Positions 1 through 64,000 of a stretch of 64,000 bases of DNA are shown piece by piece; the first letter of the stretch is position 1, and every line of letters starts with the position of its first letter. Location of the stretch: assembly GCA_902546975.1 (NCBI GenBank), contig CACCLU010000001.1, forward strand, positions 248,001 through 312,000, written 5' to 3'. The notes below the pieces were generated by a model that did no database searches, was not told where the DNA came from, and worked only from the letters and a program-made list of their open reading frames with translations. The position numbers and the translations under genes are program-made. This DNA is from an uncultured Alphaproteobacteria bacterium (lineage in GTDB: Bacteria > Pseudomonadota > Alphaproteobacteria > HIMB59).

Positions 1-1
1 T

Positions 2-1153
2 ATGGGAATAATGTTAGAAAAAACAAAAATTGCAGCCGGACTATTACATTCAATTGGTGAACTTTTTGGGACTACAAAAGGAGGTCTAGGTATTGGTGTT
101 GTGATAGTAGGTATGTTACTTGCAGCATCAACAGGCATTGTTGGTGCAACAGTTGTTACAATGGGAATGTTATCTTTACCCTCAATGATGAAAGCTGGCT
201 ATGATCAAAAAATAGCCACAGGCACAATTTGTGCTGCTGGAACATTGGGACAGATAATTCCACCTTCAATTGTTTTAGTTTTATTAGCAACAATTTTACA
301 AGGCGCGAATGAAGAAGCAGCGATGTTAGTTGGTAATTTAGCTCCAGATCCGGTTACAGCAATTGATTTATTTGCTGGTGCTATTCTACCTGGATTGATG
401 TTAGTAGTCTTATTTATAATTTTTATTTTCATATACGCTAGAATAAACCCATTAAGTTGTCCACCTGTTGAAACTACCAAGTCAAGAACTGAGATATACA
501 TTGAAGCTGCTAAATCAGTCGTGCCTCCCATAACTCTTATTGTGCTAGTTTTAGGCTCAATTTTATTTGGAATAGCTACCCCCACAGAGTCTGCATCAGT
601 TGGAGCTGTTGGAGCTGCGATAATTGCACTGTTAAAGGGTGAATTAAATTTCAAGAATATTAAAGAGACAGCTTTAGGAACTGTAAAACTTAGTTCATTT
701 GTATTTGTAATTTTAATTGGTGCCTCAATGTTTTCTCTTGTGTTTCGTGGTTTTGGTGGTGATGAAATGATAGAGCATTTTCTTGGAACTCTACCTGGTG
801 GGCTTTACGCAGCACTCATTTTAGTAATGATAGTAATTTTTCTATTAGGTTTTTTCCTAGACTATATCGAAATAATTTTCGTCATCGTTCCATTAGTTGG
901 TCCAATATTAATTGCAAACGGGGCAGACCCATTATGGTTAGGTATTCTTATTTCACTGAATTTACAAACTAGTTTTTTAACACCTCCTTTTGGATTTTCT
1001 TTATTTTTTTTAAGAGGAGTGGCCCCAAGTAGCATTAAAACTAGAAACATGTACAGAGGAGTAATTCCCTTCATTGGAATTCAGGTATTAGCTATATTAA
1101 TTGTTGGTTTTTATCCTGAAATAGCAACCTGGTTGCCAAATAAAATGTTCTGA
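2..1153 (+). CDS. dctM: TRAP transporter large permease (DctM family), 5' end outside window
   Basis: This is the large membrane subunit of a tripartite ATP-independent periplasmic transporter, which moves organic acids inward using an ion gradient. The visible 383 residues carry the conserved DctM block LLAASTGIVGATVVTMG near residues 40-54, the GTLGQIIPPSI segment, and a C-terminal SFLTPPFGFSLFFLRG segment, with many membrane helices. Family members usually have an additional N-terminal part, so the Met at position 2 is probably internal and the gene starts before the window. A DctQ small subunit would be expected upstream. The DctP-type binding protein lies just downstream on the other strand. 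Confidence 0.93.
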   Translation: MGIMLEKTKIAAGLLHSIGELFGTTKGGLGIGVVIVGMLLAASTGIVGATVVTMGMLSLPSMMKAGYDQKIATGTICAAGTLGQIIPPSIVLVLLATILQGANEEAAMLVGNLAPDPVTAIDLFAGAILPGLMLVVLFIIFIFIYARINPLSCPPVETTKSRTEIYIEAAKSVVPPITLIVLVLGSILFGIATPTESASVGAVGAAIIALLKGELNFKNIKETALGTVKLSSFVFVILIGASMFSLVFRGFGGDEMIEHFLGTLPGGLYAALILVMIVIFLLGFFLDYIEIIFVIVPLVGPILIANGADPLWLGILISLNLQTSFLTPPFGFSLFFLRGVAPSSIKTRNMYRGVIPFIGIQVLAILIVGFYPEIATWLPNKMF

Positions 1154-1160
1154 TAGATAG

Positions 1161-1197
1161 ATCATCCCCGAATAGGTATCGGGGATGATTTTAATTT
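1161..1197 (+). terminator. Intrinsic terminator after the TRAP permease gene
   Basis: A perfect 11-bp stem (1161-1171 pairs with 1179-1189) with a 7-nt loop is followed by TTTTAATTTT. It lies eight bases after the dctM stop and between two convergent genes. The T-tract is on the plus-strand side, so it mainly serves dctM. Confidence 0.8.
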
Positions 1198-1202
1198 TGA
1201 AT

Positions 1203-2330
1203 TTATGCTGATGGATAAGTAAATGGAAGGCTTCTTACTCTCATGTACTCTTTTTCAGATGTATTTGTCCATCTCAGAATTGATGATCTAAATTCAACAA
1301 TATGTGAGAAAAGAGCCTGAGAAACAGGGTCTTCCGCTGCTATTGAGCTACAAACCTCTCCTGCTCTTTGACCCAATGCATTCATAACTGGATCTGGCAA
1401 TTGTCTCATTTGAACACCATGCTCATTAATAAGTTTTTGATACGAACTATCGTTTGCAGCTTGGAACATAGATAGAACTTCCATGTTAACTGCCTTAGTT
1501 GCAATTGTGACTAGCTCTTTAGTTGCGTCATCAAGTTTTTCCCACTCAAACATATCTATTGAACAATCTAAGATAGTTGCTGGCTCATGCCATCCTGGGT
1601 TATAGTAATACTTAGCTGCTTGGTGTAATCCTTTACCTAAGTCAGCAGCAGGACCAATCCATTCTGTTGCATCAATCGCACCTGATGCAAGTGATGGAAG
1701 CACATCCGCTCCAGCCAAAAGAACTGTATTAGCGCCAAAAGATTTTAATACCTCTCCACCAAGACCAGGCATTCTGATTTTTAGACCTTCAAAGTCTGCT
1801 AGAGAATTAATTTCTTTATTAAACCAACCTCCCATCTGGTTACCAGTATTACCCATTGGAAGAAATTTTACACCGATAGCATTATAAGCTTTATCTGCTG
1901 CTTCAATTCCTCCACCATAGTAACACCATGCATTTTGTTCTTGAGCTGTTAAACCAAAAGGTAAAGCTGCAGAAAATGATGGTGCCATACTAATGTTTGT
2001 CCAATAGTAACCTGCACCGTAAGCCATTTGTGCAGCACCAGATCTTACTGCGTCCAATGACTCAAGAGGTGGTACTAATTCGCCACCATGATAAACAGTA
2101 ATTTTTAATTTATCAGAAGCATTGTTAACGTAACTTGCAAATCTATCTATTGCTTTACCAAGACCTCCTGCTTTACCAAAAGCAGAACATGCAATCCATT
2201 CCATGTGTCCACCTGATATTGCCGGTGCTGGAAATGAAGAAACTGCTGCGGCACCCAGTGCTGCAGCACCTGCACCTTTAAGGAAATTTCTTCTTTTCAT
2301 GGTCTTATTATTAGACTTCTTTTTTGCCAT
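1203..2330 (-). CDS. dctP: TRAP transporter substrate-binding protein, DctP family, Tat-type signal
   Basis: Periplasmic binding component of a TRAP transporter, 375 residues. The N-terminus has twin arginines at 13-14 in KRRNFLKGAG followed by an Ala-rich hydrophobic stretch and an APA cleavage-like site, so Tat export is likely. The body has typical DctP features, including ESLDAVRSGAAQMAYGAGYYW and the conserved ATEWIGPAADLGKGLH segment, which resembles the 2-oxo-acid or mannitol-type (TakP-like) subgroup. A strong GGAGGGG ribosome site precedes the start. It is convergent with the permease gene and may be the last gene of the acetoacetate operon, 33 bases after the EamA gene. Substrate not determinable; a carboxylate is expected. 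Confidence 0.92.
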   Translation of the reverse strand: MAKKKSNNKTMKRRNFLKGAGAAALGAAAVSSFPAPAISGGHMEWIACSAFGKAGGLGKAIDRFASYVNNASDKLKITVYHGGELVPPLESLDAVRSGAAQMAYGAGYYWTNISMAPSFSAALPFGLTAQEQNAWCYYGGGIEAADKAYNAIGVKFLPMGNTGNQMGGWFNKEINSLADFEGLKIRMPGLGGEVLKSFGANTVLLAGADVLPSLASGAIDATEWIGPAADLGKGLHQAAKYYYNPGWHEPATILDCSIDMFEWEKLDDATKELVTIATKAVNMEVLSMFQAANDSSYQKLINEHGVQMRQLPDPVMNALGQRAGEVCSSIAAEDPVSQALFSHIVEFRSSILRWTNTSEKEYMRVRSLPFTYPSA

Positions 2331-2363
2331 AAATATTCCCCTCCTAAATTAAGAAATAATTAA

Positions 2364-3254
2364 TTATTTTTTATTAGCTATCATTATACCAACAATCACA
2401 GATAAAATTCCAGCGTAATGATAACCCTGAAGTGTTTCTTGAAAGACTAAATATGCAAGAATCCCGCCAAAAATAGGCATTAAGTGGAGAAAAGGGCCTG
2501 ATTTATTTGGGCCAATTAAAGCCACTCCAGTATTCCAACAAATATATGACAAGATGCTAGGAAAAGTTCCGGTATAGCCAATTACTAATAAGGTTTTGTG
2601 GTCAAATATTATGAAATTGTTTTGGATTATAACGTCATATAAATAAACAGGTAAGAGTAAGATTACTGTAAATACAAATGATAAATATAAAAAACTAAAT
2701 CCTGAAACACCTGTTTCATTTTTTTTTAGAAATATTGAATACAATGCCCAAGATATAACAGCAAGTAGAATGAATAAATCTCCAGAGTAAAATTTTGAAT
2801 CAAATATATTTTGATAGTTACCTTTTGTTATAACATAGCTAACACCAATAAGAGATAAAATGACACCTAACATTTGAAACAAGTTTGTTTGGTTTTTATA
2901 AATCAATTTGTTTAGAAGGATTATCAACATGGGGGTTGTCGAAATAACTAATAAAGAATTAATAACAGTTGTCGCTGTTAGACCAATATAAGTTAATGTG
3001 TTAAAAAGTGTTGGACCAGTTAAAATGATCAAAAAAACCATTCCTGGTTGTTTTTTTAAAAGGGGTAAGTCAACTAAAGCATTTTTTAAACAAAAGGGAG
3101 TTAAAATAATTAAAGCTATTACCCACCTATAAAAAGATAACGATAAGGGTGATACTAAATCCTCGACTGAAGATAATCTTCCTACTATAAAATTGCCTGA
3201 CCAAAATAAGGAGGCAAAACATAAAAATATCGCTGCTTTAAGAGAAACACTCAC
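2364..3254 (-). CDS. EamA/DMT family membrane transporter
   Basis: A 296-residue drug/metabolite transporter-type membrane protein with about ten hydrophobic helices in two EamA repeats (roughly residues 5-143 and 155-293). The first half begins with the usual FWSGNFIVGR signature and the second ends with GGILAYLVFQETLQGYHYAGILSVIVG-like helices (described here in part). Such proteins usually export metabolites, but the substrate cannot be read from sequence. It starts nine bases after the thiolase stop, so co-transcription with the acetoacetate genes is likely. Confidence 0.85.
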   Translation of the reverse strand: MSVSLKAAIFLCFASLFWSGNFIVGRLSSVEDLVSPLSLSFYRWVIALIILTPFCLKNALVDLPLLKKQPGMVFLIILTGPTLFNTLTYIGLTATTVINSLLVISTTPMLIILLNKLIYKNQTNLFQMLGVILSLIGVSYVITKGNYQNIFDSKFYSGDLFILLAVISWALYSIFLKKNETGVSGFSFLYLSFVFTVILLLPVYLYDVIIQNNFIIFDHKTLLVIGYTGTFPSILSYICWNTGVALIGPNKSGPFLHLMPIFGGILAYLVFQETLQGYHYAGILSVIVGIMIANKK

Positions 3255-3263
3255 TTAGATTTT

Positions 3264-4415
3264 TTATTTTAAATTTTCAACAGCAATTGCTAGACCTTGA
3301 CCACCACCGATACACATACTTGCAACACCAAACTTTTGTTTTGTTCTTCTAAGTTGATGAGACAAGGTTGTAATAATTCTTGCACCTGAACAGCCAATGG
3401 GGTGTCCTAATGCAATAGCGCCCCCAGCAATATTTAATTTACTTGGATCAATCTTTAAAGATCTTTGGACAGCAACTGAAGTTGCAGCAAACGCCTCATT
3501 GACCTCAACCAAATTAAAATAGTTAATATTTACACTCATTTTCTTCATTAATTTCTTTATAGCTGTAATTGGAGTAACACCCATATAATCGGGATTGCCC
3601 GCTGAGGACGCCCAAGATAGTACTTTTGCTATTGGTTTAATTTTGTTAGAAGTTACATATTTTTCTGAAGCTAGAGCCAAAAAACTAGCTCCATCATTTA
3701 ATGAAGAGGCATTTCCAGCAGTAACTGTTCCAGATTTTTTAAAAACAGCTTTTAATTGGCTTAATTTTGGCAAAGTCGTGTCTTTTCGAATTTCATCTTT
3801 AAGAGATGTTTTTGTCAATTCGTTTTTGAAGTAATTATTTTTAATTGCCTTATAAGTTTTTAGATAAGACTGATAAGCAAATTGATCTTGGTCTTGTCTT
3901 GTAACATTATATTTTCTTGAAACGTTTTCAGCTGTTATGCCCATATGTTCTTTTGAAAAAGCATCTGTTAGGCCATCGTTAACTAAAGTGTCTATAAAGA
4001 TATTGTTTCCTAATTTTTTTTCTCCAGTTCTACTCAGATACGCGTGGCGTGCCCTGGACATACTTTCTTGACCACCAACAATTAATAAATTTGACTCGCC
4101 GGAATAAATTTTAGATGAACCATCTATTGTAGCTCTCATACCACTTCCACAAACTTGATTTACTACATAAGCAAAGGATGTCTGTTGCATTCCGGAACCT
4201 AGTGCAACTTGCCTTGCTGTATTCATTCCTAGTCCACTAGTTAATACTTGTCCTAAAATTAATCCTTCAACTTCTTTAGTATTGATTGTTTTATTTCTAT
4301 CAAATAATTCTTTGAGACAAGAGGTTCCTAATTCTACTGATTCAGTTTTTTTGTAATTACCTAGATAAGCTCCTATTGGTGTTCTAACTGCATCGATTAT
4401 AAAAACATCACTCAT
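3264..4415 (-). CDS. Acetyl-CoA acetyltransferase (thiolase)
   Basis: Degradative/biosynthetic thiolase of 383 residues that interconverts acetoacetyl-CoA plus CoA and two acetyl-CoA. The nucleophilic Cys is C89 in NQVCGSGMR; the catalytic His is H338 in ALGHPIGCSGAR and the second Cys is C368 in MCIGGGQG, matching the spacing of AtoB/PhaA enzymes. The start overlaps the end of the acetoacetyl-CoA synthetase gene by eight bases. In this setting it most likely splits acetoacetyl-CoA made by the upstream ligase into acetyl-CoA for central metabolism. Confidence 0.95.
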   Translation of the reverse strand: MSDVFIIDAVRTPIGAYLGNYKKTESVELGTSCLKELFDRNKTINTKEVEGLILGQVLTSGLGMNTARQVALGSGMQQTSFAYVVNQVCGSGMRATIDGSSKIYSGESNLLIVGGQESMSRARHAYLSRTGEKKLGNNIFIDTLVNDGLTDAFSKEHMGITAENVSRKYNVTRQDQDQFAYQSYLKTYKAIKNNYFKNELTKTSLKDEIRKDTTLPKLSQLKAVFKKSGTVTAGNASSLNDGASFLALASEKYVTSNKIKPIAKVLSWASSAGNPDYMGVTPITAIKKLMKKMSVNINYFNLVEVNEAFAATSVAVQRSLKIDPSKLNIAGGAIALGHPIGCSGARIITTLSHQLRRTKQKFGVASMCIGGGQGLAIAVENLK

Positions 4416-6324
4416 TAATATTTATCCTTCTGTATTCAATTATTGACTCAGGATTTGCCAACGATCCCAAGTTCTGCACTTTATCATTATTGATAATTTT
4501 TTTGACAAGTATTTCAGAGTTTTTACCACTTTTTGTTCTTGGAATGTCTTTAACTATAAATATTTTCCAAGGAACATGCCTTGGACTAAGCGATGTCTTG
4601 AGGTGTTTTTTCACTATTGTATTAAAATCAACATTAATTTTTGTGTTTAACAATTTCAAAAAAAGGACAATTTTTTCATCATTTTTAGTCAAATAACCTG
4701 TTGCCAAACAGTCCTCAATCCAATGAAATTTTTGTAAGCAACTGTATATTTCACCTGTTCCTATTCTAACACCACCTGGATTTAAAGTAGCATCTGACCT
4801 TCCAAAAATTACATAACCTCCATTTTTTGTTTTTTTCACATAATCTCCATGAGACCATATGTTTGGAAATTTTTTAAAATATGCGGATTTATATTTATTA
4901 TTCATTCTGTCATTCCAAAAATAAATTGGCTTAGAGGGAAAAGGAGTCTTGCAAACTAGTTCTCCTGTCTTTTTGGTTGGCTTGCCATTATCATTGAAAA
5001 CATCAATATCCATACCCAAGCCTGGTCCTTGAATTTCACCTGAATAAACAGGTAAAGTTGGTATTCCTAACATAAAACACGAAACTATGTCTGTACCGCC
5101 ACTCACCGAATGTATAAAAGATTTTGAATTTAAACTTTTATTAATAAATTTAAAAGTGTCTGGGCTTAGAGGAGAGCCAGTTGATATAAAACAATTAATT
5201 TTTTTTAAAATATCTTTTTTATTTGATTTATAATTATTCTGGATAGTTTCATAAACTTTTGCTCCCGCACCTAGCATTGTTGAATTAGTATCTTTTGTAA
5301 TATTGATAACTCGATTTATATTTGGATAAAATGGGGAGCCATCATAAAGAACGATTGAGGAACCCAGTAGTAAGTTTGAAACTGTCCAGTTCCACATCAT
5401 CCACCCGCAAGTAGTTAAGAAAAGCATTTTATCTTCAGATTTAACATTTGTGTGTATTGATAGTTCTTTTAAATGTTGAAGGAGTGAGCCTCCGTGGCCG
5501 TGCGTAATACACTTGGGAAGCCCTGTCGTTCCACTAGAAAATAAAACATATAGCGGATGATTAAAGCTCAATGATATATTTTTATTTAGTTTTAAATATT
5601 TTTTGTGATTGTAAATTTTTTTTAATTCAGAAGTGTTATTATTTGAAGGATAACTAGTTTTTAAAATTAGTGGATTATTTAAATTTGCTTTTAATGTTTT
5701 TAAGTTTTTTGAATATTGAAATTTCTTGCCGTTATAAAAATAATAGTCAGCAACAATTAAAAGCTTAGGCTTAAGCTGGGAAAATCTGTCAATCACTGCT
5801 TGTGTTCCAAAGTCAGCAGAGCAAGAAGACCAAACTGCACCAATTTTTGCTGCAGAAAGGAAGCTTATTACTGTATCAGGTATATTTGGCAGATATCCAA
5901 CAATTACATCGCCTTTTTTAATGCCTTTATCTCTAAAAAAATTGCTTAATGCATTAATTCTTTTATTTAAATCACTATAAATAATTTTTTCGCTGAATTT
6001 GTTTTCTCCAATAAATTCAATGGCCAAATCTGATGAATTATTTTTAGAAATTAAATCGTAATAATTAAGATTACTGTTATCAAAAAAAATTGAATTCCAA
6101 AAAGATTTTTTTTTGTAAGCTTTAAAAAATCTTTTCCTCTCAAGGTCGATATTAAAATACTCAACTATAGACTCCCAAAACTCACCAGGATTCTTATTAG
6201 TCCATAACCAAAGCTTGTTATAATTTAAAAATTTCTTAGAAAATTTTTGTTCTAAATATGTCTGAAATTTATAAAGGTTAGTAGTTTTAATAAATTTTCT
6301 ACTTGGCTCAAATAACTTATCCAT
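4408..6324 (-). CDS. aacS: Acetoacetyl-CoA synthetase (acetoacetate-CoA ligase)
   Basis: ANL-superfamily ligase of 638 residues, near the usual 640-660 for AacS, that activates acetoacetate with ATP and CoA. The AMP-binding P-loop is LFSSGTTGLPKCITHG at about residue 265, followed by the AacS-type region around CGWMMWNWTVSNLL; HGDYV and a C-terminal PRTKSGKNSE with the adenylation Lys are present. The N-terminal GEFWESIVEYFNID block is the usual acetyl-CoA-synthetase N-domain. It overlaps both neighbours by eight bases, so the three genes are translationally linked. Cytosolic; provides acetoacetyl-CoA to the thiolase. Confidence 0.94.
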   Translation of the reverse strand: MDKLFEPSRKFIKTTNLYKFQTYLEQKFSKKFLNYNKLWLWTNKNPGEFWESIVEYFNIDLERKRFFKAYKKKSFWNSIFFDNSNLNYYDLISKNNSSDLAIEFIGENKFSEKIIYSDLNKRINALSNFFRDKGIKKGDVIVGYLPNIPDTVISFLSAAKIGAVWSSCSADFGTQAVIDRFSQLKPKLLIVADYYFYNGKKFQYSKNLKTLKANLNNPLILKTSYPSNNNTSELKKIYNHKKYLKLNKNISLSFNHPLYVLFSSGTTGLPKCITHGHGGSLLQHLKELSIHTNVKSEDKMLFLTTCGWMMWNWTVSNLLLGSSIVLYDGSPFYPNINRVINITKDTNSTMLGAGAKVYETIQNNYKSNKKDILKKINCFISTGSPLSPDTFKFINKSLNSKSFIHSVSGGTDIVSCFMLGIPTLPVYSGEIQGPGLGMDIDVFNDNGKPTKKTGELVCKTPFPSKPIYFWNDRMNNKYKSAYFKKFPNIWSHGDYVKKTKNGGYVIFGRSDATLNPGGVRIGTGEIYSCLQKFHWIEDCLATGYLTKNDEKIVLFLKLLNTKINVDFNTIVKKHLKTSLSPRHVPWKIFIVKDIPRTKSGKNSEILVKKIINNDKVQNLGSLANPESIIEYRRININE

Positions 6325-6715
6325 CTTTGTTTTTCATTAATCGTTGAAGGTCATCTGGTATTTTACTTGGAGCTCCTTGAGAATTGACGCAAACCATCAA
6401 AATTTTTGATTTAAAAATAATATTATTTTGTTTGTAAATATTTTGTTCGAGCTCAAATGATGCATTTTTAAGAGACAAAATATTGCTTTTAACAGTTAAT
6501 TGATCCTCTAGTTTGCATGACTCAATATAATCACATTCGATCTTTTTTACTAAAAAAAGTCGATCATGATCTTTCAATAAAGAATTAAGTGTAAATCCCA
6601 ACTCATTGATGATTTCAGTGCGGGCTCTTTCAATAAATTTTAAATAATTTGCGTAATATACAACTCCACCAGAGTCTGTGTCTTCATAATATATTTTGAA
6701 GTTGTATTGGAACAT
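6317..6715 (-). CDS. YbgC-like acyl-CoA thioesterase (hotdog fold)
   Basis: A 132-residue single-hotdog thioesterase of the YbgC/4-hydroxybenzoyl-CoA thioesterase family. The active-site region EDTDSGGVVYYANYLKFIER starts at residue 11. In most proteobacteria YbgC sits with tol-pal; no tol-pal gene is seen in this window. Here it overlaps acetoacetyl-CoA synthetase by eight bases, which suggests a role in short-chain acyl-CoA metabolism, though this is inference. Its ATG shares one base with the stop of a 26-codon upstream frame (TAATG). Confidence 0.88.
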   Translation of the reverse strand: MFQYNFKIYYEDTDSGGVVYYANYLKFIERARTEIINELGFTLNSLLKDHDRLFLVKKIECDYIESCKLEDQLTVKSNILSLKNASFELEQNIYKQNNIIFKSKILMVCVNSQGAPSKIPDDLQRLMKNKDG

Positions 6716-6795
6716 TAAGTAGTCAGACCTAAATACAATATATAAGTTATAATAATTATAACTATTCCAAATATTAAATATCTATATTCATTCAT
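6715..6795 (-). CDS. Possible 26-aa small membrane protein coupled to the thioesterase
   Basis: A frame of 26 codons starts with ATG at 6795 and ends in TAA that overlaps the thioesterase ATG as TAATG. The product MNEYRYLIFGIVIIIITYIL plus six residues is one hydrophobic helix with a short charged N-terminus. A 19-base perfect palindrome (arms 6745-6753 and 6755-6763) lies inside it and would fold in the mRNA. There is no good ribosome site. AT-rich DNA yields Ile-rich frames by chance, so this remains tentative; the exact stop/start overlap is the main support. Confidence 0.3.
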   Translation of the reverse strand: MNEYRYLIFGIVIIIITYILYLGLTT

Positions 6796-6822
6796 TGAAT
6801 TAAATACCTATTATAGAAATAC

Positions 6823-7038
6823 TTAAGATATTTTTTCTCTCTTAAAATAATAAATCATTTTGTGTTTTGAAGGGATATCAGATTTATCCTTAATTACATT
6901 GACCAACTCCCAACCTTCTTTTCCACCTTTATTAAGCCAGTCATTTTCCGACTTTAATTCTTCATCATCTAAATATTGGGTATAAATTCTATACTCCCAC
7001 TTTGAATGTTCTTTTTTATCGAAAGTTGGGTTAATCAT
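6823..7038 (-). CDS. DUF4177-like small protein
   Basis: A 71-residue protein with the pattern of the DUF4177 family: WEYRIYTQYL near residue 14, GGKEGWELVNVI near 38, and a final YYFKRE strand. These proteins form small beta-alpha folds of unknown role. No signal peptide. It is 11 bases downstream of another small leftward gene, and both may share a transcript with the polysaccharide-lyase-like gene. Confidence 0.65.
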   Translation of the reverse strand: MINPTFDKKEHSKWEYRIYTQYLDDEELKSENDWLNKGGKEGWELVNVIKDKSDIPSKHKMIYYFKREKIS

Positions 7039-7049
7039 TTCTTTATAAC

Positions 7050-7286
7050 TTACGCATTTAAATTATAGAAAAACCATACTGCAGATAAACACCAAAGTGT
7101 TAAAAAAATCTTACCTAGTTTATCTGCCTTTTTAAAATGTGATTTCATTTCATTAAGCTGAGCTACATTTTGCCCGTCTTGTTTTTGAGAGTCCTTTAAT
7201 TTTTTTTGGTAAAAAAATTTGTATATATTTATTGCACAAGTCCATCCTGTTAGTATGTAAAAAATAGAGCTAGATAAAGTTGTCAT
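7050..7286 (-). CDS. Small membrane protein of unknown function
   Basis: A 78-residue protein that I do not recognise. It has two hydrophobic segments, about residues 5-25 and 58-75, separated by a charged hydrophilic stretch with many Lys and Gln. A two-helix inner-membrane protein is likely. It lies between a DUF4177-like gene and the lyase-like gene on the same strand. Confidence 0.55.
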   Translation of the reverse strand: MTTLSSSIFYILTGWTCAINIYKFFYQKKLKDSQKQDGQNVAQLNEMKSHFKKADKLGKIFLTLWCLSAVWFFYNLNA

Positions 7287-7327
7287 CTTTCTAATATAAA
7301 CCTACTCCATAGTTCTTGCTAGTTTTA

Positions 7328-8260
7328 TCAATCTTTATATTGGATAAAAGTAGGTTTTATAACCTGATTATCATAGTCTGCGATAGAGTCACATGAGTAC
7401 CCTAAGTCATTTAACAATTCAGAAAAGTTTTTATCTGTGCATTTTTTTGCTCTAGCAATTCCATCATACCAAGCTGTGATTTTACCGTTAAAACCTTTAG
7501 GAGCATTATTTTGGTATATACCATATCGAAAAGAAGGTCCGTAAGATTTACCATTGTAAGAATAAATATTAGTTATAAATCCCTCTTCAACATATTTTAA
7601 ATCTCCATTTATATATAGTTTTAGAAATCCATCGTTGCCCCAACTTGCATGAATAATTACATCATGCCATTGGTTAAATAAAATATTTTCTGGAATTACC
7701 GTTGCAGTCTCATCGGTCTCTACAACAGTTTTTTTTGTACAGTGCGTTCTATTAATGGCTAACCCTTTATATGTCTTCTTATATTGAAATATGAAAACGT
7801 TTTCAGAACCATTATCTCTGCAGTGTGAAAAAACTTTATTTTCATATGATAATTTCATTTGTCCAAATTGAATTAAATGATTGTCAATTTCTTCATGAGT
7901 AGTTGACGAATAAGTAAGCTCAGAATTGTCTATAAAAAATGACCATGCATACCAATTTTCTCCTCTCTCTTTTGTATTTATATAAGTCTCAGTTCTTCCA
8001 AAAGAACCCTTAAATTTTCCCCTCTCACAATCAAAGTCTTTACAGTCAAGTGCTCTAAACTCAAATTTGTGTGATGACTCACCAAGTCTTGAAAATTCAG
8101 TATCGACGCTTTGACTCCAATCTTTACCAGCATCTAATCCATGTTTTTCAATAGTTGGCCAACCAATACCCTTGTAACTTCCAACTTGCTCTCCATTTTT
8201 AAATGTTAATCCCCAACTCAAACTAGGGATTAATAACAATAGGGCTAAGAAGGTTTTCAT
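7328..8260 (-). CDS. Secreted polysaccharide-lyase-like protein (concanavalin-like fold)
   Basis: A 310-residue protein with a signal peptide (Lys at 2, hydrophobic 4-16, cleavage near SLSWG). The body resembles the heparin-lyase-I type Polysacc_lyase family (PF14099): an ENWYAWSFFID strand, an HLIQFGQMK strand in place of the usual QFH segment, WHDVIIHASWGNDGFLKLYING, and a closing FRYGIYQNN with AWYDGI. Several Cys suggest disulfides. A role in binding or cutting acidic glycans at the cell surface or in the periplasm is possible, but catalytic residues were not identified, so the assignment is by fold pattern only. Confidence 0.6.
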   Translation of the reverse strand: MKTFLALLLLIPSLSWGLTFKNGEQVGSYKGIGWPTIEKHGLDAGKDWSQSVDTEFSRLGESSHKFEFRALDCKDFDCERGKFKGSFGRTETYINTKERGENWYAWSFFIDNSELTYSSTTHEEIDNHLIQFGQMKLSYENKVFSHCRDNGSENVFIFQYKKTYKGLAINRTHCTKKTVVETDETATVIPENILFNQWHDVIIHASWGNDGFLKLYINGDLKYVEEGFITNIYSYNGKSYGPSFRYGIYQNNAPKGFNGKITAWYDGIARAKKCTDKNFSELLNDLGYSCDSIADYDNQVIKPTFIQYKD

Positions 8261-8351
8261 TAATAAAATTATATCTTTAGTGTCCCATATTTGTCCCTTA
8301 AAAAAATATATCCTCTATGAATTAATTAAAAAGTTAATAAAATCAATAATT

Positions 8352-8426
8352 GGTTCCGTGGTGTAACGGATAGCACAAATGACTTCGGATCATTTAGTCA
8401 GGGTTCGAATCCTTGCGGAACCGCCA
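8352..8426 (+). tRNA. tRNA-Arg (anticodon UCG), CCA encoded
   Basis: Cloverleaf: acceptor GGTTCCG (8352-8358) pairs with CGGAACC (8416-8422), discriminator G and CCA follow. The anticodon stem AATGA/TCATT encloses loop CTTCGGA, giving anticodon TCG. The T arm has TTCGAAT. It reads CGA/CGG Arg codons. Confidence 0.95.
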
Positions 8427-8433
8427 ATCTAAT

Positions 8434-9312
8434 TTATAAAAAACTCCCTAAACCTTGAAGCTTATTAATGAAATCTCTAATTTGCTCGTTAATTTTTTGA
8501 TTATCAATTTCTATTTGATCATTTTCATCAAAATCTAAGTCAAATAAACCCTCTCTGTCTTGAAGTATTTCTTCTAGTGTAAGATCTGCACTGTTGTCAA
8601 AATCAAAATTATTTAAAACAACTTTAGTAAGCAAAGGGGTGATAGCGTAACTAGAAATTATTCCAAACATTCCTGCCTCATCAAATTCTTGCCCATTTAT
8701 TGTGCTAAAAAAAACTAAAAGTTTAGAAGCTCTATTAATCTCAGCATTTGAAAGTGCTTTATTACCAGAGACATCTAAAAAACTAAAAACATCTTCAAAG
8801 CACTCTCCCTTATTCTTGGAGAAATTTGAACAGGATAAAGATGCTTTTGAATTCATATATGATAGTACCTCTCCAAATACTAAGATTAGACTAGCTGGGG
8901 TGTTATCGCACTTTGCGTATGTAAAAGTATTATTCGTATTATTTAAAAAATCATAGGACTCATCGGGATTATCTTGCTCTTCAAATACAACCTCTAAAAT
9001 ATCGTCATTCAGTTTCATAAAAACATTTTTAAATTCAAATATTTCACCGTTTAGATAAATCCAATCTTTATATGTCTTTGAGTCAGAAAACTGAAGATAG
9101 AAATACGCATAATCGTCTATTTCGTCCTGGCTTTCATAAAGATTGAAGTAGCCACTTTGAGTAATAATAAAAACATCTTCTTCTTTGGAACAGTCATTAC
9201 TCCATGTTCCATGAAATTTTTCTGGTATCAAATCTGCGGCGAATAAAAAGAATGGACTTAATAAAGAAACTAAAAAAAAGCTAAAAAAATTTTTCACGAT
9301 ATAAAATATCAT
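8434..9312 (-). CDS. Secreted EF-hand protein of unknown function
   Basis: A 292-residue protein with an N-terminal hydrophobic signal (about residues 8-25, FAADL cleavage-like). The first 130 residues are an unrecognised beta-rich region that begins FHGTWSNDCS, a pattern seen in small periplasmic stress or surface proteins. The second half has three EF-hand-like loops: DVSGNKALSNAE, DFDNSADLTLEE and DFDENDQIEIDN, each with acidic ligands at alternate positions. Calcium binding outside the cytoplasm is therefore likely. The function of the N-terminal region is unknown. Confidence 0.75.
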   Translation of the reverse strand: MIFYIVKNFFSFFLVSLLSPFFLFAADLIPEKFHGTWSNDCSKEEDVFIITQSGYFNLYESQDEIDDYAYFYLQFSDSKTYKDWIYLNGEIFEFKNVFMKLNDDILEVVFEEQDNPDESYDFLNNTNNTFTYAKCDNTPASLILVFGEVLSYMNSKASLSCSNFSKNKGECFEDVFSFLDVSGNKALSNAEINRASKLLVFFSTINGQEFDEAGMFGIISSYAITPLLTKVVLNNFDFDNSADLTLEEILQDREGLFDLDFDENDQIEIDNQKINEQIRDFINKLQGLGSFL

Positions 9313-9344
9313 AAAAATCTATATATATAAAATTATATGTATTT

Positions 9345-10781
9345 TTAATTAGAATTTTTCTTAGTCAGCCAAGAAGGTTTTTTTAATTGATTTAAATTAA
9401 GATCCTCTGGAAAATTTTTAAAGATATCATTGAGACCCTTAATTATTACATATGTGATTATAAAACTCATAATCGTATCACTCAAAAAATGATCACCCTC
9501 CATAATTCTTAATAACGAGATTAAAAGAATTGAAGCATATGCAAATGTGTTCCATGAAGTTTTATTGAAAATTATTAGTAAAGCCAAAGATAACGTAAAA
9601 AAAGAAACGTCACCTGAAACGAAACTACAATTGGTACTGCAATAATCAACATTTAACCATGGAATGGTAAATGGCTCTTCTCCTCCAAATTGAATGGTGT
9701 CATTAGGCCTTGCACGACCCCACAAATTTTTAAAAATAGAGTTTACAACAATACCTGTTCCGATAATAAGACAAGAAAACAAGTAAACCCACTCTCTAAC
9801 AGCAACATTTAAAATTTTTTCTTTATAATAAATTTGTTTGAAAACAGCAGCTATGGGGACAAAGAAAACTAATAAAGCCATAAGTGGTAGCAACATCTTA
9901 CGAACAAAATAGATAAACCAGTCAGACTCTGAAGCAATAAATTTACCGTCCTGTCCAAAAAATAGGCCACTAACAGTTATGTCTAATGAGGGAAATATGA
10001 AAAATACTATAGAGAGTAAGAGGGTTATGGTTAGGGTTTTAAAGTAAAAGTTAAAATTCAAGTAAAGAGAGAAAATGTTTGTATAAAAATTGGAAATATT
10101 ACTTGAAATTATTTCAACGTTATTGTTTGGGATTAATTTGACATTCTCTGATGTAAATAGCTTTTTTTTATCTGCTAGTTTTTTTGAAATAAATATTGTT
10201 GAAAGATATGCAACAAGCGTGCCACCAAAGATATCACTAATAAAGTGAGCACCGACTATGACTCTCGTGGATGCAATAATAATTGCAATGGTTATCAATG
10301 CATTTTTAATTTTCGGAAAGAGAAATATCATACAAAAGATAAAAGCAAAAATAGTTGCAGTATGACCTGATGGGAATGAATGCCATTTGGAGTCAAATTG
10401 TATTATATCTAACGATTTTAATTCAAAACCATTATATAAGACTGGCCGTGGTCTTCCAAAGATATGTTTTAATATTTGTGTAACTATGCCACTTAATAAG
10501 ATATTTAAAAAAATAAATAGACTAATGTCACTTACAGTTTCCATAATCTGATTTTTACTTTTTATAATTTTTATTAAGCCCCAGATTAAAATAGTAGGTA
10601 CAAAAAAATATAAAGAGTCACCAAAGTGAGTGAGTGTTCCAAAAAGAGACTTTGTTTGATGATTAATACTGTCAAAAAAAGAAGCTACTGAATAATCAAA
10701 TAATAAGAAAAAAAAAGCTCCAATTAGCAGATAAATACTTATTCTTTTTTCTTGCGAGTTTAACTGATTGAAGAAAGTCAT
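9345..10781 (-). CDS. Tandem PAP2-type membrane phosphatase
   Basis: A 478-residue membrane protein with two phosphatidic-acid-phosphatase type 2 domains. The first has the full motif set: KHIFGRPRP at 105-113, FPSGH ending at 140, and R173, H179 and D183 in STRVIVGAHFISD. The second, in the C-terminal half, has KNLWGRARP, SFVSGD in place of PSGH, and RIMEGDHFLSD, so its middle motif lacks the usual His. Substrates of the family include undecaprenyl-PP, lipid A phosphates and PA. It overlaps the start-side neighbour, a GT-C-like membrane protein, by four bases, which suggests a lipid-linked sugar or lipid A modification role. Confidence 0.82.
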   Translation of the reverse strand: MTFFNQLNSQEKRISIYLLIGAFFFLLFDYSVASFFDSINHQTKSLFGTLTHFGDSLYFFVPTILIWGLIKIIKSKNQIMETVSDISLFIFLNILLSGIVTQILKHIFGRPRPVLYNGFELKSLDIIQFDSKWHSFPSGHTATIFAFIFCMIFLFPKIKNALITIAIIIASTRVIVGAHFISDIFGGTLVAYLSTIFISKKLADKKKLFTSENVKLIPNNNVEIISSNISNFYTNIFSLYLNFNFYFKTLTITLLLSIVFFIFPSLDITVSGLFFGQDGKFIASESDWFIYFVRKMLLPLMALLVFFVPIAAVFKQIYYKEKILNVAVREWVYLFSCLIIGTGIVVNSIFKNLWGRARPNDTIQFGGEEPFTIPWLNVDYCSTNCSFVSGDVSFFTLSLALLIIFNKTSWNTFAYASILLISLLRIMEGDHFLSDTIMSFIITYVIIKGLNDIFKNFPEDLNLNQLKKPSWLTKKNSN

Positions 10782-12268
10782 AATTTATTAAAGTTGATAT
10801 TTATGAATGATTTTGTTGTCATATCGAGTATGGTTTTATTTATTGAGTCACTATCTTCTATTGGCATTGTATCAAGGGAACTAAATTTGAATTCTATTTG
10901 GCAATCTGAAAAATAGTCTGGTTTCACTTTGTCACTAAAAAACAACATTAAATCTAGTGGATAATTTTCTTCCAATATAAATTCGGATTTTTTTATATCA
11001 CAATTTAAATCATTTTTTAAAGTATCATAGATAACGGGACTCAATGTTTTATTCTTATACTGTGAATAAAAAAAGACTGAAGTAAAAAATACAACTAAAA
11101 TCAAAGAAAATGAGATAGTTTTATATACTGTAGTTAAGGATTTTCCTTGGAGAGAAAAAACTGGATTAATTAATGATACTAAAATTATCATTAAATAAAA
11201 AATATAATTTATCTGAGGTATCTCTGAAGTACTGTGATAAAGGGAGGTATCAAAATAAATTATGCCTGCTGGTATAAAAAAAAGGGTAACTAAAACTATT
11301 TTCGACCATTTTAATTCAACAAATTCTAGTGTTCTAAAAATATAAATAGACATTATTGGTAATAAAAAGACTAAAATCGATATATTTAATTTATTAGAAA
11401 AAATAAACATAAACCAACAAAGAATTATTGAAAAAAGGAATATAATCAATTCCTTATTCCAGTTAATTCTTTTTATGCCATTATAAAAAATAGAAATAAT
11501 TAGCAAACTTAATAAAGGTAGTAAAAAAATAACACTCTTTGAAAGTTTCTTTAATAAAATATTTGGATCGAAATTAAGTATGGAATAGTAATCCGTTTTA
11601 TTAATACCCTGAATAATCAGAAAAACTAAAAAAGATATATAAATAAAACTTAGATAAGAAATTAAGTTAAGATGTTTTTTTTTCTCTAGCTTTAAATTAA
11701 ATAATTTTATGAATATCAAAAATGTTATTAATATAACAAAATAGAAATTATTGAGACTTAATGCAATTAAACTAAATAATATAAAAAAAAATACATTATA
11801 AAAATTTTCATCATCAAAAATTTTTAATAAATAATAGAATATTAATAAAGTCACCAAGCCTGAAATAAGAGAACCATCAATGGTTATCATTGAAATTAAA
11901 ATTGTGCCACTTAACATCACTGCTGTAAGAGGCATTAAATAATTGAGGTCATAAAATTTTAATTTAATAATTTTATATGAGACAAAAATTAATAATCCTA
12001 AGTATATAAAATTCGGTATTCTAAATAGAAAGTAATTATTAAAACCAAAAAAATTCGTGAGCTTTGATGCGATATTTAAAAATATCAAATGTGGATTGAA
12101 AAACTCTGAAAAATTTGAAACTAGTTCATTATCTTTAATTGTGATAAGAATTTTTATGTCTTCAATAGAAATATATGGTGCACCTAAAGTTATTGCACCG
12201 AGTAATCCAATCCAAATAATTGTGAAAAAAACAGTCGGAATATTATCTAGGAATCTAAAGATGCTCAT
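10778..12268 (-). CDS. Polytopic membrane protein, GT-C (GT39-like) glycosyltransferase candidate
   Basis: A 496-residue protein with about twelve hydrophobic helices and a short C-terminal soluble part (from about residue 410). The layout, an acidic motif in the first extracytoplasmic loop (YISIEDIK, near residue 35) and a following NPHLIF segment resemble ArnT/GT39-type enzymes that move sugars from polyprenyl phosphates. Sequence is too diverged for a firm call. It shares four bases with the PAP2 gene, a pairing that is frequent in envelope-lipid modification operons. Confidence 0.55.
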   Translation of the reverse strand: MSIFRFLDNIPTVFFTIIWIGLLGAITLGAPYISIEDIKILITIKDNELVSNFSEFFNPHLIFLNIASKLTNFFGFNNYFLFRIPNFIYLGLLIFVSYKIIKLKFYDLNYLMPLTAVMLSGTILISMITIDGSLISGLVTLLIFYYLLKIFDDENFYNVFFFILFSLIALSLNNFYFVILITFLIFIKLFNLKLEKKKHLNLISYLSFIYISFLVFLIIQGINKTDYYSILNFDPNILLKKLSKSVIFLLPLLSLLIISIFYNGIKRINWNKELIIFLFSIILCWFMFIFSNKLNISILVFLLPIMSIYIFRTLEFVELKWSKIVLVTLFFIPAGIIYFDTSLYHSTSEIPQINYIFYLMIILVSLINPVFSLQGKSLTTVYKTISFSLILVVFFTSVFFYSQYKNKTLSPVIYDTLKNDLNCDIKKSEFILEENYPLDLMLFFSDKVKPDYFSDCQIEFKFSSLDTMPIEDSDSINKTILDMTTKSFININFNKL

Positions 12269-12501
12269 TTTCTGATTTAACTAAGTTTAGTAGCATATAG
12301 ATCTAATTTATTCTATATATTGTGGTTATTTCAATTTTCTTGATGTTATTTTTACCCGTAATTATAATCAAAAATAAGAGATTAATCTCTTTTTACAGCC
12401 TTATAGAAGCGGCTTTTTTCTTAGTGGGCCACTTCTTTCTTAAAGGGTTAGGACAAATTGTTCTAACCCTTTTTTGATTTCTATATTATCCTTTTTTAAA
12501 G
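12269..12501. other. Intergenic region with stacked terminator-like hairpins, possible small RNA
   Basis: This 233-base gap separates two divergent genes. On the plus strand it holds a perfect 16-base palindrome AAGAGATTAATCTCTT followed by TTT (12376-12394), a weak AGCC/GGCT hairpin followed by six Ts (12397-12419), a small AGTGG-G-CCACT palindrome (12423-12433), and a strong terminator (12442-12475). No protein gene lies upstream on that strand to need them. A short untranslated RNA ending at 12475 is possible; I recognise no known RNA family. Confidence 0.45.
12442..12475 (+). terminator. Strong intrinsic terminator without an obvious upstream gene
   Basis: AAAGGGTTAGGAC (12442-12454) pairs with GTTCTAACCCTTT (12460-12472) with one G-T pair and a 5-nt loop; a T-tract (12470-12475) follows. 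On the minus strand A-rich sequence also allows some bidirectional use. Confidence 0.75.
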
Positions 12502-12627
12502 ATGTTGAAGTTAATTTTCATGATACTCTTCTTTTTTATTGGATATTTTCTTGCTGATACAGGATTAGTGGATATTCCATTTAGAAATATTCCAATTTTA
12601 GAAAGTTTATATGAGGTTGTAGATTAA
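12502..12627 (+). CDS. 41-aa small membrane protein just before the aminotransferase
   Basis: ATG at 12502 opens a 41-residue frame ending in TAA at 12625-12627, with the aminotransferase ATG following directly at 12628. The product starts MLKLIFMILFFFIGYFLADT and continues with a short polar tail ending in LYEVVD: one hydrophobic helix, type-I or signal-anchor-like. The exact abutment and the amphipathic non-repetitive tail favour a real gene that is co-translated with the aminotransferase. No family is recognised. Confidence 0.5.
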   Translation: MLKLIFMILFFFIGYFLADTGLVDIPFRNIPILESLYEVVD

Positions 12628-13977
12628 ATGATTAATACAGATAAAGTTTTACATGGTTTTACCGATCTTAAAAATTTAAATGTACTTGGTCCTATTGTTT
12701 TAAACCAAGCGAAAGGAATATATGTTTACGATCAAGATGGAAAAAAATATTTAGATGCCAATTCAGGATTATGGAATTCTGTGGTTGGTTTCGATCATCC
12801 CAGAATGGTTGAAACAGCAAAAAAACAATATGAAAAATTTTCTGGTTACCACGCCTTTTTTGGAAGAATATCTGAACCAGCTGTAGAACTTGCAGATAAA
12901 TTAATTGAAATATCTCCTTTCACGGATGGTAAAGTTTTTTTTACAAACTCAGGATCTGAAGCTAATGACACTACTGTAAAATTATTATGGTTTATTAATA
13001 AAAGAAAAGGGCATCCTAATCGAAGGAAAATAATTACTCGAATAAATTCATATCATGGTGTAACGGCTGTTTCTGCTTCGATGACAGGAAAACCATACAA
13101 TAGTGAATTTGGATTACCCTTAGATGGTTTTTTACATTCAGCTTGTCCTCATTATTGGAAATATGGCTTAGAAAAAGAGAGTGAGGAAATGTTTACCAAA
13201 AGAATGGGCGAAGATTTAGAAAATTTAATTTTAAGAGAGGGACCTGATACCATTGCAGGTTTTTTTGCAGAACCTGTTATGGGGGCAGGTGGTGTGATCC
13301 CTCCTTCAAAAGGATATTTTGAGATAGTTCAAAAAATTTTAAAAAAATACAATATTCCATTTATTGCTGATGAGGTAATTTGTGGTTTTGGTAGAACTGG
13401 TAACTTATGGGGATCTCAAACATACAATATTGATCCCGATATTATTATTGCCTCTAAATGTATAACATCAGGTTTTTTTCCACTTGGTGCAGTTATTTTG
13501 GGAGAAAAAATGACAAAAGAAATGATGGAGGCTTCTTATGAGGCAGAGGAATTTTTTCATGGCTTCACAGCCGGTGGGCACCCTGTAGGTTGTGCCCTAG
13601 CGCTAGAAGCAATTGATATTATCATTAATGAGAAAATGATTGAAAATGTTAGACACCTTGAGCCAATTTTTATGGGTGGTTTAAAGAACTTTGAAGATTT
13701 AGAGTTTATAGGTGAGTCTCGCGGCATTGGACTTATGGGCGCTTTAGAGATGGTTCAAGATAAAAAAAATAAACTACCCTTCGATGGTTCGATATCCATT
13801 GGCGAGCGTGTTGCTAATAAGTGTATTGAAAATGGTTTGATATGTAGACCTCTTGGACCATCAATTGTGTTATGTCCCCCTTTTATTACATCGGAGGAGG
13901 AGATGGGTATAATATTTGATACTCTAGAGAAAACTCTTAAAGAAGTATTTAGTGAAGTTAAATCTTTAGGACAATAG
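12628..13977 (+). CDS. Class III PLP-dependent aminotransferase (omega-amino acid/diamine-pyruvate type)
   Basis: A 449-residue fold-type-I aminotransferase. FFTNSGSEANDTTVKL is the class III phosphate-binding region, FIADEVICGFGRTG holds the PLP-binding Asp, and the Schiff-base Lys lies in ASKCITSGFFPLGAV. HGFTAGGHPVGCALA follows as in SpuC, Tpa and beta-alanine-pyruvate enzymes. Substrate could be putrescine, taurine, beta-alanine or a related amine, with pyruvate as acceptor; the sequence alone does not decide. Its stop-side overlaps the convergent quinone oxidoreductase gene by 20 bases. Confidence 0.9.
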   Translation: MINTDKVLHGFTDLKNLNVLGPIVLNQAKGIYVYDQDGKKYLDANSGLWNSVVGFDHPRMVETAKKQYEKFSGYHAFFGRISEPAVELADKLIEISPFTDGKVFFTNSGSEANDTTVKLLWFINKRKGHPNRRKIITRINSYHGVTAVSASMTGKPYNSEFGLPLDGFLHSACPHYWKYGLEKESEEMFTKRMGEDLENLILREGPDTIAGFFAEPVMGAGGVIPPSKGYFEIVQKILKKYNIPFIADEVICGFGRTGNLWGSQTYNIDPDIIIASKCITSGFFPLGAVILGEKMTKEMMEASYEAEEFFHGFTAGGHPVGCALALEAIDIIINEKMIENVRHLEPIFMGGLKNFEDLEFIGESRGIGLMGALEMVQDKKNKLPFDGSISIGERVANKCIENGLICRPLGPSIVLCPPFITSEEEMGIIFDTLEKTLKEVFSEVKSLGQ

Positions 13978-14929
13978 ATCCCGAAGTCTTTCTATTTTCC
14001 ATATCTGTGTGAGCGTCAGCAACATTATCAAGATCATATTTAGTAATTTTATCCAATTTAATTTTGTCTTTTACAATCATCTCAAATAATTTATGACTTG
14101 CAATTTCAAGCCACTCTCTATTAGCGTAAAAATGGAATAGTGTAGGTCGAGTTAAATAAAAAGAACCAAATGCTAGATCTGTCATTTGAATGTCTTTATA
14201 TGGTCCAGATGATTGACCAAAGCTAACTAACATCCCGTGTTTTTTTAAACATTTAAATGATTGAAACATTGTATCTTTACCAACACTGTCATAAACCACG
14301 TCAAGGCCTTTGTTATTTGTGATTTTTAATACTTCATCTAAAAAATTTTTTTCAGAGTAATTTATAACCTCGTCAAAGCCTCTTTGCTTTGCTAACTCAC
14401 ATTTATCTGAATTACCAGCTGTGCCTATTAATTTTGCACCAATGTCTTTTATCCATTGGCCTGCGATCAATCCTACGCCTCCAGCCGCAGCATGAAATAA
14501 TACCTCATGATTACTTTGTAAGTTATAACTGTCACAAACAAGATACTTTACTGTTAGTCCTTTAAGAATTGATGCGGCTGCTTGATCGAAAGATATGCTA
14601 TCTGGGATAGAAACTACGAGATCCTCTGATATCATTCTATGTGTTGCGTAAGCATTATTAGGTTGAGCATATGCTACGCGATCCCCTATTTTAAACTTTG
14701 TAACATTGGGGCCTATAGCTTCAACCTCGCCTGCACCTTCAGAGCCTAAAACAAGATCTTTGTCAACAGGCCAAGGATATAATCCTGCTCTAAAATAAAT
14801 ATCGATGAAATTTACTCCAATTGCTCTATTTTTAATCAAAATTTCATTCGATTTAAGTTCAGTGAGCTCAATACTTTTCCTTTGAAGAACGCTAGTATCA
14901 CCGGGCTTATTTGCAACAATTGAATACAT
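13958..14929 (-). CDS. NADPH:quinone oxidoreductase (zinc-free MDR family)
   Basis: A 323-residue medium-chain reductase of the QOR type. It has the N-terminal GroES-like domain (NFIDIYFRAGLYPWP), GSEGAGEVEAIG, and the nucleotide-binding AAAGGVGLIAGQW motif near residue 150; no zinc-binding Cys cluster is present. It reduces quinones or enals with NADPH in the cytosol. Overlaps the convergent aminotransferase gene; divergent from hsp20. Confidence 0.92.
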   Translation of the reverse strand: MYSIVANKPGDTSVLQRKSIELTELKSNEILIKNRAIGVNFIDIYFRAGLYPWPVDKDLVLGSEGAGEVEAIGPNVTKFKIGDRVAYAQPNNAYATHRMISEDLVVSIPDSISFDQAAASILKGLTVKYLVCDSYNLQSNHEVLFHAAAGGVGLIAGQWIKDIGAKLIGTAGNSDKCELAKQRGFDEVINYSEKNFLDEVLKITNNKGLDVVYDSVGKDTMFQSFKCLKKHGMLVSFGQSSGPYKDIQMTDLAFGSFYLTRPTLFHFYANREWLEIASHKLFEMIVKDKIKLDKITKYDLDNVADAHTDMENRKTSGSIVLKI

Positions 14930-14978
14930 TAAAGGAGCCTATCATCTAAAAAAATTATCCAACAGTCAATTTGAAAGT

Positions 14979-15006
14979 CTTGAAATTCAAAATTGAAATC
15001 CCAAAT
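14979..15006 (+). promoter_or_regulatory. Sigma32 (RpoH)-like heat-shock promoter for hsp20
   Basis: CTTGAAA (14979-14985), a 14-base spacer, then CCCAAAT (15000-15006) closely match the RpoH consensus CTTGAAA-N13/14-CCCATNT. Transcription would start near 15013, about 80 bases before the Hsp20 start codon. Confidence 0.8.
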
Positions 15007-15016
15007 TAATAGTAAG

Positions 15017-15095
15017 AGAAATTGCCATTTGGAATTTCTTTATTAACGCAGGTTTAAAAACTGCAAATAACAATTAACGCTTAAGGAGGTTAATT
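15017..15095 (+). promoter_or_regulatory. ROSE-like RNA thermometer candidate in the hsp20 leader
   Basis: The leader folds into three successive hairpins. The first pairs AGAAATT (15017-15023) with AATTTCT (15033-15039). The second pairs GCAG (15048-15051) with CTGC (15061-15064). The third pairs AATTAAC (15072-15078) with GTTAATT (15089-15095), ending at the ATG, and places the ribosome site AAGGAGG (15083-15089) in its loop and stem edge. ROSE-type elements with serial hairpins control hsp20 genes in alphaproteobacteria; the typical anti-SD motif of ROSE is not clear here, so the family assignment is inference. Confidence 0.5.
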
Positions 15096-15545
15096 ATGAC
15101 TACATTTGACTTATCTCCTCTATGGAGATCATCAGTTGGTTTCGATGAGTTTGATAAACTTTTTGATACCGTCTTTTCTACGAACAATAAAGGTGCTTCT
15201 TATCCACCATATAATATCGTCAAACATGACAAAAATATTTACCAAATTACCATGGCTATCGCCGGTTTTGGTGAGGACCAAATAGATATATCCCAAGAGG
15301 GTAATCTTTTGACTGTTAAAGGTGAAATGGGTGATGATAAAACTATGAATAAATCAGAATATCTTTATCGAGGAATTGCCAACAGAAATTTTGAGAGAAA
15401 GTTTGAGTTAGCTGATACTGTAAAAGTTATAAAGGCTGATTTAAAAAATGGTCTGTTAAGTATAAATCTTGAAAGAGAAATACCTGAACACCAAAAACCC
15501 AGAAAAATAAAAGTTAATACGAATTCTAAACTTTTATCAGCTTAA
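15096..15545 (+). CDS. ibpA: Hsp20 small heat-shock protein (IbpA-like)
   Basis: A 149-residue alpha-crystallin-type chaperone that holds unfolded proteins under stress. The N-terminus SPLWRSSVGFDEFDKLFD is characteristic of IbpA. The crystallin domain spans about residues 37-135, with DISQEGNLLTVKG and GLLSINLEREIPE, the latter followed by a basic tail. A strong AAGGAGG ribosome site lies seven bases before the ATG and is embedded in a hairpin; a sigma32-like promoter lies upstream. Confidence 0.95.
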   Translation: MTTFDLSPLWRSSVGFDEFDKLFDTVFSTNNKGASYPPYNIVKHDKNIYQITMAIAGFGEDQIDISQEGNLLTVKGEMGDDKTMNKSEYLYRGIANRNFERKFELADTVKVIKADLKNGLLSINLEREIPEHQKPRKIKVNTNSKLLSA

Positions 15546-15556
15546 ATAAAAAATTA

Positions 15557-15580
15557 GGGCTGCTTTTTTATAAGCAGCCT
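15557..15580. terminator. Bidirectional terminator between hsp20 and sodB
   Basis: GGCTGCTT (15558-15565) pairs with AAGCAGCC (15572-15579) with a TTTTAT-like loop. An A-rich flank lies on the left and T-rich on the right, as expected for two convergent genes. Confidence 0.75.
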
Positions 15581-15585
15581 TATAT

Positions 15586-16179
15586 TTAATCTAATTGAGA
15601 AGCAACAAATTCCCAGTTTACTAGACTATCTAAAAAAGCTTTTAAATAATCAGGTCGTTTGTTTCTATAATCTATATAATATGAGTGTTCCCATACGTCA
15701 CATCCCAGTATTGGCTTCATTCCATCAACTAGAGGATTAGAAGCATTAGGTGACTTTGTGACCACTAATTTACCATTATCGATGGCAAGCCAAGCCCATC
15801 CAGAACCAAATTGAGTTGTTCCTGCCTGAATAAAAGCTTCTTTGAATTGATCAATCCCTCCTAGGTCTGATGTAATTCTACTCTCCAATTCGGACGGCAT
15901 AGAGCCTCCCCCATTGGGTTTCATACATTGCCAAAATAAAATATGGTTCCAATGTTGACCTGCATTATTAAAAATTCCTGCCATCGATGAGTCTTTACTT
16001 GATTTTACAACTATTTCCTCAAGAGAAGAATCTTTCATATCAGTGTCTTTAACAAGATTATTTAAATTTGTTACATATGTTTGATGATGTTTGCCATGAT
16101 GGAAATCAAGAGTTTCTGATGACATATATGGAGCTAAAGCATCATTTGCATAAGGTAAGCTTGGTAATTCAAAAGTCAT
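15586..16179 (-). CDS. sodB: Superoxide dismutase, Fe type
   Basis: A 197-residue Fe/Mn-family superoxide dismutase converting superoxide to peroxide and oxygen in the cytosol. Metal ligands are visible as H27 in LDFHHGKHHQ, His in GQHWNHILFW, and Asp/His in DVWEHSYYID. The Gln in AGQHWNH is the outer-sphere residue placed as in Fe enzymes. No signal peptide. Convergent with hsp20 across a shared terminator. Confidence 0.95.
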   Translation of the reverse strand: MTFELPSLPYANDALAPYMSSETLDFHHGKHHQTYVTNLNNLVKDTDMKDSSLEEIVVKSSKDSSMAGIFNNAGQHWNHILFWQCMKPNGGGSMPSELESRITSDLGGIDQFKEAFIQAGTTQFGSGWAWLAIDNGKLVVTKSPNASNPLVDGMKPILGCDVWEHSYYIDYRNKRPDYLKAFLDSLVNWEFVASQLD

Positions 16180-16268
16180 ATTTATTTCCTTTAATTAAAA
16201 TTCTTAATGCGTATTTTTTATATTATTGTGGAAACAATGACAACCTTTGAAGAAATAGATACAAAAAT

Positions 16269-17069
16269 ATGAGGAATATAGTTAGTATTCAGTCTACTGT
16301 CTTAAATGATAAAGTTGGAAATCATGCCGCTCGATCAATCTTAAGTGACAAAGGTTATAACATTTATGAGATACCGACTGTAATTTTAACATCTCATAAA
16401 GCTGTAAAGGGCACACTTCAAATCAATGACAACAGTTTAAATCCATGGGTAATTTTTAATAAAGTCAGGAAAACATATAAATTAAGCTTAAATGATTTAA
16501 CAATTATTGGCTACACACCCAACTCAAAGATTTCAAAATCGATTGGTAAAATTATTAATTTACAAAATAAAATTGTTTTAGACCCTGTAATGGGAGATAT
16601 AGGAATAGGTCTATATGTAGAAAAAGACGTTGCAAATTTTTTTAAAAAAGTAATAACAAAAGTTAAATATATATCAGCAAATTTTTTTGAGTGGTCATAC
16701 TTAAATAATAAAGATGAAAAAAACTATAGTATTAGCGAGATCATAACTGACCTCAAATCGTTTACGAGGAAGTTTAACAGTCAAGTATTAATAAGAAGCA
16801 TTCCAAAAAATAAAAAAATATTAAATATTATTTGTAATAAAAGAGAAATTTTTGTCATAGAAACACCTTACATAAATTTTAAAGAAAGATTTCATGGAGC
16901 TGGTGACCAATCTACAGCTTTGTATGCTCACTATATCAACAAAAAAAATACAACAAGAGAAATACTAGAAAATGTTACGAATGATATTTATGATATTTTG
17001 CTAAAAAATAAAATACGTTCTCAAAAAAGAAAAAAAAGATTTAAAGCTAAGAGCTTAAATAATCTTTGA
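16269..17069 (+). CDS. Pyridoxal kinase-like protein (PdxY family), diverged
   Basis: A 266-residue ribokinase-fold protein. Family features are SIQSTVLNDKVGNHAA at the N-terminus, LDPVMGD near residue 105 and the anion-hole motif HGAGDQSTAL near 220 with the catalytic Asp. It should phosphorylate pyridoxal. The C-terminus is Lys/Arg-rich and the protein is AT/Lys-biased. A tiny upstream frame (ATG at 16237, eleven codons) ends with TGA overlapping this ATG as ATGA and could couple translation. Convergent 23-base overlap with asd. Confidence 0.8.
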   Translation: MRNIVSIQSTVLNDKVGNHAARSILSDKGYNIYEIPTVILTSHKAVKGTLQINDNSLNPWVIFNKVRKTYKLSLNDLTIIGYTPNSKISKSIGKIINLQNKIVLDPVMGDIGIGLYVEKDVANFFKKVITKVKYISANFFEWSYLNNKDEKNYSISEIITDLKSFTRKFNSQVLIRSIPKNKKILNIICNKREIFVIETPYINFKERFHGAGDQSTALYAHYINKKNTTREILENVTNDIYDILLKNKIRSQKRKKRFKAKSLNNL

Positions 17070-18093
17070 TTAAGATTTCTGCTATTTGTACAGTGTTTAA
17101 AGCAGCTCCCTTTCTTAAATTGTCAGACACGCACCAGAAATTAAGACCATTTGGAATAGTAGGGTCTCTTCTAATTCTGCTAACGTAGACAGGGTCTAAA
17201 CCTGCAGATTCAATCGGAGTTACGTACCCCTCATCAGCACGGTAATCAATCATTTTTAGACCAGGGGATTTCTTAAAAATTTCTCTTATTTGGTCCTCGT
17301 CATAAGGCTTTTCAAACTCGATGTTTACAGATAGTGAATGAGATATAAATACTGGTACTCGAACACAAGTTGCAGTTAGTTCAATGTTTTGATCAAGAAT
17401 TTTTTTTGTTTCATTGTACATTTTCCACTCTTCTTTGGTTTGACCGTCCTCTAGGAAAACATCTATATGCGGGATAACATTAAAAGCAATTTGTTTAGTA
17501 AATTTTTCCTTCACTACTGCTTCATTTGCATAGATTGATTTAGTTTGATTAAATAATTCATCTGCAGCTTCTTTACCTGCACCAGATACTGATTGATAAG
17601 TTGAAACAACAATTCTTTTAACTTTGAAATGATCATGCAAAGGTTTAACCGCAACTAGCATCCCTATAGTTGAACAATTAGGATTAGAAATGATATTTTT
17701 TTTTCTAAAGTCTTTTAGCGCCTCAGGATTGACCTCAGCGACTACTAATGGGACATCTGGATCTGTTCGAAAATGAGAGGTATTGTCAATTACTATACAA
17801 CCTTGCTTAGCAGCTTTAGGAGCAAACTCACTTGAAACTTTCGCACCTGGTGAAAAAATAGCTATGTCAGTATCAGAAAAATCATATTCAGCTAAGTCTG
17901 CTACTACAACAGACTTGTTTTCTCCGTAATCAATTGTGCTTCCTTTAGAACGAGAAGAAGCTAAAGCGATTAAATCAGAATATTGAATTTCTTTTTCATC
18001 AATAATATCTAAAACCTCTCTACCGACATTTCCGGTTGCTCCGACAACAGCAATTTTAGGTTTTTTAGAAGAAGCCAACTTAAATTCTCTCAA
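17047..18093 (-). CDS. asd: Aspartate-semialdehyde dehydrogenase
   Basis: A 348-residue enzyme making aspartate semialdehyde from aspartyl phosphate with NADPH, for lysine, methionine, threonine and cell-wall diaminopimelate. VVGATGNVGREV is the nucleotide-binding site, the nucleophile Cys is in SNPNCSTIGM, and the SVSGAGKEA motif follows. It overlaps leuB by 14 bases at the end of the long leftward operon, so amino-acid biosynthesis genes share a transcript. Confidence 0.96.
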   Translation of the reverse strand: MREFKLASSKKPKIAVVGATGNVGREVLDIIDEKEIQYSDLIALASSRSKGSTIDYGENKSVVVADLAEYDFSDTDIAIFSPGAKVSSEFAPKAAKQGCIVIDNTSHFRTDPDVPLVVAEVNPEALKDFRKKNIISNPNCSTIGMLVAVKPLHDHFKVKRIVVSTYQSVSGAGKEAADELFNQTKSIYANEAVVKEKFTKQIAFNVIPHIDVFLEDGQTKEEWKMYNETKKILDQNIELTATCVRVPVFISHSLSVNIEFEKPYDEDQIREIFKKSPGLKMIDYRADEGYVTPIESAGLDPVYVSRIRRDPTIPNGLNFWCVSDNLRKGAALNTVQIAEILIKDYLSS

Positions 18094-19162
18094 TTATTAA
18101 ATCGCCCATTTTAGAACAGGAAACAAGAGTTTGGTCTTCATTTGTGTAAATGTCTCCAGTTCTGTAACCCTCAGAAAGAATTTTTTGGACAGCACTTTCT
18201 ACTTTGTTAGATAACTCTGGTTTATTGAGGTTATATTTTAACATCATAGACAAACTTAAAATGGTAGCGATCGGATTTGCTTTATCTTGACCTGCAATAT
18301 CAGGGGCACTTCCATGAACGGGCTCAAAAAGTCCATGTCTTTTGCCATTTTTTTCTTCTCCTAATGATGCCGATGGTAACATTCCAAGCGAACCAGTGAG
18401 CATAGCAGCACAATCACTCAGCAGATCTCCAAAGAGGTTATCTGTAACTATTACATCAAATTGTTTTGGGTTTCTGACAAGTTGCATGGCGCAATTATCT
18501 GCTAACATATTTTCTAGTGTAATATCTGAAAAATCTTTATGAGTTTCTTTCACAATCTCTCTCCAGAGTACACCTGTTTCCATAACGTTAGCTTTCTCAA
18601 CAGATGTTACTTTATTATTTCTTTTTCTGGCTAAATCAAAAGCAACTCTGGCAATTCTATCTATTTCGTAATCGTAATAAATTTGTGTATCGATCGCTTT
18701 CTTACCATTTGGTGTGTCTTCAATTCCTCGAGGTTGACCAAAATATACTCCACCAGTCAATTCTCTTACAATCATAATATCTAAATTGTTTACCACTTCA
18801 TTTTTTAAAGTTGAAGCTGAAACAAGAGCATCAAAAACTAATGCAGGTCTTAGATTTGCAAAAAGTTCTAATTCTTTCCTCAAACCTAAAAGCCCAGCTT
18901 CTGGTCTTTTTGATCTTTCAACGTCATCCCACTTTGATCCACCAACTGCTCCCAATAATACAGCATCTGAATTTTTTGCTTTCTCTAAAACAGAATCAGT
19001 TAAAGGTTCGCCATTAACATCATATGAAGCGCCTCCAACTAAATCTTTTTCATAACTTGCATTAAGACCTTGCTCATTTAATTTTTCAATTACTCTTATG
19101 GCTTGATCTGCAACTTCCACACCTATGCCATCTCCAGGTAATACTAAAATTTTAGAACTCAT
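18080..19162 (-). CDS. leuB: 3-isopropylmalate dehydrogenase
   Basis: A 360-residue NAD-dependent oxidative decarboxylase, third step of leucine biosynthesis. LPGDGIGVEV opens the protein, RELTGGVYFG and the metal-binding VTDNLFGDLLSD are present, with GLFEPVHGSAPDIAG near residue 280. The start directly follows the leuD stop. Usual length. Confidence 0.97.
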   Translation of the reverse strand: MSSKILVLPGDGIGVEVADQAIRVIEKLNEQGLNASYEKDLVGGASYDVNGEPLTDSVLEKAKNSDAVLLGAVGGSKWDDVERSKRPEAGLLGLRKELELFANLRPALVFDALVSASTLKNEVVNNLDIMIVRELTGGVYFGQPRGIEDTPNGKKAIDTQIYYDYEIDRIARVAFDLARKRNNKVTSVEKANVMETGVLWREIVKETHKDFSDITLENMLADNCAMQLVRNPKQFDVIVTDNLFGDLLSDCAAMLTGSLGMLPSASLGEEKNGKRHGLFEPVHGSAPDIAGQDKANPIATILSLSMMLKYNLNKPELSNKVESAVQKILSEGYRTGDIYTNEDQTLVSCSKMGDLIIERI

Positions 19163-19771
19163 TTAATTTTTTTTAAATAACCAAGGTTTTTTATTTTTTT
19201 TATCCTCTTCGTATGCATTAATTTTGTCTTGGTAACCAAGGGTAATGCCTATATCGTCTAATCCCTGCAAAAGTCTTTCTTTTCTGAATTCTTCAATTTC
19301 AAAATTGATTGAATGATTGCCAGCTTTAATGATTTGCTCCGGAAGGTCGATAGTGAACTCAATTTGATTTTTAGCTGCTGTCATTAATTGATCGAGGTTT
19401 TCAGGGCTGACAACTATCGGTAAAATTCCATTTTGAAAGCAATTATTATAGAAAATATCTGCAAAACTTGTTGAAATTACGCTTCTTATTCCAAAATCTG
19501 TAAGAGACCAAGGGGCGTGTTCTCTACTTGATCCACAACCAAAATTATCACCAGCAACCAAAATTTTTGACTGATCAAAAGGAGATGTATTCAAAACAAA
19601 ATCTTTAATGAGGTTTCCATCGTTATCATATCTCATCTCATAAAACAAACTTACACCAAGACCAGTTCTTTTAATTGTTTTGAGAAATTGCTTTGGGATA
19701 ATCATATCAGTATCGATATTAACAATTGGTAAAGGAGCTGCGATACCTTTTAAAGAATGAAACTTATCCAT
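19163..19771 (-). CDS. leuD: 3-isopropylmalate dehydratase small subunit
   Basis: A 202-residue partner of LeuC. It shows [13 protein letters not shown], the substrate loop [15 protein letters not shown] near residue 75, and the swivel-domain core. Two bases separate it from leuC and it abuts leuB. Confidence 0.96.
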
Positions 19772-19772
19772 T

Positions 19773-21182
19773 TTATGTAAAATCTCTTATATCTGAAATG
19801 TTTCCAGTAATAGCAGATGCCGCAGCAAGCTCAGGACTCATTAAATGAGTTCTACCACCTCGGCCTTGTCTACCTTCAAAATTTCTATTAGAAGTTGATG
19901 CGCACCTTTCACCTGGTTTTAATTGATCGGGATTCATACCAAGGCACATTGAACATCCAGCCTCTCTCCATTCGAAGCCAGCATCTTTTAAAATTATATC
20001 AATTCCTTCTTCTTCTGCTTGTTTTTTAACTAAGCCTGATCCTGGTACTATCATTGCTTGAACGTGTGAAGCAATCTTTTTGTCCTTAACAATAGATGCA
20101 ACTTTTCTTAAATCCTCAATTCGACCATTTGTACAAGAGCCAATAAATATTTTATCTAATTTTATGTCTGTAATTTTTGTTCCGGGCTTAAGACCCATAT
20201 ACTCAAGTGATCTTTCAATACTTTTCTTTTTATTTTCTGTTTTAGCACTACTTGGATTTGGCACCGTGCCTTTCACTGACACAACATCCTCAGGGCTAGT
20301 TCCCCATGTCACCATTGGGTCAATTTCTGAACTATCTATAACTATTTCATGATCGTAATTTGCATCATTATCTGAGGGAAGAGATGACCAGTATTCTACT
20401 GCTTGATCCCAGTGTTCAGTTCCGGGAGCATAAGGTCTGCCTTTTATATAATTAAAAGTTGTTTGATCTGGGCTAATTAAACCGGCGCGAGCGCCAGCTT
20501 CAATGCTCATATTACAAATAGTCATTCTGCCTTCCATTGAAAGGCCCATAATAGATGAACCAGCATACTCAATTACATGACCAGTTCCTCCAGCTGTTCC
20601 AATTTTTCCAATTATGTACAAGATTAAATCTTTAGAATTTACACCAAAAGGAAGTTCGCCATTGACCGAAATTCTCATATTTTTTGCAGGATTTTGAACA
20701 ATTGTTTGCGTAGCCAGAACATGCTCAACTTCACTTGTTCCGATACCAAATGCGAGAGCTCCGAAAGCTCCATGGGTAGAGGTGTGACTGTCTCCACAGA
20801 CAATTGTCATGCCCGGTTGGGTAATTCCCTGCTCAGGACCAATGATATGAACAATACCTTGTCTTTGGTCCATTAAATCAAAATATTGAATTCCATGCTC
20901 TTTAGTGTTTTTTGCTAAAGTTTCGACTTGAATTTTACTTTGTGGGTCCTCAATATTTTGTCTATTTATAGTAGGAACATTATGGTCTGCGACAGCTATA
21001 GTAGCCTCTGGTCTATGAACGGGACGATTGGATAGTTTTAATCCTTCGAAAGCTTGAGGGCTAGTTACTTCATGAACTAAATGACGATCAATATATAAAA
21101 GATTAGTCCCATCTTCTCTTTGACCGACAAGATGCTCAAACCAGATTTTATCAAAAAGTGTTTTTGGGCCTTGGTTGCTCAA
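19773..21182 (-). CDS. leuC: 3-isopropylmalate dehydratase large subunit
   Basis: A 469-residue aconitase-family enzyme that isomerises isopropylmalate. The 4Fe-4S cluster Cys residues are in [13 protein letters not shown] and in [30 protein letters not shown] is conserved. It begins ten bases after the rplS stop, so the leucine genes are appended to the ribosomal-protein operon. Confidence 0.97.
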
Positions 21183-21192
21183 GATAATACTT

Positions 21193-21864
21193 TTAGCTTT
21201 TAGTTTCTGCCTCTTCTATTTTTTTCTCTACAGGCTTTTCCTCTTTTGGCTCATCTTCAACTTTGGGTTCTTCTTGTGGTGATGATTCCTCTGATTTAGT
21301 TTCTTTAATTTCTTCTTTAGAGTTGTCTTCAGACTTAGGGGCTTCTTGAGATGAAGTTTCCTCTGTTTTGGTCTCTTTAGCTTCTTCCTTTGGTGTTTCG
21401 TCAGTTATAGGTGTATCTGATTTATTTTCTTCAGTACTAACCTCTGAAATTTCTTCAGCATCTTCGATTGTGGATACAAATTGGTTATCATCATATGATC
21501 GACCGTCAGTTCTTTCTGCAATTCTTGCTTTTTTGCCAGACAAACCTCTTAGATAATATAATTTAGCTCTTCTTACATCGCCAACTTTTACACGTTCGAT
21601 TGAGTCGATAACATTACTGTATAATGGAAAAACCCTTTCAACACCTTCACCACTAGAAATTTTTCTAACAGTAAATGAAGAATTAAGACCGTTATTTTTT
21701 TTACCAATACAGACACCTTGAAATGCTTGCACTCTCTCTTTATTTCCTTCTTTAATCTTAACGTTAACTTTGACAGTGTCACCTGGCGCGAAGTCTGAAA
21801 CCTTTGAACTTTTTAAAATCTGCTGAATTTGTGATTGTTCGTAATTTTTAATAATTTCATTCAT
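21193..21864 (-). CDS. rplS: Ribosomal protein L19 with long acidic C-terminal tail
   Basis: L19 core of about 115 residues ([33 protein letters not shown]-like block) followed by about 105 residues rich in Glu, Lys, Ser, Thr and Pro, with repeated EETKTEE/KPEEE-like segments. Normal bacterial L19 ends near residue 115-130. The start is taken at ATG 21864 because GGAG lies six bases upstream; a longer frame from 21876 would lack a site. Fourth-to-fifth gene of the classic rpsP-rimM-trmD-rplS set. Confidence 0.93.
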
Positions 21865-21914
21865 TGTGTACTCCATCCAATACTAATATATGGGTGGTAT
21901 CAGAGCGCCATATT

Positions 21915-22640
21915 CTACTCATTTTTGTTTTTTTTTAAATAGTTTTTAAATAAATCTGGTCTATTTTTTTCAGTATTTTCCAACGAATTTTGGTGTTTCC
22001 AAAGATCTATATCAGCATGTTTACCACTCACGAGTATAGAAGGTACTTCTATTTCTGAATGATCAGGGGTGATCCATGGGTTTGGTCTAGTGAATTGATC
22101 ATGTTCAACTAGTCCATTTTGAAATGACTCAATAGTGTGGGTATCATTATTTCCAAGAACACCAGGTTGGAGTCTCATTAACGTCTCAATAAATAATAAT
22201 GATGCTATCTCTCCTCCGTTTAATATCACATCGCTCACAGAAATTTCTTGAAATTCATAATAATCAATTACTCTTTGGTCAATGCCCTCATATCTACCAT
22301 TTAGTAAAATAAAATCTTTATTTAAATTATAATTAGTTAATTTTTTTTGAGTGAGTTTTTTACCTTTGGCAGAAAAACATATTTTAATACAGCTATCTAA
22401 TTCATTTTTATTAAAGTTTGCTTCGATAGATTTTGAAATTATATCAGGTCTTAATACCATACCTGCGCCACCACTAAATGGTTTATCATCAACAGAGTTC
22501 GCAGATAAATCACTGTAATCTCTTATGTTGATAGTATTGATTTCGAAATGATTTTTTGACAGAGCTTTGCCCAACAAGCCATGTTGTAAAATTCCAGGAA
22601 AAACTTCCGGAAATAAAGTAAGAATATTAAATTTTAACAT
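21915..22640 (-). CDS. trmD: tRNA (guanine-37-N1)-methyltransferase
   Basis: A 241-residue SPOUT-class methyltransferase that makes m1G37 in tRNAs. Conserved pieces are NILTLFPEVFPGIL, DDKPFSGGAGMVLRP, LLNGRYEGIDQRV near residue 112 in the knotted SAM site, and SVSDVILNGGE. Start overlaps the rimM stop by one base. Confidence 0.97.
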   Translation of the reverse strand: MLKFNILTLFPEVFPGILQHGLLGKALSKNHFEINTINIRDYSDLSANSVDDKPFSGGAGMVLRPDIISKSIEANFNKNELDSCIKICFSAKGKKLTQKKLTNYNLNKDFILLNGRYEGIDQRVIDYYEFQEISVSDVILNGGEIASLLFIETLMRLQPGVLGNNDTHTIESFQNGLVEHDQFTRPNPWITPDHSEIEVPSILVSGKHADIDLWKHQNSLENTEKNRPDLFKNYLKKNKNE

Positions 22641-23137
22641 TAATTTTTAATTATAATTTTTTTTTCTTTAACATTTACAAATGGAAAGTTTTGCTCAGTA
22701 AATCTGAAAAATTCCTTTTTTTTACTTTTAATAAAATATATTTCCAATAAATCCCCTGCACCAAAATTTACAACTGAAGCAACCTCTCCAACTCTCTGGT
22801 CATTATTATCAAATACCTCAAGTCCCTCTAGATCGTGGAAATAATATTCATTTCCTTTTACTGGTGATAGTTGTTCTTTTTTTAAGAAAATTTTTTTATT
22901 AACAAACTTTTCAATGTCTGTTCTATTATTTTTTTCGTCGATTGTTATAAGTGGGCTTTTTTTATCAAAAGATACTAGTTTTAAGTTAATAGTTTTTTCA
23001 TTATCTAAATAAAATTTTTTAAATTGATTTACATCACGATCATCATTTAAATAACTATGAAACCTTAGCAGACCCTTAGTTCCTTTAGGTCTGCCAATTA
23101 CACCAACTTGTATGAAATGCTTCTCAAAGGGAGTCAC
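22640..23137 (-). CDS. rimM: Ribosome maturation factor RimM
   Basis: A 165-residue 30S-maturation factor. The N-terminal domain has VGVIGRPKGTKGLLRFHSY and the PRC-barrel has YYFHDLEGLEVF and RVGEVASVVNFGAGDLLEI. It interacts with S19 in other bacteria. Six bases after rpsP and overlapping trmD by one. Confidence 0.93.
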   Translation of the reverse strand: MTPFEKHFIQVGVIGRPKGTKGLLRFHSYLNDDRDVNQFKKFYLDNEKTINLKLVSFDKKSPLITIDEKNNRTDIEKFVNKKIFLKKEQLSPVKGNEYYFHDLEGLEVFDNNDQRVGEVASVVNFGAGDLLEIYFIKSKKKEFFRFTEQNFPFVNVKEKKIIIKN

Positions 23138-23143
23138 AAGTAA

Positions 23144-23737
23144 TTACTCTTTAGTTTCGGGTTTATCCTCTGAAACCTCAGTTGAACCCTCTTCCTCTTT
23201 GGGCTCTTCTTTTGCAGGAGCTTCTTCTTTCTTTTCCTCCGGCTCAGAAGTCTCTTCTGTCTTCACCTCTTCAGCTGGTTTTTCAACTGCTGCTTCTTCA
23301 ACAGGCGGTTGCTCCTCTGTGGTAGTTGCCTCCTCAGTAGGTTTTTCGTCCTCTGCTTTAGCTGCTTCTTCAGTAGCTTTTGCCTCTTCTAAAGCTTTTG
23401 ATGCTGCTTCTTCTTTTGCTTTAACTCTTTCTTGAGCCTTTGCCTTTGGTAAATGCTTTTTTGTTTTCTCAGTTATTTTTGGAGCTTCCATCATTCCTAA
23501 TTCAGAGAGAATTTTTTGAACTCTTTCTGTTGGCAGGGCCCCAACCTTAAGCCAATGTTCAGCTCTTTCTTTGCTAAGCATTACTCTTTCCTTATGATCC
23601 TTGGGAACCATTGGATTGAAGTTGCCTATTTTTTCAATGAAGTTACCGTCTCTTGGTGCCCTCTCATCTGCAACCACAATTCTATAGAAAGGTCTTTTTT
23701 TTGAACCTCCTCTTGCTAGTCTTATTTTTGTCGCCAT
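23144..23737 (-). CDS. rpsP: Ribosomal protein S16 with long Ala/Glu-rich C-terminal tail
   Basis: S16 core in the first 85-90 residues ([45 protein letters not shown]). The remaining about 105 residues are low complexity: Ala, Glu, Lys, Pro and Thr, with a net acidic end. S16 is normally 80-110 residues, though tails occur in alphaproteobacteria. The tail looks like the one on L19 two genes downstream. Confidence 0.94.
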
Positions 23738-23755
23738 GATTTCTCCCTTCTGTAT

Positions 23756-25108
23756 TTATTCAATCGTTGGCATTTGGTTTCCGCCTAATACACTTTTTAT
23801 TTTATTTGCAAAACCTGGTTTTTGAGCTTGTTTCATAAGTTTTTTAGTTTGCTCAAATTGTTTTAAAAGCCTGTTGACCTCGTGTACCTGTCTACCAGAC
23901 CCTGTTGCTATTCTTCTTTTTCTTGAAGCTTTTAGTAAATCAGGATCAACTCTTTCTTCTCTTGTCATTGAGCAAATAATTGCAATTTGATGATCAATAA
24001 CTTTTTCGTCAAAATCTCCACTATCCATCATATTTTTAATTTTGTTGACACCTGGCATGTGTGACATTAGTCCAGACATTCCGCCCATTTTTTTCATTTG
24101 AGAAAACTGTTTTAAAAGATCATTCATGTTGAATTTCCCACTCATCATCTGAGATTGGAGATTTTCCATTTCTTTTTGATCAAAATCTTTTTGTGCTTTT
24201 TCAACTAATGAAACAACATCTCCCATACCAAGAATTCTAGAAGCTATTCTCTCTGGGTGAAAAACTTCAAAATCTTCAATATTTTCTCCTGATCCAAAGA
24301 AACGAATTGGCAAACCTGTTTGATATTTTGCTGAAAGTGCAACTCCTCCTCTTGGGTCTGCGTCTAATCTTGTTAATATAAATCCAGTAAGTGGTACCGT
24401 GGTGTTAAAAGACTCTACAACGCTTAGGGCTTGTTGACCCATCATTGAGTCTAAAACAAGTAAATTCTCTTGTGGTTTTGCCAGATCATGAATTGTTTTC
24501 AGTTCTAAAAGTAATTCCTCATCTGTACTAATTCGACCTGAGGTATCTATAATTAAAACATCGGATAAAAGTTTTTTACTTTGTTCAAGAGCATTATTGA
24601 CAATATCTTTTATATTTTCATTTATTGGCTCAATAAACTGAATATTATTTTTTTGAGATAAAATACGAAGTTGGTCTATAGCGGCTGGTCTTCTTAAATC
24701 TGTTGACACAAGTGCTACAGATTTATTAAGAGAATTTTGACAGTAATGAGCAAGTTTTGCAATTGATGTTGTTTTACCTGCACCCTGCAGACCACACATT
24801 AAAAAAGTTGAGGGTTTATTTTTAAAGTTTAACTCGCTACTTTGAACACCAAGTATTTCTGTTAGTTCATCACTTACTATTTTAATTATTTGTTGTCCTG
24901 GCTGGACGTTTTCAATTACTTTTTGGCCAAGTGCTTTTTCTTGGATTTTTTTAATAAGATCTTTAGATACTTTAAGAGAGACATCTGCCTCTAACAGAGC
25001 AACTCTAACTTCTCGCAGGGTTGTCTCTAAATCTTTTTCAGTGATACCGCCTTTATTTGAGAGACCTTGAAAAATTCCAGTTATCTTATTTGTTATATTT
25101 TCTAACAT
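23756..25108 (-). CDS. ffh: Signal recognition particle protein Ffh
   Basis: A 450-residue SRP54 GTPase that binds signal peptides on the ribosome with 4.5S RNA. N and G domains occupy about residues 1-295 with GLQGAGKTTSIAKLA, IIDTSGR and TRLDADPRGG. The M domain contains MMSGKFNMNDLLKQ and the RNA-binding RRIATGSGRQVHEVN. First gene of the long leftward operon. A terminator-like hairpin lies close upstream of its ATG. Confidence 0.97.
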   Translation of the reverse strand: MLENITNKITGIFQGLSNKGGITEKDLETTLREVRVALLEADVSLKVSKDLIKKIQEKALGQKVIENVQPGQQIIKIVSDELTEILGVQSSELNFKNKPSTFLMCGLQGAGKTTSIAKLAHYCQNSLNKSVALVSTDLRRPAAIDQLRILSQKNNIQFIEPINENIKDIVNNALEQSKKLLSDVLIIDTSGRISTDEELLLELKTIHDLAKPQENLLVLDSMMGQQALSVVESFNTTVPLTGFILTRLDADPRGGVALSAKYQTGLPIRFFGSGENIEDFEVFHPERIASRILGMGDVVSLVEKAQKDFDQKEMENLQSQMMSGKFNMNDLLKQFSQMKKMGGMSGLMSHMPGVNKIKNMMDSGDFDEKVIDHQIAIICSMTREERVDPDLLKASRKRRIATGSGRQVHEVNRLLKQFEQTKKLMKQAQKPGFANKIKSVLGGNQMPTIE

Positions 25109-25117
25109 TTAAAAAAT

Positions 25118-25149
25118 AAAAAAATCGGCGAATGATACTCATCGGCCGA
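25118..25149 (-). promoter_or_regulatory. Terminator-like hairpin just upstream of ffh, possible attenuator
   Basis: On the minus strand TCGGCCGATGA (25149-25139) pairs with TCATTCGCCGA (25135-25125) with one C-C mismatch and one G-T pair, loop of three, followed by seven Us (25124-25118). The ffh ATG begins ten bases later. No upstream minus-strand gene needs termination here because dapF diverges, so attenuation of ffh or a short divergent transcript is possible. Confidence 0.45.
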
Positions 25150-25198
25150 CTAATTTTTCCTTTATTTAGTGAGGAATTTATATCACTATAGCTGGTCT

Positions 25199-26011
25199 AT
25201 GAAAATACCTTTTATGAAAGCTCAAGGAGCAGGAAATGACTTTATTATTGTGGATAAAAACGTTGATTTCATTAGAAAGTCAAAAAAGGTTATTAAAAGA
25301 CTTTGCGACAGGCGTTTTGGGGTAGGTTGCGATCAATTAATTCTATTAAAAAAAATCAGTTCATATTATCAAGTTACATTTTATAACTCAGATGGCTCAC
25401 TTGGGAAAAATTGTGGGAATGGATTGCGATGTGCCTACAAATATTTAGTTGAAGTAAAAAAAGTTAAAAAGGCAGTCATTAAAACTCATAAATTTTTACA
25501 TTTTGGTAAGAAAACTCAAAAGGAATACAAAATCAATGTTGGGGAAGTAACTTTAGATTGGAAAAAAATTCCTTTATCAAAAAAAATTGATTCTCAAAGT
25601 ATTCAAATTAAAAGAATAAAGATACCTGGGTTAATAAAAATAATGGGGGCAAATATTGGAAACCCTCATTGTGTTGTATTAGTAAAGAATTTAAAGCTAA
25701 TTAAATTAAATATGTTAGGGCCTTTACTTGTAAAAAATAAATTATTTCCTGATCAAGCTAATATTACTTTTGTAGAGGTATTAAAAAAATCAAAAGTAAA
25801 AGTATTATTTTGGGAGCGAGGTGGCGGTCATACACTAGCATGTGGTTCAGGAACTTGTGCTACTGCTTTTGTTTTAAATCATAATGACTTTGTGTCCTCT
25901 AAAATCAAAGTAGTTACTGAACGATCAGTATTAAAAACAGAAATCAAGGACAAGATGGTATTCCTTCAAGGCCCTGCAGAGTTAGTTTATCAATCATCGA
26001 TTAATATTTAA
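25199..26011 (+). CDS. dapF: Diaminopimelate epimerase
   Basis: A 270-residue cofactor-independent epimerase that makes meso-diaminopimelate for lysine and peptidoglycan. The two catalytic Cys are in KNCGNGLRCAYKY and ACGSGTCATAF. KAQGAGNDFIIVD is the N-terminal motif; the ATG at 25199 puts it near the usual distance from the start. A GTG start at 25169 would add ten residues not expected in the family. The stop directly touches the mtaB ATG. Confidence 0.95.
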   Translation: MKIPFMKAQGAGNDFIIVDKNVDFIRKSKKVIKRLCDRRFGVGCDQLILLKKISSYYQVTFYNSDGSLGKNCGNGLRCAYKYLVEVKKVKKAVIKTHKFLHFGKKTQKEYKINVGEVTLDWKKIPLSKKIDSQSIQIKRIKIPGLIKIMGANIGNPHCVVLVKNLKLIKLNMLGPLLVKNKLFPDQANITFVEVLKKSKVKVLFWERGGGHTLACGSGTCATAFVLNHNDFVSSKIKVVTERSVLKTEIKDKMVFLQGPAELVYQSSINI

Positions 26012-27217
26012 ATGTCTAAAGTTGTTAATTTTGGATGTCGACTAAATAACTTTGAAGGAAAAAAAATTGAAGAATTATTAGTAAATAATAGTGAAAATAT
26101 GGTTGTTATAAACTCTTGTGCCGTCACAAATGAGACTGAGAGGCAGGTAAGACAAACTATTAGAAGAATTAAAAAAGAATATCCCGATAAAAAAATTGTA
26201 ATGACAGGTTGTGCTGCACAAATATCTCCAGATAAGTATTCTTCAATGGCTGAGGTCGATAAAGTTATTGATAATGTAAGTAAACTGAAATCAGAAACTT
26301 GGACATCCTTACTTGATGAAGAACTCGAAGTAGATTTCAAGGAAGACATATTTGACTCTCCTCAAGATATCCGCCCATCTTTAGATAATAAAAACCTTAA
26401 CATCAGAGAAAGCCTTGTAATTCAACAAGGATGCAATCATAGGTGCACATTTTGTATTATTCCTTTTGGTAGAGGTAATAATAGGAGTTTTGATCCTTTT
26501 TACTTAATTGATGAGGTGGAAAGAGTTGTAGAAAATGGTGTCAAAGAAATTGTTTTAACAGGTGTTGATATATCAGATTATGGGAGCGATTTTGATCACA
26601 AATATAACATGAGCAATTTAATTTTAGATATTTTAGATAAAACTAAATTGCAACGTCTTCGACTCTCCTCAATAGACTGTGTTGAAGTTGATGAAAATTT
26701 TAATGAAGTACTAAAAGATCAAAGAGTAATGCCTCATCTTCACCTTAGTATACAGTCTGGTGATGACATGATACTGAAAAGAATGAAAAGAAGACATAAT
26801 TCGAAAGATATATTTCAATTTGTTGATCGTTGTAAAAAAATTAGAAAAGATATTTCATTTGGTGCGGATATAATTGCAGGATTTCCTACAGAAACAGATA
26901 CGATGTTTGAAAATACATACAAACTGTTAAGAGACAACGAAATTTCTCACCTCCACATATTTCCTTTTTCTCCAAAAAACAATACTCCTGCATCAAGGAT
27001 GCCACAGGTTTCTAAATTAATTATTAAAAAGAGAGCAAAAATTTTAAGAGATCTTGGTGAATTAATTTTAAAAAAAGTAAAATCCAAACTTTCATTTCCA
27101 AGGGAGATACTTATTGAAGAATTAAATTCAGGATTAGCTACTGGTTATGATCAAAATTATATCAAACATAAAGTACCCTTAGTAGGTGTACCCGTTGGAG
27201 AAGTTATCAGGATTTAA
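26012..27217 (+). CDS. mtaB: tRNA N6-threonylcarbamoyladenosine methylthiotransferase (MtaB family)
   Basis: A 401-residue radical-SAM methylthiotransferase acting on t6A37 of tRNA. The N-terminal cluster-binding region starts VVNFGCRLNNFEG with further Cys in NSCAVTNETERQVRQ and MTGCAAQ. The radical-SAM CxxxCxxC is CNHRCTFC. It overlaps ftsY by one base (TAATG). A TRAM domain is short or missing: the protein ends about 60 residues after the radical-SAM fold. Confidence 0.92.
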   Translation: MSKVVNFGCRLNNFEGKKIEELLVNNSENMVVINSCAVTNETERQVRQTIRRIKKEYPDKKIVMTGCAAQISPDKYSSMAEVDKVIDNVSKLKSETWTSLLDEELEVDFKEDIFDSPQDIRPSLDNKNLNIRESLVIQQGCNHRCTFCIIPFGRGNNRSFDPFYLIDEVERVVENGVKEIVLTGVDISDYGSDFDHKYNMSNLILDILDKTKLQRLRLSSIDCVEVDENFNEVLKDQRVMPHLHLSIQSGDDMILKRMKRRHNSKDIFQFVDRCKKIRKDISFGADIIAGFPTETDTMFENTYKLLRDNEISHLHIFPFSPKNNTPASRMPQVSKLIIKKRAKILRDLGELILKKVKSKLSFPREILIEELNSGLATGYDQNYIKHKVPLVGVPVGEVIRI

Positions 27218-28035
27218 TGTTTTTTTTAAAAAAAATCTTTCAAAAGAATTTAAATATAGATGAGATAGAGGATCTTTTGTTTGATAATGGTGTAGAACCA
27301 AAGTTTGCTGATTTAATAATTTCAAAAATAAAAGAAAATAAATCACAAGAAGAGGATATTAAAAAAGTAATTAAAAATGAACTGCTTACAAAATTTAAAG
27401 AAAAACAATTTGGTGGTTTTTCTCCTCAAAATAAAAGTTTATATATTATTGCTGGAAATAACGGCTCGGGTAAAACAACATTCATAGGTAAATTTATAAA
27501 TCTAATTCAAAAAAGTGGCTTAAAGCCTGCTGTAATTGCAGCAGATACATTCAGGGCTGCCGCAATCGATCAACTTGAACATTTCACAAATCAATTTAAA
27601 GTGCCCATTCATAAGGGTAATAATATGGAAGATCCATCAGCAGTTATTTTTCAAGGTATTGATAATCTGAAAGAAAGTGATGTTATTATTGTCGATACAT
27701 CTGGTAGACAACATAACAACAAAAACTTAATGGCTGAGCTAAAAAAAATCTCAGATATAGTTTCAAAAAAATCTAGTCAATTTAATTTAATAAGGGCTTT
27801 TTTGACATTAGATGCTAATACTGGCCTTGCATCAAAACATATAATTGAAGGTTTTCAAGAATATATCGCTTTAGATGGAATTATTTTAAATAAGGTCGAC
27901 TCTAATGCCAAGTATGGAGCTCTTCTAACAATAATAAATGATTTTGATATTCCTGTAGTATTTGAAGGATATGGCGAAGGCATGAGTGACTTAAGAGAGT
28001 TTCAATTTGAAGGATATTTAGATAGACTATTATAA
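27217..28035 (+). CDS. ftsY: Signal recognition particle receptor FtsY, short form
   Basis: A 272-residue SRP-receptor GTPase with N and G domains only. It has GNNGSGKTTFIGKF, DTFRAAAIDQLE, IVDTSGRQHNN and LNKVDSNAKYGALL. The acidic A domain of enterobacterial FtsY (about 200 residues) is absent; the first 20 residues are basic and hydrophobic and could contact the membrane. Coupled to mtaB and followed one base later by yciB. Confidence 0.95.
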   Translation: MFFLKKIFQKNLNIDEIEDLLFDNGVEPKFADLIISKIKENKSQEEDIKKVIKNELLTKFKEKQFGGFSPQNKSLYIIAGNNGSGKTTFIGKFINLIQKSGLKPAVIAADTFRAAAIDQLEHFTNQFKVPIHKGNNMEDPSAVIFQGIDNLKESDVIIVDTSGRQHNNKNLMAELKKISDIVSKKSSQFNLIRAFLTLDANTGLASKHIIEGFQEYIALDGIILNKVDSNAKYGALLTIINDFDIPVVFEGYGEGMSDLREFQFEGYLDRLL

Positions 28036-28036
28036 A

Positions 28037-28573
28037 ATGAAACAACTCTTTGAATTTTTTCCCTTAATTATTTTTTTCGCAGTCTATTATAAATCAGATA
28101 AAGATCTCTATTTAAGTATTGCTGCTGTAATAGTTGCAACATTTATTTCCCTTATTGCTATTTATTTTAAAGAAAGAAAAATTTCAACAATGATGTTAGT
28201 AAGTACAATTATCTTAGTAGTTTTTGGTGGTTTAAGTATTTTTCTTAAAAATGAAATATTTTTTAAAATGAAACCAACAATTATAAATGCTCTTTTTGCT
28301 GCAGTTTTGATTGGAAGTACGTTAATAAATAAACCTGTTTTAAAGTTATTATTAAACTCATCATTAAAATTGACTGATGAGGGTTGGGGATTAATGAATA
28401 AAATGTGGTCAAGTTTTTTTATCCTTTTGGCAGTTTTAAATGAAATTGTTTGGCGGACTCAAACAACTGATGTTTGGGTAAATTTTAAAGTATTTGGCAT
28501 AATGGGAATTACTATAGTGTTTACAATAATTCAAATACCATTGCTAAAAAAACATTTTATTAATCAGCCATAA
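28037..28573 (+). CDS. yciB: Septation protein A / YciB family inner-membrane protein
   Basis: A 178-residue membrane protein with five to six helices. LFEFFPLIIFFAVYYKS is the family N-terminus, KPTIINALFAAVLIGS and the closing NEIVWRTQTTDVWVNFKVFG are characteristic. YciB/IspZ proteins affect cell-envelope synthesis and septation. Convergent overlap of 14 bases with pgk. Confidence 0.92.
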   Translation: MKQLFEFFPLIIFFAVYYKSDKDLYLSIAAVIVATFISLIAIYFKERKISTMMLVSTIILVVFGGLSIFLKNEIFFKMKPTIINALFAAVLIGSTLINKPVLKLLLNSSLKLTDEGWGLMNKMWSSFFILLAVLNEIVWRTQTTDVWVNFKVFGIMGITIVFTIIQIPLLKKHFINQP

Positions 28574-29726
28574 GAGCTTCAATTCCAGGTAAATCTTCAT
28601 GCTCAAGCGCCTCAAGAAAAGCACCACCAGCTGTTGAAACAAAGTAAAAATTTTCAAATTTTTCCTCAGCCATGTTGATTGCTAAAATTGTATCTCCACC
28701 GCCAATGACAACGTCAGAATGAGATTTTGCAAGGAGGTGTGCTAAATTTATTGATCCTTTTGAAAATTTATTGTCTTCAATCATTCCCATTGGACCATTC
28801 CACAAAACGATGTCACTGTTACCTATCAGCTTTTTTAAAGCTGCGTGTGAAGAAACTGATATATCTAAAATTTTAAAATCAGAGCTTGTAGGAAGTTCAT
28901 CTACTAATTTATTTTCATTTGAATCAAGTATAACATCTATTGGGAGGTGAATTTTACATTTTGTTGATTTTGCAGAATTGTAAATCATTTCAATCATAAT
29001 TTCTGCACCCTCTTCAATTAAAGAATTTCCTACATTTATATTATTGTATTTAAAAAAATTATTAGCCATTGCCCCTCCAATAAAAATATCTGAGCAAGAG
29101 GATGTTAAAGATAGAAGTGTTTTAATTTTAGTTGAAACTTTTGAACCGCCAATGATTGCTAATTTTTTCTTTGGGGATTTTTTTATAATATCTATTGTCA
29201 AAAGTTCTTTTTCAAAATTAAATCCAGGTGCAGATAAAATGTTTTTAACCATTTGGTTAACTGATGAGTGATATCGATGAGAGGCAGAAAAAGCCTCATT
29301 AACATATAAATCTAATTTATCTGTAATAGACTTACTAAAATTTAAATCATTTTTTATTTCTCCCTCAAAAAATCTAATATTCTCTAAAAGGCTTATAGTT
29401 GGCTTATCAGAATCTATTTTATTAAGACCACTATCTAAAAAACTATCATAACTAATAAAATTTAATTTTAACTTCAATATATCCTCAAACTGATCAATCA
29501 ATTTTATAAAAGAATACTCCTCATCAAAATTTTCTTTTGGTCTTCCAAAATGTGAAATTAGAAAGATATTACATTGTTTATTTTTAATAAAATCGATCGT
29601 CTCCTTAGACCTATCTAATCTTGTTTTGTCTGTAATTCTAAAATTATTATCGATAGGTACGTTGAAATCGACTCTAATCCCTACATTTTGGATTTTTTCA
29701 AAGTTCAAATTTTTAAGAGATTTCAT
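28560..29726 (-). CDS. pgk: Phosphoglycerate kinase
   Basis: A 388-residue glycolytic/gluconeogenic kinase. Substrate residues are in IRVDFNVPID and ISHFGRP, the hinge in LLENIRFFEGE, and the nucleotide site in IGGSKVSTKI, LWNGPMG and VIGGGDT. Single gene, divergent from gcrA. Confidence 0.97.
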   Translation of the reverse strand: MKSLKNLNFEKIQNVGIRVDFNVPIDNNFRITDKTRLDRSKETIDFIKNKQCNIFLISHFGRPKENFDEEYSFIKLIDQFEDILKLKLNFISYDSFLDSGLNKIDSDKPTISLLENIRFFEGEIKNDLNFSKSITDKLDLYVNEAFSASHRYHSSVNQMVKNILSAPGFNFEKELLTIDIIKKSPKKKLAIIGGSKVSTKIKTLLSLTSSCSDIFIGGAMANNFFKYNNINVGNSLIEEGAEIMIEMIYNSAKSTKCKIHLPIDVILDSNENKLVDELPTSSDFKILDISVSSHAALKKLIGNSDIVLWNGPMGMIEDNKFSKGSINLAHLLAKSHSDVVIGGGDTILAINMAEEKFENFYFVSTAGGAFLEALEHEDLPGIEALMAD

Positions 29727-29826
29727 ATTTATTCACATTTTTTTAATCATTTTAAGCTAGATTACTACTACTATATATAGTATAAAACTACCCATATAAG
29801 GAACTAAATAGAGTAGGTATATAAAA

Positions 29827-30297
29827 ATGTCTTGGAATAACCAGAAAATAGAAGATCTTAAAAAACTTTGGAGCGAAGGAGTTGCTACAAGCCAGATTGG
29901 TGTACAGCTTGGATTTACTAAAAATGCCGTTATTGGTAAGGCTTTTAGACTGGGTCTTGAAAGACGTCAAAATTCAAGAAAAAAATCAACTCAAAATCAA
30001 CAATTTTCATCAGTGACTATGTATAGGGAAAACAGTAATTCATCCTCCCAAAATACAGTAAGAAAAGAACCTGTTCGAAGAAGAGAAAAATTTAGTTTTA
30101 AAAAGAGTATTGTTGGCACAGGCAACTTTAAATCTTGTCAGTGGCCTATCGGGGATCCACTTGAAGAGGGTTTTCACTATTGCGGTGGTCAAAATATTCC
30201 AACAAAACCCTATTGTATAGAGCATTACAAAAAAGCTTATAATGTTGATGAAAAATATTTAGACAAACTTTTAGACTTCTTACACGAAAAAAATTAG
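29827..30297 (+). CDS. gcrA: Cell-cycle regulator GcrA
   Basis: A 156-residue alphaproteobacterial transcription factor that acts with sigma70 at promoters carrying methylated GANTC sites. The N-terminal helix-turn-helix MSWNNQKIEDLKKLWSEGVA and TKNAVIGKAFRLGL is diagnostic. The C-terminal region with CQWPIGDP, YCGG and YCIEHYKKAY contains conserved Cys/His. No CcrM methylase gene is seen in this window. Confidence 0.96.
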   Translation: MSWNNQKIEDLKKLWSEGVATSQIGVQLGFTKNAVIGKAFRLGLERRQNSRKKSTQNQQFSSVTMYRENSNSSSQNTVRKEPVRRREKFSFKKSIVGTGNFKSCQWPIGDPLEEGFHYCGGQNIPTKPYCIEHYKKAYNVDEKYLDKLLDFLHEKN

Positions 30298-30308
30298 TAT
30301 CATTTTTT

Positions 30309-30385
30309 TGGCGCGCTTGGCAGGAATCGAACCTGCGACCCCCAGATTAGGAATCTGGTACTCTATCCTACTGAGCTACAAGCGC
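30309..30385 (-). tRNA. tRNA-Arg (anticodon CCU), CCA encoded
   Basis: Minus-strand cloverleaf: acceptor GCGCTTG (30385-30379) pairs with CAAGCGC, discriminator G, encoded CCA (30311-30309). Anticodon stem CCAGA/TCTGG with loop TTCCTAA gives CCT. T arm GCAGG-TTCGAAT-CCTGC. Confidence 0.95.
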
Positions 30386-30432
30386 CTTTATAAGTATACT
30401 TAATAATAATAATTCATAAAATAATATAAGCT

Positions 30433-30921
30433 ATGAAAAAAAAAGCTGAAGAATACTTATTCAATGAAGCAATTAAATATTTAGGAAAATATCCAGCCAC
30501 TAAAAAAAAGATTTCAGAAATACTCGAAAAAAAACTAAGAAACAAAAAAACTTATCAAAAAGTCATTTTTCCTGAAAATATTTCTAAACAGGAACTTATT
30601 GAAAATATTATAAATAAATTAGATGAGTTGAAGATTATAAATGAGAGGCACTTTATTGAAACAGTATTTCATTATTATGAGCAATCCTTATTTTCTATAA
30701 AAAAAATTAAAAATAAACTTTATCAAAAAGGATTTGAACAAAGTTTGATTGATGAATATGTCTCAAAGAAAGTCTCTGAAAATCCAGATTTAGAATTAGA
30801 TATTTTAAAAAGGTTTATCATAAGAAAAAAGCTTTCAAAGCTAGAAACCGATGAATTAAAAAAAAAGCTTTATCAACAGAGCTTTTCAGACAATTCAATA
30901 TATAAAATAATTAGAGATTAG
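30433..30921 (+). CDS. recX: RecX family regulatory protein
   Basis: A 162-residue, helix-rich, Lys-rich protein with the three tandem helical repeats of RecX: EAIKYLGKYPATKKKISE, IINKLDELKIINERHF and SIKKIKNKLYQKGFE. RecX modulates RecA filaments. recA is not in the window. Convergent with rpmF, the two stops being adjacent. Confidence 0.85.
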   Translation: MKKKAEEYLFNEAIKYLGKYPATKKKISEILEKKLRNKKTYQKVIFPENISKQELIENIINKLDELKIINERHFIETVFHYYEQSLFSIKKIKNKLYQKGFEQSLIDEYVSKKVSENPDLELDILKRFIIRKKLSKLETDELKKKLYQQSFSDNSIYKIIRD

Positions 30922-31182
30922 TTACTTAGAAGCTGTTGCTTCAATGGTTTTTGTAGTTTCTTCTGCGTTGACTGGTGCTTGACCCTCGGCATCTTTATCT
31001 TTTTTGGATTTTTTAATAATTATTTGCTTACCTCTATACATGCCAGTACTTAGATCAATGTGATGAGGTCTTCTTAATTCACCTGATTTTTTGTCTTCTG
31101 CAAATAGTTGAGTACCGGCTCTATGATGTGAGCGTCTCATATTCCTTTTTGAAGGTGTGGTTTTTCTTTTTGGAACTGCCAT
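30922..31182 (-). CDS. rpmF: Ribosomal protein L32
   Basis: [20 protein letters not shown] is the diagnostic L32 start; the ATG at 31182 is chosen over a longer frame that begins at 31245. The 86-residue product has the conserved [19 protein letters not shown] region and then a short low-complexity tail ([12 protein letters not shown]...). Zinc Cys are absent, as in Cys-free L32 forms. Confidence 0.95.
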
Positions 31183-31246
31183 AACTGAGCGATAACATAA
31201 TAAAAATTTGTATAAATTACAATAATAATGTATAAATCTGCCCACA

Positions 31247-31570
31247 ATGCAAGAAGAGCAAATCGATTTAGGTCACAAAAGAACATGCCCCTGTGGTAGC
31301 GTGAAATATTATGATTTTTATCAGGACGTAGTAAATTGTCCAGAGTGTGGTAAATCCATTGAAGCTGTAAATATTGCTAAACCTAAAAGAGGCAGAAAAT
31401 CGGGAATAAGCGTTGCAACACCTACTAAGACTGCCAAAGAAAACGATGAATTAAAAGACCTAATTGAAGAAACAGAAGATACTGATACTCAAACTGAAGA
31501 TACCGATAACCTAGCAGAAGATATCAGCATTGATATCCCAACTGATAAAAACGAAGAAGAAACTAATTAA
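31247..31570 (+). CDS. TIGR02300 (FYDLN acid) family protein
   Basis: A 107-residue alphaproteobacterial protein. The N-terminus [20 protein letters not shown] and CPECGKSIE carry a zinc-ribbon-like set of Cys, the place of the FYDLN motif being YYDFY. The second half is acidic low complexity (repeated [11 protein letters not shown]). Function unknown. Divergent from rpmF with a very short shared promoter region. Confidence 0.88.
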
Positions 31571-31571
31571 T

Positions 31572-32279
31572 TTATCTTTTATTTAAAATTTCTAATATTT
31601 TTGTTGATGCTTCCTCAAACTTTAAACTTGAAGATATCGCAAATTCTCTAGTGTATCTCTCAAAAGCTACCTGAAACATTTGGCGCTCACTATAAGACTG
31701 CTCAGTTTGATCATCTTTTCGAAATAGGTCTCGAACGACCTCTGAAAGAAGTTTTATGTCGCCAGAGTTTATCTTTTGGTCATACTCTTGAGCCCTTCTA
31801 CTCCACATTGCCTTTTTAATTTTAGGCTTTTGCTTTAAAACAGAAAGTGTTCTAGTCATTGATGGTTTGCTTGTAATATTTCTTAATCCAATCAATTTTG
31901 CTTTAGCAAAAGGAACTCTTATTGTTAACTTGTCTTGAAAAAACTGTATTACATAAAGTTGTTCTTCCACTAGATCATATTGGAACTTTTCTATAGTGAG
32001 AATTCTTCCTACGCCGTGGGTTGGGTAAACAATGTTTTCTCCTGCTTTAAATTCTTGCGGGACTATTACTTTTTTGACCTTAGGAGCTTTTGGTATAACA
32101 ATTTTTTTTGCTACTTTTTTTAGTGTCTTTTTTTTTGCAACTTTTTTTTTGGGTATTTTTTTTACAGGTTGTTTTTTTTTAGCAGGTGGCTTTTTTTTAA
32201 CTTCAACTTTTTTTTTAGTTTTAACTTTTGTATTTTTTTTTATTACTTTTTTTGTTGTAGTTTTTTTTTTAACTGGCAT
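31572..32279 (-). CDS. carD: CarD family transcriptional regulator with basic N-terminal tail
   Basis: A 235-residue RNA-polymerase-binding regulator. The RID-type domain (FKAGENIVYPTHGVGRILTI and the following IQFFQDKLTIRVP) is at about residues 75-140 and the helical C-terminal domain follows (MWSRRAQEYDQKINSGD, FQVAFERY). The first 70 residues are almost only Lys, Pro, Ala, Val and Thr, an unusual basic tail that could touch DNA or RNA. One-base overlap with fdxA. Confidence 0.92.
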   Translation of the reverse strand: MPVKKKTTTKKVIKKNTKVKTKKKVEVKKKPPAKKKQPVKKIPKKKVAKKKTLKKVAKKIVIPKAPKVKKVIVPQEFKAGENIVYPTHGVGRILTIEKFQYDLVEEQLYVIQFFQDKLTIRVPFAKAKLIGLRNITSKPSMTRTLSVLKQKPKIKKAMWSRRAQEYDQKINSGDIKLLSEVVRDLFRKDDQTEQSYSERQMFQVAFERYTREFAISSSLKFEEASTKILEILNKR

Positions 32280-32611
32280 TAATCAGCTCCTTTTTCACTG
32301 AAATGGTTTTCGAATTTATTTTCAACCCCTTCCCACTGTTTTGCATCAGTAGGGGCATCTTTTTTTGTGGTTATATTTGGCCAAACTTGTGAATACTTTT
32401 CATTTACATCTAACCATTTTTTACCATCATCTAAATCATCTGGAATGATCGCTTCAACTGGACATTCCGGTTCACATACTCCGCAGTCAATACATTCATC
32501 AGGGTTAATAACAAGCATATTTTCACCTTCGTAAAAGCAATCCACGGGACATACCTCAACACAATCCATATATTTACACTTGATACACTTATCATTAACT
32601 AGGTAAGTCAT
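32279..32611 (-). CDS. fdxA: Ferredoxin FdxA-type (3Fe-4S/4Fe-4S)
   Basis: A 110-residue seven-iron-type ferredoxin. Cluster Cys are visible in [17 protein letters not shown] and [12 protein letters not shown]. It carries electrons in the cytosol; FdxA next to CarD is common in alphaproteobacteria. Overlaps the TerB-like gene by four bases. Confidence 0.95.
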
Positions 32612-33045
32612 AGGCTGTCTTTTACTCTATTTCTAATCAATATAAAATCTTTATCTTCCAGGCCAAGTAACGTTGATATTTTTCTCGCAGTAGAAACCTC
32701 AAGCTGATCTTCTTTGCCATCAACCATTAATACTTGCCAACAAATTAAAATTACGTCCATTCTCTGTTCATAACTAAGCGATTTTTTAAGTCTGTATGAA
32801 AACTGAGATAAGTCAGTGTTAAAATGTTGTTTATTGGCTAATTTAGTAAATTGCTCTTTATTACTCTGAATTGGTATTTTAAAGTAAAACTCTACTAACT
32901 CAGAAGCAAAATTAATTTCTTGTTCCGAAATTTCATGATCTGCAATAATAATTTCGTAAATCAGATTATATAAATCTGACTCAAAAGAGTGATCATCGTT
33001 TTTATCCTTATTTTCATTAAAGGATTGGAAGAATTTATTTAACAT
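32608..33045 (-). CDS. TerB-like helical protein
   Basis: A 145-residue all-helical protein with the TerB (tellurite-resistance/DjlA-like) repeat: [20 protein letters not shown] and [20 protein letters not shown], each with an acidic helix-start motif. Likely cytosolic, function unknown. Overlaps the helicase 3' end by 11 bases, in the helicase-fdxA-carD neighbourhood. Confidence 0.78.
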
Positions 33046-35608
33046 TTATATTTTTTAATTGGTCAAAAGGGTTATTAAATAATTTTTTTGATGATGGCTT
33101 TTTTACTTTTTTTGATGGTTTTTTCAATACTTTTTTGTTTTTATTCTGTTTTAACTCTAATGTCTTATTAGAATTAATCTTTTTAGAAATAATTAAATCA
33201 TTTTCTGCTATCTCTTGGATATTAAAAGATCTACTTTTTATAATATTAATTAATTTATCTTTTTTAATTCCCAAAAGATTAGATAAATCCATAGGAAGTG
33301 AGAAAGGGCCTCTATTCTCTCTTTTGAATAATTGTTTTTCAAATTCATTAAAAATATCAAGCCTGATTAGTAAGTCATTTTTGGAAATAAATCCTAAGAA
33401 AGTTAATAGTTCTTCATTTAACTTATTTTGAATAATAAGAGTTGCATTGCCATCTTTTGGTATGTATTCATCAACATTTAGACTTTTACTATTATATAAA
33501 TTCCATAAATAAAACTTTAACTTCATGTATTCAGGTCTGATCAATTCAGAATTATATACAACATTCTTTCCAAGTCTGAAATTTAAGGAATGAATTTCTT
33601 TTCTTTGTGGTTCATCAATTAACTTAAATTCATCTAATATATTTATTTGGTAAAGATTATATTGACTTTCTATGATCTTAAAAATAAAACTTCTTTCCTC
33701 AGATTTTGAGTTAAATTTTTTTAGTTTGTCCGATAAATCTAATTTTGAGAGGTAAGTATCTTCGAACCATTTTTGAATTTTATCCTGAATTTTTTTAATA
33801 TGATCAGGTGATACTAGCAAGTCATCTAAGATTGGCACTAAAATAGGGTGGGTAATATTACTCCCTTTTTTAAATATTGCTACATTTGCATCCCCCCATT
33901 TAAGATATAAGTTCTGAAAATTTCCATTCTCATCAACTGTTGGGTCAATTAGCAAGCTTTCGTTCGGTGCTTCTATAAAATTATCTACATTAAAAGACAT
34001 ATACGGGAAAATTTGTTCTTTAATTATTCTATGGTAGTTGTTATTAAAAATATCTTTATATTTTTCATCAAAAAAAATCTTAAAACCTCTTATAACTCCT
34101 ATTTTTTCATCTTTTATCTTAACATATCTATTTTCAGTTAAAGATATGTTTTTTTCACTAATATTTAAATTTTGAATCATCTCACTTTTATTTTTATCAA
34201 CAAATTTCTGCATTAAGCTTAGATGGATCTCCTCAGACAGTTTGTTTTCAATATTTTTAACAGTTTCAACCCAAATAGAGTTACTTATCCAATGTTTCTG
34301 GTTAGTAATGTATAGCCAGGTTCTTGTTTCATTTAAGTTGTATATAAGATCATCAATACTCCCGTTATAATTTTGTAAGTAAGAAATTTCTTTATCTAAA
34401 AATTTATCACTAAATACCCATTGATTTTTTAGGAGTTCATCAAATATTTTTGTTAACAATTCAACATGTTTTTCATCTGATATATTTTGATAATCTGGTA
34501 TTCGACAGACGTCCCATAATTGTTTCAAAGATTCAGGATTATTAAATTTAAAATTTTTTTTATTATCTTTTAGAAACCTAGATAAAAATTTTTGATCCTC
34601 AGCATCTTTTTTTAGAATTAATAGGTGATTATCAGGTTTTTTTATTAGAGAGTTTACTAATTCATATTCAGACTTAAACGATAGAAGATGATTTCTCCAA
34701 AATATTTTTTTAACAGGTTCAAATTTATTTGTTTGAATATTTTCTATTGTCTTTAGGTTTGTAAACTTAGCTCCAAGAGTACTTCCAAAATAACCAGATT
34801 TAGTATATCGACCTGCCCTTCCTGCTATTTGACCAATTTCCATATCATTCAAAGGTCGAACATATTTTCCATCAAATTTTTCTAAACCAGAGAAGTAGAC
34901 TTGGTTAATATCTAGGTTTAAGCCCATTCCTATGGCATCAGTCGCTACAATATAATCGACCTCCCCATCTTCATATAATTTTACCTGGGAGTTTCTTGTT
35001 TTGGGACTAAGCGCACCAGCAACGAGAGCTACACCTCCTTTTAAGCTCCTTATCTGTTCAGCTATTTCGTAAAGTCCTATTAAGTTAAAAGCTATAATTG
35101 CAGATCTGGGTTTTACATTTTGAATCTTTTTATGACCTATAAAATTTAATTCCGAAAATCTATTTTTAAAAATTATTTTTGCTTCGGGAATTAATTCTCT
35201 AATAATCTCTTCCATAGTAAGAGAACCAAGGAAAATTGTTTTTTGCTCTCCTCGAGAATGTAAAAGTCTTTGAGTAAAAATATGTCCTCTTTCATAGTCA
35301 GAGGCTAATTGAATTTCATCTACGCAAACAAATTCAAAAAAATCATCTGGCATTGATTCGACTGTACAAAAAAAATATTTGGCATTTGAAGGTATTATTT
35401 TTTCTTCTCCAGTTATTAATGCAATTTGATTTATTGGATAAAGTTTGCATGCTTTATCATAATTTTCTCTTGCTAAAAGCCTTAAAGGGAAACCAAAAAC
35501 ACCGTTTTTAAAGGAAAACATTTGTTCAAAAGCATAAAATGTTTTTCCAGTGTTAGTTGGGCCTAAAATTATTTCAATTTGATTCATTAAATGAAAAGAA
35601 GTTACCAT
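33035..35608 (-). CDS. SUV3/MgpS-like RNA helicase with basic C-terminal tail
   Basis: An 857-residue superfamily-2 helicase. The P-loop is LGPTNTGKTFYAFE, the Walker B is CVDEIQLASDYERG, motif III-like TIFLGSLTME, and motif VI is IGQIAGRAGR. These match mitochondrial SUV3 and its alphaproteobacterial relatives, which unwind structured RNA for decay. The final 40 residues are very Lys-rich. The start could be Met 8 (NQIEIILGP) rather than Met 1; neither has a clear ribosome site. Confidence 0.9.
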   Translation of the reverse strand: MVTSFHLMNQIEIILGPTNTGKTFYAFEQMFSFKNGVFGFPLRLLARENYDKACKLYPINQIALITGEEKIIPSNAKYFFCTVESMPDDFFEFVCVDEIQLASDYERGHIFTQRLLHSRGEQKTIFLGSLTMEEIIRELIPEAKIIFKNRFSELNFIGHKKIQNVKPRSAIIAFNLIGLYEIAEQIRSLKGGVALVAGALSPKTRNSQVKLYEDGEVDYIVATDAIGMGLNLDINQVYFSGLEKFDGKYVRPLNDMEIGQIAGRAGRYTKSGYFGSTLGAKFTNLKTIENIQTNKFEPVKKIFWRNHLLSFKSEYELVNSLIKKPDNHLLILKKDAEDQKFLSRFLKDNKKNFKFNNPESLKQLWDVCRIPDYQNISDEKHVELLTKIFDELLKNQWVFSDKFLDKEISYLQNYNGSIDDLIYNLNETRTWLYITNQKHWISNSIWVETVKNIENKLSEEIHLSLMQKFVDKNKSEMIQNLNISEKNISLTENRYVKIKDEKIGVIRGFKIFFDEKYKDIFNNNYHRIIKEQIFPYMSFNVDNFIEAPNESLLIDPTVDENGNFQNLYLKWGDANVAIFKKGSNITHPILVPILDDLLVSPDHIKKIQDKIQKWFEDTYLSKLDLSDKLKKFNSKSEERSFIFKIIESQYNLYQINILDEFKLIDEPQRKEIHSLNFRLGKNVVYNSELIRPEYMKLKFYLWNLYNSKSLNVDEYIPKDGNATLIIQNKLNEELLTFLGFISKNDLLIRLDIFNEFEKQLFKRENRGPFSLPMDLSNLLGIKKDKLINIIKSRSFNIQEIAENDLIISKKINSNKTLELKQNKNKKVLKKPSKKVKKPSSKKLFNNPFDQLKNINVK

Positions 35609-35682
35609 AAATAAAATGTTGACTTAATTAAATACTTTCTTAAGTTTTTTTTAAGAAAATGAATATTATTAAATATTCGTTT

Positions 35683-35702
35683 TATACTTACTAGTAAGTG
35701 TA
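35683..35702 (+). promoter_or_regulatory. Palindrome overlapping a -10-like box before the histone-like gene
   Basis: A TATACT box (35683-35688) overlaps a perfect 14-base palindrome ACTTACTAGTAAGT (35686-35699), extendable to an imperfect 20-base palindrome. It lies about 20-35 bases before the start codon, so it could be an operator or, if transcribed, a leader hairpin close to the AAGGAGG site. Confidence 0.4.
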
Positions 35703-35720
35703 AAAAGTAAGGAGGCTATA

Positions 35721-35999
35721 ATGGCTAAAAAGAGAAAAGCTGCAAAGAAAAAGGCAGCTCCTAAGAAAAGGAAAGCTGCAAAAAAGGTAGCACCTAAAAA
35801 GAAGAAGGCTGCAAAAAAGAAAGCAGCTCCTAAAAGAAAAGCTGCAAAAAAGAAAGCAGCACCTAAGAAGAAAAAAGCCACTAAGAAAAAAGCTGTAAGA
35901 AGGAAAGCTGCAAAAAAGAAAGCAGCTCCTAAGAAAAGGAAAGCTGCAAAAAAGAAAGCAGCTCCTAAAAAGAGAAAAGCTTCTAGAAAAAGAAGATAA
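35721..35999 (+). CDS. Histone H1-like Lys/Ala/Pro-rich DNA-binding protein
   Basis: A 92-residue protein made almost entirely of Lys, Ala, Pro and Arg in repeating AAKKKAAPKKR units, as in bacterial H1-like (Hc1/BpH1/AlgP-tail) proteins. Such proteins bind DNA nonspecifically and may condense the nucleoid or bind RNA. A strong AAGGAGG site lies seven bases before ATG and a strong terminator follows, so it is an independently expressed gene. The DNA is a tandem repeat of roughly 30-base units. Confidence 0.8.
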   Translation: MAKKRKAAKKKAAPKKRKAAKKVAPKKKKAAKKKAAPKRKAAKKKAAPKKKKATKKKAVRRKAAKKKAAPKKRKAAKKKAAPKKRKASRKRR

Positions 36000-36029
36000 T
36001 TTTCTAAGTTTTAAATATTTAAAACATCA

Positions 36030-36058
36030 AAAGCGGGTTATAATCACCCGCTTTTTTT
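36030..36058 (+). terminator. Strong terminator after the histone-like gene, ending at the ccmA ATG
   Basis: AAAGCGGGT (36030-36038) pairs with ACCCGCTTT (36046-36054), loop of seven, with seven Ts (36052-36058). The next base is the A of the ccmA start codon at 36059. Confidence 0.85.
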
Positions 36059-36661
36059 ATGATAGAAGTTAACAACTTATCTTTTGCTAGAGGAAATACT
36101 CTTATCTACAAAAATATTAATTTTAAAATACGTCCTGGTGAATTATTGCTCATTCGGGGTGCAAATGGTGTCGGTAAAACAACCCTATTATCTAATATCG
36201 TTAATTTTATAGATCCACTAGGGGGCAGTATAACCTACAATAACTTAGTTATTGATAATTATATTGCCTCTCAATCTTTTTTATATATTGGCGAAACTAA
36301 CTTTGCCCATGACTCTCTGACATTAAATCAAAATATTGAATATTGGCTTTCAATACACAATGTAAAATTTGATAACTCTATAATAAATAAAAGTGTAAAT
36401 TATTTTTTTCAAGAATTAAATCTTGATAAAAAATTTTATCAGCTTTCATTTGGTCAAAAGAAAAAACTTCAATTGCTACTTCTTATGTTAGTCAATAAAC
36501 CCGTTTGGATACTTGATGATCCACTTAGTGGGCTTGATGATAAAACAATAATAAATTTAAATACTTTGTTTGAAAAAAAGTTAGAAAATAAGGGAATAAT
36601 TATATTAGCAAGTCATCAAAATATTAGTTTAAATAATTATAAAATGCTTCAATTAACATGA
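36059..36661 (+). CDS. ccmA: Heme exporter ATP-binding protein CcmA
   Basis: A 200-residue ABC ATPase of the CcmAB complex that releases holo-CcmE during cytochrome c maturation. Walker A is GANGVGKTTLL, the signature is LSFGQKKKLQ, Walker B is PVWILDDPLSGLD. The start matches the family N-terminus (IEVNNLSFARGN), yet it begins right after a terminator T-tract with no room for a ribosome site. Overlaps ccmB by four bases. Confidence 0.95.
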   Translation: MIEVNNLSFARGNTLIYKNINFKIRPGELLLIRGANGVGKTTLLSNIVNFIDPLGGSITYNNLVIDNYIASQSFLYIGETNFAHDSLTLNQNIEYWLSIHNVKFDNSIINKSVNYFFQELNLDKKFYQLSFGQKKKLQLLLLMLVNKPVWILDDPLSGLDDKTIINLNTLFEKKLENKGIIILASHQNISLNNYKMLQLT

Positions 36662-37317
36662 TAAAAAATTTTTTTAAATTAGTTTCAAGTGAATTTCAAC
36701 TAATGCTTAAAGGAAGTATCTTCAGTTTTATTCTTTATTGTTTATTAATTATTTCATGTGCCATTTTTGCATTATCATTAAAACACCAGTCAATGGGAAT
36801 TAATGCACCGTTATCTTTCTTATACATAATGATTTTTTTTATTTCATTATTTAAAGTTGAAAAAATTTATGATCAAGATTTTGATGAAGCAAAACTTCAT
36901 CAGTATCTACTTTCACCTTTCTCTTTAGAGATAATTGTTTTTGTCAAAAATATGATGATCTATTTAAATTTAATTATTTTTTTCTTTATATTCTCACCAC
37001 TAATTTTGATTATTTTAAATATCGATCTAATTTATTTGTTAAAGATAAATGTTCTTCTGGCACTCTCTCTTTTAAGTATTATTTTTATAGCTTCAATAAC
37101 GGCATCTATAACAATCTCAAAGAATAATAGACTCTCACTTACAAGTATTTTAACATTGCCGCTTTTTGTCCCTATTCTTATATTTTCTATGGCAATAACT
37201 GATTTAATTGATTTTAATACAGGTAGAATGTATTTATTTTTTGTAGCTTATTTTTTATTAAATTTGGCCTTTTCACCTTTGCTAACTAGTTTTGCTCTAA
37301 AAAAATTGTCAGTCTAA
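36658..37317 (+). CDS. ccmB: Heme exporter membrane protein CcmB
   Basis: A 219-residue membrane subunit with six hydrophobic helices. It pairs with CcmA. KVEKIYDQDFDEAKLHQYLLSP and the later LTLPLFVPILIFS-like helix are typical. Overlaps ccmA by four bases and ccmC by one. Confidence 0.92.
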   Translation: MIKNFFKLVSSEFQLMLKGSIFSFILYCLLIISCAIFALSLKHQSMGINAPLSFLYIMIFFISLFKVEKIYDQDFDEAKLHQYLLSPFSLEIIVFVKNMMIYLNLIIFFFIFSPLILIILNIDLIYLLKINVLLALSLLSIIFIASITASITISKNNRLSLTSILTLPLFVPILIFSMAITDLIDFNTGRMYLFFVAYFLLNLAFSPLLTSFALKKLSV

Positions 37318-38024
37318 TGTTTGCTATAACCCCAAATGTACTTTCTAATTTTATGAACTCTCTATCTAGATATATTATTTTATTGTCACTTATTTTAATT
37401 AGTGTTTCTATTTTTCTGATTATTTTTTTAGAAAACGATTATTATCAAGGTATCTCATTCAAAATAATGTTTATCCATGTACCCACTGCTTGGTTATCAT
37501 TGGCAATTTTTCTAGTCATGGGAATTAGTAGTATAGTTGGCTTAATATTTAAATCCCCAACAGCATTCACAGTTGCAAGATCTTTATCTCCAATAGGTTT
37601 GATAATGAGCATTATTGTTTTAGTTACTGGATCTATATGGGGAAATTTGACTTGGGGGGCATATTGGGTATGGGATGCAAGGTTAACTTCAATGTTAATT
37701 TTAGCTTTTATTTACTTAGGTCACATTCTTCTTTTGTATTCATTTGAGCACTTCCAAAAAGCAGATTTTGCAGCGTCAGTTCTAGCAATAATAGGACTGG
37801 TGAATCTTCCTATTGTTAAATTTTCTGTTGATTGGTGGACAACTCTACATCAGGAAAGTAGTGTTTTAAGAATAGGTGGGCCTAGTATGACTAATGATTA
37901 TCTTATTACATTATTAGTTAGTTTTTTTGGTATTTTTATGCTCACAATATTTTGGTTTTCAAACATTTTTTATATAATTGTTGAAAAAAGGAAGATAGAG
38001 AGGTCTAAACTTTTAAATGACTAG
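37317..38024 (+). CDS. ccmC: Heme exporter protein CcmC
   Basis: A 235-residue six-helix protein that loads heme onto CcmE. The tryptophan-rich WWD motif is WGAYWVWDARLTS near residue 118, flanked by the heme-ligand histidines in FIHVPTAWLS and the WWTTLHQ segment. Overlaps ccmD by eight bases. Confidence 0.96.
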   Translation: MFAITPNVLSNFMNSLSRYIILLSLILISVSIFLIIFLENDYYQGISFKIMFIHVPTAWLSLAIFLVMGISSIVGLIFKSPTAFTVARSLSPIGLIMSIIVLVTGSIWGNLTWGAYWVWDARLTSMLILAFIYLGHILLLYSFEHFQKADFAASVLAIIGLVNLPIVKFSVDWWTTLHQESSVLRIGGPSMTNDYLITLLVSFFGIFMLTIFWFSNIFYIIVEKRKIERSKLLND

Positions 38025-38148
38025 TTTAGAATTTGTTTTAATTTGCTATGGATTTTTTGGAGTCGTTTGTGCTGTGACAACGATTATAATTATACTACTG
38101 AAGAAAAAAGTCTTTAATATGGTTAGTGCGCATAATCAAATTAAATAA
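38017..38148 (+). CDS. ccmD: Small heme-exporter accessory protein CcmD
   Basis: A 43-residue frame from ATG 38017 to TAA 38146-38148, between ccmC and ccmE. It starts MTSLEFVLICYGFFGVVCAV and has one membrane helix followed by a Lys-rich end, the usual CcmD plan. It overlaps both ccmC (eight bases) and ccmE (23 bases). CcmD links CcmC and holo-CcmE in other bacteria. Confidence 0.85.
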   Translation: MTSLEFVLICYGFFGVVCAVTTIIIILLKKKVFNMVSAHNQIK

Positions 38149-38575
38149 TCAAATAAAAAAGCGATTTATTTTTTTACTAATTATATTCGCCTGCTTTTCT
38201 GCTTCTATATTTTTAATAAGTTATTCTTTAAAAGATCAAATTGCATATTTTGTTGAACCAACTGATCTAAAAAATATGGATGGGATAGAAAATAAGTATT
38301 TAAGGGTTGGGGGGCTTGTTAAAACAAATAGTTTAAAATTTTTAGATGGAAACTGGGTTTTTGAAGTAGTTGATCAAAATCAAAATTCTGTAAATGTTAT
38401 ATTTTCTAAAACACTTCCAAATCTAGTAGAGGAAAATAAGGGTATTATCGTTGAAGGAAAATTTATTGATAACATTTTTGTTGCAGAGATAGTTTTGGCC
38501 AAACACGATGAAAACTATATGCCTCAAAGCGCTATAGACAAACTTAAAGAAGAAGGAAAATGGAGAGGAAATTAA
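38126..38575 (+). CDS. ccmE: Heme chaperone CcmE
   Basis: A 149-residue periplasmic heme carrier with one N-terminal membrane anchor. The heme-binding His is in LAKHDENYMPQ near residue 132. The OB-fold core includes KYLRVGGLVK. The start is GTG at 38126, inside ccmD; no later start would keep the anchor intact. Confidence 0.94.
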   Translation: MRIIKLNNQIKKRFIFLLIIFACFSASIFLISYSLKDQIAYFVEPTDLKNMDGIENKYLRVGGLVKTNSLKFLDGNWVFEVVDQNQNSVNVIFSKTLPNLVEENKGIIVEGKFIDNIFVAEIVLAKHDENYMPQSAIDKLKEEGKWRGN

Positions 38576-40408
38576 TTGATATCTTATTTAGGTAATAGCT
38601 TTATTTATATTTCTTTAGTACTAACTATCTCGTTTTATATAAATTTATTAAAGAGAATAATTCCATCAACTACTTTATCTTTAAAATTAATTTATTTTAT
38701 AAACCTCATTCCCTTTGGTCTTTTAGTATATGCATTTTCAATTTCAGATTTCACTTTATTGAACGTTGTCGAAAATTCTTATATTGATGATCCTATATTT
38801 TATAAAGTGACCTCTGCATGGGGTAGTCATGAGGGGTCAATTTTATTATGGGTTTTTTTAATTAACTTATTTGGAGTTTTTTTCCTTTATAAAAATCAAA
38901 CTGTTGAGATTCATAAAAATATATTATTTATATCAACATTATTTATTCTTTATGTAATAGTTAGCTCAAATCCATTTATATATGTAGAAGCAAATGAAAA
39001 TGTTTTAGGTTTGGGTCTTAATCCAATCTTGCAACATTTTTTATTTGTAATTCATCCGCCAACGTTGTTCCTAGGATATATTGGTTTAATTGTTCCCTTT
39101 GTGATATCTGCACATATGCTTATTAATAAAAATTTTTCAGAGATATTTTTTAAAGAAATGTTGATTTGGTCAAAAATTTCATGGTTTTTTTTAACTGGAG
39201 GAATAGTTTTAGGGTCTTATTGGGCCTACTCAGAACTAGGATGGGGAGGTTGGTGGTTTTGGGATCCAGTAGAAAACGTCTCATTAATCCCATGGTTATT
39301 AAATACCGCCTTGATACATTCCCTTCAAGTTTCCATCAAAAGTAACCAACTAAAAATATGGAGCCTAAATTTAGGGCTTTACTGTTTCATTGCATCAGTG
39401 TTTGGAACTTTTTTGGTTCGTTCAAATTTAATTATATCTGTTCATAGTTTTGCCACAGACCCACTTAGAGGATTATTTTTGATAATTATAATCGCATATT
39501 TGCTAGCTATGACAGTAAGGCTAAATATAAAAAGTATTTCTAATTTCAATGAGGACTCTTTTAATTTAATTAGTAGAGAGAGTTTTCTTTTATTAAATAA
39601 TATATTTTTTATTTGTTCTGCACTCGTTGTCTTTATTGGAACAGTTTATCCGTTGTTTAGTGAAATGATTCTTAAAACATCAGTATCAGTTGGTGCACCA
39701 TATTATAATTTCGCATTTAATTTGTTACTAGCACCATTAATTTTATTCATGGCATTTGCACCACAAATAAATTGGGGAAAGCATGAAAAAAAAGATAAAC
39801 AAATACCTTTTATAATAATTTTTTCATTATTGGTTTGCTTGGTATCATATTATTTTTCAAATAATTTTTATTTTGCGCTTAGTGTATTTATTACAGTTCC
39901 ATTATTTTTAAAAAGTATTTTAGTATTAAAAAATAATTTTAACAAAAATATAGGTTTTTATTCTCAATGGCTGGCTCATTTAAGTATTGGTTTTTTTATT
40001 ATCGCAGCTGTGTATACAGAACAATTTGATTACGAAGAAAACCTACTATTTGAAAAAGAATCCGCTAATGAAATAAAACTACAAAATAATAAAACTGCCA
40101 TAATTAAAAATATTAAAGACGAAAAATTTCAAAATTATCAAAAAATATCAGTGGACTTATTAATTTCTGATGGACAAAAAGAAAATGAGCTCTCGCCATC
40201 AAAAAATATTTACCAGCCTTCAGGGCAAGCCACAAATGAAGTCGGTACTACAAATAACCTCTTTAGTCAATATTATGCAACAATATCAACAATTGAGAGC
40301 AATAAGGTTGGGATCAATTTAGTATATAAACCATTTATAAATTTATTATGGTTAAGTGCAATTATGCTTATTTTTTCAATATTTTTATCTGTTGTTAAAA
40401 AACGATGA
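38576..40408 (+). CDS. ccmF: Cytochrome c heme lyase subunit CcmF
   Basis: A 610-residue polytopic protein that attaches heme to apocytochrome c. The WWD domain is GWGGWWFWDPVENVS near residue 220, HPP and H-containing loops flank it. It starts with TTG directly after the ccmE stop, with GAGAGGA as ribosome site. Overlaps the ccmG start by four bases. Confidence 0.95.
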   Translation: MISYLGNSFIYISLVLTISFYINLLKRIIPSTTLSLKLIYFINLIPFGLLVYAFSISDFTLLNVVENSYIDDPIFYKVTSAWGSHEGSILLWVFLINLFGVFFLYKNQTVEIHKNILFISTLFILYVIVSSNPFIYVEANENVLGLGLNPILQHFLFVIHPPTLFLGYIGLIVPFVISAHMLINKNFSEIFFKEMLIWSKISWFFLTGGIVLGSYWAYSELGWGGWWFWDPVENVSLIPWLLNTALIHSLQVSIKSNQLKIWSLNLGLYCFIASVFGTFLVRSNLIISVHSFATDPLRGLFLIIIIAYLLAMTVRLNIKSISNFNEDSFNLISRESFLLLNNIFFICSALVVFIGTVYPLFSEMILKTSVSVGAPYYNFAFNLLLAPLILFMAFAPQINWGKHEKKDKQIPFIIIFSLLVCLVSYYFSNNFYFALSVFITVPLFLKSILVLKNNFNKNIGFYSQWLAHLSIGFFIIAAVYTEQFDYEENLLFEKESANEIKLQNNKTAIIKNIKDEKFQNYQKISVDLLISDGQKENELSPSKNIYQPSGQATNEVGTTNNLFSQYYATISTIESNKVGINLVYKPFINLLWLSAIMLIFSIFLSVVKKR

Positions 40409-40887
40409 AGAGACATATATTATTACCTGTAGTTGGATTAGTAGTGTTAATTGTAAGTGTAATATTTTATTTTAATCAATCGACAAACAAAAATAATTCA
40501 AGAGATGAGGTATCGAATTTAATATTTGAAACACCAGACTTTTACAATAATGAGTTAATTAATGAAAATACATTAGGTGAATTTTACATTGTTAATTTTT
40601 TTGCTTCTTGGTGTAAACCATGCTTAGCAGAGCACCCTTTGTTAATGGAAATGAAAAAAAAAGGTATAACAATTATTGGTATTAATTTTCGAGACGATGA
40701 AGATAATTTTAAAGAGTGGATTAATGAACATGGAAATCCTTTTGAATACATTTTAAGAGATGATGGTACCATCGCTTATGAGATGGGTTTAATTGGTGTT
40801 CCAGAGACATTTTTTATAGTTAATAAAATGACTCAAAAAAAAATACAAGGGCCTTTATTTTATGAGGATGTCGAAAAGTATTTATAA
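40405..40887 (+). CDS. ccmG: Thiol:disulfide interchange protein CcmG/DsbE
   Basis: A 160-residue membrane-anchored thioredoxin-like protein that reduces apocytochrome Cys. One N-terminal helix, then the active site FFASWCKPCLAEHP near residue 70 and the cis-Pro loop GVPETFF. Overlaps ccmH by 26 bases. Confidence 0.94.
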   Translation: MKRHILLPVVGLVVLIVSVIFYFNQSTNKNNSRDEVSNLIFETPDFYNNELINENTLGEFYIVNFFASWCKPCLAEHPLLMEMKKKGITIIGINFRDDEDNFKEWINEHGNPFEYILRDDGTIAYEMGLIGVPETFFIVNKMTQKKIQGPLFYEDVEKYL

Positions 40888-41233
40888 ACTTATAATACCA
40901 TTTTTAATAATTCATATATCTGTAATTAGCTTTGCAGGTGTAAATGAACTTAGTGATTATTACAAAACAATCAGATGTCTAGTTTGCGATGGTCAGAGCA
41001 TTCAAGAGTCTGATACAGAGTTTGCAATAAATTTAAAAGAGCAAATCCAAAAAAAATATAGCTCTGGAATATCTATTGAGAAAATTAATCAAGAATTAGT
41101 TAAAATTTATGGTGAAGAAATATCTTTTAATCCACCTAAAAATCATATTCTCCTTTGGGGGGCGCCTTTGATTGTGCTTATAATTATTTTTATATTTATT
41201 AGAAATAAAATTAGATTTTTTAATAAAATATAA
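40862..41233 (+). CDS. ccmH: Cytochrome c maturation protein CcmH (CcmL-type)
   Basis: A 123-residue protein with signal peptide, the redox motif IRCLVCDGQSIQESD and a C-terminal membrane helix (residues about 98-116). It passes electrons to apocytochrome. No CcmI-type TPR gene follows; the next gene is on the other strand. The ccm cluster here is therefore ccmABCDEFGH. Confidence 0.93.
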   Translation: MRMSKSIYKLIIPFLIIHISVISFAGVNELSDYYKTIRCLVCDGQSIQESDTEFAINLKEQIQKKYSSGISIEKINQELVKIYGEEISFNPPKNHILLWGAPLIVLIIIFIFIRNKIRFFNKI

Positions 41234-41239
41234 AATAAG

Positions 41240-42085
41240 TTATCTAATCAAATTGTACTTATTAAACCTTAATCTTTTTCTCTCGTTAGTTGGTAAATGT
41301 TTATTCAATCTTCTATTAATTAAGCCAAATAAACCAATTATCAATAATGTTAACAAAATAAAGTAAAAGCCAACAATTGGATAAGGAACAAAAGGATTAA
41401 AGGTTTTATCAGCGAAATAACTGGCATAATAAATCGCATCCCCTTTTTGTTGCCACGCTGGAAAACCAGTAAAAAAAACCAATGTTGTTGCATGAAACAT
41501 AAAAATTGCTTCATTTGTGTAAGAGGGCCATGCCAAGCGGAGCATAGTTGGCCATATAATGCGTCTGAATTTTTTAATCCCTGTAAAACCAAACGCATCT
41601 GCTGACTCTAAATCTTGACTTGGGACAGCACGCAATGCTCCATAAAAAATCTCTCCTGCGTATGCAGATGTGTTAAAAAATAAAACAATTAAAGCTCCTA
41701 ACCAAGCTTTGGTAAGCCAACGCGTTTCAACTGTAACAACAAGAAATCCCAGATCAATATCAAATCCTAATCTGGGTAAAAGAACAAATAAATCATATGC
41801 AAAGAAAAATTGAATGAATAAAGGAGAGCCTCTAAAAATAAAAATAAATAATCTACAAGGAGCACTAAATAGAGATAGATTTGAATTTTTGCCTAAAGCC
41901 AGAACTGTTGCAAAGAAAAATCCAAGGAGTAATGCCAAAAGGGCAAAATATATGTTCCAAATCATTCCCGAACCAATTAATACAAATTGTTCACAAAGTG
42001 TTATGTCAGCTTTTGGTAAAAGTCGCTCTCCATAACCTATAGATCTAAGGCCATAATCAGATAGTGTTTGAAAACAACTCGACAT
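41240..42085 (-). CDS. Amino-acid ABC transporter permease (HisM/ArtM type)
   Basis: A polar-amino-acid-type permease, about 281 residues when started at ATG 42085, whose ATG shares a base with the stop of the upstream permease (TGATG). The longer frame from 42217 adds an unlikely 44-residue extension inside the other gene. The EAA loop is GALRAVPSQDLESADAFGF with the following RRIIWPTMLR. It forms a heterodimer with its neighbour. Confidence 0.9.
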   Translation of the reverse strand: MSSCFQTLSDYGLRSIGYGERLLPKADITLCEQFVLIGSGMIWNIYFALLALLLGFFFATVLALGKNSNLSLFSAPCRLFIFIFRGSPLFIQFFFAYDLFVLLPRLGFDIDLGFLVVTVETRWLTKAWLGALIVLFFNTSAYAGEIFYGALRAVPSQDLESADAFGFTGIKKFRRIIWPTMLRLAWPSYTNEAIFMFHATTLVFFTGFPAWQQKGDAIYYASYFADKTFNPFVPYPIVGFYFILLTLLIIGLFGLINRRLNKHLPTNERKRLRFNKYNLIR

Positions 42086-42951
42086 CAGCCAGCCTTGCCT
42101 GCCATGGTAGCTTGTCCTTGAGAAAGACGAGTTGATATTTTGTCTAATACAGATTGTGACAAGTAAGTTAATGATAAATAAAAAATCATGAGTACTCCAA
42201 AATACCAAGCTCGCCAATCAGGGTGCGGGTACTCATATACACCAGTTTTAATGCCACCTAGTTCTTTAGCCCAATAGACTATATCTTCAATGCCAAGAAG
42301 AAATAGAAGTGGGGTTGCTTTAATTAAAATCATCCATAAATTTGACAGACCCGGTAATGCATAGATCCACATTTGTGGTATGAGAATTCTTCTAAAAATT
42401 TGACTTTGAGAAAAGCCGTAAGCCTCTCCTGTTTCTATTTGAGATTTTGGAACTGCGGCCATAGCTCCAGACAAAACGTTTCCGGCAAAAGCTCCAAAAA
42501 CAAAACCAAAAGCAAGTAGAGCTAGAGAAAATCCATAAATATCGTGCACCCACTCGCTAGCAGTGTTTAAAGGAAGTTTCGCAGCTGCACAAACGACAAA
42601 ATCATTACCTTGCCTAATTGGCTCAGTAACATCAGAACATAAAACTTTATGGCGCAAATATTCAAATGCTTGATCAAGTGCTATTGGAATAAATAAAAAG
42701 AAAACTATATCCGGAATACCTCTTATCATCGCAAGATACCACTTCCCTAAAGAGCGAATAATTTTAAATGAAGATCTTGAAGCAGTAGCGCCTGCAAAAC
42801 CAAATGCCATTGCCAATGGAGCAGCCAAAGAAAGCAAACCCATAACAACTAAGAAAGAAAAATAAAATGACATATGTTTTGCTGTTGTGACATAACATGA
42901 TAGCCACATTAATCCTTCTATGGTTTTAGGGTCTACACAATAACTAAACAT
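42085..42951 (-). CDS. Amino-acid ABC transporter permease (HisQ type)
   Basis: A 288-residue permease. The EAA loop is GAMAAVPKSQIETGEAYGFSQ followed by FRRILIPQMW. A periplasmic insertion of about 40 residues with two Cys (CSD and VVCAAA) lies after the second helix. Overlaps the FAD-oxidoreductase start-side by eight bases and the second permease by one. Confidence 0.9.
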   Translation of the reverse strand: MFSYCVDPKTIEGLMWLSCYVTTAKHMSFYFSFLVVMGLLSLAAPLAMAFGFAGATASRSSFKIIRSLGKWYLAMIRGIPDIVFFLFIPIALDQAFEYLRHKVLCSDVTEPIRQGNDFVVCAAAKLPLNTASEWVHDIYGFSLALLAFGFVFGAFAGNVLSGAMAAVPKSQIETGEAYGFSQSQIFRRILIPQMWIYALPGLSNLWMILIKATPLLFLLGIEDIVYWAKELGGIKTGVYEYPHPDWRAWYFGVLMIFYLSLTYLSQSVLDKISTRLSQGQATMAGKAG

Positions 42952-44038
42952 TTTGAAATTCCTCTTGTGTAAATGTTTTTTGAGGGGAAAAATCTCGAAT
43001 TAAACTATTTCTTTCTCCCGTTAAAACCTCATCTATACCAAACTTACCAGCCAAAGGTGCATTAGTTATACCTGAATGCATTACTGCTAAATATATACCA
43101 TTTAATTTTTCACCTTTTTGATTTATGAGGCGTCCAATTTTAGGCCTTCCATCAATTGGCAAAGGTCGTTTACCAAGTGTAAAATGATCTAAAATCATAT
43201 TACCATTATAGTTGAGCCTAGTTGCCATGTCTTGGATAAGTTTTTTTGCTGTGCCCTTAATGTTTTCCTCTTGGCTTGAGTCATCGTCAAATTTTCCACC
43301 TATTACTAGTCTTCCTTTGTCATCCTGTCTTACATGGAAATCAAAACCTGTGATTGGGTATTTTAATAATTGGGGCAATGGTTTTGTATAAACTAATAAA
43401 CCTAAACTTGAATGCATTTCAAAAGGAATATTAATTGTTGATAATAATTTTGGAGCACCAAGTCCAGCAGTTAAAACTACCTCATTATCATTAATAATTT
43501 CATCATCAGTTTTGACACCAATAACATTGTTGCTATCACATATTATCTCATTTACGTTAGTTTTTAATATTTTCGATCCACTAGCTTTGAAAAGTTCTTT
43601 AGTTGCTCTAACACCATCAATGGCCAAGTCATCAACACCAAAGCCGGCCACAGTTGGTATGTTATTTAAATTAGGTAAATATTTTTTTAGTTCAGATTTA
43701 GTTGATATTTTTACAGACTGTCCCCAACTTTGATGCTGTTTTATAGTTTTTTGAAGCTCTTTCTCTTCTTGATCCCAAATAAATGCTCCTTTTGATGTAT
43801 AATTTAAGTTTGAAATATAATTTATTAATTTTGGCCAGTAATTCATATTAGCCAAACGAAAATTCGCATAGCTTTTATCATTACTGGCATAACCATTTAC
43901 CCAACCCCAAGTGTTTGATGTGGCTTGGTTTTTATCACCAGGTAAATGTGATGATAGGACAGTTATCTTATCTACACCATTTTTGTAAGCATGGTAGGCA
44001 AAGGATGCACCTACAATTCCTGCCCCAACTATAATCAT
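42944..44038 (-). CDS. FAD-dependent amine/amino-acid oxidoreductase (DAO family)
   Basis: A 364-residue protein of the D-amino-acid-oxidase/DadA family. FAD binds at the N-terminal IIVGAGIVGASFAYHA (residues 2-17). RLVIGGKFDDD, HFTLGKRPLPIDGRP and a closing HSGITNAPLAG segment are typical. It is translationally linked to two amino-acid permeases, as seen in opine and amino-acid catabolic operons, so the imported substrate may be oxidised by it. Substrate unknown. Confidence 0.85.
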   Translation of the reverse strand: MIIVGAGIVGASFAYHAYKNGVDKITVLSSHLPGDKNQATSNTWGWVNGYASNDKSYANFRLANMNYWPKLINYISNLNYTSKGAFIWDQEEKELQKTIKQHQSWGQSVKISTKSELKKYLPNLNNIPTVAGFGVDDLAIDGVRATKELFKASGSKILKTNVNEIICDSNNVIGVKTDDEIINDNEVVLTAGLGAPKLLSTINIPFEMHSSLGLLVYTKPLPQLLKYPITGFDFHVRQDDKGRLVIGGKFDDDSSQEENIKGTAKKLIQDMATRLNYNGNMILDHFTLGKRPLPIDGRPKIGRLINQKGEKLNGIYLAVMHSGITNAPLAGKFGIDEVLTGERNSLIRDFSPQKTFTQEEFQNV

Positions 44039-44092
44039 TGTAGGACAGATTTTATATTATGTTTCAATGTTTCTTGATTAAATATTATTATG

Positions 44093-44122
44093 AAAAAAAG
44101 AGGACGGATACTCCGTCCTCTT
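44093..44122 (-). terminator. Terminator after the binding-protein gene
   Basis: On the minus strand AAGAGGACGGA (44122-44112) pairs with TCCGTCCTCTT (44108-44098), loop of three, followed by seven Us (44099-44093). It lies between the binding-protein stop and the oxidoreductase/permease genes, so read-through would set a high binding-protein to permease ratio. Confidence 0.8.
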
Positions 44123-44147
44123 GTTATGTAATTTAAATTAAATAATC

Positions 44148-44870
44148 TTAAAAAGTTGCGGCTTCAAAACCAAACCACTTTTTAATAAGTGCATTTAGTG
44201 ATCCGTCATCTTTCATGGAGCTAATAGCTGCATTCATTTTGGCTTTTAACTCTGTATCAGATTCACGGATACCCATTCCAACACCTCCGCCGATAGATAC
44301 TTCTCCTATATTTGCAAATTTACCATTTGATTCTGCAATAATAGATGCAAGGTAATCACCATCTGCCAAGACAGCATCAGCTTCACCGTTTTGCACTGCA
44401 GATATAGTTTCTTCTGCTGTTGCAAATTCAACTAAAGTTGCTCCACTTTCAGCAACATATCCTGCCTGAATAGTTGCAGTTTGTGCAGCAATAACAGCGC
44501 TATCTACATCAATGTCTGCGCCGCTCATTCCCATGTATACTGATGGAGATGGTGGAAAATAATCTTGTGTAAAGTCAATCACCTCATCACGCTCTGCGGT
44601 TATTGACATACCAGCAATAATCGTATCGTAGTTACCAGACACTAAATTAGGAATGATAGAGTCCCACTCATTTATAACCCAAACGCAATCTAGATTTGCA
44701 CGAATACAAAGCATGTCTCCAACATCTTTTTCGAAACCATCAACTTCGCCATTATCGTTAATAAAATTATATGGAGGATAAGCACCTTCTGTGCCCATTC
44801 TTACTGTTTCAGCAAAAGCAGAACCAACTAAAAAGAGCGCAGCAAATGCTGATAGTATTATTTTTTTCAT
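44148..44870 (-). CDS. Amino-acid ABC transporter periplasmic binding protein
   Basis: A 240-residue solute-binding protein of the Lys/Arg/Orn/His family (cluster 3). Signal peptide MKKIILSAFAALFLVGSAFA, then VRMGTEGAYPPYNF, the ITAERDEVIDFTQDYF hallmark and DAVLADGDYL. It feeds the two permeases and probably the ATPase encoded at 46 kb. An AGGAGA-like site precedes it. Confidence 0.94.
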   Translation of the reverse strand: MKKIILSAFAALFLVGSAFAETVRMGTEGAYPPYNFINDNGEVDGFEKDVGDMLCIRANLDCVWVINEWDSIIPNLVSGNYDTIIAGMSITAERDEVIDFTQDYFPPSPSVYMGMSGADIDVDSAVIAAQTATIQAGYVAESGATLVEFATAEETISAVQNGEADAVLADGDYLASIIAESNGKFANIGEVSIGGGVGMGIRESDTELKAKMNAAISSMKDDGSLNALIKKWFGFEAATF

Positions 44871-44982
44871 AATTTTCTCCTTATTCTTCCTCTATTATTT
44901 CGAATAAATACTTACTAAAATATAAACTAAAATAGACTAAATAGATAAACTTTTTATAAAAACGCTTAGAATATTTGATTAA

Positions 44983-45363
44983 TTATGATGAGTAGAACAA
45001 ATCTGCGTTGATTATACTACCGTTTTGAATATCAATATTTTGATAGCGAATATTTCCCTTAATTTTTGCTGTTGACTTAATATAGATATCTTTAGCTTGA
45101 ATGTCTCCGTCAACTTCACCCTCAACTGTAATAGTATCAGCAGTAATAGTTCCCTTAACATAAGAACCTGGTTTTAAATTAATGGTTGATGACTTTAAAG
45201 TACCTGTTAAATGCCCAGAGAAATCTAGATAGTCTGTGGACTCGAGAGAGCCATTTATTTTTATATCTTTTGCTAAAGTTGACTGATTGATAGTGCTCTC
45301 AGTATCAAACATAAATTCAGTTTTTACTTCAGGTTTTTTTTCACTAGATCCAAATAATGCCAT
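44983..45363 (-). CDS. Bactofilin (downstream copy)
   Basis: A 126-residue bactofilin, a small beta-helix cytoskeletal protein that polymerises and guides cell-shape or polarity functions. The core repeats are GSLESTDYLDFSGHLTGTLK, SYVKGTITADTITVEGEVDG and IYIKSTAKIKGNIRYQNIDI. Overlaps the upstream bactofilin by one base. Confidence 0.92.
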   Translation of the reverse strand: MALFGSSEKKPEVKTEFMFDTESTINQSTLAKDIKINGSLESTDYLDFSGHLTGTLKSSTINLKPGSYVKGTITADTITVEGEVDGDIQAKDIYIKSTAKIKGNIRYQNIDIQNGSIINADLFYSS

Positions 45364-45836
45364 TATTGATCATCCTCATAGTTTTCTTTAATTTCATCTT
45401 CTTTAACTGCATCAGTAGAAACTGGTGAATAAGATTGGACACTTCCCCTATGTCTTAAAGTACCTTGAATTTTTGCACCATAACTTACTTGTAATGAATT
45501 ATATTCAATTACTCCTTTGATATTTGCAGAGTTGTTAACGATCAAATAATCCTCTGAATTTATCTCACCATCTACACTCCCAGAGATGGTTATCTCTTGA
45601 CCTGACATGTCTCCATTAAAAGCACCTTTACTATTAATGTTAATATTTGAAGATTTAAGAGTTCCAGTAAGAGTGCCAGAAATATCTGATGTTTCTGCTC
45701 CCTCTATTCGTCCGTCAATTCTGACGCCGGAACCTATGTTAACAGCTTTAGCATCATTATCTATTGGAGTAGATTGAATTTCATCACTTGCTAACTCAGA
45801 ATTATTTTCATCCATCTCAGTATTATTATCATCCAT
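45363..45836 (-). CDS. Bactofilin (upstream copy)
   Basis: A 157-residue bactofilin with an acidic Asn/Asp-rich N-terminal 30 residues, the beta-helix core GSGVRIDGRIEGAETSDISG to IQGTLRHRGS, and a short acidic tail. Its flanks are unlike the second copy, whereas the cores match, suggesting co-polymerising partners. Confidence 0.92.
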   Translation of the reverse strand: MDDNNTEMDENNSELASDEIQSTPIDNDAKAVNIGSGVRIDGRIEGAETSDISGTLTGTLKSSNININSKGAFNGDMSGQEITISGSVDGEINSEDYLIVNNSANIKGVIEYNSLQVSYGAKIQGTLRHRGSVQSYSPVSTDAVKEDEIKENYEDDQ

Positions 45837-46023
45837 TTGATCATCCTAACACAATCTAAATATTCATAAAATCTAAATTATTTTCTAAAAACATTGAATT
45901 GATTAGGTTTTTAGAACGAATAAATCTGATTTTTATAAATTTAATATAATTTAACAATGTAACTTTTAGATTTACTCTTTTTTGCAATATCTTTGAAATC
46001 GAAAAAATGAAATATTAATAAAA

Positions 46024-46788
46024 ATGAAAATACTTGAGTTAAATCAGTTAGAGAAAAAATTTGGTGACAATAAAGTTTTAAAAGGGATTAATCTTATTGC
46101 CAATAAAGGAGATGTCGTAAGTATTATTGGAAGTTCTGGATCAGGAAAGAGTACTATGCTTCGTAGTGTAAATTTTCTTGAAACTCCTGATAGCGGTACC
46201 GTAAATGTTTGTGGTGAAATTATCAACTGTAGTGATGAGAATTTAAAAAAACCTAGTAAAAATCTACAATCAAAGATTACTTTTATTAGAAAAAAATTGG
46301 GTATGGTTTTTCAAAGTTTCAATCTTTGGTCACACATGAATATTTTAGATAATATAACAGAGGCTCCTGTAAATGTTTTAGGAATAGATAAAGAAGTTGC
46401 TCAAGAACAAGCAATGATACTTTTGAAAAAAGTAGGAATCGAGGACAAGGCAAACGAATACCCCTCTCATCTATCAGGAGGTCAGCAACAAAGAGCAGCA
46501 ATAGCAAGAGCACTTGCCATTTCTCCAGAAATATTATTATTTGATGAGCCGACATCATCGCTTGATCCAGAATTAGTAGACGAAGTCTTATCTGTTATTC
46601 GTAATTTAGCTGAACAGGGAAAAACAATGTTAGTTGTAACTCATGAAATGGCGTTTGCTAGAAAAGTTTCAAATAAAGTTATTTTTCTCCATGATGGTCT
46701 TGTGGAAGAGGAAGGACATCCTGACACAGTTTTCACAAATCCCCAGTCAGAGCGTTGCAGGAATTTCTTATTTAATAGACGCGAATAA
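46024..46788 (+). CDS. Amino-acid ABC transporter ATP-binding protein (HisP type)
   Basis: A 254-residue ATPase: Walker A GSSGSGKSTML, Q-loop MVFQSFNLWSHM, signature LSGGQQQRAAIARAL, Walker B ILLFDEPTSSLDPE, and switch His in VVTHEMAFAR. Probably powers the HisQ/M-like permeases encoded 4 kb away on the other strand, since none other is seen. Separate from them by the bactofilins. Confidence 0.94.
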   Translation: MKILELNQLEKKFGDNKVLKGINLIANKGDVVSIIGSSGSGKSTMLRSVNFLETPDSGTVNVCGEIINCSDENLKKPSKNLQSKITFIRKKLGMVFQSFNLWSHMNILDNITEAPVNVLGIDKEVAQEQAMILLKKVGIEDKANEYPSHLSGGQQQRAAIARALAISPEILLFDEPTSSLDPELVDEVLSVIRNLAEQGKTMLVVTHEMAFARKVSNKVIFLHDGLVEEEGHPDTVFTNPQSERCRNFLFNRRE

Positions 46789-46810
46789 TAATTTTTTATA
46801 ATTTATCACA

Positions 46811-47095
46811 GTGAATTCATTACTACTGTTCTTGGTAAGACTATTAGACTTTTACACACTTATTGTGTTTTTTTATGTAGTCGTGTCTTGGTTGTTTCAT
46901 TTTAACATATTAAATAGTCAAAATATTTTTTTGTGGCGAGTTTTTGAAAGTTTTAAAAAACTAACTGACCCTCCCTTAAATTATATAAGAAGATATTTAC
47001 CAAACTTGGGTGGCTTAGATATTTCACCAGTACTTTTAATACTAATAATATACTTGTTTAAAGATTTACTGATTGAGTATTGGCCAAGAGGATAA
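46811..47095 (+). CDS. YggT family membrane protein
   Basis: A 94-residue protein with two hydrophobic regions and the family motifs YVVVSWLFHFNI and DPPLNYIRRYLPNLGGLDISP. GTG start. YggT proteins are linked to osmotic or division functions in other bacteria. Followed closely by folD. Confidence 0.88.
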   Translation: MNSLLLFLVRLLDFYTLIVFFYVVVSWLFHFNILNSQNIFLWRVFESFKKLTDPPLNYIRRYLPNLGGLDISPVLLILIIYLFKDLLIEYWPRG

Positions 47096-47114
47096 TGATA
47101 AGGAGAATAAAAAA

Positions 47115-48023
47115 ATGGCAGATATAATTGATGGAAAAGCTTTTGCAGCAAAAATTAGAGCTGAGGTAAAAGAGGACTCAGACAAATTGATCTCTCAAAA
47201 ACAAGTAGATCCCTGTTTAGCAGTGGTGTTAGTAGGAGAAAATCCAGCTAGTAAAGTCTATGTAGGTCAAAAGACAAAAATGGCTGCAGAATGTAATATA
47301 AAAACTAAAGATTTCAAATTAGAAGCAAGCACAGATCAAGAAACATTATTGAAATTAATTGATGAGCTCAACAATGATAGCTCGGTTCATGGTATTTTAG
47401 TGCAATTACCTTTACCTAAGCAAATTGATGAGAGAAAAGTGATTGATGCAATTGTTGTAGAAAAGGATGTTGATGGTTTTCATGCTATAAATGCAGGAAG
47501 GCTTTCCATTGGGGGCGATATGTTGAAAAAAGCTTTTATTCCATGCACACCTTTAGGTTCTCTTTTGCTTTTGAAGGATCATGTAGAAGATTTAAAAGGT
47601 AAAAGTGCTGTTGTAATTGGTAGGTCAAATATAGTAGGTAAACCTATGTCGCAACTTTTAATCGAAGAGTCATGTACCGTTACGGTAGTGCATTCCAAAA
47701 CTAAAGAAATTGAAAAAGTTTGTTCACAAGCAGATATTATTGTTGCAGCAATTGGAAGGGCTGAGATGATTGACTCAAAATGGTTAAAAGATGGTGCTGT
47801 TGTAATTGATGTTGGTATCAATCGAATATCTATTACAAAAGAAGATGGAAGTGAAGGAAGTAAAATAGTTGGTGATGTTGATTTTGATAGTGCATCAGAG
47901 AAAGCCTCTAAAATCACCCCCGTACCAGGAGGGGTTGGGCCAATGACTATAGCATGTCTGCTAAGAAATACTGTAACATCAGCATATCGTCATGCCGGCC
48001 TTGATGACCCAAGATCAATTTAA
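47115..48023 (+). CDS. folD: Bifunctional methylenetetrahydrofolate dehydrogenase/cyclohydrolase
   Basis: A 302-residue C1-metabolism enzyme. The ATG at 47115 follows an AGGAG site at 47101. LVGENPASKVYVGQKTKMA carries the catalytic Lys, HGILVQLPLP and KDVDGFHAINAG are substrate sites, and VIGRSNIVGKPMS binds NADP. A longer frame from 47073 overlaps yggT and is rejected. Confidence 0.97.
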   Translation: MADIIDGKAFAAKIRAEVKEDSDKLISQKQVDPCLAVVLVGENPASKVYVGQKTKMAAECNIKTKDFKLEASTDQETLLKLIDELNNDSSVHGILVQLPLPKQIDERKVIDAIVVEKDVDGFHAINAGRLSIGGDMLKKAFIPCTPLGSLLLLKDHVEDLKGKSAVVIGRSNIVGKPMSQLLIEESCTVTVVHSKTKEIEKVCSQADIIVAAIGRAEMIDSKWLKDGAVVIDVGINRISITKEDGSEGSKIVGDVDFDSASEKASKITPVPGGVGPMTIACLLRNTVTSAYRHAGLDDPRSI

Positions 48024-48040
48024 GAATAAGTAAAAGTTAA

Positions 48041-48385
48041 TTAAGTTTTAATTTTTCCTGAAATAGTTCCACCAGGACTTGTAACGAGTCCTTGCTCATC
48101 TATTATTACTGGACCAGATGCGGGATCAGTGACTCCTAGTTCAGGGGAAATCTCTTCAAGTAAATCTCTCACTGTATCCAAGTATGCGATCATCTGCTGG
48201 CGAGCTTTTGCTAAACTATCCTCGTCAATCCACTCCACCACACTGCAATAGGAACGGTCTCCTGTTTTGATGACTTTTCTAAAGATCACGCCATCTGGGT
48301 TCACAAATTTTTTCATCGAAGCTGTAAAATTTTCAACCTCTCCCTCTTTGACTACAAACTTAACAACACTTATAAATTTTGGCAT
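48041..48385 (-). CDS. ABM-like alpha/beta-barrel protein
   Basis: A 114-residue protein. The first 85 residues look like a dimeric alpha-beta-barrel (antibiotic-biosynthesis-monooxygenase-like) domain: ISVVKFVVKEGEVENFTASM and YCSVVEWIDEDSLAKAR. The last 30 residues are extended. Function unknown; convergent with folD. Confidence 0.55.
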   Translation of the reverse strand: MPKFISVVKFVVKEGEVENFTASMKKFVNPDGVIFRKVIKTGDRSYCSVVEWIDEDSLAKARQQMIAYLDTVRDLLEEISPELGVTDPASGPVIIDEQGLVTSPGGTISGKIKT

Positions 48386-48448
48386 ATTCCAATTTTATTA
48401 ATATTTTCAACAAAAAATAGATAATTCTAAAAATTTTTATTTTTTGGT

Positions 48449-48463
48449 AACCCATTTTGGGTT
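48449..48463. promoter_or_regulatory. Inverted repeat before the wHTH gene, candidate operator
   Basis: AACCCA-TTT-TGGGTT, two six-base arms (48449-48454 and 48458-48463). It lies about 20 bases before the ATG of a winged-helix protein, an expected spot for self-regulation. Confidence 0.35.
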
Positions 48464-48484
48464 TAAATATTGTATAAATTCAAG

Positions 48485-48988
48485 ATGAACACTAAAAAAG
48501 ATTCTAATCAAAAATCAAATTACAGCAAAGCGGCTTATGCATGGCTTATGCACGTTACAAGCTACTACAAAAGAATAAGCGATATAGGAATAAATATTGA
48601 CGAATTAATGGCCCTTAATACTGTAGCTGCTCATTGGCTGTATAAGATTAATACCTCGGACACCAAATCACTTGATGAGTTAATTGAAATGTCATCTGAT
48701 GAAATTAAAAAATATTTTAAAGGATCAAAACTATCAATATTAAGTATTGCAAATATTTTATCTCAACCTAAAGAGAGTATTCGTAGACGTGTTCAAAAAT
48801 TAATCGACTATCAATTATTAGCAAAAGATGAGAGTAACGGGATTATATTAGGAGAAAATTATACAAAAATAATGGGTGGGTTTGGAGAGGTTACTTCTAA
48901 AGAACTTGCACGACTAGTTTCAAATCTAAATCAAGTAAAATTCGTTGAAGAAGTATCAGGATTAAATGAAATTAAAAAATTAAAATGA
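48485..48988 (+). CDS. Winged-helix transcription-regulator-like protein
   Basis: About 167 residues. A central segment with NILSQPKESIRRRVQKLIDY fits a winged-helix recognition helix followed by the wing LLAKDESNGIILG. The upstream half is helical and unrecognised. The ATG at 48485 is used; a TTG at 48470 adds five residues. It overlaps the MFS transporter by four bases, so the two may be functionally linked, with the regulator controlling the pump. Ligand unknown. Confidence 0.65.
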   Translation: MNTKKDSNQKSNYSKAAYAWLMHVTSYYKRISDIGINIDELMALNTVAAHWLYKINTSDTKSLDELIEMSSDEIKKYFKGSKLSILSIANILSQPKESIRRRVQKLIDYQLLAKDESNGIILGENYTKIMGGFGEVTSKELARLVSNLNQVKFVEEVSGLNEIKKLK

Positions 48989-50205
48989 AAAAGCTATTAA
49001 CATTTTCTTTTTACGATTTTGGGAATTCAGTATTTCCCATGATTATAATTACAACTTTAACTTCTAGTTATTTTGTTAATCACGTCATTGATAATCAACA
49101 AACAGGAGCTGCATTATGGCAATTAATTATTGGTATGTCGGGAATTCTAATTGCATTGACGATGCCCTTTATCGGTAAATTATCTGATGCAACTAATAAT
49201 GGGCGTGTAATTTATTTAAGATTTTTTTCAATTATTTGTATTTTATCTATCGCTGCGTTTTGGTTTGTGCTACCAGACTCAAATTATGTTCTATTTTGTC
49301 TTTTTTTATTATTTTTAGGAAGTATTAGCTATGAAGCATCGAATAGTTTGTACAATGCAACTTTAAAAAGTTGTTATTCAAAAGATTTATCTTTTGGCTC
49401 TGGAGTTGGTTTTGGAACAGGATATATAGGGGGAGTGCTTGTCTTAATAATAATACTTTATCTATTCATTCTTCCAGATGAAAATATCCTGGGATTGTCT
49501 AAGGATAATCAAGCCCCTATTCGTTTTTCTCATTTAATATTATCTTTATGGTTCTTTGTATTTTGCATTCCCTTAATGTTTTTTACTAAGTTCAATCAAA
49601 AGGCCTACACTATTACAAATAAAACAACTCACACAATCAAAGATTTGATATGGGATAATGGTCTTACAAATACAGGTAGGTATTTAATCGCAAGAATGAT
49701 TTACATGGACGGTTTAATCATTGTGACGACAACAATTGGAATTTTTGGAACTTCTGTAATGGGTATATCAATCAGCAAGATCATTATAGTGGCGATATTA
49801 TGTAATGTTAGTGGAGCAGTGGGTTGCTATCTCTTTGGTATATTTTTCAAAAACGACAAAATAGTTATAATAATTTCTCTAGCATTACTCTCCGCTATTA
49901 TCATCTCCATGTCAATAAACACAAATCCAACTGCATTTATTATTCTTGCAGTAATCGGTACCTTTTTTTCAGGACCTTTACAAAGTTCTAGTAGAGTTGT
50001 CATGGCAAAACTCATACCTGATGAGATGCAAGGGTTAGGATTTGGCATGTTCACATTTTCAGGAAAAGCAACAGCTTTTTTAGGACCCCTTTGTGCTGCA
50101 GCAATTACTTTTTTATTCTCTCAACGTTTCGGCTTTGGATTTTCAATAGTGCTACTCCTATCGGGTATGTTACTTATGTTAAAGGTTAGCTACCAGAATA
50201 ATTAG
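48985..50205 (+). CDS. MFS transporter, UMF1/Atg22-like
   Basis: A 406-residue major-facilitator protein with twelve helices. The opening SFYDFGNSVFPMIIITTLTS is the UMF1/Atg22-like signature. MPFIGKLSDATNNGR is the loop 2-3 motif. It may export small molecules. Four-base overlap with the regulator upstream, four-base convergent overlap with the orphan gene downstream. Confidence 0.85.
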   Translation: MKKLLTFSFYDFGNSVFPMIIITTLTSSYFVNHVIDNQQTGAALWQLIIGMSGILIALTMPFIGKLSDATNNGRVIYLRFFSIICILSIAAFWFVLPDSNYVLFCLFLLFLGSISYEASNSLYNATLKSCYSKDLSFGSGVGFGTGYIGGVLVLIIILYLFILPDENILGLSKDNQAPIRFSHLILSLWFFVFCIPLMFFTKFNQKAYTITNKTTHTIKDLIWDNGLTNTGRYLIARMIYMDGLIIVTTTIGIFGTSVMGISISKIIIVAILCNVSGAVGCYLFGIFFKNDKIVIIISLALLSAIIISMSINTNPTAFIILAVIGTFFSGPLQSSSRVVMAKLIPDEMQGLGFGMFTFSGKATAFLGPLCAAAITFLFSQRFGFGFSIVLLLSGMLLMLKVSYQNN

Positions 50206-51131
50206 AAATTTAAAATCTTATCTCTAATTTCGTAAAAGTCATTTTTTGAGATTGCCTGTGACAAACTAAAGAAAGTATTTTTCTTTTCGTTACATCTTTT
50301 ATAAGCCTTTAAAAAGGATGAATAAGGGGTAAAACATATTGAAGGTGTTTGGAGTATGCCCTCCCAACAAAAAGTTTTTAACTCAGATTGTTGATCCTGA
50401 ATTTTAAATTGACCCAAATCAATGCATTGAAATAAGTTTTTTAGTGTCACTATATAATAATCTAAAGGTATTTCCTGTATTTCTAAACTTGGAAACAAAG
50501 AAGGCTCGGTATTTTCAAATGAACTATTTGCTTCAGAAAGATATTGGCATTCCTTTGCTATTATTGAAAATTCATCAAATATACTTGTAGAAGATATATC
50601 AGCGCCACTTGCATCTTTTAAAATAATTTCACTAGGACTCATTCCATGTTTAAGACGGCTCTTTTTTAAAGATTGGCTAATCTCTTTTTTGATCTTCTGA
50701 CAATGTTTTTCTATCTGTTTTAAACTTTGAGTAAGTGATTTAACCATTTGATGATTCATCACTTTTTTATTTTGAATTGAGTACAGGCAATCTAATGCCT
50801 CTAACTCTTGAGAAATTTTTTGAAATTCTAATTTCTGATAAGTCTTGATAATTGCTCTTAGCTTAGCAAAGATCTTAAAATCACTTGATCTCTTAAAATC
50901 AAGCATTTCTGTGAAACGATCATAATCAGTTGCTTTAGAGCTTTTAAAAAATAGTCTTTCTTTGATTACGTCACTAAGCTCTGCGCTATTTAAGTGATCA
51001 AAGGTTTTCTTTTGATCTTGTTCTTCTAGCCATTTAGATTTGAAAAATGAGCTCGGGGAGCTTATTTTTTTTCCAGTTTCCTTTTGAAACTGATCTTTCA
51101 TCGATTGGTGCAAAATAATCATGAGTAGCAA
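50202..51131 (-). CDS. Orphan protein at the end of the giant-protein cluster, start uncertain
   Basis: About 309 residues from TTG 51131, helix-rich, with many Lys, Ser and Gln, coiled-coil-like LTQSLKQIEKHCQKIKKE near residue 140, and scattered Cys. No family recognised. Upstream in frame without any ATG, up to a stop near 51190, lie codons for NYKKAFKISVLLLLMIILHQ, a signal-peptide-like segment. The true start may thus be a rare ATT or ATA codon, and the product may be exported. It begins about 60 bases after the M50 gene stop on the same strand. Confidence 0.6.
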   Translation of the reverse strand: MLLMIILHQSMKDQFQKETGKKISSPSSFFKSKWLEEQDQKKTFDHLNSAELSDVIKERLFFKSSKATDYDRFTEMLDFKRSSDFKIFAKLRAIIKTYQKLEFQKISQELEALDCLYSIQNKKVMNHQMVKSLTQSLKQIEKHCQKIKKEISQSLKKSRLKHGMSPSEIILKDASGADISSTSIFDEFSIIAKECQYLSEANSSFENTEPSLFPSLEIQEIPLDYYIVTLKNLFQCIDLGQFKIQDQQSELKTFCWEGILQTPSICFTPYSSFLKAYKRCNEKKNTFFSLSQAISKNDFYEIRDKILNF

Positions 51132-51188
51132 TAATACACTGATTTTAAATGCTTTTTTATAGTTTATGGCCCAAAATGAGCCACTAAT

Positions 51189-53291
51189 TTAGAAATTTAG
51201 CTCTCTAATTAAAGTGGCTGATGCAAAGTCAATAAAGCGGCTGAAATAGCTTTTTGACACTATTCCCATATTCACAAAGCCAAGCATTTTATTATCCATA
51301 GCTGAGGCATTGTCCTCTAAGTCAAATGTGACTTTGTAGTATGCTTGTTCAGATCGAATACCCCCTGAAGGATTTTCACTAGCTGCAATCGGACCATCAA
51401 ATATTGAGGTAACCATTGGGTACATATCAAAATTATTAATCGATGATTTACTTATTGAATTAACGTAGGCAGCGATACTGTCTTGTGATGTAGAAGAAGG
51501 AGTGAACCAAATTTCTTTGTTGGTATCTAAAGAAGAAATATTTTTTTCAGATACAAAGGCAATTACTTGATAATTATTTTTATTTACTAGTTTAAGTATA
51601 GCCGTATCTTCATTTAGCCATTGCTGTTCTTTTAAATTACCTAAATTAGTTACTTCGCCATCGAAAGGGGCCACGATTTCCAGAGAAGATTTGATTTTAT
51701 TTAGATTATTTATTTGAGTTTCAAATTTATTTCTTTCACTTTTTAAAAGTAGTAAATCAGACCTATTGGTCTCTGTATCTAAAGCATTATTTATTTTTTT
51801 TTCTATCAATTCTAGTTCCGCAACAGCTATTTTTATTTCAGAGTTTAAAGCAGGCGAGTCTAAATTAATTAATTTTTGATCTTCCTTAACGATTTGTTTT
51901 TCTATTATATAGATATCTTTAACTTGTGAATTAATTGGTGGAAAGATTTCTATAAATTTTTCAGATTGATATATTGCAGGAGTTTTTTGAGAAGATTTCC
52001 AAGGATAAAATATAATAAATGCCAAAGTGCCTAGCACAAGAATCGACCTTACGAATTGTAAGGAGAGATAAATATTAGAACGTAATCTCCACCATTCACG
52101 CATTTCTCTAAAAATAGGCAGTAAAATAAACCACACAATCTCTACTACAAATAGGAAGATGCCTAAAAGTTTAAATGCAAAGTAATAAACTAATAAGGCT
52201 ATCCCTAAAAATAAAAAGAAACGGTATATCCAAGTGGCCCAAGCATAAACAATGATTAAGTTTTGTTTTTGAATGTTGATTTGCTCAGGGGGTTTGTGTT
52301 TGAACCCAAAGATCCATTGACGAAGTTTCCATTTTGCCAGTGCAAAGGCTCGAGGTTGTAAGTTTTCCACTTTTAAATAATCTGCAAATACGTAATAACC
52401 ATCAAATCGCATAAAAGGGCTTATATTTATAAGCAAGGAGGAGATCCAACCAGTTGTTGCAACAAAAAATGCTATACTTTTCAACATTCCTTGGTCTGTA
52501 ATACCCCATACAAAGGTAGCCAATAAAGCAAGATGTAGCTCTGTGGAAATGCCTGCGAAGTTTATAGAGAGTCTTTTTTTGTGATCTCTTAACCTCCACG
52601 CATTGGTGTTATCGGTATACAAAAAAGGAAAAAAAACAAGAAAAGCAATTCCCATGGAATTGACATTACAGCCAAAATTTTTTGCAGTGTACGCATGTCC
52701 TAATTCATGAATTGCTTTCACACCAACCAGAGCAAAAGCGTAAAACAACAAACCATTCCAATTAAAAAAATATAAAAATGTTGTTAAAAACTCATCCCAT
52801 TGCTGGATAACAAAATAAATGCCCGTAACACCTATAATGTAGATCAATAGTCTTAAAAATCTTTGGCCAAAAAATTTTGCAATGTGTAATGTTTTATCTA
52901 AAAAAGGATCAGGTTTAATTAAGGGAATTTTAAAGAACAAATAGTTATGTATTAAATTCATAAACCAATGTTTTTTTTGTGCGTTGTGTTGATGCAATAA
53001 AATCTGTACATCCTCTGAACTGTTATGAGAAATCAAACTATTTGTTTTTAGAAAATTAATAAAGTCATTTAGCTGGTCCGCTTCTATATCCAAACCTTTT
53101 TGTTGTGCTTGTTCAATAAATTGCTTTGTATCCACACCGGCAATCCAATGTTTAAGCATACGAAAGGCATTTACACCTAAGGTGAAATATTTATTTCTTA
53201 AGTTATCGTAGAGTAACCACGATGGTGACCCATCTTCCATTGGTGTACCTTGAAGAAGTTGCAAGTTTTGACGTATTGACGGTGTAATCAT
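51189..53291 (-). CDS. PqqD-like / M50 metalloprotease / HlyD-like fusion membrane protein
   Basis: A 700-residue protein. Residues 1-90 look like a PqqD-type wHTH (WLLYDNLRNKYFTLG). Membrane helices follow. The zinc site is HELGH (195-199) with a second motif N289-P292-D297-G298 (ISPFMRFDGYY), as in M50 site-2 proteases. After further helices near 340-430, the last 240 residues form a HlyD-type barrel and coiled coil (SLEIVAPFDGEVTNLG). Such PqqD-M50-HlyD proteins occur with giant repeat proteins. It may cut, release or anchor the exported protein. Start directly follows the previous gene stop. Confidence 0.85.
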   Translation of the reverse strand: MITPSIRQNLQLLQGTPMEDGSPSWLLYDNLRNKYFTLGVNAFRMLKHWIAGVDTKQFIEQAQQKGLDIEADQLNDFINFLKTNSLISHNSSEDVQILLHQHNAQKKHWFMNLIHNYLFFKIPLIKPDPFLDKTLHIAKFFGQRFLRLLIYIIGVTGIYFVIQQWDEFLTTFLYFFNWNGLLFYAFALVGVKAIHELGHAYTAKNFGCNVNSMGIAFLVFFPFLYTDNTNAWRLRDHKKRLSINFAGISTELHLALLATFVWGITDQGMLKSIAFFVATTGWISSLLINISPFMRFDGYYVFADYLKVENLQPRAFALAKWKLRQWIFGFKHKPPEQINIQKQNLIIVYAWATWIYRFFLFLGIALLVYYFAFKLLGIFLFVVEIVWFILLPIFREMREWWRLRSNIYLSLQFVRSILVLGTLAFIIFYPWKSSQKTPAIYQSEKFIEIFPPINSQVKDIYIIEKQIVKEDQKLINLDSPALNSEIKIAVAELELIEKKINNALDTETNRSDLLLLKSERNKFETQINNLNKIKSSLEIVAPFDGEVTNLGNLKEQQWLNEDTAILKLVNKNNYQVIAFVSEKNISSLDTNKEIWFTPSSTSQDSIAAYVNSISKSSINNFDMYPMVTSIFDGPIAASENPSGGIRSEQAYYKVTFDLEDNASAMDNKMLGFVNMGIVSKSYFSRFIDFASATLIRELNF

Positions 53292-54626
53292 TTACAGGCC
53301 AAGTGTCTGTCTTACAAAAATTATAGGCTTTCGAAATAAGAAGAAAAATAATTTTACTTCCTCACCGAAAATCTTTGCAGTACCTCTAAGCCCTATTCTA
53401 GGTGGAGTATCATTTTCAATTAGCTCCGCGGTGACCCGATAAGCAAGAAGGTTTTGAGTTACTATTTCTGGCTCATATGAAAATTTTGTGACTTTAGCCT
53501 TAATAACATTCATAGGATCAGAGTCCAAAAAAACATTAATATTGGCGTCTTTTTTAATTGTAATGGAGTCTTTTACTGGCATGAAAATATTAACTTCCAC
53601 TAATGAGGGGTTAGCAACAACCATAATGTTTTCACCAATGTTATAGGGTTTGCCGATAAGCAACGATTTATCTTGTAAAACGGCTACCCCCTCAGCAGGA
53701 GAGTAAATCGTTGATCTGTCTAATAGTATTTTTTGATAATTGAGGGTTTCTTGTGCTAGTTTTATTTTGCTTTCGAGCTGGCTGACTAAAGCCTTATCCT
53801 CTTTGCTTTGGAACGAAGATTGCCTTGCTTGAAGTAACTCAGTTTCGATTACTTGTAATTCTTGAAAGGCTAGATCATAGTCGTTTTGTAGTTGGGTTTT
53901 TTCAAATTCCAATAATGGAGTTTCTAAATTCACCTCATCATTGTTTTCAACATACACCTCTTTAATAACTCCATCTATTGGTGCATTAATTATATTTGGT
54001 TCTTTAGGAGCTATTTCAGCCTGTCCAATTGTTGACATAGACACAGGATAAAACATGCTTGCAACTATTCCAGCTACAACAAAAAATTGAAACCATGTCT
54101 TGCGAATTAATTTAGCGGCACTTTCAAAAAAGTTATTCTCTTTTAGTGATCCCATTGCATGTCCAACGGAATTACTTAAATGTCGGATATATTCGATTTC
54201 TTGTTCCGTCCAGCTTTCGTCTCTTACTAATAATAAAACAGCCTGTGGTCCTTTTTGTGTTGAAAAGCAGGGAACCCATAAAAATTGATCGGGTAGAGGG
54301 CTTTCCCCTTTAGCAGGAACTAAAGCGTCTTTACTTAAAGAAAAGGGATGGGTTTCAGGAGAGCCCTCTTGTAATTTTTGTCGAATGATTTTTTGAGCGA
54401 GCGTGGTTGTGGCAGATGTTTGTTCAACTACTGCAATATCTGAAATAGCCTCAATTTTAAAGCTATTTGGTTTTGTCCAAGACCCAAAAAAAGCATACAT
54501 AAATGGGGCGATACTTCTAAGTTCATTGGTGACTGTGTACCTTATTTCAACAAAAGATTGAGCGTCACGTAACTTTTTCTCAAATGAGAAGATTCTAGAT
54601 AATCGATTTAATTGATCTTCACTCAA
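53292..54626 (-). CDS. GAF-like / HlyD fusion membrane protein
   Basis: A 444-residue protein. Residues 20-160 form a GAF-like domain (ending in the helix EQEIEYIRHLSNSVGHA). A membrane helix spans about 178-195. The C-terminal part is HlyD-type: lipoyl half NAPIDGVIKEVYVENNDEV, coiled coil about 245-310, then SPAEGVAVLQ and beta-barrel. The plan is cytosolic sensor, one helix, periplasmic adaptor. It overlaps the adaptor gene by four bases (ATGA) and abuts the M50 gene. Confidence 0.85.
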   Translation of the reverse strand: MSEDQLNRLSRIFSFEKKLRDAQSFVEIRYTVTNELRSIAPFMYAFFGSWTKPNSFKIEAISDIAVVEQTSATTTLAQKIIRQKLQEGSPETHPFSLSKDALVPAKGESPLPDQFLWVPCFSTQKGPQAVLLLVRDESWTEQEIEYIRHLSNSVGHAMGSLKENNFFESAAKLIRKTWFQFFVVAGIVASMFYPVSMSTIGQAEIAPKEPNIINAPIDGVIKEVYVENNDEVNLETPLLEFEKTQLQNDYDLAFQELQVIETELLQARQSSFQSKEDKALVSQLESKIKLAQETLNYQKILLDRSTIYSPAEGVAVLQDKSLLIGKPYNIGENIMVVANPSLVEVNIFMPVKDSITIKKDANINVFLDSDPMNVIKAKVTKFSYEPEIVTQNLLAYRVTAELIENDTPPRIGLRGTAKIFGEEVKLFFFLFRKPIIFVRQTLGL

Positions 54627-55366
54627 AATACAACGCGACCACTCATTCCTGGGAGAAGGGCAGGGCTGGTGTCAGTGATGGTGCCTTTGAGTTGAATAGT
54701 TTGACTAACTGCATCTACATTTGCACCGATACCACTAATTGTGGCATTAAATTCTTTTTGAATTTCATCAATATAAACTTTTATGGGATGTCCTATTTTT
54801 AACCAAGAAATCCATTCACTTGAAACTACCATTTCTAATTCTAAAACTTCTGTTTGAATGATTTTCATTAATTCTACTTGAGGTTGGATTGTTTCAAATG
54901 TGTTAACCACAACTTCTTCTACTGCTCCATCAAAGGGTGCTTTGATTTGACACCTCTCAACGTTTAATTCAGCGATACGGAGTTCTGATTTCGCTTTTTC
55001 ATATTCTGAAATTGATAATTCTAATTCATATTTACCGATTGATCTCATTTGTAGCATTTGTTCATCGCTTTTAAGTTTTATTAAAGCACTATTAGCATTT
55101 GCGCTAACTACATCCTTTTGGGCTTCATATAAACTACAATCAAACTGAATTAATAAATCTCCTTTTTTAAATCTTTGCATTTCTTTTACAGCGATATTTT
55201 CTATTCGAGCAGCAAGTTCACTAGATAAAATGGCTTCTTGCGAGGCAACGACTAATGCTCTCGACTCTCTTACCTCAGCGTTAGCATAGGAGAGCATCAA
55301 AACAATTAAGACAGCAGTCTTAACCAGATACTTTAAGGATTTTATCACCATAATTTTCATGTTCAT
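54623..55366 (-). CDS. Periplasmic adaptor (HlyD/RND-type membrane-fusion protein)
   Basis: About 247 residues, from one of several starts (TTG 55369, ATG 55366, 55360 or 55351), with a signal peptide ending YANA. Lipoyl halves RIENIAVKEMQRFKKGDLLIQF and IKAPFDGAVEEVVV flank a coiled coil. The start overlaps the last 47-50 bases of the giant gene, so co-translation is expected. No ABC exporter or TolC gene is in the window; these could be beyond it on the left of the gene order, upstream of the giant gene. Confidence 0.88.
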   Translation of the reverse strand: MNMKIMVIKSLKYLVKTAVLIVLMLSYANAEVRESRALVVASQEAILSSELAARIENIAVKEMQRFKKGDLLIQFDCSLYEAQKDVVSANANSALIKLKSDEQMLQMRSIGKYELELSISEYEKAKSELRIAELNVERCQIKAPFDGAVEEVVVNTFETIQPQVELMKIIQTEVLELEMVVSSEWISWLKIGHPIKVYIDEIQKEFNATISGIGANVDAVSQTIQLKGTITDTSPALLPGMSGRVVF

Positions 55367-58300
55367 CAAATTCTAAATCGATTTGATCTTGAAGAGAAGC
55401 AAACTTTACAACTTTTTCCTCTAGTTCAGGGTTTTGGTTATCTAAAGCTAGATTGTCATGAGCAGGCGTTTCCTCAATAATTTCAGGTATAACAGAAGCA
55501 TTATCTAGGTTGGATTGATTATTTGGGTCCTCTATTTGATTATCATCATTGCTTGAGTCATTTGGATTAAGCACATCATCTCTAGATCCATCATTTGACT
55601 CCAATATTATTTGGCCCTTCTCATCTACAGTCACTTCTGTTTTTAAAGCGGCACTTCGATCAATGAAAGGCTCTAAGTCTCTTTTTAATGCAGTGTCTCG
55701 GCTAACAGAGTTTTTATCAAGTGTAACGTTAATTTCTCTAGTTGTATTATCAGTGTCAATTGCAATAACTTTTACATCAACAGAATAAACGCTCTCTGGG
55801 AACTGAACAATTGTCTGACCTGTTGCAGGATCAACACGTATCCAGCTTGGAAGCTCCGAGCCATCCTCTAGTGTACCCGTATACTGTTTCACATTTAGTC
55901 TATAGTCATCTCCGATAGCAAATCCCAAAATTGTATTTTCATTGACTCCTGGTCTACCACTTTGGTCGATATTCAGATCCTCAACTGCAACATCAATCAC
56001 TTTCATTCCACCATTAAATGTGTACTCCTTCACTAATGATGCTAACGAACTTCTAATTGTCAAATCACCTGCTTGGTTATCAACCTTGGGTGTTTCAAAT
56101 ACAACTGTTCCTTTAGCTATAGCGGACTCTAATGTCTTTGGCTTCACGATTACAGGTGGAGGAGGAGGTGTTCCTTTCTCTCCTCGTTTTCCAACGATTA
56201 TAGTGAATGTTTGTGTAGTTGAAAGATTGCCTCCGTCAGTTGCAGTGATTGTGAATGTGTATGTACCCTCTGGGAGTCTTCCGTTTATTCTTCCAGCATC
56301 ATTGATAGAAAGCCCTGCAGGCAAACCACTCACACTATAAGTAAGTTGCCCATATGTAGTATTGGATGGATCGGGGTCATCAAAAAAAGTCTTCGATTGA
56401 ATTCTAATTTTTTGGCCCTCCATGGCACGAATTATCGGAGGTGCCGTCGAAGTTGGTGGATCATTGATACCTGTAACTGTAATTCGTAGCTCTGCTTTAT
56501 CCGTGCTCGTTCCATCGGAGAGAGTATATGTAAAGTAGTCAACTGCCGTCTCTAGAGGTTCCAAAGCCTTGGCGGCATTAGTGTTTGCAGTATAGGTATA
56601 GGTGCCATCAGCATTGAGCGTAAGGGTGCCGTATCTTCCAACCAAAGTTGAGCCTAAGGTTCCATCTGTTCCAGTGGCATTCTCTCTACCAGTTCTAATT
56701 TCAGTAACTGTTGCTTCACCAACCGAAAGGGCATCGGCTCCATTATCAGTGTCATTAGATATCAAACCTGCTCCTTCAACACTCTTGGACAGCGTGCTAC
56801 CAGCATCAACTGCACCTGTATCTGTCACAGCAACAACTTCATTATCAGATCCATTAACTGTAATTGTAAGAGTAGCTGTCGCTGTGGCGCCGTTTTCATC
56901 AGTCACTGTGTATGTAAACACATCAGTTTCACTAGAGCCACTTGCAATACTATCAGCTGCATCTTGATCGGCAATATAAGTATAAGAACCATCGGCACCT
57001 ATTGTAAGAGTACCGTAAGTACCAACGATGGTTGTACCGTCTCTATGAGTAGTGCTTGAAGTGACAGTGTCACTATTACCATTAGTGTGAGAAATATTTG
57101 TAACAGTTAGACTTGAACTTGCATCTGTGTCAGTATCATCATTGAGGACATCATCTTGACCACCTCTTACTGTAATTCTTTCATCTTCATTAACACTATC
57201 TGTATCATTTACAGCTGTTGGCGTGTCATTAATTCCAATAATACAAATTGTGATAACTGCTGTGTCTGAGAGAGTGCCGTCACTAACCGTATAATTAAAA
57301 TAATCATAAGCTATATCGCCCACATCAAGAGGGTCTGATGCATCTTGGTTTGCTACATAGGTATAAGAACCATTAGCGTTGAGGGTGAGTTGACCGTAAG
57401 TACCTGTTAAGGCTTGACCGACTGTACCAGCACTACCAGCATCTTCTGTTGATCCCAAACGAACCGCTGTCACTGTTAACGAGGCTGAGTCATCAGGATC
57501 GCTATCAGTGTGTGTACTCGAGCTGGTATCGATAACATCACCTGAGTGTTCGCCAGTGGCATCATAAGAGTCAGTGACGTTAGCATTTGCGCTATTTGCA
57601 ACAGTTAGTGTGCCGTCTTCTGAAATAACACCTTTATCATTTTGAGCCACAGGAGCGTCATTGATACCAGTTACAGTGATTGTGATCGTAGCTGTTGTGG
57701 TATTTGTTCCATCAGAAACTGTATAGGTAAAGACATCGGTTGCAGTATCACCATTATCTAAGGCGTCTGCTGCATCTTGATCGGCTGTATAGGTATAGGA
57801 TCCGTCAGCTCCAATGACAAGGGTACCATAGGTTCCAGTAACAGTCGTGCCGCCACTTGAGTGTGTACTTCCACCCGTAACGGTTGAAGTAGAGCCACCA
57901 CTAGGTGCAATTGCTGTTACCGTTAATGCATGAGAGTCGTCGGCATCTGTGTCATCATAAAGGACATCGTCTTCTGATCCTGTTTTTGTTACAGAGCCAT
58001 CCTCAGCAACACTATCAGTATCATCTACCGCTACTGGGGTATCGTTAATACCAATCACAGTGATTGTAATAACAGCAATATCAGTTTCAGTGCCATCGCT
58101 AATTGTATAGTTGAAATAGTCATAGACAACATCACCTGCATCTAAGTCATCTGCAGCCGATTGATTAGCAACATAGGTATAAGAGCCATTAGCATTAAGG
58201 GTGAGTTGACCGTAAGTGCCAGTTAAAGCAGATCCAACAGTTCCAGCAGTCCCCGAGCCTTCAGAGTTACCTATTCTAACTGCAGTAACAGTCAAAGTAT

Positions 58301-61300
58301 CACCATCGGAGTCTGTATCTTGAGAACTTGTGTTGCTTGTATCAATAACATCACCTGAATGCTCATCATTGACATTGATTAAACTAAATGGTGTGTCTAG
58401 TGTGTATTCGAAAACTTGCTTGTTTGCCGTACCAAGAACAAATACCTTTGTTCCGTCATTATTAAAGTTAACTGCTTTTGGAGCGCTATCTTGGCCACTG
58501 ACATCCAAAGCACCCACGAAAGAGGCCGTTGAAACATCAAACCCTAAAGTTAAATCATATTCGTTGATGTCATTTCCTTGATTTCCAACAACATACATTT
58601 TCGTTCCATCACTGTTGAAACTTAATCCGTTAGGGGTTGTGTCTTGTGAGGCCACTGAAAAACTATCAACGAAGGAAGCGGTGGATACGTCAAATCCTGT
58701 CGAAAGAGTATATTCATTGATATCGTCTCCGGCATTTCCAGCAACAAACATCTTTGTGCCATCGTTATTAAAGGCTAATCCTGTCGGGCTATCTTCTTGA
58801 GAGCTAATATCAAAACTGTCTACGAAAGAAGCAGTGGATACGTCAAAGGCGGTAGAAAGGGTATATTCATTGACATCATCTCCATTTGATCCAATGACAA
58901 ACATTTTTGTACCATCGTTATTAAATCTAAATCCTTGAGGAGTAAATTCTTCATTGCTGATAGAAAATCCGTCTACATACGTAGCAGCACTCACAGCATT
59001 AGCATTATCGCCATCACTGACAGTCAGCGTGGCGTCCTCTTTTACTGTACCAGTATCATCTCTTGCAACAGGTGCATCATTGGAACCACTAACAGTAATA
59101 GTTAATGTTGCTGTTGTTGTTGCGCCATTCTCATCAGTAACGGTATAAGTAAAGACATCATCTGCTGTTTCACCCGCATCTAGAGCATCAGCCGCTGATT
59201 GATCTGCGGTATAAGTATAGGAACCATCAGCACCTATGATCAAGGTACCGTATGTTCCCACAACGGAAGTACCATTAGATGCATAAGTACTACTTGAAGT
59301 GACAGAGGAGGAGGATCCGCCGCTTGGTTGAATTGCTGTAACGGTTAGTGTCGCTGAATTATCAGGATCACTATCATCTGTAAGAACATCATCTTGTGAA
59401 CCAGTCTTGGTTACTGTTGCACCGGCACTAACAGTATCAGTGTCGTTAACTGCAACTGGATCGTCGTTAGCGCCTAAAACTGTAATTGTTAAGGTGGCGG
59501 TTGTTGTAGCCGTTCCATCCGAGAGGGTGTAAACAAAAACATCATCAGCCAAACTATTTACATTTAGGGCGTCCGCAGCATCTTGATCTGCCACATAAGT
59601 ATAGGAACCATCTGCGCCAATCGTCAGCGTACCATAAGTACCCGTGACCGAGGTACCGCTACTGTTATAAGAGCTTCCGGAAGATACTGATGAATTCGAT
59701 CCACCATTCTTTTTAATTTGTGTGATGGAAAGGGAAGCAGAAGCATCAGCATCACTATCAGTATGAGAGCTATGGCTTGTATCGATGACATCACCTGAGT
59801 GCTCGCCGGTAACATTATATGTGCCAGTAACATTGGCATTGGCGCCATTGGCAACAGTTAAAGTACCGTCTTCAACAATAACACCGTGGTCATTTTGAGC
59901 TACCGGTGTATCATTTACTCCATTAACTGTAATGGTAATAGTTGCTGTCGTGGTTTCGCCATTGTCATCGGTGACGGTATAAGTAAAGACATCTGTCACT
60001 GTATCGCCGGCATCGAGGGCATCCGCCGCATCTTGATCAGCTGTATAAGTGTAAGAACCGTCAGCACCAATAGTTAAAGTGCCGTAAGTGCCAGTGGATT
60101 GTGTGCCATCGGTATAAGTTGTACCGCTCGTAACATTTGATGAAGAGCCCCCGCTTGGTTGAATTGCTGTGACTGTTATTGTCCCTGAGTCATCAGGATC
60201 ACTATCGTCATTAAGTACGTCATCTTGAGAGCCTGTTTTAGTTACTGTACCGTCTTCATTCACAGTATCCGTATCATCAACTGCAACTGGTGGGTCATTA
60301 ATTCCTAAAACGGTAATTGTAATATTTGCTGTTGTTGTTGCTGTTCCATCTGAGAGGGTGTAAACAAAAACATCAGTAACGCTATCGCCAGAGTCTAGGG
60401 CATCCGCAGCAGACTGGTCTGCAACATAAGTGTAGGAACCGTCGGCACCAATAGTGAGTGTACCGTACGTACCGGTAACGGAAGTTCCATTACTATTGTA
60501 GGAGCTTCCAGAAGATACTGCACTATCTGAGCCTCCATCTTTTTTAATTTGAGTAATTGACAAAGAAGCAGAGTCATCCGCATCACTGTCTGTGTGAGAA
60601 CTAGAACTTGTATCTATGACATCACCAGAATGCTCACCAGTAGCATTATAAGATCCGCCTGACTCATTAGCATTATCACCATTGGCTACTGTTAAAGTGC
60701 CGTCTTCTACAATCACACCGACATCATTTTGAGCTACTGGTGTATCGTTGATACCATTGACTGTGATAGTGATAGTTGCTGTTGTTGTTGCGCCGTTCTC
60801 ATCGGTAACAGTATAAGTAAAGACGTCAGTTACTGAGTCACCGGCATCTAAATCATCCGCCGCTGATTGGTCAGCTGAGTAAGTGTAAGAACCATCGGCA
60901 CCTATCACAAGTGTGCCATATGTTCCGGTTACTGATGTGCCATTAGTATAAGTTGTACCGCTGGTAACATTTGATGAAGACCCGCCACTCGGTTGAATTG
61001 CAGTAACAGTTAAAGTTGCTGAGTCATCAGGATCGCTATCATCTGTCAACACATCATCTTGAGAACCAGTTTTGGTAACAGTGCCGTCTTCATCCACCGT
61101 ATCAGTATCATCAACTGCCGTTGGAGTATCGTTTATACCCAATACTGTGATTGTGAGAGTAGCAGTGTCAGTCGCTGTTCCATCTGAAATGGTATAGATG
61201 AAAGTATCAGTAACCGAGTCATTTAAATCTAAATCATCTGCTGCAGACTGATCTGCAACGTAAGTATAGGAACCGTCAGCGCCTATGGTGAGCGTACCGT

Positions 61301-64000
61301 AAGTACCAGTGACCGAAGTTCCGCTACTATTATAAGAACTTCCAGAGGTAATCGCAGAGTCTGAACCTCCGCTTTTTCTAATTAAAGTGACAGTTATTGC
61401 GTCACTATCAGCATCGCTGTCACTATGCGAGCTGGAACTTGTATTCATAACATCACCGGAATGTTCACCTGTTGCATTAAAAGTAGTACCTGAGTCATTG
61501 GTCTCATTAGCATTAGCTCCGTTAGCTACTGTTAAAGTGCCGTCTTCTACGATGACACCGACGTCATTTTGAGCCACAGGCGCGTTGTTGGAAGATCCAT
61601 CATCACCTAAAAGTGTAATGACAAGGTTTGCTGTCGTGCTTGCCGTACCATCTGAAACTGTGTAAGTAAATGTATCGGTGAGAGTCTCTCCTGCGTCGAA
61701 GCCGGCTATATCCGATTGAGCCACATATTTATATGAACCATCAGCACCGATTGTTAATGTACCATATGCGCCAGTTACAGCAGTTCCGCTACTATTATAA
61801 GAACTACCGGAAGAGACAGTTGAATTGGAACCGCCATCTTTTTTAATGTGAGTAATTGTTAAGGTATCACTGGTATCAGGATCATTGTCGGTGTGCGAGC
61901 TTGAACTTGTATCAATAACATCACCTGAATGTTCGCCAGTCGCATCAAAACTTCCAGACACGTTAGCGTTTGCGCTATTGGCAACAGTTAAGGTATCGCC
62001 TTCCATGATTACACCCACGTCGTTTTGTGCTGTAGGGTTATCGTTTGCGCCTAAAATAGTAATTGTAATGGTAGCCGTTGTGGTTTCCGTTCCATCGCTC
62101 AAAGTATATACAAAGACATCTGTTACACTCTCACCGTCTGCAACTCCATCAGCGGCATCTGCCGTGGCAGCATAAGTATATGAACCATCGGCACCGATCG
62201 TTAGTGTACCGTAAGTACCCGTGACCGAAGTGCCGTTACTATTGTAAGAACTGCTGGAAGCAACTGATGAATTAGAGCCACCATTCTTTTTAATTTGTGT
62301 GATGGAAAGGGAAGCAGAAGCATCTGCATCACTATCTGTATGAGAACTAGAACTTGTATCGATAACATCACCAGAGTGCTCGCCGGTAGCATTAAAGGTG
62401 CTGCCAGAATCATTGGTTTCATTGGCATTATCCCCATTGGCTACTGTTAAAGTACCATCTTCTACGATGACACCGACGTCATTTTGAGCTACTGGCGTAT
62501 CATTGACACCGAAAACTATTATTTGAATCAAAGCTGTATCTGTCAGAGCACCATCTGTAACGGTATAATTAAAAGAGTCAGTTTCTGAGTCGCCAGCATC
62601 TAAAGCTTCAGCTGCCGCTTGGTTTGCAACATATGTATAAGAACCATTGGCGTTTAACGTCAATTGTCCATAAGTGCCCGTCAACGCTTGACCAACAGTA
62701 CCTGCGGTACCTGAACCCTCAGTTGAACCCAATCGAACTGCACTTACGGTTAATGTGTCTCCATCGACATCAGTATCAGTTCCCGTATAAGTTGTATTGA
62801 TTACATCACCCGAGTGTTCACCTGTGTCATCATATCTTTGATTTGCAGTAAAGTATTGATTGTCTCCATCAGCAACAGTTAAGGTAGCATTCTCGTTAAT
62901 AGCACCATAATCATTAGCGGCTACTGGGGCATCATTAGCACCAAGAATAGTGATCGTTAATGTTGCGGTTGTGGTGGCTGTACCATCAGAGAGGGTGTAG
63001 ACAAAAACATCTGTGGCCGTATCTCCAACATCTAATGCGTCAGCCGCATCTTGAGTTGCGGCATAAGTATATGAACCATCGGCACCGATCGTTAGTGTAC
63101 CGTAAGTACCAGTGACCGAAGTTCCGCTACTGTTATAAGAACTTCCAGAAGAAACTGATGAATTGGATCCCCCATCCTTTTTAATTTGTGTGATGGAAAG
63201 GGAAGCAGAAGCATCTGCATCAGAGTCGGTATGGGAAGAAGAACTAGTATCGATCAAATCTCCAGAGTTTTCTCCAGTTGCATCATAGGAGCCCGTTAAT
63301 GTTGCATTTGCACCATTTGCAACAGTCAGGGTTCCGTCTTCCACAATGACTCCCACGTCATTCTGTGCAACAGGATCATCGTTAATGCCTAGAACAGTTA
63401 TAGTAATAGTTCCAATATCTGTCGCGGTGCCGTCACTGACAGTGTAATTAAAAGTATCGGTAACAGAGTCGCCAGCATCTAGAGCGTCCGCTGCTGTTTG
63501 ATTAGCTGCATAGGTATAAGAACCATTAGCATTTAAAGTTAATTGTCCATAAGTGCCGGTTAGCGCTTGGCCTACAGTACCAGCGTCCCCTGAACCCTCA
63601 ACAGAACCTTTTCGAACAGCTGTCACTGTTAAAGTTTCAACATCTATATCCGTATCTTGATGAGTGGTTGAGCTTGTATGAATAACATCTCCAGAATGTT
63701 CTCCTGTGGCGTCGTAAGTACTTGTTACGTTTGCATTATCCCCATCACTGACAGTCAAAGTACTGTCCTCTTCTATCACACCAACGTCATTGCGAGCGAC
63801 AGGCGCATCATTGGCACCAAGAATAGTGATCGTTAATGTTGCGGTTGTGGTGGCTGTACCATCAGAAAGGGTGTAGACAAAAACATCAGTAGCTGTTTCA
63901 CCTGTATCAAGAGGGTCAGCAGCGGCTTGGTCTGCAACATAGGTATAAGAACCGTCGGCTCCAATTGTTAAAGTACCATAAGTTCCAGTTACCTGTGTAC
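55320..64000 (-). CDS. Giant VCBS/cadherin-like repeat surface protein, 5' end outside window
   Basis: The frame is open from the window end (64000) to TAA at 55320, about 2,890 residues. Sixteen VCBS/Big_9-type repeats of about 100 residues are visible, each with NDxPVAxxD, GTYGTLTIGADGSYTY and DVFTYTVTD-like strands. One repeat (nt 58377-58981) holds four propeller-like units. The C-terminal part has an Ig-like/He_PIG domain (LTYSVSGLPAGLSIN, nt about 56190-56450), an about 280-residue unique region with VYSVDVKVIAIDTD, and an acidic Asn/Asp-rich end. No RTX nonapeptides or a type I secretion signal are evident. Likely a surface adhesin or stalk; the GTG at 63779 is internal. G+C is higher than in the neighbours. 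Confidence 0.92.
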   Translation of the reverse strand, partial: TQVTGTYGTLTIGADGSYTYVADQAAADPLDTGETATDVFVYTLSDGTATTTATLTITILGANDAPVARNDVGVIEEDSTLTVSDGDNANVTSTYDATGEHSGDVIHTSSTTHQDTDIDVETLTVTAVRKGSVEGSGDAGTVGQALTGTYGQLTLNANGSYTYAANQTAADALDAGDSVTDTFNYTVSDGTATDIGTITITVLGINDDPVAQNDVGVIVEDGTLTVANGANATLTGSYDATGENSGDLIDTSSSSHTDSDADASASLSITQIKKDGGSNSSVSSGSSYNSSGTSVTGTYGTLTIGADGSYTYAATQDAADALDVGDTATDVFVYTLSDGTATTTATLTITILGANDAPVAANDYGAINENATLTVADGDNQYFTANQRYDDTGEHSGDVINTTYTGTDTDVDGDTLTVSAVRLGSTEGSGTAGTVGQALTGTYGQLTLNANGSYTYVANQAAAEALDAGDSETDSFNYTVTDGALTDTALIQIIVFGVNDTPVAQNDVGVIVEDGTLTVANGDNANETNDSGSTFNATGEHSGDVIDTSSSSHTDSDADASASLSITQIKKNGGSNSSVASSSSYNSNGTSVTGTYGTLTIGADGSYTYAATADAADGVADGESVTDVFVYTLSDGTETTTATITITILGANDNPTAQNDVGVIMEGDTLTVANSANANVSGSFDATGEHSGDVIDTSSSSHTDNDPDTSDTLTITHIKKDGGSNSTVSSGSSYNSSGTAVTGAYGTLTIGADGSYKYVAQSDIAGFDAGETLTDTFTYTVSDGTASTTANLVITLLGDDGSSNNAPVAQNDVGVIVEDGTLTVANGANANETNDSGTTFNATGEHSGDVMNTSSSSHSDSDADSDAITVTLIRKSGGSDSAITSGSSYNSSGTSVTGTYGTLTIGADGSYTYVADQSAADDLDLNDSVTDTFIYTISDGTATDTATLTITVLGINDTPTAVDDTDTVDEDGTVTKTGSQDDVLTDDSDPDDSATLTVTAIQPSGGSSSNVTSGTTYTNGTSVTGTYGTLVIGADGSYTYSADQSAADDLDAGDSVTDVFTYTVTDENGATTTATITITVNGINDTPVAQNDVGVIVEDGTLTVANGDNANESGGSYNATGEHSGDVIDTSSSSHTDSDADDSASLSITQIKKDGGSDSAVSSGSSYNSNGTSVTGTYGTLTIGADGSYTYVADQSAADALDSGDSVTDVFVYTLSDGTATTTANITITVLGINDPPVAVDDTDTVNEDGTVTKTGSQDDVLNDDSDPDDSGTITVTAIQPSGGSSSNVTSGTTYTDGTQSTGTYGTLTIGADGSYTYTADQDAADALDAGDTVTDVFTYTVTDDNGETTTATITITVNGVNDTPVAQNDHGVIVEDGTLTVANGANANVTGTYNVTGEHSGDVIDTSHSSHTDSDADASASLSITQIKKNGGSNSSVSSGSSYNSSGTSVTGTYGTLTIGADGSYTYVADQDAADALNVNSLADDVFVYTLSDGTATTTATLTITVLGANDDPVAVNDTDTVSAGATVTKTGSQDDVLTDDSDPDNSATLTVTAIQPSGGSSSSVTSSSTYASNGTSVVGTYGTLIIGADGSYTYTADQSAADALDAGETADDVFTYTVTDENGATTTATLTITVSGSNDAPVARDDTGTVKEDATLTVSDGDNANAVSAATYVDGFSISNEEFTPQGFRFNNDGTKMFVIGSNGDDVNEYTLSTAFDVSTASFVDSFDISSQEDSPTGLAFNNDGTKMFVAGNAGDDINEYTLSTGFDVSTASFVDSFSVASQDTTPNGLSFNSDGTKMYVVGNQGNDINEYDLTLGFDVSTASFVGALDVSGQDSAPKAVNFNNDGTKVFVLGTANKQVFEYTLDTPFSLINVNDEHSGDVIDTSNTSSQDTDSDGDTLTVTAVRIGNSEGSGTAGTVGSALTGTYGQLTLNANGSYTYVANQSAADDLDAGDVVYDYFNYTISDGTETDIAVITITVIGINDTPVAVDDTDSVAEDGSVTKTGSEDDVLYDDTDADDSHALTVTAIAPSGGSTSTVTGGSTHSSGGTTVTGTYGTLVIGADGSYTYTADQDAADALDNGDTATDVFTYTVSDGTNTTTATITITVTGINDAPVAQNDKGVISEDGTLTVANSANANVTDSYDATGEHSGDVIDTSSSTHTDSDPDDSASLTVTAVRLGSTEDAGSAGTVGQALTGTYGQLTLNANGSYTYVANQDASDPLDVGDIAYDYFNYTVSDGTLSDTAVITICIIGINDTPTAVNDTDSVNEDERITVRGGQDDVLNDDTDTDASSSLTVTNISHTNGNSDTVTSSTTHRDGTTIVGTYGTLTIGADGSYTYIADQDAADSIASGSSETDVFTYTVTDENGATATATLTITVNGSDNEVVAVTDTGAVDAGSTLSKSVEGAGLISNDTDNGADALSVGEATVTEIRTGRENATGTDGTLGSTLVGRYGTLTLNADGTYTYTANTNAAKALEPLETAVDYFTYTLSDGTSTDKAELRITVTGINDPPTSTAPPIIRAMEGQKIRIQSKTFFDDPDPSNTTYGQLTYSVSGLPAGLSINDAGRINGRLPEGTYTFTITATDGGNLSTTQTFTIIVGKRGEKGTPPPPPVIVKPKTLESAIAKGTVVFETPKVDNQAGDLTIRSSLASLVKEYTFNGGMKVIDVAVEDLNIDQSGRPGVNENTILGFAIGDDYRLNVKQYTGTLEDGSELPSWIRVDPATGQTIVQFPESVYSVDVKVIAIDTDNTTREINVTLDKNSVSRDTALKRDLEPFIDRSAALKTEVTVDEKGQIILESNDGSRDDVLNPNDSSNDDNQIEDPNNQSNLDNASVIPEIIEETPAHDNLALDNQNPELEEKVVKFASLQDQIDLEFDEHENYGDKILKVSG
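56450..64000 (-). repeat. Tandem VCBS/cadherin-like repeat array, two alternating classes
   Basis: Class A repeats begin VAQNDVGVIVEDGTLTV and contain EHSGDVIDTSSSSHTD; class B begin VDDTDTVxEDGTVTKTGSQDD. In N-to-C order (high to low coordinates) there are six A repeats, then alternating B-A-B-A-B-A-B-A-B, then a variant. Some blocks are near-identical at DNA level (62941-63011 versus 63817-63887, one mismatch), showing recent exchange. Confidence 0.85.
58377..58981 (-). repeat. Four propeller-like repeats inserted in one VCBS unit
   Basis: Four units of about 51 residues, each with FNNDGTKMFV, G-D-DxNEYTLST and FDVSTASFVDSF-like strands. They split a class A repeat between its DGDNAN and EHSGDVIDTS segments. 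Similar motifs occur in marine phage and bacterial surface proteins (recollection, not searched). Confidence 0.8.

Follow-up and report, generated by a model that had tools for sequence, protein, structure and literature searches.

The window analyzed here is a stretch of 64,000 nucleotides (C1:248001-312000) from a 1.29 Mb, 94% complete genome of an uncultured alphaproteobacterium. It ends with a block of genes encoding a giant repeat protein and three adaptor-like proteins, one of which combines an adaptor part with a predicted M50 metalloprotease. The relevant features are listed below in window positions, except for the TolC-like gene, which lies beyond the window and is given on the extended locus L002.

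55320..64000, minus strand: giant VCBS/cadherin-like repeat protein (C-terminal 2,892 aa of 4,804)
54623..55369, minus strand: HlyD-type periplasmic adaptor, 248 aa, with a signal-peptide-like N-terminal hydrophobic segment
53292..54626, minus strand: GAF-HlyD adaptor, 444 aa, GAF-like N-terminal part, then HlyD part
51189..53291, minus strand: PqqD-M50-HlyD protein, 700 aa
53013..53222, minus strand: PqqD-like (RRE-type) domain, residues 24-93 of the M50 protein
52695..52709, minus strand: HELGH zinc motif, residues 195-199 of the M50 protein
52398..52427, minus strand: NxxPxxxxDG motif, residues 289-298 of the M50 protein
51252..51998, minus strand: HlyD/membrane-fusion part, residues 432-680 of the M50 protein
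50202..51131, minus strand: orphan gene, 309 aa, accessory
L002:7826-10306, plus strand: TolC-like protein, 826 aa, with an OEP domain

The gene order and overlaps described in the first-pass annotation of this DNA were confirmed: the giant gene overlaps the HlyD gene by 50 nt (47 nt from the ATG at codon 2), and the next two junctions have overlaps of 4 and 0 nt. These values are identical in all nine genus members checked, including the genome analyzed here, and such conservation suggests translational coupling of the cassette genes. Both zinc motifs attributed to the M50 protein are present, and the three adaptor-like proteins are all of the HlyD type by Pfam. Other parts of that annotation had to be revised. 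The giant protein, described as 2,819 aa from a GTG codon, consists of 4,804 aa, with a TTG start 5,734 bp beyond the window, the gene extending to C1:317734. The outer-membrane factor not visible in the window is encoded beyond it, where the longest ORF of an OEP/TolC gene (826 aa) begins 91 bp past the start of the giant gene and diverges from it. In the extended contig, this gene is followed by argG, and there is no standard secretion operon; the reported lack of an ABC exporter was borne out in the cassette. The orphan gene had been counted as a member of the set as well; we rejected it as a part of the system because it is absent from four of the nine genus loci (present in five) and matches no family above the cut-off.

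The cassette, then, comprises five kinds of genes, for the giant protein, the TolC-like channel, HlyD, GAF-HlyD, and PqqD-M50-HlyD. In three genomes (G001, G046, and G006), the folD and argG flanks lie together without it. The cassette thus behaves like an accessory island, and 29 of the 52 genomes of the genus have an M50 protein match. The near relatives among named genomes are uncultured marine Alphaproteobacteria. Near the cassette (window 48041-50205), the genus loci read also contain a 114-aa gene; only some members have the orphan gene, an HTH gene, or an MFS gene there. In one genus member (G007:C2; L195, L196), the giant and TolC genes are split into several frames and the adaptor genes are open, which could reflect either assembly error or decay.

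Beyond the genus, the five gene kinds are clustered in many members of the Pseudomonadota as well as in Nitrospira. We kept the best 80 matching loci from named genomes, a set that leans towards relatives of the query; these come from Pelagibacteraceae, Colwellia, Marinomonas, Nitrospira, Nitrosomonas, Pseudomonas, Pectobacterium, Azospirillum, Hyphomicrobium, Desulfovibrio, and others. The ORF caller found the M50 gene in 75 of these; it missed the gene in the remaining five (L243, L249, L257, L266, and L273), where tblastn had matched it, and these five were left out of the order counts. In 72 of the 75 loci, the GAF-HlyD gene is located directly upstream of the M50 gene; therefore, chance does not explain the arrangement. 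Among all 80, GAF-HlyD was found in 74, HlyD in 57, and TolC in 47, with contigs often ending early. A frequent order is giant, TolC, HlyD, GAF-HlyD, M50-HlyD; in Nitrospira, the giant gene can come after the M50 gene, and in Azospirillum brasilense Sp7 (plasmid locus AMK58_RS22620-RS22640), Niveispirillum, and an E. coli plasmid the order is giant, TolC, RND adaptor, HlyD, HlyD, the last being the M50-HlyD match. In the three plasmid records read, the genes are named only generically (HlyD, RND adaptor, TolC, DUF4347 or Ig-like). Matches to M50-HlyD are present on plasmids of E. coli, Citrobacter, and Hafnia; the one E. coli record read (NZ_CP146666.1; L389, L390) retains the five-gene order, with a giant protein that has LESRQLFDGAA and DUF4347 in its N-terminus. 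In the phylum sample, the full M50-HlyD protein was found in 77 of 398 genomes, about one in five. The phylum matches fall into two score groups, one of 77 genomes (500 bits or more) and one of 13 whose best match scores 127-342 bits, and some genomes hold both; the lower-scoring group may represent a related system.

The complete giant protein of the window genome carries LEPRIMFDGAA near its N-terminus, followed by a DUF4347 domain. A large ORF (at least 700 aa) lies at or within the cassette ends in 55 of the 75 loci, compared with 11 of 409 ORFs of that size elsewhere in the same loci, a per-ORF rate that is only a rough control. Eight of the 20 loci lacking a large neighbor are cut at the locus edge. 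The large neighbor carries the LExR motif in 28 of the 75 loci, with many N-termini lying beyond the fetched stretch. Co-occurrence was assessed in three nested samples of related genomes, so that Fisher values overstate independence: in the genus, 25 genomes have both M50-HlyD and DUF4347, four and four have one only, and 19 have neither (n=52); in the class, DUF4347 is present in 19 of 24 M50-HlyD genomes and in 18 of 361 others; in the phylum, in 71 of 77 M50-HlyD genomes (at least 500 bits), leaving six without a match, and in 24 of 321 others, or, with all 90 M50 matches included, in 75 of 90 and 20 of 308. Of the eight discordant genomes in the genus, three (G009, G031, and G045) were read and proved to be contig breaks, and three of the 18 class genomes with DUF4347 only are below the Pfam cut-off. 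None of the 14 control genomes contains DUF4347. The proposal that the adaptors form a system dedicated to the giant has thus withstood scrutiny on both counts, given that the giants adjoin the adaptors and that no unrelated secretion operon came into view on extension. From the gene neighborhoods, we consider it highly probable that the cassette is a dedicated export/display system for one giant protein.

The N-terminal motif follows the cassette closely. A motif of the LExRxxFD type, read in frame upstream of the DUF4347 match, is present ahead of this domain in 17 of 18 cassette genomes and in none of 11 others in the class sample (29 loci besides the window genome); with the same pattern core, it was found in 26 of 28 cassette genomes, one of the 26 by eye, and in neither of the two others in the phylum sample. 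These counts cover the loci returned, that is, 29 of 37 class genomes and 30 of 95 phylum genomes (nearly all of these 30 have the cassette), and the pattern was drawn up after cassette members had been inspected. In G396, which has the cassette, the DUF4347 gene is 3.2 Mb distant from it and shows no clear motif, and the DUF4347 genes read in G556 and G542 are also devoid of it. Conversely, a Pectobacterium giant adjoining the cassette has the motif but no DUF4347 match. Taken together with the counts, this giant indicates that, at the sequence level, the LExRxxFDxA motif, rather than DUF4347, follows the exporter cassette and is its better marker. By hydropathy, no signal-peptide-like core is detectable in the N-terminus of the window giant: the highest 19-residue value among the first 120 windows is 0.98, against 1.83 for the HlyD adaptor. 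At the opposite end, a C-terminal LPxW stretch is common, although not universal, among the giants. The TolC-like protein of the window genome has a C-terminal SPOR domain (21.8 bits, cut-off 21) and a sub-threshold He_PIG match; in a Salinisphaera TolC (L228), He_PIG scores 31.8 bits. With similar LPxW stretches at the ends of many giants, cargo and channel may share a docking domain.

The M50 protein is a multi-TM protein with an HExxH plus NxxPxxxxDG zinc site, in which all 47 aligned sequences share H195, E196, H199, N289, and D297; proteolysis is predicted. In its structural model (mean pLDDT 87.5, from 45 sequences), a domain of beta3-alpha3 order at the N-terminus is followed by a helical core and, C-terminally, by the adaptor part. 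In Foldseek searches, the adaptor part matches MacA, MexA, EmrA, and AcrA, and the top 50 matches listed for the protein are all adaptors, none of them PqqD or M50. The N-terminal domain aligns with the PqqD profile in hhalign at 94.1% (E 1.3e-7, 68 columns), whereas the controls, 10 column shuffles and four other families, all remain at or below 0.5%. Single-sequence matches are weak, with 5 of 40 members matching PqqD (best 0.0057) and 5 of 40 matching PqqD_rel_WgkC (best 4.7e-5), and the sequence profile search of the PDB retrieved no PqqD chain. The N-terminus of the M50 protein is thus PqqD-like, with an RRE-type fold according to this remote match and the model, and is predicted to bind a leader. 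The cassette protein is the only Peptidase_M50 (PF02163) match in the whole genome (G000, 94% complete); a site-2 protease of the RseP type was not found there.

For the second adaptor, the HlyD part of the original GAF/HlyD assignment stands, whereas the GAF domain has no Pfam match in the window protein and is matched in relatives only: PF01590 was detected in 4 of 26 aligned N-terminal parts of GAF-HlyD proteins (best 8.4e-5). A single hydrophobic segment (about residues 179-197) separates the GAF-like part from the HlyD part.

For DUF4347, a model built from a genus relative (L208) has a mean pLDDT of 63, with about 75-95 by blocks of ten in the core (residues 61-190) and less than 50 in the leader. 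Foldseek matched this model to Hcp3-Tce1 (4.3e-5; 9qpe is among the matches) and to caspase-3/7 (4.5e-4 and weaker); these matches have query TM-scores of 0.23-0.41, and flavodoxins come next at about 2e-3. In an alignment of 14 sequences chosen partly by an H-x-x-x-H-like pattern, His122 and Cys165 do not vary, and HxxxH is missing from 7 of the 18 DUF4347 domains of cassette genomes. The fold modeled for DUF4347 is likely caspase-like (clan CD type); that the domain is an active protease appears somewhat doubtful. The text of PMC8262886 places DUF4347 also in PA0256, a putative type VI effector.

In the mechanism we favor as probable, judging from the genes, the cassette would be an exporter dedicated to the giant, with a PqqD/M50 unit that would bind, and probably cut, the giant's leader. 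PqqD/RRE domains are established binders of RiPP leaders. By analogy, the giant would be recognized in the cytoplasm through its N-terminal leader, which the PqqD-like domain of the M50 protein would bind; we give such recognition an even chance. The M50 active site, within the membrane, would cut the leader or gate entry, with predicted cleavage falling just short of even chances. The periplasmic HlyD parts of the three adaptors, together with TolC, would then carry the chain outward, and the caspase-like DUF4347 behind the leader may subsequently cleave the giant or release it. The first-pass annotation suggested a system that may release or sense the giant; for the protease, processing of the N-terminal leader fits the PqqD-like domain better.

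The cassette encodes no energy source, so that such an exporter lacks a motor, and it is here that the strongest alternative arises, namely, that SecYEG and SecA (the host SecA here, a secondary one elsewhere) move the giant across the inner membrane, the adaptors and TolC act only from the periplasm outward, and the M50 protein functions like a leader peptidase. According to Kamneva, Poudel and Ward 2015 (PMC4452313), genes for M50/HlyD, GAF/HlyD, and HlyD proteins stand next to secondary SecA genes in several phyla, and the lack of an ABC exporter agrees with this scheme: no type I ABC exporter was found in the cassette or in the 94% complete genome. Searches for the corresponding SecA speak against it. 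The window genome encodes a single SecA, on another contig, and no second one was found; among the 24 class cassette genomes, a second SecA_DEAD match is strong only in G392 and marginal in G396 (24.5 bits, cut-off 24.6); and no SecA was seen in the best 80 named loci (flanks up to 10 kb), where the single-sequence model could miss a divergent SecA. A window gene (33035-35608) considered as a secondary SecA turned out to encode a Suv3-like helicase. Given, in addition, that the giant is devoid of a signal-peptide-like core, we regard Sec-driven translocation as unlikely. Within the dedicated exporter scheme, host SecA/SecYEG or the proton motive force are candidate energy sources.

Under a second alternative, the M50-HlyD and GAF-HlyD proteins would be a sensor pair that controls the amount or release of the giant by regulated intramembrane proteolysis and would not be involved in export. 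Regulators are frequent targets of M50/site-2 proteases, and small molecules are ligands of GAF-like domains; however, both proteins contain HlyD parts and stand beside HlyD and TolC genes, the PqqD-like domain points to peptide-leader binding, and the shared core of the cassette includes no transcription factor, which makes this possibility quite improbable.

The window genome encodes one complete ABC_membrane protein and one 31-bit fragment; the best NCBIfam match of the complete protein is MsbA, at 476 bits (cut-off 602), and we rejected it as a motor because it is MsbA-like and a 580-aa match of like score is present in G001, which lacks the cassette. The ABC ATPase at 46024-46788 was rejected as well, given that it also lies beside folD in G001, G046, and G006, where there is no cassette. 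In two of the best 80 loci (L255 and L258), a simple motif search found an ABC-ATPase-like ORF directly downstream of the M50 gene. Ordinary type I secretion driven by an ABC exporter encoded elsewhere, although TolC and HlyD proteins are type I components and VCBS/cadherin-like adhesins are known type I cargo, is very improbable, considering the MsbA-like protein and the fragment in the window genome and the single ABC_membrane protein in each of the cassette holders G019 and G016; in these genomes, at 91-94% completeness, a lost contig is possible.

The adaptor trio itself was already described in 2015: the main text of PMC4452313 presents a secondary SecA_DEAD gene with M50-HlyD, GAF-HlyD, HlyD, and, sometimes, an OEP gene, notes weak M50 similarity and no ABC gene, and suggests the secondary SecA as the ATPase and M50 as the pore. 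The same three adaptor types occur together in our cassette; however, that module is centered on a secondary SecA, which is absent from the window genome, and the words cadherin, VCBS, giant, adhesin, and PqqD do not occur in the main text of that paper. The type I system of giant adhesins, LapEBC/LapA (for LapA, see PMC8277102), shares with the cassette a TolC-type channel, an HlyD-type adaptor, and a giant repeat adhesin; in contrast, the cassette has no ABC ATPase that we could see, includes three adaptors, has the protease fused to an adaptor, and carries the shared cargo hallmark at the N-terminus. Thus, of the type I features, the HlyD-type adaptor and the TolC-type channel are present and the ABC exporter was not found. 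Residues 27-391 of the M50 protein match the daptide intramembrane metalloprotease family NF041824 at 131 bits (cut-off 300); unlike the PqqD-M50 proteases of RiPP systems, this protein is fused to an HlyD part and neighbors a giant protein instead of a peptide. The LEPR motif is shared with the LEPR-XLL family NF012209, for which PMC10868602 gives as an example a giant protein from Vibrio, about 8000 aa in length. The window giant scores 16.5 bits and that of a genus relative 17.0 against the cut-off of 17, whereas other cassette giants are below it or do not match; furthermore, the motif here is LExRxxFDxA, at times with LESR, and is tied to one exporter cassette. We found no other paper on the module in the literature searched, which included few subscription papers and no preprints, so that a prior description is possible. 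As far as this literature shows, the giant cargo with its motif and its caspase-like domain, the PqqD-like domain, and the frequent lack of a secondary SecA are apparently new.

The cassette extends from small-genome ocean bacteria to Azospirillum, enterobacterial plasmids, and, outside the phylum, Nitrospira. We tentatively suggest that it could represent a separate class of diderm secretion systems, in which an RRE-protease-adaptor fusion reads and processes the N-terminal leader of the giant and replaces the ABC exporter, with exit through TolC. Just as tentatively, RiPP-like leader recognition might direct the largest bacterial proteins, the cargo often bearing a caspase-like domain right after the leader. 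If the interpretation is correct, the cassette would provide an export route, and the motif a candidate signal, for giant surface proteins, raising the question of how proteins of thousands of residues cross the membranes without an ABC motor.
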